Virus record (IMG/VR): IMGVR_UViG_3300027896_000107
Location: 1 to 38,423 of that record
Direction: 5' to 3' (one strand)
Length of the DNA: 38,423 nt
DNA from: a virus
A model generated the notes under the pieces. That model saw only the letters and a program-made list of their open reading frames with translations. It did no database searches and was not told the DNA's origin. The position numbers and the translations under genes were made by a program. This document shows positions 1-38,423 of the stretch, piece after piece (position 1 is the stretch's first letter; every line of letters starts with the position of its first letter).

Positions 1-179
1 AAAAACTCAGCGCCATAGTTCACGCCTGGATTGAACTGGGTTCTGAAAAGCGGGATGTCGTGAGCGATTTTAACCAGCGGCTTGGAAAGCTCGAAGAGGA
101 CATTACCAAAACGTCTCAATCGCTCGACGAGATCGAGAGCGGAACGTACCAGGCGTCGCTTCCGCTGGCGAGTAAATAA
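1..179 (+). CDS. Small coiled-coil protein, C-terminal part (continues from 38235 across the circular join)
   Basis: The reading frame is open from base 3 and stops with TAA at 177-179. Bases 1-109 are identical to 38299-38407, so this is the end of the gene that starts with ATG at 38235. The joined protein is about 80 residues, highly charged, with a likely amphipathic helix (AIVHAWIELGSEKRDVVSDF) and a coiled-coil-like segment (QRLGKLEEDI). I do not recognise the family. It is the last gene of the replication block, directly downstream of the initiator-like gene. In the sequence variant at the other contig end this frame fuses to the zinc-ribbon gene at 303. Confidence 0.7.
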   Translation, partial: KLSAIVHAWIELGSEKRDVVSDFNQRLGKLEEDITKTSQSLDEIESGTYQASLPLASK

Positions 180-302
180 CAGGACTTGCGTGCCGTGTCC
201 ACATCTTCCGGCGTGAACTGGAAGCGGTCGCCGGAGCACCAACCATCTGAGCTTCGACATTGAGGCGCGAACGTCCGAGCGGCAACGCAGGAAGGAAACG
301 AA

Positions 303-422
303 ATGGCGAAATGCTCAAACTGCGGACACAAGTTAAAGGGACGGACGCGAAAATTCAAACTCGGGACGGCGCTCGCGTGTCCCGTGTGCCGAGCCAAATA
401 CGCGCAGGCAAGGGGGAAGTGA
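303..422 (+). CDS. Zinc-ribbon mini-protein (39 aa)
   Basis: This short frame begins ATG at 303 behind a GGAAGGAAACGAA stretch that can serve as ribosome binding site. It encodes 39 residues with two cysteine pairs, CSNCGH near the N-terminus and CPVC near residue 26, in an Arg/Lys-rich background. The spacing fits a small zinc ribbon. Its TGA (420-422) overlaps the ATG of the next gene at 422, which supports translation as a coupled pair. Function is unknown; small zinc ribbons in phages may bind nucleic acid or host proteins. In the variant at the contig end the preceding coiled-coil gene is fused to it in frame. Confidence 0.6.
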   Translation: MAKCSNCGHKLKGRTRKFKLGTALACPVCRAKYAQARGK

Positions 423-634
423 TGACTCAATGCAAAGCATGCGGGGCCGAAATCATCTTCGTGCCAACGGAAAAGGGAAGGGTTATTCCGCTGGATGTGA
501 AACCCGAGAAGCGGATGGTTTTGATCGGCCAAGGACCGAGCGTTCGGATGGTCGATGCCTACATGCCCCACTTCGCGACGTGCCCTGAAGCCAGCAAATT
601 CAGGAAGGGGAAAAAAGATGCGCCGCCCGCATAG
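422..634 (+). CDS. Small zinc-binding phage protein (70 aa)
   Basis: The protein begins with a CKACG knuckle at residues 4-8 and has a later HFATC near residue 53, giving a likely C2HC zinc site. The layout (Cys pair, Ile/Pro-rich strand with VIPLDV, a hydrophobic strand, then HFATCP and a basic tail) resembles conserved small phage proteins of unknown function. The start at 422 overlaps the previous stop, and the upstream GGGGGAAG supports it over the longer frame opening near 260. It overlaps the next gene by 17 bases. Confidence 0.65.
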   Translation: MTQCKACGAEIIFVPTEKGRVIPLDVKPEKRMVLIGQGPSVRMVDAYMPHFATCPEASKFRKGKKDAPPA

Positions 635-962
635 CACCAGAATTGGCCGCGCACTCTTGGTTTATCGCACCTGGATTGAGATGTGCAAGATGCGCGAGAT
701 GGAGCCCGGCACTCCCGAATATCGCTTCTTCCCGGAACGCCGCTGGAGATTCGACCGGGCGTGGGTCGGGCATCGTATCGCCATGGAAATCGAGGGCGGG
801 GTGTGGAGCAGGGGCCGCCATGTCCGGGGAAAAGGCTTCCTTGCCGACATGGAGAAGTACAACCGCGCAGCGCTTATGGGCTGGCGCGTGTTCCGCTTCA
901 CGCCTGACCAGGTGCTGGACGGCACTGCGATAGACTTTATGTGGAGGGCAATTAAGCTATGA
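618..962 (+). CDS. Nuclease-like protein, PD-(D/E)XK or VSR-like fold
   Basis: This is a 114-residue protein. A central segment IAMEIEGGVW, then GRHVRG, ADMEKYN and GWRVFRFTPDQV, matches the pattern of small phage endonuclease-like proteins, in which an acidic strand (MEIEGG) precedes a His/Arg loop and a helix before a final strand (WRVFRF). The Glu residues of the first strand and the Asp/Glu of ADMEK are candidate metal ligands. The start ATG at 618 is preceded by AAGGGG seven bases upstream, so I prefer it to an in-frame start at 555. It ends in an ATGA overlap with the next gene. A role in resolving or nicking DNA is inference. Confidence 0.6.
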   Translation: MRRPHSTRIGRALLVYRTWIEMCKMREMEPGTPEYRFFPERRWRFDRAWVGHRIAMEIEGGVWSRGRHVRGKGFLADMEKYNRAALMGWRVFRFTPDQVLDGTAIDFMWRAIKL

Positions 963-1336
963 GCCTTTTTTTCTGCCTCGTAATTGTCCTCGTTGCGGTC
1001 TCACTTGGAGCGTTTATTCAACTCAGGCGAGAGGCGCGGAGGGAAAGGGAGGACGCCGAAGAGAGGACATTTCGACGATCTCTTGCATCACTCAAGCGGG
1101 GGATCGCATTTCAAGAAGAACAAATCAGCGGATGTTCGACAACTGGGGTCGCGATTGTTCCCGAGGCCCAATTTTGGGGAGCTCGACTTGCCCAGAAAAA
1201 GGGCATCACCGATCGAGCGATAGTACAAGTTGGCCCAAGACAATGGGCCGCATATCGTGACGAAAAAATGATGGCGGTCTTCGAAACAATCGAAGCAGCC
1301 ATGAACGCAGCCCAAGGCACAGGCAATGAACGATAA
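959..1336 (+). CDS. Membrane-anchored small protein, unknown function
   Basis: The 125-residue protein starts with a single hydrophobic segment (residues 2-20, FFCLVIVLVAVSLGAFI), followed by an Arg/Glu-rich helix that looks like a coiled coil, then a mixed domain with no recognised motif. The ATG overlaps the previous TGA (ATGA), indicating coupled translation. The topology suggests an N-terminal anchor with a cytoplasmic body. I do not recognise the family. Confidence 0.55.
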   Translation: MSLFFCLVIVLVAVSLGAFIQLRREARREREDAEERTFRRSLASLKRGIAFQEEQISGCSTTGVAIVPEAQFWGARLAQKKGITDRAIVQVGPRQWAAYRDEKMMAVFETIEAAMNAAQGTGNER

Positions 1337-1703
1337 ATTCTCATCCGCCATCATGCAGCAGATGGCCTACAAGCACACGCTCCTGCTTCAGTACGCGACG
1401 GGCTTTGTCAAGGCTGCCCACGCCCTAGCGCTACGGGGCCTCGCGGTCGGCTCTGACGACGTGCCTGGCGAGTACCAGCCACCGAATGATGGCAAGCACA
1501 AGGGCATCCCCGGGAGCGCCATTGCGATGCTCCGTGAGGCGCACATCATCGAGAACCACGACCGCCGTAAGTCAAGCCGACCCTCGGCAAACGGGCGATG
1601 GATTGCGACGTATCGGCTGACGAGCCTATCAGCGGCGGAGAGGTTTTTAAGAGAGCAGGGAATCGAAGTCGAACGGCAATGGAGATTGGAGTTGACCGCA
1701 TGA
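1326..1703 (+). CDS. Hypothetical phage protein, possible winged-helix
   Basis: A 125-residue basic protein. Its middle (GIPGSAIAMLREAHII followed by RKSSRPSANGRWIATYRL) resembles small phage winged-helix-like proteins, in which a helix-loop-helix is followed by a basic beta-wing containing SRPSANGR. It overlaps the previous gene by 11 bases and the next by 4. A DNA-binding role is inferred from this pattern only, and no catalytic motif is seen. Confidence 0.5.
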   Translation: MNDKFSSAIMQQMAYKHTLLLQYATGFVKAAHALALRGLAVGSDDVPGEYQPPNDGKHKGIPGSAIAMLREAHIIENHDRRKSSRPSANGRWIATYRLTSLSAAERFLREQGIEVERQWRLELTA

Positions 1704-1939
1704 TAAACCTGACAAACCTTTCGAATGTTATTTTCAACTGGCGCTGGGCCACGAAGAAAACGATCAAGGAAGCCGCCGCTGAAATCGGAATTTCCAGACC
1801 GGCACTATCACGAATCGAACTTGACGGGACGCCTGACGGGAAAACTCTCGCTGTTATCGTGCGCTGGCTGCTTCGTCAGGGATTGGCTACCAACCACAAC
1901 GAGAAGATTCAGGAGGACGAGCCATGGGAAAAGCCATGA
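1700..1939 (+). CDS. Cro/C1-type helix-turn-helix protein
   Basis: A 79-residue protein whose residues about 17-40 (TIKEAAAEIGISRPALSRIE) form a typical XRE-family helix-turn-helix: helix, turn at Gly-Ile-Ser, recognition helix RPALSRIE. ATG at 1700 overlaps the previous TGA, so it is preferred over a longer upstream frame. It is the only clear helix-turn-helix regulator in the genome and could control early genes. There is no peptidase or long dimerisation domain as in a lambda CI repressor, so it looks Cro-sized. Confidence 0.65.
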   Translation: MINLTNLSNVIFNWRWATKKTIKEAAAEIGISRPALSRIELDGTPDGKTLAVIVRWLLRQGLATNHNEKIQEDEPWEKP

Positions 1940-2187
1940 GCGAAGATTACAGCACCGGGAGCGTGCGGATCCTGACGGAGCAGTGCCAGGCATACGAGCG
2001 GAAGATTTTCAATCTCATGGCCGCTGTCCTGTTCGTCGTTGGAATCATGCTCGGCTTCGCGTGGGGGCTGATGTATCAGGACGGCGTTGTGGCCGGATTG
2101 AAGGGCGATAAGGCCGTTCTGCAGCAGGAGAATAGGCGGCTGGATGAGATGGTCAATCAGGCAAGAAAAACGGTGATATTTCCATGA
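1924..2187 (+). CDS. Single-pass membrane protein with coiled coil
   Basis: An 87-residue protein with a hydrophobic span at about residues 31-50 (LMAAVLFVVGIMLGFAWGL) followed by a heptad-like helix (LKGDKAVLQQENRRLDEMV). AGGAGG at 1911-1916 is seven bases before ATG 1924, so this start is chosen over ATG 1936. It overlaps the previous gene by 16 bases. The shape resembles small phage membrane proteins that may act at the inner membrane. Function is unknown. Confidence 0.55.
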   Translation: MGKAMSEDYSTGSVRILTEQCQAYERKIFNLMAAVLFVVGIMLGFAWGLMYQDGVVAGLKGDKAVLQQENRRLDEMVNQARKTVIFP

Positions 2188-2207
2188 TTACCAAGGAGAG
2201 ATTCTAT

Positions 2208-2438
2208 ATGAGCGTCACCTTGCACGTGATAGCGGCAATTTTCAATGAATGGGCGGAACGTTACGCCAAAGATCCGGCATCGTTCTCTGAGGATTTCATC
2301 ACTGACGGAAAGCCCGACATGGACTATGGAGAGCGCTGTGCGAATTATTTTGTGAGGCTTGCCGGTGAGAAGCTGGTTGATGACCTTCTACTAAAAGCGG
2401 TCCCTCCAGCAACACCTCCGACACCGCCAAGGTCATGA
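2208..2438 (+). CDS. Hypothetical small acidic protein
   Basis: A protein of 76 residues from ATG 2208, preceded by AAGGAG at 2193-2198 with good spacing. An alternative ATG at 2184 overlaps the preceding stop and would add eight residues. The sequence is helical and acidic in the middle (SFSEDF, DMDYGERC) and ends in a Pro/Thr-rich tail (PPATPPTPP). No family is recognised. Confidence 0.5.
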   Translation: MSVTLHVIAAIFNEWAERYAKDPASFSEDFITDGKPDMDYGERCANYFVRLAGEKLVDDLLLKAVPPATPPTPPRS

Positions 2439-2442
2439 CTTT

Positions 2443-2552
2443 CCGGTCCCTTGGGCGCAGTGCTCTTAAAATTACGTCCAAAGAAGCAAGTGGGTATTAG
2501 GGATTTCGATCAACTCCCGCCAGCGAGAAGGCTGGATCCGCCCAGGGACCGG
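2443..2552 (+). other. Structured intergenic segment, candidate small RNA or leader
   Basis: The gap between genes contains a long-range inverted repeat. CCGGTCCC-T-TGGGCG (2443-2457) pairs with CGCCCA-GGGACCGG (2539-2552), giving 14 base pairs with a single bulged base. Inside lies a second hairpin, CCAGC-GAGAAG-GCTGG (2520-2535). The closing stem includes a seven-base stretch that looks like a tRNA acceptor, but no T-arm or anticodon arm fits. It could be a structured leader for the gene at 2568 or a small RNA; no promoter is visible. Confidence 0.4.
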
Positions 2553-2567
2553 GATTAAGAGGGAAGC

Positions 2568-2778
2568 ATGAAAATCTTTTGGGAGTGCCCGAACTGTAAA
2601 GAAGAATTTGAAATTGAGGTTAAGCGCCCAGACCCGGGGATGACTGAAACCGAGTTGTCAAAGATGTGGAGGGCGCTATCTCTGCGATGTCGATAGCTGT
2701 AAGGGAATACCCATAATCTTCTACGGTTATTGTGATGTCTGCAAAGAGAAAGTGAAAAAGAAGACTCGACATAAATAG
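2568..2778 (+). pseudogene. Zinc-ribbon gene broken by a +1 frameshift
   Basis: ATG 2568 opens a frame with a CPNC knuckle that ends at TAG 2694-2696 after 42 residues. Skipping the single C at 2691 restores a frame reading LRCDSCKG, then YCDVCKEKVKK, to TAG at 2776-2778. The restored protein of about 69 residues has three regularly spaced Cys pairs, strong evidence that the two halves were one gene. A sequencing or assembly indel, a real mutation and programmed +1 frameshifting are all possible; no classical +1 slippery site is present. Confidence 0.55.
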
Positions 2779-2793
2779 CTGTGGGGGAGCGCC

Positions 2794-2895
2794 ATGAAAA
2801 GAATTTTTCGCTGGATTGGCGTCGTCGTGATAGCCGCTATGGTGCTCGGATCAGTGTGGCTCATCTGTGCGCTTCAATACGTCCTGAGAGGATAA
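2794..2895 (+). CDS. Tiny single-span membrane peptide (33 aa)
   Basis: ATG 2794 follows a GGGGGAG site with short spacing. The peptide has a basic N-terminus (MKRIFRW) then one hydrophobic helix (IGVVVIAAMVLGSVWLICAL) and a short basic end. Position and shape suggest a real small membrane peptide, but coding evidence is limited to the binding site and tight packing between neighbours. Confidence 0.4.
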   Translation: MKRIFRWIGVVVIAAMVLGSVWLICALQYVLRG

Positions 2896-2897
2896 TC

Positions 2898-3119
2898 ATG
2901 AAAAACTACAACGAGATCGAGCGCCAGCGCGGGACGGTTCATTGCATGGTCGAGGCGGTGGCCGACGTTGAAACGGCGAGACGCTGCTTGAACACGGTAC
3001 GTGAAAGACTTTTTCTCGCTCACAAATCTGGACGCGCGTTAACCCTAACAGAGAACAAAGACGTCGCGGAATATATCGAGGGGCGGCTGATAACGATCGA
3101 TGGCCTGGAAAAGCCATGA
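2898..3119 (+). CDS. Hypothetical protein (73 aa)
   Basis: ATG 2898 lies two bases after the preceding stop and is preceded by GAGAGG, so it is chosen over a longer frame beginning near 2781. The protein is helical and charged, with no recognised motif. It is the last gene of the early small-gene cluster before the virion block. Confidence 0.5.
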   Translation: MKNYNEIERQRGTVHCMVEAVADVETARRCLNTVRERLFLAHKSGRALTLTENKDVAEYIEGRLITIDGLEKP

Positions 3120-3161
3120 ACAAGCCTCGGTGCTCTTCACCGGACAGATCACCGAGCATCG

Positions 3162-3167
3162 TATAAT
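3162..3167 (+). promoter_or_regulatory. Perfect -10 box before the connector gene
   Basis: TATAAT sits 18 bases before the ATG at 3185, with the ribosome binding site GGAGGG between them. No good -35 hexamer is found at normal spacing; TTCACC at 3136-3141 is too far. It may drive the connector and tail block. It fits a wider pattern of TANNNT boxes just before structural genes. Confidence 0.4.
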
Positions 3168-3184
3168 GGAAATGGAGGGTTTCA

Positions 3185-4078
3185 ATGCCGACGCCGCCCA
3201 CAGATACAAACGATCTTTGCACCCTGGCTCAACTTAAGGCTTTCATCGGTAACATCACATCGAACAGCGACGACGAGCTCATGCAACTGCAACTGGCGCT
3301 GAGCGGAGCCTCGTATGACTTTCTCCAGGCAACAGGCTTCCAGCCTGGCGACAACGGCAACGTGTTCAATCGCTCTCAAAATTACACGGAGACCTACAAC
3401 GGCACAGGATCTGAAAGGCTCTATCTTCGCAATCGACCTGTTACGGCAGTCGTCTCGTTAACGATTGACGGCCAAGCCATGCAGCCGTCTTCTGGACCGT
3501 CCGTTCCTGGCTACTTTATCGACGATCCTGGCGAGTCGCTCATCCTTCGCCCCGGCAATTTTCCAGTCGGTATCCCGGCGGCAGCGCCGCTAGGCTTCCC
3601 CTGGTATTTCGACCGCGGAGTTGGCAACGTCGTCGTCACCTATACCGCAGGCTACACAAAAAGTTTCTTGAACGAGCCGCACAGCATCCCTGCTTCTCCC
3701 GGTCCCTACACGGTTATCGTAAATGGCGTCGCAATCTTCATCGCGGATCTCGGGGTCAAATACGCCAGCGGTACTCCGCTCGTGCTCCACACGGCTCCCA
3801 CGGTGGACCAGTACGATCAGGCGGGCGGAACTTACACCTTCGCGGCCGCAGACCATGGCGCGGCGATTCTAATCAGCTACACGGCGCTCGGAGCACCGGC
3901 CAACATCCAGCGTGCCGTGACGGCCATGGCGGCGCTGATCTACAAGCGAAGAGGGTGGCTGGACGAAAAATCGCGCTCGATTCACGGCGGCGGGACGACG
4001 ACCTGGAAGGATTCCGCCTGGACGCCCGAGATCGAGCGGACGATCCTGCAGTACAAGAGAATGGCTCTGATTCTATGA
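3185..4078 (+). CDS. Head-tail connector protein with inserted beta-module
   Basis: The 297-residue protein has an N-terminal helical part (CTLAQLKAFIG, DDELMQLQLALSGAS), then strands with RNRPVTAVVSLTIDG and VVVTYTAGY, and a helical end (ANIQRAVTAMAALIYKRR). This is the layout of phage gp6-like adaptor proteins that bind the portal ring. Such adaptors are usually shorter. The extra length is a module at residues 173-236 (VNGVAIFIADLGVKY to AAILISYTA) also found in the tail tube and tip proteins. A GGAGGG site precedes the start, and the stop overlaps the next ATG. Confidence 0.75.
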   Translation: MPTPPTDTNDLCTLAQLKAFIGNITSNSDDELMQLQLALSGASYDFLQATGFQPGDNGNVFNRSQNYTETYNGTGSERLYLRNRPVTAVVSLTIDGQAMQPSSGPSVPGYFIDDPGESLILRPGNFPVGIPAAAPLGFPWYFDRGVGNVVVTYTAGYTKSFLNEPHSIPASPGPYTVIVNGVAIFIADLGVKYASGTPLVLHTAPTVDQYDQAGGTYTFAAADHGAAILISYTALGAPANIQRAVTAMAALIYKRRGWLDEKSRSIHGGGTTTWKDSAWTPEIERTILQYKRMALIL

Positions 4079-4623
4079 TCCGCTTCGAGATTGAGAACAC
4101 GACTCCCGAAATGCTCTCTGCCGCTAAGGCGCGCATCCAGCGGGGAGCGTTTACGGGCCTCAAGCGCGCGCTTGTAGACTTGCAGGGCTACATCAAGCTC
4201 AAAAAACTTCAGGGACAAGTGTTACGTCATGTTACAGGCAAAGGCGCTGCTTCGGTCCGCGTCTTGCCGCCAACTGAAGGCCCCCGGATGGAAGGCTTCG
4301 TTGCTGCCGGCGGCGGACCGGCCTTTTACATGGCCGTCCACGAATTCGGCGGCCTGAGAGATTACGAGATCCGCCCCAAGACCGCCAAGGCCCTGGCGTG
4401 GCCAACGGGCGGGACAGCAGCAGCCCGCTATAAAGTGGGAAGAATGATTTCGTTGAAAGCAAAGCAACGTGCAGCCGTGGCGGGAGGCGTCGGCATGGCC
4501 TTCGCGAAAGTAGTCCACCATCCAAAGGCCATCAAGCGCAGCTTCATGCGGACAGGATCTGAAGAGCGGGCGCCGCGCAGCGCCGCAATCATCGCGGAAT
4601 CGATCAGGCAGGAAATCTCATAA
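4075..4623 (+). CDS. Neck or tail-completion protein, HK97 gp10-like
   Basis: A 182-residue basic protein in the position where gp10-like minor proteins occur, between the connector and the tail terminator. The segment AFYMAVHEFGG with following strands matches the usual 'ya..vEfG' core of the gp10 family. It would help close the neck and join head and tail. ATG 4075 overlaps the connector stop by four bases. Confidence 0.65.
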   Translation: MIRFEIENTTPEMLSAAKARIQRGAFTGLKRALVDLQGYIKLKKLQGQVLRHVTGKGAASVRVLPPTEGPRMEGFVAAGGGPAFYMAVHEFGGLRDYEIRPKTAKALAWPTGGTAAARYKVGRMISLKAKQRAAVAGGVGMAFAKVVHHPKAIKRSFMRTGSEERAPRSAAIIAESIRQEIS

Positions 4624-4635
4624 GGGAGGACAATC

Positions 4636-4818
4636 ATGTTTTTATTACTGATGTTTTTGCTTTTCGTCGTCGGGGGACTGATCTATTTGCTGTCGAGGGC
4701 TTCGAACAGCGAGCGCCGCGCCGAACTCGGGCGGCTCTCGTTCATCATCGGCCTGGTGTTCTTCTGCATCGCACTCTATGGCGAAGCGGGCCATTTGATC
4801 TTGCCGACGCTTAGATAG
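4636..4818 (+). CDS. Two-span small membrane protein
   Basis: A 60-residue protein with two hydrophobic segments (residues 2-20 and about 36-52) joined by a short charged loop with RASNSERRAEL. A strong GGGAGG site lies before the ATG. A membrane protein between neck and tail genes is unusual; it could be a holin-like or superinfection factor, but no family is recognised. Confidence 0.55.
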   Translation: MFLLLMFLLFVVGGLIYLLSRASNSERRAELGRLSFIIGLVFFCIALYGEAGHLILPTLR

Positions 4819-4830
4819 GCTGAAAAGAAT

Positions 4831-4877
4831 CATTACAATTTCAGCAAAGTTTTCAGACCCGAGATTGTAATGTTTTT
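4831..4877 (+). terminator. Inverted repeat with T-run, possible weak terminator
   Basis: CATTACAAT (4831-4839) and ATTGTAATG (4864-4872) are perfect nine-base complements, followed by five T residues. The 24-base loop and AT-rich stem are atypical for a strong terminator, so an operator or processing hairpin is also possible. It lies between the small membrane protein gene and the tail-terminator gene. Confidence 0.4.
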
Positions 4878-4888
4878 ACGGAGACGCA

Positions 4889-5335
4889 ATGCCACAAAAT
4901 TCACGCGAGGCCATCTACGGGGCGCTCTTCACGAAGATCCAGGGCGCCTACGCCTGGGCTTTGTCTTCCCGGCGAATGTTTCCGATCGGAGACATCGAAC
5001 AGATCAAACAGCCGGCCTTCATTCTTCGTCAAGGACCGTCCGAGAAGGCAGACCAGAACCTAGCCCTGGGCCTAACGCGCTGGCATCTGGACGCCGAAGC
5101 GTTGATTTTCTTTCGCGTGGACACGACGCAGGACGCCGCGATCGCTCCAGCAACGATCGCCAACGCGCTGCTCGATGCCGTCGAGGCGGTGATAAGGACG
5201 CCAGTGCCCAATGAGCGGCAAACGCTCGGTGGCCTGGTCGAGAATGCCGCAATCGAGGGCGAAATTTTGATCGATGATGGCTCGAATGACGGCCAAGGCG
5301 TTCTGGTGATCCCGATAAAAATACTCACGGGCTGA
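4889..5335 (+). CDS. Tail terminator-like protein (lambda gpU-like)
   Basis: A 148-residue protein between neck and tail-tube genes. It opens with REAIYGALFTKIQG, a typical start of minor tail U or tail-completion proteins, and has a central ALDAVEAV-type helix with strands EALIFFRVD and GVLVIPIKI. Such proteins cap the tail tube and stop polymerisation. An ACGGAG site lies upstream. The call rests on position and overall pattern. Confidence 0.6.
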   Translation: MPQNSREAIYGALFTKIQGAYAWALSSRRMFPIGDIEQIKQPAFILRQGPSEKADQNLALGLTRWHLDAEALIFFRVDTTQDAAIAPATIANALLDAVEAVIRTPVPNERQTLGGLVENAAIEGEILIDDGSNDGQGVLVIPIKILTG

Positions 5336-5341
5336 GCGTGA

Positions 5342-5347
5342 TAGAAT
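5342..5347 (+). promoter_or_regulatory. -10-like box before the tail tube gene
   Basis: TAGAAT lies within GATAGAATAAA, an 11-base string repeated exactly before the terminase small subunit gene (16185-16195). The predicted start of transcription would fall just before the AGGGAGG binding site of the tail tube gene. No matching -35 box is evident. Confidence 0.35.
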
Positions 5348-5369
5348 AAAACAAGGGAGGAACACTCCG

Positions 5370-6128
5370 ATGATTGGTGAATATATTCAGTTTGGCGTGG
5401 GCCAGTGCGTGGCGAATCCGATGACCGGAAACCTGGCCGCTGCGGCCCCCGGAACTACAGCCGTGACGCAACCAGTGCGCTTCATGACGATGCAAGACAT
5501 CGATTTGACGTTCGACCAGACCATGAAGGAATTGAAAGGGAACTACCAATTCCCCGAGGACGTCGCTCCCGCCGATCGGAAACTTACGGGCAAGTGTGGA
5601 ACGGGACGGGTTGACATCAACCTCTTTAATCAGCTTTTCTTCGCGGACGTCTTCACGGTCGGAAGCACCGCTCTCGTCGCCGCCGAGTATGGAAACATCG
5701 GACTGACGCCCTTCACCGTGACCGTCGCCGGGCATGCGACATGGGTGACGGACATGGGCGTGCAATTTGCCGACGGACGCAGGCTCAAAAAAGTTACCAC
5801 ACCCAGCGCCACGGGAGAATATAGCGTCGCTTCCGGTGTTTACACTTTCTATTCCGTAGACACCGGCTTGGACGTTTACATCAGCTACACGAAGACTGTT
5901 GCCACCGGAGCCAACCTGCTGGTGCACAATCAGGTCCTCGGCTACGGACCCGTATTTGAGATGTGGCTGGCTGAATCCTATCAAGCAAACAACGGGGTCC
6001 ATCTGTGGGCCGTGCGGGCTTCAAAGCTGGCCATGCCCCTGAAGCGCGATGATTATTTGATTACGACGTTTGATTTTGAAGCGTTCCCCGACGCCAACGG
6101 GAACGTGATCACGTTCTGGTCAGCTTAA
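5370..6128 (+). CDS. Major tail tube protein with inserted beta-module
   Basis: A 252-residue protein directly upstream of the frameshifted tail chaperone, the standard site of the tail tube gene. The body has tube-like features (DIDLTFDQTMKELKG, GTGRVDINLFNQLFF, FEMWLAESYQ, KLAMPLKRDDYLITTFDFEAF). Residues 113-176 form a separate module (TVTVAGHATWVTDMGV, GEYSVASGVYTF, VYISYTK) that matches those in the connector and tip proteins and may project from the tail surface. The start has a strong AGGGAGG site. Confidence 0.75.
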   Translation: MIGEYIQFGVGQCVANPMTGNLAAAAPGTTAVTQPVRFMTMQDIDLTFDQTMKELKGNYQFPEDVAPADRKLTGKCGTGRVDINLFNQLFFADVFTVGSTALVAAEYGNIGLTPFTVTVAGHATWVTDMGVQFADGRRLKKVTTPSATGEYSVASGVYTFYSVDTGLDVYISYTKTVATGANLLVHNQVLGYGPVFEMWLAESYQANNGVHLWAVRASKLAMPLKRDDYLITTFDFEAFPDANGNVITFWSA

Positions 6129-6162
6129 AGTTTTACCACCTGGCAAGACCACCGAGCGAAGC

Positions 6163-6194
6163 GGCGGGGAGTTTAATCCTTTTCTTCCCGCCGC
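6163..6194 (+). other. GC-rich hairpin upstream of the tail chaperone gene
   Basis: CGGCGGG (6163-6169) pairs with CCCGCCG (6188-6194) around an 18-base loop. No T-run follows, so it is not a classic intrinsic terminator. It sits just before the chaperone gene, which lacks a clear ribosome binding site, and could affect its translation or mRNA stability. Confidence 0.35.
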
Positions 6195-6209
6195 CTTGCA
6201 ACATCAATC

Positions 6210-6533
6210 ATGCGAATCAAAGAAATAGAATTCGAGGGACAGAAATTCCGCATTGGGGCTCTCACCATCGGCCAGGCCAAGGACTTCCTGGGCGGACAGA
6301 CAGATGCCCTCAAGGGCGGCGATGCTGTCGCCATGGCAAAAACCTGGCGCAATTTCATCGTCCTCGGACTGAACAACGGCAGCAACGAAGCAGATCCGCC
6401 TTGGACCGAAGAGCGCCTTGAGGATGAGATCGATCTCCTGACCTTTGATTTTCTCCGCAATGAAATCCTCGAGTTTTCCGGAATGAAACTCGAAGCCGAA
6501 AAAAAAACGGAATCTCCGGCTCCGACTTCCTGA
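6210..6533 (+). CDS. Tail assembly chaperone, short zero-frame form
   Basis: This is the product when no frameshift occurs: 107 residues ending in TESPAPTS and TGA at 6531-6533. In lambda-like systems the short form is made in large excess over the fused one. No clear Shine-Dalgarno sequence is visible before ATG 6210; a GC-rich hairpin lies immediately upstream. Confidence 0.75.
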   Translation: MRIKEIEFEGQKFRIGALTIGQAKDFLGGQTDALKGGDAVAMAKTWRNFIVLGLNNGSNEADPPWTEERLEDEIDLLTFDFLRNEILEFSGMKLEAEKKTESPAPTS

Positions 6534-6808
6534 CACAGCTTCTTGAACTTCAAGGCTCTCTCGCCGTCGATTGCGGATGGTCCTGGCGCGACATTGAGGA
6601 CTGCCCGCTCGATCTTGCCTGGGAAATTCAAGCCCATATGGCAGAATATCCATCGACACGGATGCTCGCCGCTGCATATCTGGGCGTCAGACGCAAACAC
6701 CACGGACCCGCACCTTCCCTTCCTGCCGGGATTCCGATACAGAAAGATGTTCCCGACCATGTGAGAAAATGGTTAGAAGAGCTAAAGCTGCAGGGAAAGG
6801 CGAACTGA
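6210..6808 (+). CDS. Tail assembly chaperone, full-length -1 frameshift product
   Basis: The zero-frame protein (6210-6533, 107 aa; IKEIEFEGQKFRIGALTIGQ start) is a gpG-like chaperone. At nine A residues (6499-6507) a -1 slip continues the frame as NGISGSDFLTQLLELQG through WEIQAHMAEYPS to TGA 6806-6808, giving about 199 residues. The extension contains WSWRDIEDCPLDLAWEIQ, like gpT-type extensions. In lambda and many siphophages both products bind the tape measure and recruit tube subunits. The downstream frame has no suitable start of its own, and it ends exactly at the tape measure ATG (TGATG). Confidence 0.8.
6499..6507 (+). promoter_or_regulatory. Programmed -1 ribosomal frameshift site (A9)
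   Basis: In the zero frame the run is read GAA AAA AAA ACG, giving the slippery heptamer A AAA AAA. A -1 slip reads AAC next and opens the 100-codon extension. The position, near the end of the chaperone frame and before the tape measure gene, is where such sites are conserved in tailed phages. Confidence 0.8.
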
Positions 6809-9036
6809 TGCCAGATCTCGAAGGACAAATGAAAGTCCGCATGGCCGTGGACCTGCTTCCCCTGGAGGCGGGCTTCGCTCAAGGCGCCGAGGCGTCTGCG
6901 GCCATGGCGCGTGCTCTCAAGGCCCTGAACGTACCCGCGGAAGAGGCGGGAAAGTGGCTGAACAAGGCGGGAAACGAAGCGACTGTGTTTGGTGTCAAGA
7001 CCGATGCTGCTGGAAAGAAAGCTGCCGTCGGGCTGCAAAAAGTGACCGTCGCGGCAAAACAGGCCGACATTGCGCTTTCCATGGAGAAGGGCGTCGCCGG
7101 ACTCTCGAACATGACGTCTGGCGCTGGCGTGCTTTCTTCGGGCATGGGAATGCTCGGTGGCACGATCGGCATGGTCGGCATGGGCCTGTTTGCGATGGTC
7201 GAGCATTTGGCTGGCGTAGCCATGGCAGAACAGCGCATGGCTGAAATGTCCGGCATGAGCGTAGCTCGGCTCGTAGAGTTCCGCGAGGTCATGCGGGCAA
7301 ACGGAGTCGAAGCGAACCGCTTTGAGATGGCCATTACGCGCCTTTCGGCAAAGATTCACGAGGCCGTTAACGAACCCGAGGGAAAGACGGCGCAGGCGTT
7401 CATCAATCTCGGGATCCCGATTATATTCCTTGAAGAGCACGGAAATAATCTTGAAAAAGTTTTGATGAAGGTTTCCGATGCGCTCCATAGCGCCACCGGG
7501 GGGACTGAAAAGCTGGCGGAGATCTCGCAAATCCTCGGGCTTCGAAGCCGGGAAGTGGCTGGCGTCCTGGGCGTGGGATCAGAAGCACTTCAGAAGCAAC
7601 TTGAGCAGCACGTCGCTTTGGGTATCGCCCAGGAGAAAGCAGCAGCCGACGCCAGGGCGCTCAAGGAAGAGCAGCAGGCCATCGTTTCGGAGATTGAGGC
7701 ACAGTTGACTCCGGCCATTTCAGGGCTGTCCCTTTTGCTGGCTTTTTTGGCTTCCACCTTCAAATATCTGCAGGCGATCGGTGTCACCGTATGGGATGCG
7801 ATCACTGCCGAAGTGATGGTGGCCATTGAGGCCGTCGGCGGGTTCGCTCGCGTCATGAACGATGTTGTTCATGGAAACTTTGCCGCTGCCTGGACCGACG
7901 CCAAAAGCACAGGTTCCGCAATCAAAGCGGACATTGGTGGAGCAGTCTCAGATATTAAGTTGCGTTGGTCGGAAGCCACGACGGCGATGGAGAACTATTA
8001 CGGAAAGGCGATGAACCCGCCGAAAGTTGGCGGTACAGGCCCGGCCGAAGAAGGCATCACACCCGGCCCAAAGAAAGGGAAAGCGAGCAGAAAGATCAAG
8101 GACACAGCCGACGAAGAGACCCTGACGAACCTGATTATCAGGAACGCTTGGGATGAAAAGGTCGCGATGGAGCAGCAGTACGACGCGATGATATTGAACG
8201 CGGAGAAGGGATATGAAGCACAGCTGGCCACCGAAGAAAAGGCGGGTCAGGACCATGCCTTAGCCACAGCCCAAGCTGCGATGCGCGCCAAGGTTGCCAT
8301 GATCAGGGCCGCTCATGCGGAGCTTCTGGCAGAACAAAGGGCGGCGGATGAGCAACAAAAAGAAGAGGCACGGAGACTTGTTGAGGAAGAAAAGATAATC
8401 TATAGCAAGCTCGATACCGCCTTCAACGTCCCCATTGCCAAGATGATGACGGGCCAGATGACATTGCAGCAATTCATCACGGCTAGCTGGCAGAAAATTA
8501 GTCAGATGGCGATCATGGCCCTGCTTCACATCCTTGAGAAGCACCTGGTAGTTGGGATGGCCGAGAAAATGCTGGAAGGAACAAAACTTGGGCAGATGCT
8601 GGCCAACATAGCAGGCATCAAGGCCGAAGCAGTGGCCCAGGCCGGACTTGCCGGGGCCGCAGGAACGGCATCATTTGCTGAGGCCCCATGGCCCATTGAC
8701 ATGGGCGCTCCTGCGTTCGGCGCCTCTATGTTCGCTACCGCCATGGGATATGCGGCTTTCGAAAAGGGCGGCATCGTTCCTGAAACCAACATTGCCCTCG
8801 TCCACCGCAACGAGATGGTTCTGCCTTCCCATATCTCGGACTTCGTGCAGCAATCGGCGCGGCAGAGCAGTGGGGCACCCACCGCAATGCCGGGAGGGGC
8901 AGGTGCCACGCATTTTCACTACGCTCCACAGGTCAGCGCCTTCGATTCTTCTGGCGTCAAGGGCGTGCTCGACCGCCACGGTGAACTCTTCGCACAATCC
9001 GCGGCCCGGTGGATGCGCGGAAAGAACATGGGCTAA
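6808..9036 (+). CDS. Tape measure protein
   Basis: A 742-residue protein after the chaperone. It is alanine-rich with long helices, a hydrophobic stretch near residues 110-145 (GMGMLGGTIGMVGMGLFAMVEH), and a second near 305-335. The segment with ARLVEFREVMRANGVEANRF and the LGIPII and EILGLRSRE-like parts match tape measure repeats. The end has KGGIVPETNIALVHRNEMVLP, the typical C-terminal motif. At roughly 1.5 angstrom per residue this predicts a tail near 110 nm. ATG 6808 overlaps the chaperone stop and is chosen over an in-frame start 13 codons upstream. Confidence 0.85.
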   Translation: MPDLEGQMKVRMAVDLLPLEAGFAQGAEASAAMARALKALNVPAEEAGKWLNKAGNEATVFGVKTDAAGKKAAVGLQKVTVAAKQADIALSMEKGVAGLSNMTSGAGVLSSGMGMLGGTIGMVGMGLFAMVEHLAGVAMAEQRMAEMSGMSVARLVEFREVMRANGVEANRFEMAITRLSAKIHEAVNEPEGKTAQAFINLGIPIIFLEEHGNNLEKVLMKVSDALHSATGGTEKLAEISQILGLRSREVAGVLGVGSEALQKQLEQHVALGIAQEKAAADARALKEEQQAIVSEIEAQLTPAISGLSLLLAFLASTFKYLQAIGVTVWDAITAEVMVAIEAVGGFARVMNDVVHGNFAAAWTDAKSTGSAIKADIGGAVSDIKLRWSEATTAMENYYGKAMNPPKVGGTGPAEEGITPGPKKGKASRKIKDTADEETLTNLIIRNAWDEKVAMEQQYDAMILNAEKGYEAQLATEEKAGQDHALATAQAAMRAKVAMIRAAHAELLAEQRAADEQQKEEARRLVEEEKIIYSKLDTAFNVPIAKMMTGQMTLQQFITASWQKISQMAIMALLHILEKHLVVGMAEKMLEGTKLGQMLANIAGIKAEAVAQAGLAGAAGTASFAEAPWPIDMGAPAFGASMFATAMGYAAFEKGGIVPETNIALVHRNEMVLPSHISDFVQQSARQSSGAPTAMPGGAGATHFHYAPQVSAFDSSGVKGVLDRHGELFAQSAARWMRGKNMG

Positions 9037-9040
9037 AACA

Positions 9041-9673
9041 ATGACCTATCCAGTTTTTCCAGCCATTGACCCGGGCCAGTGGTCCACGAAGTTTCCCATC
9101 AGGAAGACGCCGCTCTTTTCGACGATCATCCAGACGCCGGCCTCGGGGAAGAATGAACTCAGGATCCCTCTTTACGCTATTCCTCGCTGGCAGTTCGATG
9201 TTGATATGAGCTATGCCAAGGGGAATCCAAACGACCGATCCACGGCCATCGGAGAGATCATCGGATTTTTCGTGGACATGCAGGGCGCCGCAGGTACTTT
9301 TTTGTATGACGACATCTTCGACGATGAAGTTCCGGCTACGGCTCCCGCTCTTTTTGGAGTTGGGGACGGCGTGACCCAGGCATTTCGAATCGGTAATGGC
9401 CTTCAGGTATTCCAGGGATCCTACCCGCAGATCTACGTTGACGGGACGCCAATCGGATCCGGTTATTCCATCGTCAATGGCCTTGTCACGTTCGGGTCGC
9501 CTCCCCATGGTCCATCGGCTGGCCCTCCGGCCATTCCAGGGGCTCAAATAACCTGGAGCGGAAAGTATTATTATCTCTGCCGATTTCTGGAAGACCAGTG
9601 GTCGAACATGCAGCAGGACTTCCCGGCGATCTGGTCGAACAGTTCACTCAAATTTATCACGGTGATTATATGA
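9041..9673 (+). CDS. Distal tail protein, DUF2460-like
   Basis: A 210-residue protein after the tape measure. Its start (YPVFPAIDPGQWSTKFPIRKTPLFSTIIQTPASGKNELR, broken here by usual loops) and GEIIGFFVDMQGAAGTFLYDD resemble the DUF2460 family of tail-tip proteins, known from gene transfer agents and related siphophages. A GDGVTQAF to ITWSGKYYYLCRF part forms the C-terminal half. ATG 9041 follows the previous stop closely, and the end overlaps the next gene by four bases. Confidence 0.7.
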   Translation: MTYPVFPAIDPGQWSTKFPIRKTPLFSTIIQTPASGKNELRIPLYAIPRWQFDVDMSYAKGNPNDRSTAIGEIIGFFVDMQGAAGTFLYDDIFDDEVPATAPALFGVGDGVTQAFRIGNGLQVFQGSYPQIYVDGTPIGSGYSIVNGLVTFGSPPHGPSAGPPAIPGAQITWSGKYYYLCRFLEDQWSNMQQDFPAIWSNSSLKFITVII

Positions 9674-10665
9674 AAACGTTTCTCGTGGGCAACCAGGCCA
9701 CGATCGAGGCCCTGGGGACAGCTTACCGGGCCGACCTTATTAAGATCGACCTGACAAATTTCTACACGGGCTACTCGGCAAACCGTGGCGCGATTCTTTA
9801 TGTGACGAATGGGCAGCAGGACGTGAAGTACGGGACGGATACCTACCATTCCTCGCTTTATGGGTCCTGGGAACGAGGCACGGTCTCTTCCGTGGCTGAT
9901 TTTACTCTGGAGTCGAAGGCAATGGCCCTTACTCTCATCGCCGATCAAACGGTCATGGCTCCGACGCCGAACACGACGACGCCAATCATGCAGATCATCC
10001 AGGCTGGACTTTTCGACGGAGCACCTGTCGATGTGATCACCGTCTGGATGTCACCGGGATGGGCGGGGCCGTTCACAACGGGACAAATTGTCGTTGCCTT
10101 GAAATTGTTTTCAGGCGTCATTGCCAGCGCGCAGCAGGTAGGCCGCTCCAAGGCAGAATTTGAGGTTCGGGACTGGAATTATCTGCTGAACCTCAAAATC
10201 CCCCAGCGCGTCATTCAGCCTGGCTGCTATCACACCTTCGCCGATACGGGTTGCATTGGTACAACGGGGGTAGGCGGGGAGTTTGGAATAGGGGCCTACA
10301 ACGGATGGCAGGCAGGAAACAAAGCCGACACCGGAAGCATGAGAACGGTCATCGTTCCCCAGGATGCCTGGTCAGGAAAGGTACTACCGGACTTTTCGCA
10401 TCCACAGCCAGGCTATTTCATCGGCGGATTGCTGATGTGGACCACGGGAGCAAATTCAGGACTTCCCGGCCACGTCGTTGCCGAGGATGCTATTACGGGA
10501 GCGCTCACGCTTGCCGCTCCGACGCTATTTCCGGTCACTCCTGGGGACCAGTTTCACGTCATCTTGGGATGTGACAAAACGCTCTCAACATGCATCAAGA
10601 GATTCTACAATGCAATAAATTTTGGTGGATTTCCTTTCGTGCCACCGCCCGAGCAGAGTATCTGA
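9670..10665 (+). CDS. Baseplate hub-like protein, DUF2163-like
   Basis: A 331-residue protein. The N-terminal half (LIKIDLTNFYTGYS, YGTDTYHSSLYGSW, VTVWMSPGW-like strands) and the C-terminal motif GCDKTLSTCIKRFYNAINFGGFPFVPP match DUF2163 tail-tip proteins, where a cysteine-rich C-terminal domain joins the hub. It is followed by an NlpC/P60 gene, as in gene transfer agents. Start and stop overlap neighbours, fitting one operon. Confidence 0.75.
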   Translation: MKTFLVGNQATIEALGTAYRADLIKIDLTNFYTGYSANRGAILYVTNGQQDVKYGTDTYHSSLYGSWERGTVSSVADFTLESKAMALTLIADQTVMAPTPNTTTPIMQIIQAGLFDGAPVDVITVWMSPGWAGPFTTGQIVVALKLFSGVIASAQQVGRSKAEFEVRDWNYLLNLKIPQRVIQPGCYHTFADTGCIGTTGVGGEFGIGAYNGWQAGNKADTGSMRTVIVPQDAWSGKVLPDFSHPQPGYFIGGLLMWTTGANSGLPGHVVAEDAITGALTLAAPTLFPVTPGDQFHVILGCDKTLSTCIKRFYNAINFGGFPFVPPPEQSI

Positions 10666-11120
10666 TGGACGAACGAGAACAAATTCAAAGGGACAAAGTG
10701 ATAGCAATCGCCAGGGAGTGGCTTGGGACGCCCTACCAGGCCCGCCAGTGCGCCCGTGGCCGCGGGTGTGACTGTGGATCGCTGCTTTTGGGAATTTTCA
10801 CCGAAGCTGGGCTTGTGACCAAGAAGCATTCGCTCGACTATGACTGGCTGGCGCCCTGGGCCCGGCGTGGAGGGGATGCTCTTTACGTCGGGTCCATCCT
10901 CGAGCATTGCCGGGAAATCAAGCCCGAAGAAGTGAAGCCGGGAGACGTGGCCCTCTACCACATAGGACGAGGCTGGTCTCACGCTGCCCTGGTCATCGAA
11001 TGGCCTTCGATTGTGATCCATGCCATTCGCAGCGGCGGAGTTGTTCAGTCGACGGGGTCGACTGGGCCTCTCGCTGGACGCGAACGAAGATTTTTCTCAC
11101 CACGGGGGTATGAATGTTAG
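10665..11120 (+). CDS. NlpC/P60 tail-tip peptidase
   Basis: A 151-residue protein with the NlpC/P60 catalytic layout: AREWLGTPYQ, then GCDCGSLLLG with nucleophile Cys37, then GDVALYHIGRGWSHAALVIE with His106, and VIHA with a third polar residue His119. These enzymes cut peptide cross-links of peptidoglycan; at the tail tip this would open the cell wall during DNA entry. The ATG overlaps the previous stop (TGATG) and the end overlaps the tip gene by seven bases. Confidence 0.8.
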   Translation: MDEREQIQRDKVIAIAREWLGTPYQARQCARGRGCDCGSLLLGIFTEAGLVTKKHSLDYDWLAPWARRGGDALYVGSILEHCREIKPEEVKPGDVALYHIGRGWSHAALVIEWPSIVIHAIRSGGVVQSTGSTGPLAGRERRFFSPRGYEC

Positions 11121-14100
11121 GCCCGAAAGCACAACAGATTGAAGAGCTTAACCACATCCGTGTGACGCAGAGCCTGCAGGGCATCCCCCTGCCTATCGTT
11201 TTTGGTACTCAGCGCGTGCCGGGACTTCTTGTCTGGTATGGTGACTTCGCAGCGAAGAAGCACAAAGCCGGAGGCAAAGGACTTGGAAGCAAGGGCGGTG
11301 GAACCTATACTTATTCGGCATCTTGGATCGCTGCTCTTTGTTCCGGGACAATCTTCAATGTTCGGGCAGTGTGGGATCAGTCCGGGGCCTATGTTCCACA
11401 GAACGCTATTGCCACCATGACCATCATGGGAGTCGGTCCCCATGTGATCTCCGGCTACAGCGGGACGCTCGCCGGGACGGGAGGCATCACCGTGGGCGGC
11501 GTTCCCTTGATTCGGGATCCGTGGGACGGAACAGGATCGCCTCCAGTTCCGCCCACCCCGGGCCACTATGTCGTCAATCCATTTACCGGGCAGTTGTATT
11601 TTTCGTCCGCCCAGGTCGGGGAAACTGTCTCTATTGCCTATAGCTACTGGTCGAATGGCCGCGTGACGCAGGAAAGCTACCTCGTGCCAGGGTCGGGAAG
11701 CGTGACGGTTGACCACGCCGGCATCGCCCCCGACTCGAAACAAATTTGGCAGCAGGACTTAGGGGTCTTCGATGCTACGACAGGAGCACCGATCATTGGA
11801 TATTCCGTTTCAAATGGGGTTTACACCGGGCTTCCTGTTGGAACTCTCGTCGTTATCCGCTATGTTTTCTACCTCTACCAGACCGATCAGTACGCTCCGG
11901 GATCCCTGAGCTTCACGGTGTTCAATGGACTTCCAAGCCAGGCGGTATGGTCTTATCTCACAGCGCAGCATCCCGATTATGCGGTCAGTTATGGCGAAAC
12001 CGCCTACATCGCCTTTGAGGATTCTTACCTTGGGGCGTCGGGGGCGATGCCGGCGTATAGCTTCGAGGTTCAGGGGCGAAACAATATCGGTTATGGTCCC
12101 AGCGGCATCGTCGATGATTCCCCGCCCATCGATGATTTCTATGACATCCTTACGGATCCATACATCGGCATCGGCTACCCAGCTTCTGCGATTGATGATG
12201 CCACTTGGTACACGAATGCCGACAGCGCGAGCTACTACTCCTTGGCCGCCCAACTCTTCATTTCTCAGGCCATTGCAAATCAGGAAACCGTCGCCTCCGT
12301 TTGTGGGCGTTGGCTTGAAGCCTGCCAAATTGCCGCGTTCTGTTCGGAGGGGGTGCTCAAGCTCAAGCCGTTCGCTGACCAAGTGATCACGAGCGCTTTT
12401 GCTACCTACACGCCGACCATCACGCCGCTCTACAATTTCACGGATGACGATTTTCTGCCCCCCGGGGAATCGGCAGACGATCCGGTCAAGCTAACTCGTG
12501 TTCCCTGGCAAGATGCCTACAACCGCGTCCAGATCAACTTTACGAGTCGGTTGAATGGCTACAACTCCGATCTGGTCTATGCCAATGACGAGGCTTCGAT
12601 CGAGCGCTTCGGCTTCCGGCCCGAGCCTCCTCAGCAATATGATTTCATCACCGGAATCCAGATGGCGGCGGCTGTCGCTTCGCTCCGGGTCAAGCGACTC
12701 ACGGGGATCCGCAACAAGTTTAATTTCCGGCTTCCGCTGCGATTTGAATACCTGGAGCCGATGGACATCATCACGATCACGGATACGGCGCTGGGCCTCA
12801 ATCAGCTCCCGGTCCGCATTATTTCCATCGACAATGATGTGAAAAATGGCCTGACTGTGACGGTCGAGGAATTTCCCGGCGGAGGATGCGGCGTTCCGAC
12901 CCCGCTTTTGAACAATCAGACAACCCCTCCCGGAAACAACCTCTACTCTTCGCAGGCGCTCGGGAAAACCGAAGCCATCATCGTGCAGGCTCCCTACACG
13001 AACGCAGGAAAGATCGGGACGCGCTTTTATATTTTCTGCATGGGCGAGGATGCCAACTGGGCAGGATGTGTCGTGTGGGTGTCGCTCGATGGCACAAACT
13101 ATTCTCAGGTTGCAATGGTTTCTTCTCCGGCACGATTGGGGTCGCTGTCGGCCGCTTTCGCTGCCATCACACCCGCCCCTTCGGGACCATATGGCCTGAC
13201 GTTCGACTCCGCACACACGCTCTCGCTTGATTTTGGAATCAACGCCATGAATCCGGCGCACGTAACGGCCACGGCCACGCCTGGCAATCCGACGGGATTG
13301 TGGGATTCAAGCTATAGTTACGTCCTGGGTGACGCTGCCCTTTTCGACAACGATTTATGGGTGGTGGTCCAGCCGAGCGTCAATCAACTGCCCACGAGCA
13401 CGTCGCCTTTCTGGAGACTGATTTCAACCGCCCAGCCTGGCGGCGTCGAGCTTCAATCCGTCGCCGATACGTCTGCAACGAATCTGGCCTCGCTTTCGGC
13501 GCTCATGAAGATCGACCCGATCGACCACAAGACTCCGACGCAGCTGGAGCTTTTGTGCTATCGGGATGTGACAGCCGGCGCGACTCCCAACACCTATGAC
13601 CTAAAGAATAATTACCGCGGGGCCTACGGAACGAAAATCTGGGGCTTCGACATCGGAGACTTGTTCGCGCGCTTTGACCAAGCATCGGCCATTTATGATG
13701 CCCCGTCCGGGCTCGACGGATCGACGATTCACTTCCGATTCACCGCCTGGAATGCGGTCACAGGGTCTGTTCAGGATCTCTCCATGGCAGACGACTATGA
13801 AGTCAAGGTGACCAACACGCCGGGAACCGGCATTGACATGGGGGCAGGAGCCGCGGCGGTCAATACTCAGAGCGGCTCAACCTACACGATCAAGAATTCC
13901 GATTTCGACACCTTGGTCACATTAACCTATTCCGGGCCGGTGGTTGTGAAGCTTCCAGACGGAACGACGCTTCGCCAGGGATTCTATTGCCCGATCCAAA
14001 ACTCAACAGGGTCCACGGTGACGATCAATCCGACCGCTCCACAGTTGATCGACGGCGCCTCGACTCTAGTGCTGCAGTCCGGGCAGGGTGTCACGATCTA

Positions 14101-15145
14101 TTTTGACCTGGCGAGTTCCAATTGGTTCACACAGCGCGGCGGGGCAGGTGTTGCAGTTCCCGGAGTGAATCCGCAGACGGGAACGACGTACACCATCATC
14201 GCCAGCGACAACCAAAAGCTCGTTACGTTTTCAAATTCCTCGCCTGTGACCGTGGACCTTACCGCACCTTCAACGCTGGGAGCGCAATTCTTCTGCCTGG
14301 TGGAAAACAGGGGCGCTGGGGCTGTCACTCTTACTCCACTAGCAGGACTAATCGACGGGGCGAGTTCTTTTGTTCTTCAGCAAAACCAGGGCATCGCGCT
14401 GTACTCCAACGGCGCGAATTTCTATACAGAGCGGGGTGCAGGCGGAGGATTCATTCCCGCTGGGGTAAACCCGCAATCAGGAACAAGCTATACCGTCCTC
14501 ACGACAGACCTCGCACAGTTGGTGACGTTCAACAATTCCTCTCCAGTGGCGGTCGCCATCTCACCTGCGCCCACCCTGGGTTCGCATTTTTATTGTTTTC
14601 TTGAAAATCTCGGAGCAGGACTCGTCACCATCACTCCCTATCTGACCGAGACCATTGATGGGGCTGTAACGCTGACCCTCAATCAGAATCAGGGTATTGT
14701 TCTCTTTAGTGATGGGTCGAATCTTTTCACACAGCGCGGGATGGGGGGTGGGGCTGCACCACGAACATCTGTCACGAAAACGACAGCCTCTTTGGCAAAC
14801 AATGCCGTAGAAAACAGCACCGTCGCCATCGCAAAAACTTTCACGCTTGAAAAAATAGTCGCTGACCGAGCTTGCCGCATACGACTTTATTCGACAGCCG
14901 GACTTCGGAGCGCAGACGCCTCAAGGCTTCCGCAAAATCCACCGATCACGGGAACACAGCACGGGGTGATTCTAGATCTTCTGCTGAATAGCGTCACTGG
15001 ATTGACGTGGGTATTAAGTCCTGTCGCGGTGGGAGCGAATCTCGAATCCTCGCCTTCGGCAAATATACCTTACGCGATTCAGAATCTTTCTGGAGCGCCC
15101 TCAACGGTGGCTGTCACTTTCACATGGATAACCGAGGAAACTTAA
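11114..15145 (+). CDS. Large tail-tip / host-specificity protein (1343 aa)
   Basis: The protein begins like central tail-tip proteins (RVTQSLQGIPLPIVFGTQRVPG) and holds a hub-type middle (residues about 390-590, ending YLEPMDIITITDTALGLNQLPVRI). Two copies of a short beta-module occur at residues 107-178 and 192-253. The C-terminal third has three tandem repeats of about 100 residues (916-1214) before a unique end. It probably forms the tip that contacts the receptor, in the place of lambda gpJ or gene transfer agent gp15. The repeats may be receptor-binding or spacer domains. Confidence 0.75.
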   Translation: MLGPKAQQIEELNHIRVTQSLQGIPLPIVFGTQRVPGLLVWYGDFAAKKHKAGGKGLGSKGGGTYTYSASWIAALCSGTIFNVRAVWDQSGAYVPQNAIATMTIMGVGPHVISGYSGTLAGTGGITVGGVPLIRDPWDGTGSPPVPPTPGHYVVNPFTGQLYFSSAQVGETVSIAYSYWSNGRVTQESYLVPGSGSVTVDHAGIAPDSKQIWQQDLGVFDATTGAPIIGYSVSNGVYTGLPVGTLVVIRYVFYLYQTDQYAPGSLSFTVFNGLPSQAVWSYLTAQHPDYAVSYGETAYIAFEDSYLGASGAMPAYSFEVQGRNNIGYGPSGIVDDSPPIDDFYDILTDPYIGIGYPASAIDDATWYTNADSASYYSLAAQLFISQAIANQETVASVCGRWLEACQIAAFCSEGVLKLKPFADQVITSAFATYTPTITPLYNFTDDDFLPPGESADDPVKLTRVPWQDAYNRVQINFTSRLNGYNSDLVYANDEASIERFGFRPEPPQQYDFITGIQMAAAVASLRVKRLTGIRNKFNFRLPLRFEYLEPMDIITITDTALGLNQLPVRIISIDNDVKNGLTVTVEEFPGGGCGVPTPLLNNQTTPPGNNLYSSQALGKTEAIIVQAPYTNAGKIGTRFYIFCMGEDANWAGCVVWVSLDGTNYSQVAMVSSPARLGSLSAAFAAITPAPSGPYGLTFDSAHTLSLDFGINAMNPAHVTATATPGNPTGLWDSSYSYVLGDAALFDNDLWVVVQPSVNQLPTSTSPFWRLISTAQPGGVELQSVADTSATNLASLSALMKIDPIDHKTPTQLELLCYRDVTAGATPNTYDLKNNYRGAYGTKIWGFDIGDLFARFDQASAIYDAPSGLDGSTIHFRFTAWNAVTGSVQDLSMADDYEVKVTNTPGTGIDMGAGAAAVNTQSGSTYTIKNSDFDTLVTLTYSGPVVVKLPDGTTLRQGFYCPIQNSTGSTVTINPTAPQLIDGASTLVLQSGQGVTIYFDLASSNWFTQRGGAGVAVPGVNPQTGTTYTIIASDNQKLVTFSNSSPVTVDLTAPSTLGAQFFCLVENRGAGAVTLTPLAGLIDGASSFVLQQNQGIALYSNGANFYTERGAGGGFIPAGVNPQSGTSYTVLTTDLAQLVTFNNSSPVAVAISPAPTLGSHFYCFLENLGAGLVTITPYLTETIDGAVTLTLNQNQGIVLFSDGSNLFTQRGMGGGAAPRTSVTKTTASLANNAVENSTVAIAKTFTLEKIVADRACRIRLYSTAGLRSADASRLPQNPPITGTQHGVILDLLLNSVTGLTWVLSPVAVGANLESSPSANIPYAIQNLSGAPSTVAVTFTWITEET
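13859..14757 (+). repeat. Three tandem protein repeats in the tail-tip C-terminus
   Basis: Units start near 13859, 14165 and 14465 and each encode about 100 residues. All follow the pattern VNxQSGTxYT, then LVTFxNSSPVxV, a middle with FYCxxENxGAG, xxTITP, IDGAxxxxLxQxQGI, and a final FTQRGxGGG. DNA similarity is only moderate, so the copies are old or diversified. This could be a stalk of beta-domains. Confidence 0.75.
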
Positions 15146-15922
15146 ATGGCTGTCACAAATACTATCATCACATATGCGAATAGGGCTAATCTCATTGCAC
15201 AAATCTCGACGCTTCTTCAGGCAATGGCCTGGGTGCAGAATGTTGCCGGGCCTCCATTGATTATGACTTCACCAGCCGATGCTCAAGGTCGGACAATTGC
15301 GTTTCAGCTTGCAGATAATGGTGGTGCCGGTTTAACGCTTACGCTGGCAGGATACCAATCCGGCGGAAGTCTCGTTGGATCAACAATTGCGAAAAGCATT
15401 CCAATCGCCAATTCAGCCGGAACCATCAATTTCAATGGGAACGATTACTGGTGGCAGATTTATAATTCAAATACGATCTGGCTGATTGGAGGAATGATGG
15501 CGGCGTTCGGAACCATCACTGATGATCCCTATCCGTTCTTTTGTGGAGGGTGTGGGACGAGCACCGCCAGAGCGTGGTTTAACAATTTCGCTAGCGTCTA
15601 TGACATGATCGCCACAGATGGATCAACACAACATTTCGCGGTGAATTTTCTCACGAATATCAATACTCAAACAAGGTTTGATGTTCGCCGAGGTTCTGTA
15701 GCGGGTGTTTTCGTTATTCCCGCCTTTGCGGGATCAATTTACAATTCTGCCTTAAGCGAGGCGAGGGGCCTCATTCCACACGCCTTTGTCGGACACATGT
15801 CGGGGCTTCCCGTTTATGGCGACACCTTAAGCGTGGGGGGTGTGCTCTATCAGAACTTTGGGGATATTATTACTGGTGGTGTGACGGTCGGTGGTCTTTT
15901 TTACCAAACTACAGGGAGCTAA
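15146..15922 (+). CDS. Tail-associated virion protein
   Basis: A 258-residue protein one base after the tip gene, with beta-rich and Gly/Asn-rich composition. The segment NDYWWQIYNSNTIWLIGGM and DDPYPFFCGGCG resemble virion proteins that follow tip genes in related siphophages. It may be a fibre or accessory tip protein. GAGGAAACTTAA upstream acts as binding site. No enzymatic motif is seen. Confidence 0.55.
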   Translation: MAVTNTIITYANRANLIAQISTLLQAMAWVQNVAGPPLIMTSPADAQGRTIAFQLADNGGAGLTLTLAGYQSGGSLVGSTIAKSIPIANSAGTINFNGNDYWWQIYNSNTIWLIGGMMAAFGTITDDPYPFFCGGCGTSTARAWFNNFASVYDMIATDGSTQHFAVNFLTNINTQTRFDVRRGSVAGVFVIPAFAGSIYNSALSEARGLIPHAFVGHMSGLPVYGDTLSVGGVLYQNFGDIITGGVTVGGLFYQTTGS

Positions 15923-15924
15923 GA

Positions 15925-16119
15925 ATGCCCTTCACGGCTTGGATAGGCACGGTACTGAGCACGACCTACGAGATTGGCCTTCATCCTGCTTTTTGGTATT
16001 TGGCAATTTTTGGATCGTCAGGCTCAAATAGCTGGAACGTCGCCATTACGATTGTGTGGCTGCGGGGGCTGGGAAATACAACCGGAATAGGACAAATCTT
16101 CCCTACGGGGATGCCTTAG
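15925..16119 (+). CDS. Small hydrophobic virion-type protein (64 aa)
   Basis: ATG 15925 follows the previous stop by two bases and is preceded by AGGGAG. The protein is rich in Trp, Ile and Gly (AFWYLAIFGSSGSNSWNVAIT) and has no clear transmembrane topology. It probably belongs with the preceding gene. No family is recognised. Confidence 0.5.
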   Translation: MPFTAWIGTVLSTTYEIGLHPAFWYLAIFGSSGSNSWNVAITIVWLRGLGNTTGIGQIFPTGMP

Positions 16120-16186
16120 AATTCGATTGGTTCCGAAAGGATTGGCTGATAATTCCGAACACTTAATTGGGCCTTGACAAAGGCGA

Positions 16187-16192
16187 TAGAAT
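16187..16192 (+). promoter_or_regulatory. -10-like box with leaderless spacing before the terminase small subunit
   Basis: TAGAAT ends six bases before the ATG at 16199, and no Shine-Dalgarno sequence lies between. Transcription would start at or next to the ATG. The string GATAGAATAAA is shared with the region before 5370. A TTGACA at 16174-16179 is only seven bases from this box and cannot pair with it normally. Confidence 0.4.
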
Positions 16193-16198
16193 AAAGCC

Positions 16199-16726
16199 AT
16201 GAAGAAGCCTCCGCATCCTAACGGTCTCAAGAACCTGATGCCCCCGTGGCCCAAGGGAAAGAGCGGAAACCCGGCGGGCCGACTTCCAGGGAGAAGCATC
16301 ACCGAGCGGTACATTCATTTTCTTGAGCAGCACGCCAGCGAAGCGATCCGGGTCAAATTAAAACTTGCCCCTGGTGCTACGCTGGGCGACGTCGGCGCGC
16401 TTATGCAGGTGCGGAAGTTCATGGCCGGAAGGACCGATGCAGCCAAGGAAATTGCGGACCGGGTGCAGGGGCGCGCCATGCAGCAGATTGAATTGACGGG
16501 AGAACAAGGCGGTCCCATTGACCTCACGATCAGCCCCGATGAAAGTCTCGAAAACCTCATTCGAGCTACCGAGCTTGTCAGAATTAGCGCACGCGAGCAC
16601 GCACGCAAGGCGCGAATATGCCCGCGCCCTCGAAAGGTACACCGCCGCAAACGAGCGAAGTCTCATGGAGCAAAACTTCGCCCTGTTCGTCAAAGGCGCG
16701 TGGCCCCTGCTGTGGCCGCAGGATAA
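16199..16726 (+). CDS. terS: Terminase small subunit, DUF5681-like
   Basis: The N-terminus has PPWPKGKSGNPAGRLPGRS, the DUF5681 signature found in small terminase-like phage proteins next to the large subunit. The middle is helical (FLEQHASEAIRVKL, KEIADRVQGRAMQQIEL). Small subunits bind the packaging site on the genome. The last 60 residues are Arg-rich, and 188 bases overlap the large subunit gene in another frame, so the true end of the functional domain is uncertain. The ATG has no binding site, and a leaderless start is likely. Confidence 0.65.
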   Translation: MKKPPHPNGLKNLMPPWPKGKSGNPAGRLPGRSITERYIHFLEQHASEAIRVKLKLAPGATLGDVGALMQVRKFMAGRTDAAKEIADRVQGRAMQQIELTGEQGGPIDLTISPDESLENLIRATELVRISAREHARKARICPRPRKVHRRKRAKSHGAKLRPVRQRRVAPAVAAG

Positions 16727-18131
16727 GCTCGAATGGCTTCCGTATCTCGACTGCATCTGTGAATGGCTCACGGCGCTCAGAGAAGGCTCTGTCAAGCGCC
16801 TCATCATCAATCAGCCCCCTCAAACCCTGAAATCAACGCTGGCCTCAATTCTTTTTCCGTGTTGGCTTTGGACTACGGAACCTCACCGCCGCATCATCTG
16901 CTCGACTTATGGATTTCAAGCCCTCTCTGTTCCGCAGTCTGTGAAGCGCCGCCGAATTATCCTTTCATCCTGGTATCAATCGCGCTGGCCCACGCGGATG
17001 CTCATGGACGCAAATGAGCGCTGGCGCTATTACAACGAGGACGGCGGTCACATGGTAGCGACAGCAACCGATTCCGGCATCACGGGAACGGGCGCGGACT
17101 ACATCATCATCGACGATCCGCACAACGTGAAGGAAGCCGTGTCGGATGTGGAGCGCGAGGCGGGCGTCACGTTCATCCGCGAAACGCTCATGACGCGGTT
17201 CAGCGATTCCCCGGAAGGACGGGCGGTTCTCGTCATGCACCGGCTGCATGAATCCGATGCCACGGGGCAGCTCTTCGGACTCGGATGGAAACGGATTGCA
17301 ATCGCAGCGCGAGCCGAAGAGACTGAAGACTTGAGAGTTGAACTCCCATCGGGTTTCACGTGGAACCGACCTAAGGGAGACTTGATCGAGCCGCGCCGCC
17401 TAAGCGAGGAAATTCTGGTCGCCAAGCAAACGCTCGAACTTGGGAGTCGCGCTTACTCCGCACAGTATCAGCAGCGACCCGCGCCCACGGGCGGAATTAT
17501 TTTCAAGCCGGAATGGTGGAGGCTTTATGGGGCTGGGTCTATTGGATTCGAGAGGACCGCAATCTCGGTGGACGCCGCATTCAAGGACACGAAAGAATCT
17601 CATCCCGTGGCAATCCAGGCGTGGGGACTCGTAGGACCGCGCAGTTATTTAATCGAAAAGGACACGGACCGGCGCGGATTCGCGGGAACAAAACACGCTA
17701 TCCGGGCCATGGAGGCGCGCTATCCCGGATCTGTTCTGCTCATCGAGGACAAGGCCAACGGACCAGCGATCATCGAAGGATTGCGACAAGAATTCTCAGT
17801 CATTGCGGTAGATCCCAAGGGGGGAAAGGTTCCACGCGCTGAAGCGTGTTCGCCCGACGTTGAAGCGGGAAACGTCTATCTCCCAGCCACAAAGCACCCC
17901 GAGACCGGAGAGCTCATTGCCCTGCCGTGGGTATCGGCCTTAATAACTTTGCTTGCAAAATTTCCAGCAGTGAAGGAAGATGACGACATCGACGCCCTTA
18001 CCCAACTCCTCAACTGGCGACGCCAGCGTGCCTGGGGAATCCTAGAAGTGATGAAAAAAGAAGCCTCGCAAGTCAAACCCAAAACCGAAGTGCCTGACAA
18101 TCCTATGGACTGGAGCAACGATAATGGCTAA
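16539..18131 (+). CDS. terL: Terminase large subunit
   Basis: A 530-residue packaging motor. A variant Walker A is at residues 89-101 (INQPPQTLKSTLAS), Walker B at 188-194 (YIIIDDP), and a motor segment VLVMHRLHESD follows. The C-terminal nuclease has acidic residues at Asp345 (ISVDAAFKD), Glu403-Asp404 (LLIEDKANG) and Asp481-Asp484 (DDDIDALTQLL). It cuts concatemeric DNA and pumps it into the head. ATG 16539 is chosen; a TTG at 16518 and ATG at 16665 are in frame. The start lies within the small subunit gene. Confidence 0.9.
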   Translation: MKVSKTSFELPSLSELAHASTHARREYARALERYTAANERSLMEQNFALFVKGAWPLLWPQDKLEWLPYLDCICEWLTALREGSVKRLIINQPPQTLKSTLASILFPCWLWTTEPHRRIICSTYGFQALSVPQSVKRRRIILSSWYQSRWPTRMLMDANERWRYYNEDGGHMVATATDSGITGTGADYIIIDDPHNVKEAVSDVEREAGVTFIRETLMTRFSDSPEGRAVLVMHRLHESDATGQLFGLGWKRIAIAARAEETEDLRVELPSGFTWNRPKGDLIEPRRLSEEILVAKQTLELGSRAYSAQYQQRPAPTGGIIFKPEWWRLYGAGSIGFERTAISVDAAFKDTKESHPVAIQAWGLVGPRSYLIEKDTDRRGFAGTKHAIRAMEARYPGSVLLIEDKANGPAIIEGLRQEFSVIAVDPKGGKVPRAEACSPDVEAGNVYLPATKHPETGELIALPWVSALITLLAKFPAVKEDDDIDALTQLLNWRRQRAWGILEVMKKEASQVKPKTEVPDNPMDWSNDNG

Positions 18132-18450
18132 AGATGACGATCTTGGTCGCGCTGCCGTGAAAGCGAATCCTCCCGATCCTATACCGCCGCCCTCTGCACG
18201 CTGTCCCTATTGTGGAATCTCGCCAGCACCGATCTCGGCAGCGATGATCATGTTTCCAACGGCAGCAGGAAATCTCACGGCGGTTATATTTCAGTGTGGA
18301 AACGAGAACTGCCGACGCATTTTCTCGATTGCCCCGACCGGCATGATGCCCGGATCTGTGCAGCCGAGTATTGTTCCAGCGGCCACCGTTCCACCAAATC
18401 TCAAGAGCCTTGCGGATAAAATCAAAGCGGGCAACCTGCGAAAAAACTGA
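18124..18450 (+). CDS. Zinc-ribbon protein of the packaging block (108 aa)
   Basis: The protein has CPYCG (residues 27-31) and CGNENC (about 59-64), spaced for a zinc ribbon, flanked by Pro-rich and low-complexity parts. It overlaps the end of the large terminase gene by eight bases. Its conserved place between terminase and portal suggests a packaging or head role, but none can be shown. Confidence 0.55.
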   Translation: MAKDDDLGRAAVKANPPDPIPPPSARCPYCGISPAPISAAMIMFPTAAGNLTAVIFQCGNENCRRIFSIAPTGMMPGSVQPSIVPAATVPPNLKSLADKIKAGNLRKN

Positions 18451-18482
18451 GAGGCTTTGAAAAAATCAGAAAGGAAGGCGCC

Positions 18483-18641
18483 GTGAGAATTGATGAATTC
18501 ATTGCCGGTGAAGGTGATTACTGTTTTGACACTGAACAGGGAATTGGCGGCTGGATAGTGACCGGGGCTCTAACGTTGATCTCATCGCTAATTGTCTTTG
18601 TCGTCGCTCTGGTTATTATGAAATTATGGGGGCTCGTTTGA
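18483..18641 (+). CDS. Small single-span membrane protein (GTG start)
   Basis: A frame from GTG 18483 to TGA 18639-18641 gives 52 residues with an acidic start (RIDEFIAGEGDYCF) and one hydrophobic helix (TGALTLISSLIVFVVALVIM). AAGGAAGG lies before the GTG at good spacing. Function unknown. Confidence 0.45.
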   Translation: MRIDEFIAGEGDYCFDTEQGIGGWIVTGALTLISSLIVFVVALVIMKLWGLV

Positions 18642-18649
18642 ATCAACCC

Positions 18650-18727
18650 GAGACGTGGCCCTCTCCGCTGCAGCCTGTAGCGCCAACGGGAACGGCCCCG
18701 CGCCTTTGGAATTATCCCTTGAGTGCT
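18650..18727 (+). pseudogene. Remnant resembling the portal N-terminus
   Basis: The frame reads TWPSPLQPVAPTGTAPRLWN then YPLSA, closely matching residues 32-60 of the portal (LWFSPLQPIAPVAPTGTAVR, then VWDYPLGA). The order and nearly all key residues agree, apart from three extra residues in the portal. It ends soon after, and a new gene starts at 18767. It looks like a 5-prime piece of an older or duplicated portal gene separated from the present one by 18767-19476. Confidence 0.55.
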
Positions 18728-18766
18728 TTACCTTACCGAAACTACACAAAAAGGAGAAACACACAA

Positions 18767-19033
18767 ATGAATGAACATATGAAGCTGCTCGGATTCAAGG
18801 TGCGCGATGTCGTGACGGGATTCACGGGCGTTGTTTCCTCAATATCGTTCGATCTCTATGGCTGCGTTCAGGCAGTCGTTTCTCCGGCAATCAACGAAAA
18901 AGGAGAGATCAAAGAAGGACGATGGTTCAATACGAAGAGATTGGAGATCACTGAGGGAACTCCCGTGCTGGTAGCTCCGACTTTCGAGACGATTCCGGGT
19001 GGAGATGTGCTCCCCTCACAGGATCGCTATTAG
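18767..19033 (+). CDS. Small beta-rich phage protein (88 aa)
   Basis: ATG 18767 follows AAAGGAGA, so this start is preferred to a longer frame from 18626. The pattern LLGFKVRDVVTGFTGVVSS, DLYGCVQAVVSP, and EGRWFNTKRLEI matches a widespread family of short phage proteins with an SH3- or KOW-like look. Its function is unknown to me. It is the first gene of a short cargo-like stretch between the portal remnant and the portal. Confidence 0.6.
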   Translation: MNEHMKLLGFKVRDVVTGFTGVVSSISFDLYGCVQAVVSPAINEKGEIKEGRWFNTKRLEITEGTPVLVAPTFETIPGGDVLPSQDRY

Positions 19034-19040
19034 ATAGCGA
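19024..19040. other. Short perfect inverted repeat
   Basis: TCGCTAT and ATAGCGA flank a three-base centre TAG that also forms part of the stop codon of the preceding gene. The spacing suggests an operator or a small hairpin at the gene end. No T-run follows. Confidence 0.35.
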
Positions 19041-19049
19041 GAAATTTCA

Positions 19050-19340
19050 ATGCGCTGGGAATATTTTAGAGAGAAGTGTCGGCAGTGGCTAGCGCGATGG
19101 ATTGTGTCTCGTACTGAGATTCCTCTCCATGCGAAGTGCCCAGCGTGCGGACATCGGCAGGGAAAAGAAGTTCGATACGTATACCAACTATCAATGCTGG
19201 CGCGGGTGTGTGGGTTTTGTGGCGCAGTGTTTCTCGAAACGCCTTTAGTCGCATCAGAGTATTGGGATCCTCGGCGGATCTTAGGATCAGGCGATGAAGA
19301 CGTTCAGGCTCAACCTTCACGGCCTTCGCCAAGAACCTGA
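19050..19340 (+). CDS. Zinc-ribbon protein, likely real only in its first two thirds
   Basis: Residues 1-68 look like a genuine small protein: a basic helix, CPACGH (about 30-35), and CGFCGAVFLE (about 54-63). The last 28 residues are low-complexity and overlap the antisense gene. The start has only a weak GCGAGA site. The frame runs opposite to the leftward gene and overlaps it for most of its length, so the annotated end is uncertain. Confidence 0.45.
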   Translation: MRWEYFREKCRQWLARWIVSRTEIPLHAKCPACGHRQGKEVRYVYQLSMLARVCGFCGAVFLETPLVASEYWDPRRILGSGDEDVQAQPSRPSPRT

Positions 19341-19476
19341 AATCTTCGGACTCGCAATCGTCCACGTATTTGAGGGCGGCGCGCTTTCGGGGACCACCGG
19401 CACAGATGTCTTCGATAAGTCGGGCCACCATTGAGATCCAGAACTGAAGAGCAACCCAGCGTGAATCGTCCTCCAT
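19066..19476 (-). CDS. Only leftward gene; small phage-type protein
   Basis: Starting ATG at 19476, the first 70 residues (MEDDSRWVALQFW, AALKYVDDCESEDFRFLAKA, EPERLHRLIL) resemble short phage proteins with a 'DFR.v..lAGldp..v' motif, possibly DNA-binding. A GTG at 19491 would add five residues. Beyond about 19266 it overlaps the rightward zinc-ribbon gene and looks non-native. A TATAAG sequence lies upstream on this strand. Orientation against all neighbours suggests separate control or recent gain. Confidence 0.45.
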   Translation of the reverse strand: MEDDSRWVALQFWISMVARLIEDICAGGPRKRAALKYVDDCESEDFRFLAKAVKVEPERLHRLILRSAEDPNTLMRLKAFRETLRHKTHTPAPALIVGIRIELLFPADVRTLGTSHGEESQYETQSIALATADTSL

Positions 19477-19486
19477 GCCCTCATGA

Positions 19487-19492
19487 TACACT
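19487..19492 (+). promoter_or_regulatory. -10-like box with leaderless spacing before the portal gene
   Basis: TACACT in GATACACTAAAC ends eight bases before the portal ATG at 19501, with no ribosome binding site in between. It overlaps the 5-prime end of the leftward gene and so could couple the two. No -35 hexamer is convincing. Confidence 0.35.
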
Positions 19493-19500
19493 AAACTTAT

Positions 19501-21798
19501 ATGCCGCCAAGAGATTTTTCAGCAGGCAAATTTCGCATCTCGGCCATGGACGTTCTGGTCCCGAACGCTCAGAACATCCGTGGCGTTGGGCCTGACCTTT
19601 GGTTCTCGCCGCTCCAGCCCATCGCTCCTGTTGCCCCAACTGGGACAGCCGTCCGCGTGTGGGATTATCCGCTGGGAGCGAACATCGAGTGGACGCCGCG
19701 CTCTGAGGTCGGGGCCTTCGATTTCAACGTCCTGCGAGCGATGGCCGACTCGTGTTATCTGTTCCGTGTCGTGCTCCAGGCCCTCAAGGACAAACTTTCA
19801 GCAGTTCCCTGGGAGATCCGTCCCAAGCCGGAATTCGGAGAGACGCGGAGCTCCCTGTCGGCCCGCCGGGCCAAGGATCCGCGCATCAAAAAGCTAACCG
19901 AGTTTTTCAATTATCCCGACGGATTTCACAGTTGGGCAGAGTGGATCCGCATCTGGCTCGAAGAGCTGATGGTACTGGACGCAGCCCCGATTCTTCTGCA
20001 ACGTGAAAAGGTGGGCGGAGAAGTAGGCGGCCTGATCTGCCTGGCGGGCCACACGATCAATCGGCTCTTGGATTCTCAGGGCATGACGCCGAAGCCGCCC
20101 GACGTTGCCTATCAGCAAGTTCTGTACGGTCTGCCCGCCGTAAACATGACGACCGACGATCTCACTTACGTCATGCGGAACGAGCGCGCATGGCGTCGCT
20201 ACGGATTTTCTCCCGTCGAGCACATCGTCGTGGCTCTCGCCATCGCAATCAAGCGGCAGGACTTTCAACTGAAATACTACACGTCGGGAACAGTTCCCGA
20301 GGCCCTCGTGTTCCTGCCTTCGGATCTCACAACGCAAAAAGTGGAGGAAGTTCAAAATTGGTTTGACGCCAACATGTCCGGGAATTCCGCCCGCAGGCGT
20401 CGGCTCACATTTCTGCCTGGCATGTCCACAGCCGACAAAGACGCGAAGCCCAACATCGTCTTTCCAAAAGAGCCGCTGCTCAAAGATGAGATGGACGAAT
20501 GGCTGGCGCGCATCATCGCCTACGATCTTGGGATGACGCCGCAGCAACTGGTCCGCATGATGAACCGCGCCACAGCGCACGAATCCTCTGACGTTGCGGA
20601 AGAAGAGGGCATGGGGCCGATCATCACGACCGTCGATGAGACGATGACAAAAATTCTGAATCGTTATCTCGACGCTCCCGATCTCGAATTCGTTCACGCC
20701 GTAAAGCCCGAGCGTGACCCGCTCAAGCAGAGTCAAATTCTGGCGGCGTTTGTGAGTAACATGATCATGAAGCCGAACGAGGCCCGCGAGGAGCTGGGTC
20801 TCGACGCTGATCCGTCTCCGGAAGCCAACATGCTAGGAGTGAAAACTGGAACGGGGTTCGTTCCGATCGGAATCGAAGCGTCCCCAACCAACGGCAACGC
20901 TGACGCGGAGGACAAAGGCAAGGGATCGGACAATAATGGAAAGAATCCGCTAGCGGCGGCCAAGATTGAGAAGCTTTGGAAAGCGACGCGCTTCTCCAAT
21001 GCCGGAGCAGAACAGGCCCGGAGGCAACTGTCCGAAACGCTCCGCCGCGCCTTCAAAAAGCAGAACGCGACCGTTCAGAGGCTAGGCGCTGAACTCTTCC
21101 CCGAAAAGAAATCGGTCAAGAAGGCGGACCAATCTGCCGCCTCTATTTCAAAGCAGATTTACGACGCTGCCGAAGCGCAAACGCAAGAACTGATCGACGA
21201 GTTGGCAGCGATCCTCGAAGGCGCTGCCGTCCAGGGCGTCGTTCACGGCGTCACGAAGATCGGAGCAATCGACCAGGCGTTGATCCAAAAAGGCAATGCC
21301 CAGGCGAACGCTTACGCCAGGATGCGCGCCGCTGAACTTGTCGGCATGCGTCTCAAGGCGGACGGCACGATCGTTCAGAACCCGAGCGCGAAATATCGCA
21401 TCACCAAAGAGCTCCGGGACAAGATCCGGGCTGCGGTCGCAAAAGCCCTCGAGTCCGAGACTCCGCTTGAGACCTTGCGCGATACGATCAATGCCTCCGG
21501 GATATTCTCTGTCGCCAGGGCCGACATGATCGCCCGGACGGAAGTGCAGATGGCACAGATACGCGGATCAATGGCCGTCTGGAAAGAATCGGGCGTCGTC
21601 GAAAAGCTCGAATGGACAGTGGGGCTCGATCCCTGCGATGAATGCGAGGGCAATGATGGTGAACAGGTCTCCTTCGGTGAGGCTTTCCCGTCGGGCGATG
21701 ACTCGCCGCCGGCGCATCCGCAGTGCATGTGCGACGTTGCTCCGATTATCAGTGAAGACATCTCTGCCGCCGCGGCCGCAGCAGAGGAAGAAACGTAA
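19501..21798 (+). CDS. Portal protein fused to a MuF-type C-terminal domain
   Basis: A 765-residue protein. Residues about 60-440 form the portal (FDFNVLRAMADSCYLFRVVL, VPWEIRPKP, LEELMVLDAAPILL, VRMMNRATAHESSDVAEEEG). Residues about 590-760 hold a Mu gpF-like minor head domain: ARADMIARTEVQMAQIRGSM, LEWTVGLDPCDECEGNDG and PPAHPQCMCDVAPI, with cysteines and His suited to metal binding. In most phages these are two genes. The portal makes the DNA channel, and MuF-type domains sit inside the head. No Shine-Dalgarno is seen before ATG 19501. Confidence 0.8.
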   Translation: MPPRDFSAGKFRISAMDVLVPNAQNIRGVGPDLWFSPLQPIAPVAPTGTAVRVWDYPLGANIEWTPRSEVGAFDFNVLRAMADSCYLFRVVLQALKDKLSAVPWEIRPKPEFGETRSSLSARRAKDPRIKKLTEFFNYPDGFHSWAEWIRIWLEELMVLDAAPILLQREKVGGEVGGLICLAGHTINRLLDSQGMTPKPPDVAYQQVLYGLPAVNMTTDDLTYVMRNERAWRRYGFSPVEHIVVALAIAIKRQDFQLKYYTSGTVPEALVFLPSDLTTQKVEEVQNWFDANMSGNSARRRRLTFLPGMSTADKDAKPNIVFPKEPLLKDEMDEWLARIIAYDLGMTPQQLVRMMNRATAHESSDVAEEEGMGPIITTVDETMTKILNRYLDAPDLEFVHAVKPERDPLKQSQILAAFVSNMIMKPNEAREELGLDADPSPEANMLGVKTGTGFVPIGIEASPTNGNADAEDKGKGSDNNGKNPLAAAKIEKLWKATRFSNAGAEQARRQLSETLRRAFKKQNATVQRLGAELFPEKKSVKKADQSAASISKQIYDAAEAQTQELIDELAAILEGAAVQGVVHGVTKIGAIDQALIQKGNAQANAYARMRAAELVGMRLKADGTIVQNPSAKYRITKELRDKIRAAVAKALESETPLETLRDTINASGIFSVARADMIARTEVQMAQIRGSMAVWKESGVVEKLEWTVGLDPCDECEGNDGEQVSFGEAFPSGDDSPPAHPQCMCDVAPIISEDISAAAAAAEEET

Positions 21799-21821
21799 AC
21801 CAGGCTGTCAAGGGTGAAAAC

Positions 21822-22184
21822 ATGACAACCAAGAAAGCAGTAGTTGTTACGAAGGTGAGCCACCACAAGAAGCTGAGCGTCAAGCCGGCTCCGCCAGTGA
21901 AGCCCGCTCCAACGAACGAGCCACCGACGCCGTTCCAGCAGAAGACGCAGGTCGATACTCAGCTTCACGGCCTGGAAAAAAGACTTGAAACGATCGGCCA
22001 CGAGATTGAAGCGCTGCACTCCCGCATCTCCGGGATCCTGCTTCCGCCTGTGCCGAAGCCCGGAGCCCCGGAAAAGGCACCCGTGTCCACCGTGGGACTG
22101 GCGAAGCGGTTGGAGCAAATCGGGCTGAGGCTCGATTCGATTTCCAGCTATCTCGTGGAGTTAAGATTCCGCGTGGATCTCTGA
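21822..22184 (+). CDS. Hypothetical coiled-coil protein with Pro-rich N-terminus
   Basis: A 120-residue protein with a basic, Pro/Ala-rich start (VKPAPPVKPAPTNEPP) and two similar helices, LEKRLETIGHEIEALHSRIS and LAKRLEQIGLRLDSISSYLV, separated by a Pro-rich link. The repeated helix suggests an internal duplication and oligomerisation. AAGGGTG precedes the ATG. Its position between portal and protease suggests a head-assembly accessory. Confidence 0.55.
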   Translation: MTTKKAVVVTKVSHHKKLSVKPAPPVKPAPTNEPPTPFQQKTQVDTQLHGLEKRLETIGHEIEALHSRISGILLPPVPKPGAPEKAPVSTVGLAKRLEQIGLRLDSISSYLVELRFRVDL

Positions 22185-22213
22185 GCCTTTGAAATACAAC
22201 GGCAGGCCATCGA

Positions 22214-22238
22214 CGGGGCGGCGAAACAGTCCGCCCCG
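22214..22238 (+). other. Stable GC hairpin before the protease gene
   Basis: CGGGGCGG and CCGCCCCG pair over eight bases around a nine-base loop (GAAA-containing). There is no T-run, so it is not a typical intrinsic terminator. It directly precedes the TANNNT box at 22249. Confidence 0.4.
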
Positions 22239-22248
22239 AGCGCTGTGC

Positions 22249-22254
22249 TAAGAT
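22249..22254 (+). promoter_or_regulatory. -10-like box with leaderless spacing before the protease gene
   Basis: TAAGAT ends six bases before ATG 22261, and the six bases TAAGTT contain no ribosome binding site. Same arrangement as before the terminase small subunit and portal genes. Confidence 0.35.
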
Positions 22255-22260
22255 TAAGTT

Positions 22261-23940
22261 ATGAGCGGTCAGTTCAAACTCTTCATTCCCATCACGAAAG
22301 TCGACGAGGCGAAGCGGATGGTCTACGGCATCGCCGCCGTCGAAGAGCCTGATTCGTCCGGCGAGATCATGGATTATGAGAAGTCCAAGCCGGAATTTCA
22401 AGCCTGGTCCGATCGCGTCAAGAAAGCCTCGAACGGCAAGTCCCTCGGGAATGTCCGCGAAATGCACTCCCTCATCGCCGCCGGCAAGCTCACCGAGATC
22501 AATTACAACGATCCGGGGAAGCAGATCGAAGTGGCCGCCAAGATCCTCAATGAGGAGACTTGGAAAAAAATCGAAGAGGGCGTGCTAACCGGGTTCTCGA
22601 TGGGCGGAAGCTACGGCGATCGCTGGCAGGATGGGGAGCTCGTCCGATATGTCGCCCGGCCCTCCGAGCTTTCGGCGGTCGATTCGCCCTGCATCCCGAG
22701 CGCCACCTACACCATGGTCCGGGCCGATGGGACGCAGGAGCTCCGCAAATTCAAGGCAGCGGAGGATCATGACATGGAAGACCTGGAGCTGCTCGAAAAG
22801 GGCGAGAAGAAAACCAAGCGCGTTGGCGGCAAGGATCTCACGGCCTCTAATTTCGCTTATGTCGGGGATCCCGAGAAGACGGCGACCTGGAAGCTGCCGA
22901 TCCACGACGCCGCGCACGTCCGCAATGCTCTTGCCCGCTACGGCCAGACCGAGGGAATTCCTGAGAATGAGAAGGCCGCTGTCCGCAAAAAGATTGTCGC
23001 TGCCGCCAAGAAGTTCGATATCAAGGTGAGCGAGGAAGCCAAGAAACTATCAGCCGTCATCCGGCTCATGAAGAGCTACTGGAATATGTCCGAGCTTGCC
23101 AGGATGCTGGGCAACCTCGATTCGCTTCGCCAGATGGAGATCTGGGAACGCAATGCGGAGGGCGATGACTCCACCGTTCCCGAGCAGCTGGCGGAAGTCC
23201 AAAACGAGCTGGATGATATACTAAAGGAAATGGTGGATGAAGAAGGCGCCGAAAGAGAGGAAAAGATCATGACCGATGCGAATAAAGCAGTCGTCGATAT
23301 GCTTGAGAAGGCCGTCAAGGGCTTCGATCTCGAAAAGGCCAAGACCGTGCTGAGTCACCTGAAGAAAGCGCACGCCGCCGTCAAGGCCCATCATGACGGC
23401 ATGGTGAAGCTGCACAAGGCTCATCATGATGCCATGGTCGGCCACCTCCAGGAAGCCTGCAAGGCTGCGGGATTTTCCGGTGAAGAGGGGCTCGAAGGAT
23501 CGAGCGAGGTCATCACTGGCGCGGGAGATCCCAAGCCGATCAACATCGAAGGCGAAGGCACCAAAAACGAATTGACCCTCGCCCAGCAAAAAGCCGATCT
23601 CACGAAGATGGTCGGCGATGCGATCAAGGAAGCGTTTGGAGAGGCCCTCAAGGCCGTTGAGGCGACGGCCCCCGAACCGACGAATGGCGACCGTGGACCG
23701 AGCCTGGTGAAAGCGGGCGTTCCGCCCAGGCCGCATGTAGGGAACATCCCGAACGATCCGGCAGCGAACAAGCCACCGAACCGGACTGAAGCCGCCGCCG
23801 ATGGCGCCGCTCCGGTCAAGATCGATTATGCAAAACTGGCGGCAGGCGACAACAGCGAAATGCTCAAGGTGGTTCATGCTGGAATGATCAAGGCTACGGA
23901 ACCACCGCCGGGAACGATTTTGCCTGGTAGCTCCAGGTAA
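22261..23940 (+). CDS. XkdF-like head protease fused to scaffold-like region
   Basis: A 559-residue protein upstream of the capsid gene. Residues 1-165 fit the XkdF-type protease domain (VYGIAAVEEPDSSGEIMDYE, GFSMGGSYGDRW, LSAVDSPCIPSATYTMVRADG). Residues about 190-255 look like a DUF6582-type segment (GKDLTASNFAYVGD, WKLPIHDAAHVRNALARYGQ, KIVAAAKKFDI). Coiled-coil stretches and a Pro-rich acidic C-terminus (about 300-559) suit an internal scaffold that the protease domain may later remove. No Shine-Dalgarno is seen; a leaderless start is likely. Confidence 0.7.
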   Translation: MSGQFKLFIPITKVDEAKRMVYGIAAVEEPDSSGEIMDYEKSKPEFQAWSDRVKKASNGKSLGNVREMHSLIAAGKLTEINYNDPGKQIEVAAKILNEETWKKIEEGVLTGFSMGGSYGDRWQDGELVRYVARPSELSAVDSPCIPSATYTMVRADGTQELRKFKAAEDHDMEDLELLEKGEKKTKRVGGKDLTASNFAYVGDPEKTATWKLPIHDAAHVRNALARYGQTEGIPENEKAAVRKKIVAAAKKFDIKVSEEAKKLSAVIRLMKSYWNMSELARMLGNLDSLRQMEIWERNAEGDDSTVPEQLAEVQNELDDILKEMVDEEGAEREEKIMTDANKAVVDMLEKAVKGFDLEKAKTVLSHLKKAHAAVKAHHDGMVKLHKAHHDAMVGHLQEACKAAGFSGEEGLEGSSEVITGAGDPKPINIEGEGTKNELTLAQQKADLTKMVGDAIKEAFGEALKAVEATAPEPTNGDRGPSLVKAGVPPRPHVGNIPNDPAANKPPNRTEAAADGAAPVKIDYAKLAAGDNSEMLKVVHAGMIKATEPPPGTILPGSSR

Positions 23941-23954
23941 CAGGAGTCGAGAAG

Positions 23955-23960
23955 TAAAAT
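23955..23960 (+). promoter_or_regulatory. -10-like box in the capsid gene leader
   Basis: TAAAAT lies 15 bases after the protease stop. Transcription from here would give a capsid mRNA with a leader of about 105 bases that includes two hairpins. No clear -35 box is present. Confidence 0.3.
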
Positions 23961-23961
23961 T

Positions 23962-23994
23962 TTGATTGTCCGGTTAGCTACCGGCTGCAATCAA
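23962..23994 (+). other. Two-part hairpin upstream of the capsid gene
   Basis: TTGATTG pairs with CAATCAA outside, and CCGGT pairs with ACCGG inside, with loop TAGCT. The arms are perfect apart from an asymmetric internal bulge. It may protect or control the capsid mRNA. Confidence 0.45.
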
Positions 23995-24010
23995 CCCAAA
24001 GATTCAAAGG

Positions 24011-24049
24011 CCCTTCACCGTTAAACGGGCGGTGAGGGGTCTTTTTTTT
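24011..24049 (+). terminator. Intrinsic terminator just before the capsid gene
   Basis: CCCTTCACCG (24011-24020) pairs with CGGTGAGGGG (24030-24039) with one G-U pair around a nine-base loop, followed by TC and eight T residues. It is nine bases before the capsid AGGAGG site. It either ends the protease transcript or acts as an attenuator within the capsid leader. Confidence 0.75.
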
Positions 24050-24070
24050 GGGATCTCAGGAGGAAAGAAA

Positions 24071-25660
24071 ATGGAACCCACATTGGCACAGATGATCGGT
24101 CCTGAAATTCAGGCTCTTGTACAGGGTCTGCGCAAGGACATCACGAGCTCAGTGCTCGCGACAACTTCGGGCCTGAACTACTACTACCTCGAAGAGATCG
24201 CGCGCAACATCTACCCGGTATTTTATCCGGTCCTGGCGTCGATCCCTCGTGCCGTGCCGATGCAAAGGGGCGTCAAGGTTGGAGGCACCGGGATCAACTA
24301 CAAGGGCATCGTGGCCGTGGATTCGGGCGGCTATCCTGGGATCACCGAAGGGAACCGCAACTCGTACCTGTCCATCACGGAGCGCGACTTCGCGTGCGCT
24401 TACAAGTGGCTAGGCAAGGATTCTGGGGTCACCTTCCAGGCCGAACAGACCGCGATCGGGCTCGACGATCCGCAGGGTATCGCGCAGCTGTCCTGCCTGA
24501 ATGCCCTGCTCAATGACCAGGAGCGCATGCTTCTGTGGGGCAACTCGGGCGCGAACGGAGTCGGCAATCCCATGGGCAACGGGTTTGCCCTGGGACAGAC
24601 CAACACGCCGAGCGTGGTCTTGGCTTCAGGCGGAGCCATCACTAGCGCAAGGTATGCCAAGTTCGCCTGTATTGAGCTGACCGGCTGGGGCATCCAGCTG
24701 GCTACCGCAACCGGCGTCACGCCGAAACTGCATCGCACGACCGCTAACGGCGTGGCTGAGGATGTCTACGGTGGAACGGCACAGATCAGCGCGCTCTCGG
24801 CTGAATCGGCCGCCCCGACAAATTCCGGAGCTGGAAACCAAGCCTTCACGGCAACTGTTGTTCCGAAGCCCGGCGCTTTGGGATGGGCGTGGTATATGTC
24901 CATCGCAACGACCGGAGCCGAAACAGCCGCGACCTGCTATTTTGTCGGCATCACTTCGGTGCCCAAGATCACAGTTTTGGCGAATCCCGTGGCGACGAAT
25001 CAGGCAGCGGACGGAACACAGACCGCCAAGGCCGCTGTGGATCTGGCAACCGACTACAGCTATTCGGCGCTCGATTATGACGGCATCATGTCATGGGTCG
25101 CCGGAGCGCAGGGCGGCACGCAGAAGCCGTACCTCAAGAACTTGCTGGGGGCGACGCTGACGCCGAACGGAGACGGAACGATCCAGGAGATCGAGGACCT
25201 GATCTATTACCTCTGGTCGAACTTCAAAATTTCGGTTGACCACCTCACCTGCTCTTCGGACATGATCGGCCCGATCACCGCCGGGATCCTGAACGGCGGG
25301 ACAACGGGGTCACAGCGGATTGTGTTCGAATCCAACGGGCTCGGGACTGTCATCGGGGGTTCGCTCACCGTCGAGTACCGCTCGAAGTTCTCGGTGGGCG
25401 GTGCCGCGAAGGCGCTCACGGTCAAGGTTCACCCGTGGCTTCCCGGTGGAATCATCCTCGGGTGGACGGTCAACAATCCTTATCCGGCTGCTGGTGGAAC
25501 GATCCCGAGCGTGCTCCGCGTCGTGACTCTCGAAGATCACTTTGCGATCCGCTACCCGATCACGACTCTGCAGTACAGCATGGGCGTGTACTGCTTCGAA
25601 ACGCTGCAGAACTACATCCCGTTCGCACACGGATACATCTGCGGCGCGAGCCCGAGCTAA
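24071..25660 (+). CDS. Major capsid protein
   Basis: A 529-residue protein following the protease/scaffold gene. It has an HK97-like layout: helical start, then EIARNIYPVFYPVLASIPR, KWLGKDSGVTFQAEQTA, a loop region LLWGNSGANGVG, and a C-terminal P/A-domain ending in IRYPITTLQYSMGVYCFETL. Residues about 195-300 form an inserted, Thr/Ala-rich domain (LTAE-like strands, GWAWYMSIATTGAE) of the kind that decorates some siphophage capsids. AGGAGG lies eight bases before ATG 24071. Hairpin terminators flank both ends. Confidence 0.8.
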   Translation: MEPTLAQMIGPEIQALVQGLRKDITSSVLATTSGLNYYYLEEIARNIYPVFYPVLASIPRAVPMQRGVKVGGTGINYKGIVAVDSGGYPGITEGNRNSYLSITERDFACAYKWLGKDSGVTFQAEQTAIGLDDPQGIAQLSCLNALLNDQERMLLWGNSGANGVGNPMGNGFALGQTNTPSVVLASGGAITSARYAKFACIELTGWGIQLATATGVTPKLHRTTANGVAEDVYGGTAQISALSAESAAPTNSGAGNQAFTATVVPKPGALGWAWYMSIATTGAETAATCYFVGITSVPKITVLANPVATNQAADGTQTAKAAVDLATDYSYSALDYDGIMSWVAGAQGGTQKPYLKNLLGATLTPNGDGTIQEIEDLIYYLWSNFKISVDHLTCSSDMIGPITAGILNGGTTGSQRIVFESNGLGTVIGGSLTVEYRSKFSVGGAAKALTVKVHPWLPGGIILGWTVNNPYPAAGGTIPSVLRVVTLEDHFAIRYPITTLQYSMGVYCFETLQNYIPFAHGYICGASPS

Positions 25661-25696
25661 GGCTGACAGAATTTTGAGGAGTGGGGAGATTTACCG

Positions 25697-25735
25697 AAGC
25701 GCTCCGAGGCGACAAAACGCTTCGGGGCGCTTTTT
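25697..25735 (+). terminator. Intrinsic terminator after the capsid gene
   Basis: AAGCGCTCCGA (25697-25707) pairs with TCGGGGCGCTT (25722-25732) over 11 bases with one G-U pair, and a T-run of five follows. An overlapping alternative stem CCGAAGCG/CGCTTCGG also exists. It separates the capsid gene from the signal-peptide cluster. Confidence 0.8.
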
Positions 25736-25752
25736 AAGTTAAGGAGTCCACC

Positions 25753-26145
25753 ATGAAACTAAGAATTGCGTTGCTCATCGCGTTCGCAGTGATCATCGGC
25801 GCTCTTGCGCTGAGCCTCAGAGCCCAAACGCAGACCTCGATGACCGTGACGCTCACGGCAGCGAATACGAATTACAACTTGCGGACGCTGCTTATCGGCG
25901 TTGATAGCCGGGTGGTCGATAACTTCACCTCGATCACCTTCACAGCAGCGGACGCGAATATCGACATGGTGTTGGTGGGTGATTCCAGCCTAAGCGCCAG
26001 CCGTTTTGGATTCAACCTAGGGCCTGGGGATTCTTACACGTCGCCGTCCCGCGATCCGAATGACCTGGTGCATCCGAGTCTCTACTATCTCAGGAGTGCG
26101 ACGGCCGGCATGGTCGTCCACTTCATTGGGAGGACAACGAAATGA
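25753..26145 (+). CDS. Secreted or virion beta-protein with signal peptide
   Basis: A 130-residue protein. Residues 1-25 form a classic signal peptide: basic start MKLR, hydrophobic core IALLIAFAVIIGALALSL, and a likely cut after RAQ. The mature part (SMTVTLTAANTNYNLRTLLI, SITFTAADANIDMVLVGD, LGPGDSYTSP) resembles small beta-proteins encoded next to capsid genes in siphophages, which are normally cytoplasmic. A strong AAGGAG site precedes the ATG. The signal peptide on a capsid-neighbour protein is the odd feature. Confidence 0.6.
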   Translation: MKLRIALLIAFAVIIGALALSLRAQTQTSMTVTLTAANTNYNLRTLLIGVDSRVVDNFTSITFTAADANIDMVLVGDSSLSASRFGFNLGPGDSYTSPSRDPNDLVHPSLYYLRSATAGMVVHFIGRTTK

Positions 26146-28700
26146 AACGATATTTGACAGGTGTGTTTGCCATCACGCTCGCCCTTGCTATTTGCTTGAC
26201 TTCTCCAGCCTACGGTCAGATCAGCCGGGCGGGCGGTGCCCAGGGATTGCCCGGGCATTCTGTTCTCAACGGTAGCGGTGTGCCCGGAGGCGGGACCGGG
26301 GCGAATGGAGATTTCTACATCGACACCACCGCGCACGCGATTTATGGACCGAAGACCGCCGGGGCGTGGGGCTCAGCAACATCGCTTATTGGCCCATCTG
26401 GAACGGCTGCAAACACGATCTGGAATGGATCTGGCGATCCATCCACGGGAGATGGCGTCGATGGCGATTTTTGGATCAATACTACCTCCAACAAGATTTT
26501 TGGCCCCAAGGCGACGACCTGGCCGGCAGGTGTTTCGCTCGTTGGCCCTGCCGGTTCTCCTGGAAGTCCTGGTTCCCCCGGCGCCGATGGCAAAACGGTT
26601 TTGAACGGCACGGCTGTACCGACTACTGAAGGAACTCTTGGTGACTTCTATCTCAAGACCGACACCAGTGATTTATATGGCCCTAAGACGGGTGGCGGGT
26701 GGGGTTCTCCAGTTAGCCTGCTTGGCTCACCGGGAAGCCCTGGTTCACCCGGTGCACCAGGAGCTGACGGCAAGACGTTGCTCAATGGAACATCGGTCCC
26801 GACGACCGAGGGAGTGGTAGGTGATTTTTATCTCAAGACGGACACGAGCGACCTTTACGGACCGAAGTCCGGCGGCGGATGGGGATCTCCGGTTAATTTG
26901 ATCGGACCTCAAGGACCTCCGGGGACCACGTCGTTCGCAAATCCTTCGGCGAGCGTTGGAACGAGCGCAGTCAACGGCAGCGCGTCCACGGCGATGCGTT
27001 CCGATGGTGCTCCGGCGATAAACCAGACGATGACGCCCACTTGGACAGGCAAGCATACCTTCAACGCTGGGTTGGATGCGGTCGTCCCCAATGCAGGAAT
27101 TGAACTTATTACGAATGTTGTAGATCGTGATTTCAGTGGGGCAGGTGATTGGGTACTGGATGCGAACTGGGCAATCGCCGCAGGAAAGATGACGCATACT
27201 GTCGGAGCAACTGATACAGCTACTCTACCTCATGCTTACTTAACAACAGGTTCTGTTGAGGCAGGTAAAATATATCAAGTTACTTTCACGATATCAGGAT
27301 GGACGAATGGAGCTATCAAACCCAAATTGGGTGCTGCCACACCGCTGTATCAAGCTTCTGGAAACGATACTTTTCATCTACCCATTACGGCCCTTGTGAA
27401 TGATGTCGATCTGATATTTGAGGCTACCGGTGATTTTGACGGTTCCATAGACAACGTGAGTCTAAAACTTGCTGATTCTGGTTTGTTTGTACTTCCTAAC
27501 GGTCAAGCTGGATTCAATACAAGAACGCCCAACGGGTTGGTCGAAATCTTTGGTAAAGGAAGTGGGAGTGTTTTTGGTTCTCCTACCCTCTTGCATCTTG
27601 CCCAAACTGCGGATGATTGGATTTTAACTTTTGAAAATAGTAACCCATACGACTCACCGTTTAATCCCTTTTTTGCAGGAATTTATGTTGGATTTTCTGG
27701 CGAGCTTGCTTTTGCAACATCAGACGACGCAGGAAGTTATGTTACTCCTTTTACTTTGCTTCCTAAGAACTATAATTTTTTGACACAAACTGAGGGAGTG
27801 GTTGTTGGCTGGCAAGGGCGAGGAAATCTCAGCATCGGTACTTCTCAATGGGACACTGGAATTGAGAACGGTCTCATCTTTCTCAACGGTACTGCTCCTT
27901 CTACTTCCATAGCCGATCAAATTCAACTGTGGGCGGCAGACTATGGAACTGGAGACTCTCGCCTCTATGTGAAGTCTGAAGCTGGCGACACCGTAATTAT
28001 CGGGAATGGAGAAATTCGGAGTGCTGGAAATTTGAATATCGCCGCTGCTGGCACTGTCACTATGACGGGCGTTCCCTCCTGCTCCAAGTACACCGTTGCC
28101 TACGATAATGCCGCATTTACGGCCGGAGCGACAACGGCCAACGTGACCATCGCCTCTCTTCCGGCCTATGCAAAAGTCACGGGCGTCACAATTAAGCATT
28201 CCGCTCCATTTGTTGGCGCCGGCATGACCACGACAACCGTGTCTTTGGGTGATGGGTCAAATCATACCGCTTATTCAACACCTGCTTTCGACATCGCTCA
28301 AGCATCTGCAGATACCACGTTCCAGGATACGGCTCAATACAAGTCAACGACCATGGCCGGATCTAATCTGGTGGCTCATTTTCTTGCGGATGTGAACTTC
28401 GGGGCTTCGGCTGTCCCCATCACTGCGGCCACAAACGCCAGCACGGTCGAGCTCACTGCCGTTGGCCATGGCCTGAAAACTGGAGCCACCGTAGAGATCT
28501 CGGGTGCCACCGGCGCTTGGGCTGCCATCAATGGGACTTTCAGCATAACCTGGACCAGCGCTGATACGTTCACAATCACGGTTGATTCCACGACCTTTGG
28601 AACGCTCTCAGGATCCCCGGTTTTCAACGCCCAAGCCCTGAGCGCCGGCAGCGTTGATCTTTTCGTATGCTCTATGGTGCTTCCGGGTGCGCCCCACTAA
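26142..28700 (+). CDS. Collagen-like fibre with signal peptide (852 aa)
   Basis: Residues 1-26 are a signal peptide (KRYLTGVFAITLALAICLT, cut near AYGQ). Residues 31-261 hold collagen-like Gly-X-Y runs (GPAGSPGSPGSPGADG) alternating with four repeats (GDFYLKTDTSDLYGPK type). A jelly-roll-like domain (about 320-450) and beta segments follow; the C-terminus has TVELTAVGHGLKTGATVEIS like phage fibre ends. It overlaps the previous gene by four bases. The fibre could bind carbohydrates on cells, but its export signal argues for envelope or surface location. Confidence 0.65.
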   Translation: MKRYLTGVFAITLALAICLTSPAYGQISRAGGAQGLPGHSVLNGSGVPGGGTGANGDFYIDTTAHAIYGPKTAGAWGSATSLIGPSGTAANTIWNGSGDPSTGDGVDGDFWINTTSNKIFGPKATTWPAGVSLVGPAGSPGSPGSPGADGKTVLNGTAVPTTEGTLGDFYLKTDTSDLYGPKTGGGWGSPVSLLGSPGSPGSPGAPGADGKTLLNGTSVPTTEGVVGDFYLKTDTSDLYGPKSGGGWGSPVNLIGPQGPPGTTSFANPSASVGTSAVNGSASTAMRSDGAPAINQTMTPTWTGKHTFNAGLDAVVPNAGIELITNVVDRDFSGAGDWVLDANWAIAAGKMTHTVGATDTATLPHAYLTTGSVEAGKIYQVTFTISGWTNGAIKPKLGAATPLYQASGNDTFHLPITALVNDVDLIFEATGDFDGSIDNVSLKLADSGLFVLPNGQAGFNTRTPNGLVEIFGKGSGSVFGSPTLLHLAQTADDWILTFENSNPYDSPFNPFFAGIYVGFSGELAFATSDDAGSYVTPFTLLPKNYNFLTQTEGVVVGWQGRGNLSIGTSQWDTGIENGLIFLNGTAPSTSIADQIQLWAADYGTGDSRLYVKSEAGDTVIIGNGEIRSAGNLNIAAAGTVTMTGVPSCSKYTVAYDNAAFTAGATTANVTIASLPAYAKVTGVTIKHSAPFVGAGMTTTTVSLGDGSNHTAYSTPAFDIAQASADTTFQDTAQYKSTTMAGSNLVAHFLADVNFGASAVPITAATNASTVELTAVGHGLKTGATVEISGATGAWAAINGTFSITWTSADTFTITVDSTTFGTLSGSPVFNAQALSAGSVDLFVCSMVLPGAPH
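26232..26924 (+). repeat. Four collagen-linked repeats in the fibre
   Basis: Units at residues about 40-86, 90-137, 151-196 and 211-256 share the pattern (L/I)xNGxxxPxxxxGxxGDF(Y/W)(I/L)xTxxxxx(Y/F)GPK, then W and SL(I/L/V)G. The last two are nearly identical at protein level and 180 bases apart, suggesting recent duplication. Gly-X-Y runs link them. Confidence 0.75.
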
Positions 28701-28708
28701 GGAGAGGC

Positions 28709-29083
28709 ATGAAAAAATTATTTTTCATCCTTCTTTGTTCTTTGCTCCTGGTGACAAGGGCATGGGGACAGTCGCCTTTTAAGAATCCCTATTTCGTCAC
28801 GAGTTTAGGATTCAATCTCGCGGCCTCGGCAGTGGATTGGGCAGATAGTCATCATGCCCTGAACAACGGAGCCGTTGACCTAAACTTCGTCATCGGGAGT
28901 CGTGGTCAAAGACTGAATTACGTCAAAGGAATCACGATGGGAGTCTCTACTTTGTCCTCCTATTACGGCTGGAAAAAGGCCGAAAGAGAGCGCTCCCGAA
29001 GACAGAAGGCCGCAATCGTCATAGCCAATTTCGCCGTTGGGGCAATCTACACGGCGGTAGTGATAGGAAATCACCGGCACTAA
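28709..29083 (+). CDS. Signal-peptide protein of unknown function (124 aa)
   Basis: The signal peptide is MKKLFFILLCSLLLVTRAWGQ. The mature part has AASAVDWADSHHALNNGAVDLN and a hydrophobic C-terminal helix (IVIANFAVGAIYTAVVIG), which recall bacterial membrane proteins of unknown role more than phage virion proteins. GGAGAGG precedes ATG 28709, so the longer upstream frame is not used. It is the third of four signal-peptide genes. Confidence 0.6.
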   Translation: MKKLFFILLCSLLLVTRAWGQSPFKNPYFVTSLGFNLAASAVDWADSHHALNNGAVDLNFVIGSRGQRLNYVKGITMGVSTLSSYYGWKKAERERSRRQKAAIVIANFAVGAIYTAVVIGNHRH

Positions 29084-29091
29084 GGAGCTTT

Positions 29092-29865
29092 ATGAAAAAA
29101 GCAATTCTCGGAATTTTTCTGCTGTTGCTTTCGGGCGCTCTTTTCGGCCAAACGCTGATCAATGTCAGCTACGTCAACGGCGTCCAGCAAATCACCAGAA
29201 CGTTGGCGAATCAGCCCGGAGCAACGATTGGACTGAACTTCACAGGGACAACGCACGCTCCGAGCGGAGAGCAACTTTATATTGCCTGTTCTGTTCCGGC
29301 GGCGACCTCAGCGCATTTCTATCTCGGCGGGGCGCTGATCTGCACAGGGCAGACCTGTGACGTGGGCGGCCTGAACCTTACGGGGATTCTTGAAGTCACT
29401 CCAGTTTTTGATTTGACGAGCACGGCGGCAACCCTGGACGGGAGTGCGGTGTTTTGCGATTTAGCCTTCACGGGATCGATGAATTACAATTTTACCAACA
29501 CTTCACATCTCATGGTTGCGGTTATCTCCGCGCCGGTGATTCCGCCTCCACCCATCCCCATCCCTGTGGCAACCTTTCCGGTGGCCGTGTGCGGCGGCAG
29601 CTATGGGGATTTTGGTGTGTCGGTCAGAAATACAGGAACGAATGATATTACGTATTACCTGGCCTTCACTGATTCTTCGGGAACGGTGACGAAGGACGCT
29701 ACGCAAACACTCGAAGACGGCAAGGCTTCAGCCCGGCGCATGGGAGATTTCCTGGCCTGTTCTTCGGCGCAGGTTGGACGACTTCAGGTCTTTTCCAGCG
29801 GCACTCCTGAGGTTGGGGGCTTGGCCTTCACAAATTCCTTTGCGCTTCCCGTGAGGCCGAATTGA
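29092..29865 (+). CDS. Secreted beta-rich protein with signal peptide (257 aa)
   Basis: The signal peptide is MKKAILGIFLLLLSGALFGQ. Two beta-rich halves are joined by a Pro-rich hinge (PPPPIPIP). Four cysteines in the first half and two in the second suggest disulfides, which fit an exported protein. No family is recognised. The ATG is eight bases after the preceding stop behind AAGGAG, and the stop overlaps the next gene's start. Confidence 0.6.
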   Translation: MKKAILGIFLLLLSGALFGQTLINVSYVNGVQQITRTLANQPGATIGLNFTGTTHAPSGEQLYIACSVPAATSAHFYLGGALICTGQTCDVGGLNLTGILEVTPVFDLTSTAATLDGSAVFCDLAFTGSMNYNFTNTSHLMVAVISAPVIPPPPIPIPVATFPVAVCGGSYGDFGVSVRNTGTNDITYYLAFTDSSGTVTKDATQTLEDGKASARRMGDFLACSSAQVGRLQVFSSGTPEVGGLAFTNSFALPVRPN

Positions 29866-30155
29866 GCCGTGAGACCACAGCACAGCCCCTTGGAGAGATT
29901 TGGCGCTATACGACAGTGTTCCTGGCGGGCATCGTCGCCACGCTGGTCGCTACGTGGTTCACCGCCTGGTGGAATGCCGCAACGCGAAGCGAGGTGGCGA
30001 TACAATTCAGCGAAATTAAAACATCCCAGTCGGTTATGCAAAAAGACCTGACGGAAGTGAAGAGCGACATCGGCTTCATTCGGGGCCGTATGACGGAACA
30101 GAACGAACTGACCGCAAGACTACTGGGCGATGCTACTCAGAAGAAAGGTCGATGA
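29862..30155 (+). CDS. Membrane-anchored coiled-coil protein (TTG start)
   Basis: A 97-residue protein from TTG 29862, overlapping the preceding TGA. It has one hydrophobic segment (TVFLAGIVATLVATWFTAWW) then a helix with IKTSQSVMQKDLTEVKSDIG. The position before a peptidase gene suggests a lysis role (holin or spanin-like), but the single span and long helix do not fit a standard class. Confidence 0.5.
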   Translation: MSRETTAQPLGEIWRYTTVFLAGIVATLVATWFTAWWNAATRSEVAIQFSEIKTSQSVMQKDLTEVKSDIGFIRGRMTEQNELTARLLGDATQKKGR

Positions 30156-30637
30156 GCGTGACGATTGAGGAAATGAATCTTGTGGGCGACGCGCTCGAAG
30201 GAGCGCAGGAACTTCAGGAGCGGTTCGGAGATGAGCCCGACTTCAAATTCACGTCAGGACGCCGCGATCGCTCCGGACAGTGCCGCGCCATGGCTGCAAA
30301 TATCTGCGCGGCCGGTAATCGCCAATGGATCACTCAAACATATCGATCGACTCCGGTCACAACGCAATGGCAGGCATGGGTCGATAGGAATCCGACCGTG
30401 GTGGACGTTCCAGGACTCGCCCATGGACTTCTTGCCGTCCTCAATCAATTCAGCGACGACGACCTGGCGGCCATGGATTTCCTTCACCATCTCTCAGGCC
30501 TGGCCTTCGATTGCGCCCCCGTCGTAGGGCCGCTCTCGGATGAAATTTTCGCGGAGATCGAGGGGCTCCCTGGGCTCGATAAGGTCCTGCGGAGTGAAGG
30601 CGGTCTGCCTCGATTGCATGCGCAGTTCAAAAGTTAA
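30152..30637 (+). CDS. M15-like peptidoglycan peptidase, probable endolysin
   Basis: A 161-residue protein with FTSGRRDRSGQ (residues 33-43), like the SGxR motif of M15 peptidases. HLSGLAFD matches H-x2-G-x-A-x-D with His113 and Asp120, and LPRLHAQF gives a third likely zinc ligand at His156. M15 enzymes cut peptide stems of peptidoglycan. A 70-residue stretch between the motifs is longer than usual. There is no signal peptide, so release would need the neighbouring membrane proteins. Confidence 0.6.
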   Translation: MSVTIEEMNLVGDALEGAQELQERFGDEPDFKFTSGRRDRSGQCRAMAANICAAGNRQWITQTYRSTPVTTQWQAWVDRNPTVVDVPGLAHGLLAVLNQFSDDDLAAMDFLHHLSGLAFDCAPVVGPLSDEIFAEIEGLPGLDKVLRSEGGLPRLHAQFKS

Positions 30638-30640
30638 TGT

Positions 30641-31333
30641 ATGACAAAATTAGAGTTCGCCCAAGCGTTTAGAAATTACTCCATCGCTCTTTTTTTTGGA
30701 GTTCTGAGCGTAGCGGTCCTGCTCGTCGCCATGGACCTCCATCGAACGATTCCGGCTATTCCATCCTCGACCGCTGGGGTTGTCAACACCCAGGGCGCGG
30801 CGCTCGATAAAAGACTGGCCTCAACGCAGGCTGATTTGAATGACCGTCTCACAGAGGCAACCAGGATTTTGGACAATCGCATGGCTTCAATTCAAAAGGA
30901 TTTGAATTCGCAACTTCAGGCGTTGGGAAAAGCAACGAATGGAAACATAGAGGCCCTTCGCGCGAATGTAGACGCGCACCTGAAGCACGTCGATGGATTG
31001 GTGGATCAGACCAGCACAACTCTCGGGTCCGTCCACGATTTGGCGGAATCAGTTCATAAGTCGGTTGATTCGTACCAGCTACAGGCCCCGGAGCTTTACC
31101 GCAGAACCTCGCTGCTGCTGGCACGGGCCGACAACCTCGCTCTGCAGACACAGGTGGCGCTCCCGGAATTCGTGAAGTCGGGACAGGAGACCGTGAAGAA
31201 CGGGGCAGGTGTCACCGCGGATGTCCACACTTTCACGACAAGGTTTGTGGCGCCGACGACGAAAAAGGGTGTGGCCTGGGGAGTGTTCCGTGTAGTTGTC
31301 AATCCCGTGGCATGGATCACGACGAGATTTTAG
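30641..31333 (+). CDS. Membrane-anchored long coiled-coil protein (230 aa)
   Basis: One hydrophobic segment near residues 15-31 (IALFFGVLSVAVLLVAM) is followed by a long helical region (LDKRLASTQADLNDRLTEAT to VDQTSTTLGSVHDLAESVHKSV). The topology suggests an N-terminal inner-membrane anchor with a periplasmic rod, spanin-like in outline. The ATG lies three bases after the previous stop without a clear binding site. Confidence 0.5.
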   Translation: MTKLEFAQAFRNYSIALFFGVLSVAVLLVAMDLHRTIPAIPSSTAGVVNTQGAALDKRLASTQADLNDRLTEATRILDNRMASIQKDLNSQLQALGKATNGNIEALRANVDAHLKHVDGLVDQTSTTLGSVHDLAESVHKSVDSYQLQAPELYRRTSLLLARADNLALQTQVALPEFVKSGQETVKNGAGVTADVHTFTTRFVAPTTKKGVAWGVFRVVVNPVAWITTRF

Positions 31334-31335
31334 AT

Positions 31336-31518
31336 ATGATTCTTCAGTGCGGAAAATGCGGAGCGCAGAGAGACCTGATCGAGAGCGTCTATCACCAGGG
31401 ACCGCAAGACTGCATCGATCCGCGATTCAAATTTGAGGGAGAGCATTTTCACTGCACCTGCACGAAATGTCTTTTTGAGTGGCCGGAAAGGGCCGAACCG
31501 GAGATCAACAATGGATGA
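31336..31518 (+). CDS. Zinc-ribbon protein (60 aa)
   Basis: From ATG 31336 the protein starts MILQCGKCGAQ and has CTCTKCLFEW later, giving a plausible four-cysteine zinc ribbon. An in-frame ATG at 31312 would extend it by eight acidic residues and overlap the previous gene; neither has a strong binding site. It overlaps the following papain-like gene by eight bases. Confidence 0.5.
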   Translation: MILQCGKCGAQRDLIESVYHQGPQDCIDPRFKFEGEHFHCTCTKCLFEWPERAEPEINNG

Positions 31519-32317
31519 AAATATCAGCTTTCGCTATGGCAGAAATCCTGACCATCACGACGTCCGCGACGCGATTCATGAAGTCAGTCCCTCGGCGATG
31601 AAGATGATGCTGCCACACATCCCGGCGACGATGGATGTTTTTCAGGGCCTCAATCTTCCCGTTTACGATCAGGGCCAACTGGGAAGCTGCACGGCGAACA
31701 CGGGCGTCCTCTACCGGCGCTTCCTGGCACAGAAATTTCCAAAATACTCCGATCCCGACATGGACCTGAGCCGCCTGTTTCTCTACTATCAGGAGCGGAA
31801 GCTACCCTGGAACGGAGGCGTCCAGGAAGATTGCGGCGCGGAGATCCGGGACATCTTCAAGACGCTTACCTCCGTCGGGGTGTGCCCGGAGCAGGTGGAT
31901 CCTTACAAGCCGTCCGATTTTGCCTCGCCCAAGAACGACGACCCGACGGCCGTTCTTCAGGCAGGTCGATACAAGATCGGGGCCTATCACCGCGTCCCGG
32001 ATGTGCTGAACGTCAAGCTGGCGCTCGTTTCGGAATACCCCGTCGCCCTGGGCTTCACGGTCTATGAATCGTTCGAACACATCAAAGGCGATGGTGTGAT
32101 GCCGATGCCCAACCCTCACAACGAAGACAAGATGGGCGGCCACGCCGTCTGCATCCGGGGATATGACGAGAGCCGGAAGGCGTTTCTGGTACAGAACTCC
32201 TGGGGGCATGGCTGGGGATACAAGGGCTGTTTCTGGATGCCCTACGCTTTTTTGGAGAATGTCGATCTTTCAGGCCCCGACTTTTGGATCGGGCACCTGG
32301 GCCCGGCGTGGAAATAA
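31511..32317 (+). CDS. Papain-like (C1A) cysteine protease
   Basis: A 268-residue protein with the papain triad and oxyanion Gln: DQGQLGSCTANT (Gln56, Cys60), GGHAVCIRGYDE (His211) and VQNSWGHGWGYKG (Asn229, Trp231). No signal peptide or propeptide of usual length is seen, so it may act in the cytoplasm or leave by lysis. Papain-like enzymes are uncommon but known in phages. Targets could be host envelope proteins or phage precursors; this cannot be decided. It lies between a zinc-ribbon gene and a holin-like gene. Confidence 0.75.
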   Translation: MDENISFRYGRNPDHHDVRDAIHEVSPSAMKMMLPHIPATMDVFQGLNLPVYDQGQLGSCTANTGVLYRRFLAQKFPKYSDPDMDLSRLFLYYQERKLPWNGGVQEDCGAEIRDIFKTLTSVGVCPEQVDPYKPSDFASPKNDDPTAVLQAGRYKIGAYHRVPDVLNVKLALVSEYPVALGFTVYESFEHIKGDGVMPMPNPHNEDKMGGHAVCIRGYDESRKAFLVQNSWGHGWGYKGCFWMPYAFLENVDLSGPDFWIGHLGPAWK

Positions 32318-32332
32318 AGGGAGGCAATAATC

Positions 32333-32554
32333 ATGGACAATTGGGTAGGGCAACACTGGCAGGTTTTGATTGCCGCGTGGTGGTTCTTTAACATCCTGGT
32401 GAGCACCATGCCGGCGCCGAAGGAGAACGCCCACCAGGGATACATCTGGCTGCACAATTTCCTGCAGGCCATCGCCGGGAACGGAAAGCAGTTTTTCCAG
32501 AACCTCCCGAGCGGAATTCAATCAGCATTTTCACAAACGAAAAAGGGAGACTAA
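32333..32554 (+). CDS. Small holin-like membrane protein (73 aa)
   Basis: One hydrophobic segment (WQVLIAAWWFFNILVSTM) follows a short start, then MPAPKENAHQGYIWLHNFLQAIAGN. The 'MPAP....gY.W...fl...aGN' pattern resembles a small protein family seen in many phages, sometimes near lysis genes. AAAGGGAGG lies upstream. Holin function is inferred from size and neighbours. Confidence 0.5.
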   Translation: MDNWVGQHWQVLIAAWWFFNILVSTMPAPKENAHQGYIWLHNFLQAIAGNGKQFFQNLPSGIQSAFSQTKKGD

Positions 32555-32572
32555 CCAAAAGGGAGAATTCCA

Positions 32573-33088
32573 ATGAAACGAAATCTTGCAAGCAAACTCG
32601 TCATCTATGCGGTGCTGTTCCTGTTCACCTGGGGCTGCGCGCTTCCGCCCTGGGTCTCGACCGTCGAGAGCGACGTCCAGGCGGCAGCTCCCATCGCTGC
32701 GGCTCTCGTGGCCGTCGTCAATCCGTCCCTAGCGCCCATCGCCACGATTGTCGTCGCCGGGATCAATGCGCTCGCGAAAGTGCTGGATTCCTATAAAGCC
32801 CAGCCCACAGCGACCAACCTTCAGTCTGTCCAGGCGGCAGTCAACGCCATCAATGCCAACATGGCAGACCTGATGGCCGCCGCCCAGATCAAGAACCCGA
32901 CATCTGATGCCCGGGTGACGGCGATCGTGGGACTTCTGGCGCAACTGGTCAACGAAGTTGTGGCACAAGTGCCCTCGGCTAATCCCAAAGCAGTACGCGG
33001 GGCAACCCAGGCACACGGTGGGGCGTTCTACAAGGATCAGTTCAACGCGATTACCCGGGGCGACCGCCGGTTCGTTCCAATTGCGTAG
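32573..33088 (+). CDS. Lipoprotein-like exported protein (171 aa)
   Basis: The start (MKRNLASKLVIYAVLFLFTWGC) resembles a lipoprotein signal with Cys22, although TWGC is an imperfect lipobox. The mature part is Ala/Val-rich with helices (PIAAALVAVVNPSLAPIATIVVAGINALAKVLDS). AAAGGGAGA lies before the ATG. Last gene before a strong terminator. It may be an outer-membrane lysis or exclusion factor; no family is assigned. Confidence 0.55.
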   Translation: MKRNLASKLVIYAVLFLFTWGCALPPWVSTVESDVQAAAPIAAALVAVVNPSLAPIATIVVAGINALAKVLDSYKAQPTATNLQSVQAAVNAINANMADLMAAAQIKNPTSDARVTAIVGLLAQLVNEVVAQVPSANPKAVRGATQAHGGAFYKDQFNAITRGDRRFVPIA

Positions 33089-33111
33089 AAATCTCCGGGG
33101 TCGATTAAAAT

Positions 33112-33140
33112 GGCCCGTCCCGAGCAGGAGACGGGCCTTC
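33112..33140 (+). terminator. Intrinsic terminator-like hairpin closing the envelope/lysis block
   Basis: GGCCCGTC (33112-33119) pairs perfectly with GACGGGCC (33130-33137) around a ten-base loop, preceded by AAAA and followed by a T/C-rich tail (TTCCTGCCTTCTTT) rather than a clean T-run. The rest of 33141-33353 shows no convincing gene. Confidence 0.6.
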
Positions 33141-33353
33141 CTGCCTTCTTTGGGGGTCGGTTGGTACGATTCATCGTCCGTGTGCCCTACAAGGCGGCCC
33201 TGGTGGACAAAACGAAAGCCGTGAAAAGGTGTCTGGAAGAACAAAAGCAATGCCTTGAATATCTTAGCGGAAGCGGGGACGATAAGGCCGGTGCCGGGAG
33301 CGGGCTTCAAGATTGGATTGTCGAGCAGCTGCTTATTGAAGAAGAAAAAGACC

Positions 33354-34044
33354 ATGAAGAAAAACTCCCTTCGGCTCGTTTATTTACGTCCAAAAGACCT
33401 CAAAAAGAATCCGCGCAATTGGCGCAAGCATCCAGCCGATCAGGCTGAGGCGCTGCGCTCCGTCATGGAAGAGACCGGCTGGGCCGGGGCCATCCTTCTC
33501 AACGCGACAACCGACCGGATCATCGACTTGGGCGGATGCGTTTGCTTTATTTCGCGGAGATGTTCTTTATTGTTGGAACGCGTCGGCGTCGGCGTCCGCG
33601 ATCCAGTTCGCGGGCGACATCATGAAATCCGGTTTTGAAATTAAGAATCAAATAATTTGGGCAAGAAATAACATCGTCATTGGGCGCGGAGACTATCACT
33701 GGAAACATGAGCCGTGCTGATATGCCGTAAGGAAGGGCAAAAGGCACAATTGGCAGGGCAGCCGAAAGGAATCAACCGTTTGGGAAATAGACAAACCGTT
33801 GAAATCCGAGACCGGACACTCGACGCAGAAGCCGATTGAATGTATGGCAATCCCGATAAGAAACAATTCGGACCGCGGGGAGGGCGTCTATGATCCATTC
33901 CTTGGCTCGGGCACCACAATGGTTGCCTGCCAGAACCTAAACCGCAAATGCCGAGGAATTGAAATCTCTCCGGCCTATTGTGCCGTCACGCTGGAGCGGA
34001 TGCACAACGCCTTCCCGAAACTCAAAATTAAGCGCTTGCCGTGA
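33354..34044 (+). pseudogene. Decayed ParB-domain DNA methyltransferase
   Basis: From ATG 33354 a ParB-like start is clear (VYLRPKDLKKNPRNWRKHPA, EETGWAGAIL, TDRIID). At 33528 the expected GHLR part and the whole DPPY-containing first half of the methyltransferase are missing, and the frame shifts. The downstream part in another frame continues WADAFALFRGDVLYCW, GDYHWKHEPC, a TGA at 33718 where Trp is expected, then HSTQKPIECM and VYDPFLGSGTTMVA with the FxGxG SAM site. With no DPPY motif and broken frames, the enzyme should be inactive. Confidence 0.75.
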
Positions 34045-34102
34045 ACAATCCGACCCCCATATCTTGTGCCTAAAATAAATCGAGCGGATCGCCATTTTCC
34101 GC

Positions 34103-34130
34103 TTGACAAGTGATATCGCGGAGATATATC
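34103..34130 (+). promoter_or_regulatory. Sigma70-type promoter with palindromic operator candidates
   Basis: TTGACA (34103-34108) and TATATC (34125-34130) are 16 bases apart. The ATG of the ribbon-helix-helix gene is nine bases further, without a Shine-Dalgarno sequence. Two palindromes, GATATC (34112-34117) and GATATATC (34123-34130), 11 bases apart, overlap the spacer and -10 box and could be the binding sites of that protein. This is the best promoter in the window and would drive the replication block. Confidence 0.55.
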
Positions 34131-34139
34131 GTCTCGCTC

Positions 34140-34379
34140 ATGGTTACACCATTCATCGTTAGATTCACTTCTCGGGCGGAAAAAGAACGCGCCGAATGGG
34201 CCGCCCGTCAATGCAAGATTTCCTTGGCCCGGATGGTTCGGGAACTACTCAAAGAAAAGGTAAGAACGCTGCGGCTTGCGCCTGAGCCGACCGCGCCAAC
34301 AAGCAACACAACCCAGGGAGGAGTGCCCTGCTATGATCAGCCGAACAACGTACGATCCGCCGGCGCCGCTCGCATTTGA
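34140..34379 (+). CDS. Ribbon-helix-helix (Arc-type) DNA-binding protein
   Basis: A 79-residue protein. The start VTPFIVRFTSRAEKERAEWAARQCKISLARMVRELL (split by normal loop positions) fits the ribbon-helix-helix pattern: a strand IVRFT, helix one, a turn KIS, and helix two LARMVRELLKEKV. Such dimers bind short palindromes and often repress their own promoter, and candidate palindromes lie just upstream. Overlaps the nuclease gene by 47 bases. Confidence 0.6.
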   Translation: MVTPFIVRFTSRAEKERAEWAARQCKISLARMVRELLKEKVRTLRLAPEPTAPTSNTTQGGVPCYDQPNNVRSAGAARI

Positions 34380-34941
34380 CGCCGAGCGCCACGAGTATCG
34401 CATCAATCGCGCCGTAGTTCCGTCCGTCACCCAGGTCATCAACGACATGCTTCCCCAATGGAAAGCCGGAGACTGGTATCTGCAGAGGGGAAGGGCGGTT
34501 CATGCTGCCGCCGCCATTGTTGCCAAGGGACTTGATTTCAACTATGACCCGCGCATCTCAGGCCAGGTTGAAGCTCTCCAAAAATTTTTCAGACAACTGC
34601 ATCCTGAGGTGGAAGCTGTCGAGCAACCCGTTTTCTCAAAGCTCTATCAGTTCGCCGGGACGCTGGACCTGCTGGCAAGGATCGGCGGACGCCGCATGAT
34701 TGCCGACTATAAGGCTACGCTCACGCCCACGACTCCGATTCAATGCGCCGCCTATTCGCTGTGCCTTTCCTCGCCGCAGCCGCTTTTCGGCGTCGGCATC
34801 GAGATCCGGGAAGACGGCAACTACCGCATGTCAGAGATTTACGATCTCAGAAAGTACCGGGGCGAATTTCTTGCCCTGCTCACCGTCTACAACGTCCGCA
34901 AGCGATTAGGTCTACTGGAAAAAAAGGAGGAAACACAATGA
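34333..34941 (+). CDS. PD-(D/E)XK nuclease (RecB/Cas4-like)
   Basis: A 202-residue protein from ATG 34333 with an AGGAG site. The motif FAGTLDLLARIGGRRMIADYKAT supplies Asp, then Asp-x-Lys of a PD-(D/E)XK site, followed by PIQCAAYSLCLS, the Gln-xxx-Tyr helix of RecB-like nucleases. It lies before a coiled-coil partner and a RecT-like gene, as in phage exonuclease-annealase pairs, where the nuclease resects DNA ends for annealing. Confidence 0.75.
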   Translation: MISRTTYDPPAPLAFDAERHEYRINRAVVPSVTQVINDMLPQWKAGDWYLQRGRAVHAAAAIVAKGLDFNYDPRISGQVEALQKFFRQLHPEVEAVEQPVFSKLYQFAGTLDLLARIGGRRMIADYKATLTPTTPIQCAAYSLCLSSPQPLFGVGIEIREDGNYRMSEIYDLRKYRGEFLALLTVYNVRKRLGLLEKKEETQ

Positions 34942-35729
34942 GCACGCAAATTGAAATGGACCAGTTGGAAGCGGTGAAACGTGACATTTCACCCGTACTT
35001 CAGAGGGCAACAGCCCTGATAGTTCGAGACCAGGAAAGCCGTGACGATGCCGTTACTTTTGGAAAGGACATCAAGGCCGCTCAGCGACGAGTGGACGATT
35101 TCTTTGACCCGACGATTGACCTTCAACACAAGGCATGGAAATCGGGACTTGCGGCCAAGGCGCTGCTCGCTGATCCGCTGAAGGCGGCTGAGAAAATGAC
35201 CAAGGAAAAAGTTCTCGCCTTCGACCGTGAAGCTGAACAAAATCGCCTGGCGGAACAGCGACGACTTCAGGCTATCGCAGACGAAAAAGCCCGCCGGGAC
35301 CGCGAAAAGCAGGAAGCCGAAGCGCGGCGGCAACGCCAGATTGAAGAAGAGCAGAGGCGAGCAGTTGAAGAGAAACGGCGAGCAGCTGAGCAGGCGTCAG
35401 CCGAAGAACGGGAAAGACTCAATCGGGAAGCCGCGGCAGCCGAGCGCAAGGCCAACGCCGCGGCCGCCAAGGCCGAGTTCAAGGAAGAGACAGCAGCGGC
35501 CGTTGTTGCTCCTGTGGTGACGGTAGCACCGGCGGTGGAGAAGCAGAAGGGCGAATCCACAAGGAAGCTCTGGAAGGCGCGGGTTACTGACGTTTCGCTT
35601 GTCCCGCGGGAGTACATGACCGTCAATCAGCAGGCCCTTGATGGTGTGGCCCGAGCAACCAAGGGGGCCATTCAGCTTCCGGGCGTCGAATTCTACTCCG
35701 AGGACAATCTGGCGCTCGGGGCCAGGTAA
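34938..35729 (+). CDS. Coiled-coil recombination-associated protein (263 aa)
   Basis: Residues about 90-200 form an Arg/Glu/Ala-rich coiled coil (EEEQRRAVEEKRRAAEQASA). The end (LWKARVTDVSLVPREYMTVN, then ALDGVARATKGAIQLPGVEF) is a conserved C-terminal domain in phage proteins found between exonuclease and RecT genes. An AAAAAGGAGG site precedes ATG 34938. A role in single-strand annealing is inferred from neighbours. Confidence 0.65.
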   Translation: MSTQIEMDQLEAVKRDISPVLQRATALIVRDQESRDDAVTFGKDIKAAQRRVDDFFDPTIDLQHKAWKSGLAAKALLADPLKAAEKMTKEKVLAFDREAEQNRLAEQRRLQAIADEKARRDREKQEAEARRQRQIEEEQRRAVEEKRRAAEQASAEERERLNREAAAAERKANAAAAKAEFKEETAAAVVAPVVTVAPAVEKQKGESTRKLWKARVTDVSLVPREYMTVNQQALDGVARATKGAIQLPGVEFYSEDNLALGAR

Positions 35730-35759
35730 CAAAATCTAGCAATCCAAAAGGAGAAAGTC

Positions 35760-36743
35760 ATGGACGCACAAAAGGAGAACATTAGAAAAATTGAGGCACT
35801 TACATCCTCACGTCCGCCAACGGACGAAAAAGCTGTGGAGTTCGTGCCGCTCGGAGCGAGCGACAAGATCCGGCTGACCGCCGCGATGGTACGGGCCTTC
35901 ATCGCCGTTCCAACGAGGACCGGGCTGCTGCCCTCAGAGCGCGACTGCATCCGCTTCATCATGCTCTGCCGCGGCAAGAGAGCAAATCCGTTCGAGGGCG
36001 ACGTGTTTATGATCGGATACGACACCAAGGAAGGACCGTCGTTTTCGATGGTCTGCGGGATTGAATTATTTCTCAAGCGCTCCGAGCAGGAGAAGAACTA
36101 CGATGGGCGAGAGTCGGGAATTATCGTCAAGACGTCCGCTGACCAGATCGAAGAGCGCCCCGGGTGCCTGCTACTGGACGGGGAAAAGCTACTGGGAGGA
36201 TGGGCGAAAGTTTACCGGAAAGACCACTCCCACCCGGACTACAAGACCGTCAACTTCTCCACATACAACACAACGCTGAGCCGCTGGGCAAAGGATCCCG
36301 CCGGGCAGATCGAAAAGGTAGCCTTGAGCCAAGCGCTTCGCCAGGCATTCCCCACGCCCCTGGGCGGCCTCTACACCCAGGAGGAAATGGAGCGCGTCAC
36401 GCAAACCGGAGAGGGACTGCTTGAGATCCGTGAGCCGATCAAGATGCCGGAACTCAAGGCGGCAAATGGAAACGGCAAAATGCCCGATCCTCCAGCGGCG
36501 GACCCTACTCCCACAGATGTGCCCGTGAACACGGCGGACCCGGTTCAGAAATTCGACGAACTGGAGACACTGAAAAAGATTTTTCTGGTGTCCGTCGATC
36601 AATGCAAGTCGATACGGGAAGTGGAGGCGCTTGTCAAGAAAGCGAAGGAGTACGGCCTCGGAGATGCCTGGCTTTTCGATTTCGGCGTCGTCTGCACCGA
36701 GCGCATGGATGCGATCAAGGCCAAGAATCAAGGGAGAACTTAA
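35760..36743 (+). CDS. RecT/Bet-family single-strand annealing protein
   Basis: A 327-residue protein with RecT-family marks: FIMLCRGKRANPFEGDVFMIGYD, FSMVCGIELFLKRSEQ, GGWAKVYRKDHSHPDYKTVN and VALSQALRQAFPTPLGGLYTQEEM. These proteins coat single strands and promote annealing in homologous recombination. The C-terminal third is an acidic Pro-rich linker plus a short helical domain. An AAAAGGAG site precedes the ATG. It forms a likely operon with the nuclease and coiled-coil genes. Confidence 0.75.
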   Translation: MDAQKENIRKIEALTSSRPPTDEKAVEFVPLGASDKIRLTAAMVRAFIAVPTRTGLLPSERDCIRFIMLCRGKRANPFEGDVFMIGYDTKEGPSFSMVCGIELFLKRSEQEKNYDGRESGIIVKTSADQIEERPGCLLLDGEKLLGGWAKVYRKDHSHPDYKTVNFSTYNTTLSRWAKDPAGQIEKVALSQALRQAFPTPLGGLYTQEEMERVTQTGEGLLEIREPIKMPELKAANGNGKMPDPPAADPTPTDVPVNTADPVQKFDELETLKKIFLVSVDQCKSIREVEALVKKAKEYGLGDAWLFDFGVVCTERMDAIKAKNQGRT

Positions 36744-37493
36744 ATGCTGACGACCACAAAACAGCTGCTCAGAAAATACGACGCATGCGAAGAGCGGTAC
36801 GAGCACCTAGTGGAGGTGCTTGGACCAAGCGGAGATAACGACACTATTCCCCTAACCCGGATAGTCGAATTAAACGGTATCGAAGATGCAATTTGGGCGC
36901 TGGTAGCGGTCCCCTCCAATCAGCAGGTAGAACGCGACCGACTAGCCCGCCTCTTTGCTTGCGCGTGTGTTCGTAAAACACCACTTGCTGATGGCCGCTT
37001 TGTTTGGGATCTCTTGACTGACGAGCGCAGCCGCCATGCTGTGGAGATTGCTGAGCGATTTGCTAAAGGCAACGCCACGGCGGAAGAGTTAGCCGCTGCC
37101 AGGGCCGCTGCCTGGAACGCTGCCAGGGACGCTGCCTGGGACGCTGCCAGGGACGCTGCCTGGGCCGCTGCCAGGGCCTCTGCCAGGGACGCTGCCGCCT
37201 GGGGCGCTGCCAGGGCCGCTGCCGCCTGGGACGCTGCCAGGGACGCTGCCAGGGCCGCTGCCGCCTGGGACGCTGCCAGGGCCGCTGCCGCCTGGGACGC
37301 TGCCAGGGCCGCTGCCAGGGCCTCTGCCTGGGACGCTGCCAGGGCCGCTGCCGCCAGGGCCGCTGCCAGGGACGCTGCCGCCTGGGACGCTGCCAGGGAC
37401 GCTGCCAGGGCCGCTGCCGCCTGGGACGCTGCCAGGGACGCTGCCAGGGACGCTCAAGAAAAAATTTTCAAAGCGCTCCTTACGGAGAAATAA
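36744..37493 (+). CDS. Alanine-rich tandem-repeat protein (AARDAAW repeats)
   Basis: Residues 1-115 are a globular domain ([48 protein letters not shown]). Residues about 117-236 are repeats of AARDAAW or AARAAAAW, predicted to be a long helix with regular Trp and charged positions, ending QEKIFKALL. Related repeat proteins occur in many phages and bacteria, with unknown function. The coding DNA is a minisatellite and may vary in length. ATG follows the RecT stop directly. Confidence 0.65.
37092..37453 (+). repeat. GC-rich minisatellite of 12- and 15-base units
   Basis: Units such as GCTGCCAGGGAC, GCTGCCTGGGAC and GCTGCCGCCTGGGAC repeat about 28 times without loss of frame. Copies are very similar, so slippage and length change are likely, and assembly may have collapsed some units. 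Confidence 0.85.
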
Positions 37494-37596
37494 CGTGGCG
37501 CTCCAGGGCGGCGCGCGGGGCGCTGGAGATCGCCAACGGAAACCAGGCGAGCGCTCAATCCCGAGCGACACTCCCTCCAGCGTCCCGTGGGCTGCC

Positions 37597-38238
37597 ATGA
37601 CGAAAAAACTTCCTGCAATCATGTTCTACACCGGAGATTGGATCCAAGACACACGATGCCTTTCCCTCGCGGCACGGGGTGCCTGGATCGACCTTTTGTG
37701 TGTCCTTTGGAGATCGGAAAAGCGCGGAGAATTGACTCTCCCATTGTCCGGATATGCACGCCTTTGGGGATGCACCGAACGAAAGGCGCAGGCCGTTATC
37801 AACGAACTCATTGAAAGGCGAATTTGTGACAATGTAACGAATGGTAACAAAAATGTAACGCTCATAAGTAGAAGAATGACAAAAGAAGAAAAACACAGGG
37901 AATCAACACGATGCAGGGTAAACAGGTTCAGAAATTCACACAGTAACACAAATGTAGCTCTCCACAGAGGCCCCTCTTCATCTTCATCTTCATCTTCAGT
38001 TTCATCTTCATATCTTCCCCCTATATCCCCCCAGGGGGGGAGAACGTCAAAGACAAAGCAAAACCTGAAAATCGGGAAAAGCAACAGCCCGCCGCCGGAG
38101 ATAGTTCACCGGATCCGCTGCCCTCATTGCGGCCCCACCGTGGGGGCGTTCATGGAGGCCCCCGGTTGTGAGCAATGCAACGGCCTGGGGACGATGCCGG
38201 AAAGCAAGAGAACTAAACCCGAAAGGAGAAAGCCATGA
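37597..38238 (+). CDS. Replication-initiator-like protein (DUF1376-like) with zinc ribbon
   Basis: A 213-residue protein whose start (KLPAIMFYTGDWIQDTRCLS, LAARGAWIDLLCVLWRS, GELTLP, ERKAQAVINELIERRIC) fits the DUF1376-type winged-helix domain of phage replication proteins. A Ser run (GPSSSSSSSSVSSS) and basic linker follow, then RCPHCG and CEQCNGLG as a zinc ribbon. ATG 37597 has a poor site; GTG 37495 with GGAG seven bases upstream would add 34 residues. It contains origin-like DNA, reminiscent of lambda O. Confidence 0.6.
   Translation: MTKKLPAIMFYTGDWIQDTRCLSLAARGAWIDLLCVLWRSEKRGELTLPLSGYARLWGCTERKAQAVINELIERRICDNVTNGNKNVTLISRRMTKEEKHRESTRCRVNRFRNSHSNTNVALHRGPSSSSSSSSVSSSYLPPISPQGGRTSKTKQNLKIGKSNSPPPEIVHRIRCPHCGPTVGAFMEAPGCEQCNGLGTMPESKRTKPERRKP
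37834..37859 (+). other. Phased GTAAC repeats, candidate replication origin
   Basis: GTAAC occurs at 37834, 37844 and 37855, one helical turn apart, within the initiator-like gene. AT-rich DNA follows (to about 37960), then a pyrimidine tract. This resembles the arrangement of lambda ori inside gene O. No DnaA box is evident. Confidence 0.35.
37975..38017 (+). repeat. TTCATC simple repeat in the initiator gene
   Basis: About six copies of TCTTCA/TTCATC encode the Ser run. A CCCCCC-A-GGGGGGG palindrome follows at 38027-38040. Together with the upstream repeats it may mark an origin or a slippery linker. Confidence 0.7.
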
Positions 38239-38423
38239 AAGAACCGAAACCCAAACCGATGAGCACCGACCTGCAGAAAATCAAGACCGACCTTATGGAA
38301 AAACTCAGCGCCATAGTTCACGCCTGGATTGAACTGGGTTCTGAAAAGCGGGATGTCGTGAGCGATTTTAACCAGCGGCTTGGAAAGCTCGAAGAGGACA
38401 TTACCAACGTCCGAGCGGCAACG
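38235..38423 (+). CDS. Small coiled-coil protein, N-terminal part (continues at base 1)
   Basis: ATG 38235 overlaps the initiator-like stop and follows AAAGGAG. The protein starts MKEPKPKPMSTDLQKIKTDL and continues across the circular join to 179. Beyond 38407 the sequence departs from bases 110 onward and instead matches 272-287, keeping the frame open. This 3-prime end therefore represents a variant in which the gene runs into the zinc-ribbon frame. Confidence 0.65.
   Translation, partial: MKEPKPKPMSTDLQKIKTDLMEKLSAIVHAWIELGSEKRDVVSDFNQRLGKLEEDITNVRAAT
38299..38407 (+). repeat. Terminal direct repeat of bases 1-109 (circular join)
   Basis: These 109 bases equal bases 1-109 exactly. Such an overlap is the usual sign of a circular or terminally redundant genome assembled as a linear contig. 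The following 16 bases match 272-287, skipping 110-271 (162 bases). Confidence 0.9.

Follow-up and report, generated by a model that had tools for sequence, protein, structure and literature searches.

The window analyzed here, a 38,423-base viral record (IMGVR_UViG_3300027896_000107), carries a multigene envelope block in which four consecutive genes (A to D) encode predicted Sec substrates with Sec-type signal peptides. One of these, gene B, encodes a collagen-like protein homologous to phage tail fibers, and the second half of the block (genes E to K) is a probable lysis cassette. Both halves contribute to the envelope block described in an earlier note on this DNA, including its two anchored coiled-coil proteins (E and G). 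The genes, the signal peptide patterns, the fiber homology of B, and a recurring association of protease, lipoprotein, and signal peptide genes in other phage loci were all computed in this analysis. Our preferred reading, which is tentative and which we consider plausible rather than probable, is that the block is the fiber-plus-lysis module of a tailed phage, in which A to D would be exported late, B would act as a non-virion fiber that binds a surface or receptor, and E to K would open the envelope. The features are as follows.

25696 to 25733, + strand: strong intrinsic terminator separating the block from the capsid gene (U-tract; -29.5 kcal/mol, z -5.3)
25753 to 26145, + strand: gene A, 130 aa, predicted signal peptide, beta-rich mature part
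26142 to 28700, + strand: gene B, 852 aa, predicted signal peptide, collagen-like and GDFYIDT..YGPK repeats, carbohydrate-binding-like part; tail-fiber homologue
28709 to 29083, + strand: gene C, 124 aa, predicted signal peptide; no convincing relatives
29092 to 29865, + strand: gene D, 257 aa, predicted signal peptide, six Cys in the mature part
29862 to 30155, + strand: gene E, 97 aa, one N-terminal transmembrane segment followed by a coiled coil, spanin- or holin-accessory-like
30152 to 30637, + strand: gene F, 161 aa, possible M15-like endolysin
30641 to 31333, + strand: gene G, 230 aa, N-terminal transmembrane segment followed by a long coiled coil; generic coiled-coil matches only
31312 to 31518, + strand: gene H, 68 aa, six Cys, zinc-ribbon-like by eye; no family matched
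31511 to 32317, + strand: gene I, 268 aa, C1 papain-like protease lacking a signal peptide (PF00112, 1.2e-12)
32333 to 32554, + strand: gene J, 73 aa, small membrane protein; similar small transmembrane genes occur near the protease
32573 to 33088, + strand: gene K, 171 aa, lipoprotein whose phage family is protease-linked (phmmer relatives to 6e-7)
about 33112 to 33137, no strand assigned: stable hairpin at the block end, without a U-tract (-20.9 kcal/mol, z -3.1)

The run of four signal peptide genes reported earlier was recovered when the N-termini were scored. Genes A to D are closely spaced open reading frames at the starts listed, each with a Shine-Dalgarno-like sequence, and the start of B overlaps the stop of A (ATGA). 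Scores of 6.1-7.6 were obtained with a rule-based predictor of n-, h-, and c-regions that was written for this analysis and used with a cut of 5 (the gene caller was likewise simple), and all three regions and the -3,-1 rule are satisfied in each protein. Among control N-termini, OmpA (7.9), DsbA (7.6), and MalE (6.2) pass, FtsQ scores -2.9, no signal peptide is called for RecA, GAPDH, or LepB, and PhoA scores 4.0, so a cut of 5 would miss it. Probable cleavage sites chosen by eye, marked with a slash, are RA/QT in A, AYG/QI in B, AWG/QS in C, and LFG/QT in D. The cut is passed by 135 of the 3,916 genes called in related loci (3.4%) and by 0.5% of shuffled proteins. Because the background is only 2.5-3.4% of phage genes, four such genes in a row are not due to chance, the expectation, with genes treated as independent, being about 1e-6 per position.

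Neither A nor D has a match among cultured phages at E 1, and single-protein scans of viral contigs yielded no relatives of A, D, or the capsid protein. The AlphaFold model of A is a low-confidence all-beta structure (pLDDT 60), for which a fold search returned nothing at E 0.001, and the model of D is poor (pLDDT 46). Profile searches detected no enzyme family in A to D. A suspected relationship between C and small signal peptide proteins of loci L302, L320, and L334 failed on alignment. Those of L320 (9677-10339) and L334 (9713-10306), which are encoded directly downstream of the papain-like protease, resemble exported HNH nucleases.

The collagen-like fiber described in the earlier note is real, in that B contains collagen-like runs and matches fiber and tail genes of cultured phages. 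A tblastn search found such matches in 24 phage records, the best with 45% identity over 32% of B (E 1e-27), and residues 328-443 match the tail protein of Rhodobacter phage RC1. Collagen-like fibers of phages Phosso (gene 364; Sinorhizobium), SURPRISE13 (gene 173; Burkholderia), and Francob (gene 29; Streptomyces) share the repeats of B with identity up to 45% but, unlike B, have no signal peptide. Indeed, a signal peptide is absent from all six homologues that were read, which also include those of RC1, R2C (gene 34), and pEp (gene 67). In the Phosso and SURPRISE13 homologues, a long N-terminal region takes the place of B's signal peptide, with Phosso carrying some 330 more N-terminal residues than B. 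No more than about 10 residues separate the predicted cleavage site of B from its first collagen repeats, and there is no obvious N-terminal tail-attachment region in B when compared with the homologues' N-termini. An outer-membrane sorting signal was not recognized in B by eye. Thus, B combines parts of a fiber with a signal peptide where its homologues have other N-terminal sequence, which is why a non-virion fiber is proposed. Also within B, G+C content falls to 46% over positions 27001-28000 versus about 56% around it, which would fit an exchanged binding part.

Export of the fiber, as the earlier note had proposed, is predicted by the signal peptide of B, and signal-peptide-bearing fiber-like genes recur in other phages. 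When loci were collected by the protease and then searched with a profile of K, 13 viral loci were found to carry a member of the K family near a C1 papain-like protease, and every one of them has at least one signal peptide gene within 8 kb. Signal peptide genes make up 24 of 247 genes there versus 35 of 1406 in portal-matched loci (Fisher 9e-7), and among proteins of at least 400 aa the counts are 7 of 28 versus 2 of 266 (Fisher 1e-6); these comparisons must be read with the understanding that some loci are near copies (L308 and L309, L320 and L334) and that the protease and portal sets differ in host range, and recognition of signal peptides may be easier for some hosts than for others. Signal peptides occur on 25 of 60 fiber-like proteins in protease loci, on 1 of 23 in portal loci, and on 11 of 619 other large proteins, where fiber-like means at least 350 aa with S, T, G, N, and A above 48%, thresholds picked after inspection of the data. 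Cysteine enrichment in the signal peptide proteins was not significant (p 0.06).

Individual loci give a sense of how these genes are arranged. Many of the fiber-like genes with signal peptides start only a few bases from the gene upstream. In L320, such a gene overlaps the tail-tip gene by 4 bp, with a holin-like gene, K, and the protease coming next; in L170, a near relative, one begins 4 bp after the tail tip. Locus L291 has three consecutive signal peptide genes and a fourth one gene further, followed by an anchored coiled coil and K. However, L334, the sister of L320 at the cassette, has a fiber lacking a signal peptide in the slot after the tail tip, so the trait is not universal among these fibers. 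Neither K nor the L320 fiber has a match among cultured phages. A predicted signal peptide gene is found in the cultured Pseudanabaena phage Pam5 (Pam5_19, score 5.4; L352, 3933-4400), directly after the tail spike and upstream of the endolysin, so that a cultured phage has such a gene in a comparable position.

The K family is also present in two Acidobacteriota genomes, beside the protease in one of them. These relatives, weak capsid matches in two other Acidobacteriota genomes, and signal peptides ending A/Q or G/Q suggest indirectly that the host is probably Acidobacteriota-like and of a soil type. Beside K in an Acidobacteriota genome (L271, 12171-18713) lies a 2,180-aa open reading frame with a signal-peptide-like stretch inside its called N-terminus, and thus its start may be misassigned.

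The second half of the block resembles a lysis cassette, and there is consequently no need for the novel lysis path that was once suggested. Gene E has a weak match to the Rz-like spanin family phrog_739 (E 0.0096). The papain-like protease stands, since gene I scores above the PF00112 cutoff and its catalytic residues are intact (Gln54, Cys60, His211, and Asn229 are invariant in the alignment). Likewise, K has the signal sequence of a lipoprotein and a lipobox Cys22 that is invariant in nine family members, although the lipobox of the window protein (TWGC) is not canonical. Gene F is a possible M15-like peptidase by its HxxGxAxD motif only; Pfam gave it no significant hit and, even among matches up to E 1, nothing from an M15 family, and its one relative is in MW202554 (38%). 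Genes like J were found in only 2 of the 13 K loci (L087 and L302). The anchored coiled coil of E and the lipoprotein K recall the two-component Rz/Rz1 spanins, but K is 171 aa long and not proline-rich, and E and K are not adjacent in the window. Anchored coiled-coil genes by or near lipoprotein genes, also reminiscent of spanin pairs, are seen in L308 (3423-4353), L291 (7455-8959), and L126 (7098-7886).

The location of the block directly after the capsid gene had been considered an unusual place for signal peptide genes. The location is correct, but the argument drawn from it is weaker, since connector and tail genes follow the capsid gene in relatives. Gene order in the near relative L015/L169 runs from terminase through portal, protease, and capsid to homologues of window genes 3185-6128, then tail and tail tip, whereas in the window the tail tip (11114-15145) and genes 3185-6128 lie upstream of the terminase (16518-18131). 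With the tail module ahead of the terminase, the block after the capsid gene corresponds to the usual post-tail region, where fibers are followed by lysis genes. The idea that the block occupies a head-gene position by design was dropped after this comparison. Of the two terminators claimed for the block ends, the upstream one is strong, and the downstream one (33112) is a hairpin that lacks a U-tract.

There are several known systems with which this arrangement can be compared. The usual view is that tail fibers are folded and assembled in the cytoplasm. Lambda Bor is a small envelope lipoprotein of the late region with a signal peptide, and T5 Llp is an exported phage lipoprotein that masks the phage's own receptor. 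The role of Llp resembles the receptor blocking proposed for B, but Llp is a small lipoprotein whereas B is a fiber. Lambda Lom has a signal peptide and is encoded between the tail spike and fiber genes (PMC12309495). Lom and Bor resemble A to D as signal-peptide-bearing envelope proteins of the late region near tail-fiber and lysis genes, but the former is a beta-barrel and the latter a small lipoprotein, in contrast to the fiber B. XepA of prophage PBSX, a late protein of the lytic cassette that is exported past the membrane and absent from mature particles (PMC6834076), is a precedent for a late, exported, non-virion phage protein, although its fold and host differ from those of B. Variable binding proteins of phages were described in 2018 as lacking the signal peptides seen on those of bacterial surfaces (PMC6199706), and no earlier description of tail-fiber-like proteins with signal peptides was found in the open-access literature.

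In the preferred reading, A to D would be expressed late and exported through Sec, at least as far as the periplasm. B, as a fiber that is not part of the virion, might attach to dying cells and cell debris through a glycan of the surface or through the phage's own receptor, and this binding could reduce re-adsorption of progeny or exclude rivals. A role in surface adhesion or exclusion is possible. Such masking fits B because it has no tail-attachment region. E to K would then open the envelope by means of the anchored coiled coils, the possible endolysin, the papain-like protease, and an outer-membrane lipoprotein. The broader proposition, that many uncultured soil and water phages export fiber-like receptor-binding proteins via Sec, with these fibers either decorating cells and debris or joining virions after release, is possible but rather doubtful. 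If true, phages would use their own fibers to cover the host surface or block it, or would complete their virions outside the cell, and receptor masking or a part of tailed-phage assembly would occur outside the cytoplasm.

Other explanations must be weighed against this reading. The fibers might be receptor-binding proteins of the virion that are exported, folded in the periplasm, and attached to tails at or after lysis, which would suit the gene order at the tail tip in L320 and L170, the placement of a signal peptide fiber after one lacking it in L125 and L101, and the matches of parts of the L140 signal peptide protein to the Pam5 tail spike and other tail fibers. We consider this unlikely: B has no obvious means of tail attachment, and in the window another gene (15146-15922) directly follows the tail tip; moreover, we know of no tailed phage that assembles fibers by export and subsequent attachment. 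There is also only a modest chance that A to D are lysogenic conversion genes akin to lambda lom and bor, exported in the lysogen to alter the host surface. The strong upstream terminator, the relatives of K in Acidobacteriota chromosomes, and the location of lom are all in keeping with this possibility. However, no integrase was identified in a non-exhaustive search of the window, and promoter-like sites (sigma-70 type model only) and terminator-like sites show no excess over chance across 24000-35000, including between A to D and the lysis-type genes E to K, which points to joint late expression.

The exported proteins could instead be surface depolymerases or accessory lysis proteins that aid progeny exit, given that A to D share a block with the protease, the lipoprotein, and the possible endolysin, and that some signal peptide proteins of relatives resemble by sequence beta-helix proteins that bind or cleave polysaccharides. 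This explanation is quite improbable, as no enzyme family was detected in A to D. Finally, the four N-termini might not be functional signal peptides, leaving the proteins in the cytoplasm as virion parts. The calls come from a rule-based predictor only, and A has a long hydrophobic stretch that might instead anchor it in a membrane. Nevertheless, the textbook n/h/c layout of all four N-termini, each with a small residue at -1 and Q at +1, the rarity of passing sequences among shuffled proteins, and the recurrence of signal peptides on fiber-like genes across loci make this highly improbable.

Some additional observations concern the layout of the window and its relatives. The segment 3185-18131 places connector, tail, and tail-tip genes before the terminase and portal genes, the reverse of the relatives' order. 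The near relative L015 has two signal peptide genes (8944-9735 and 9857-10390) within its head module, between portal and protease. Just ahead of the capsid gene there is a second strong terminator (24006-24044; -29 kcal/mol, z -6, T-tract), within which the GTG start of that gene (24032) falls; translation probably begins at the ATG at 24071 instead. The capsid gene has terminators on both sides.
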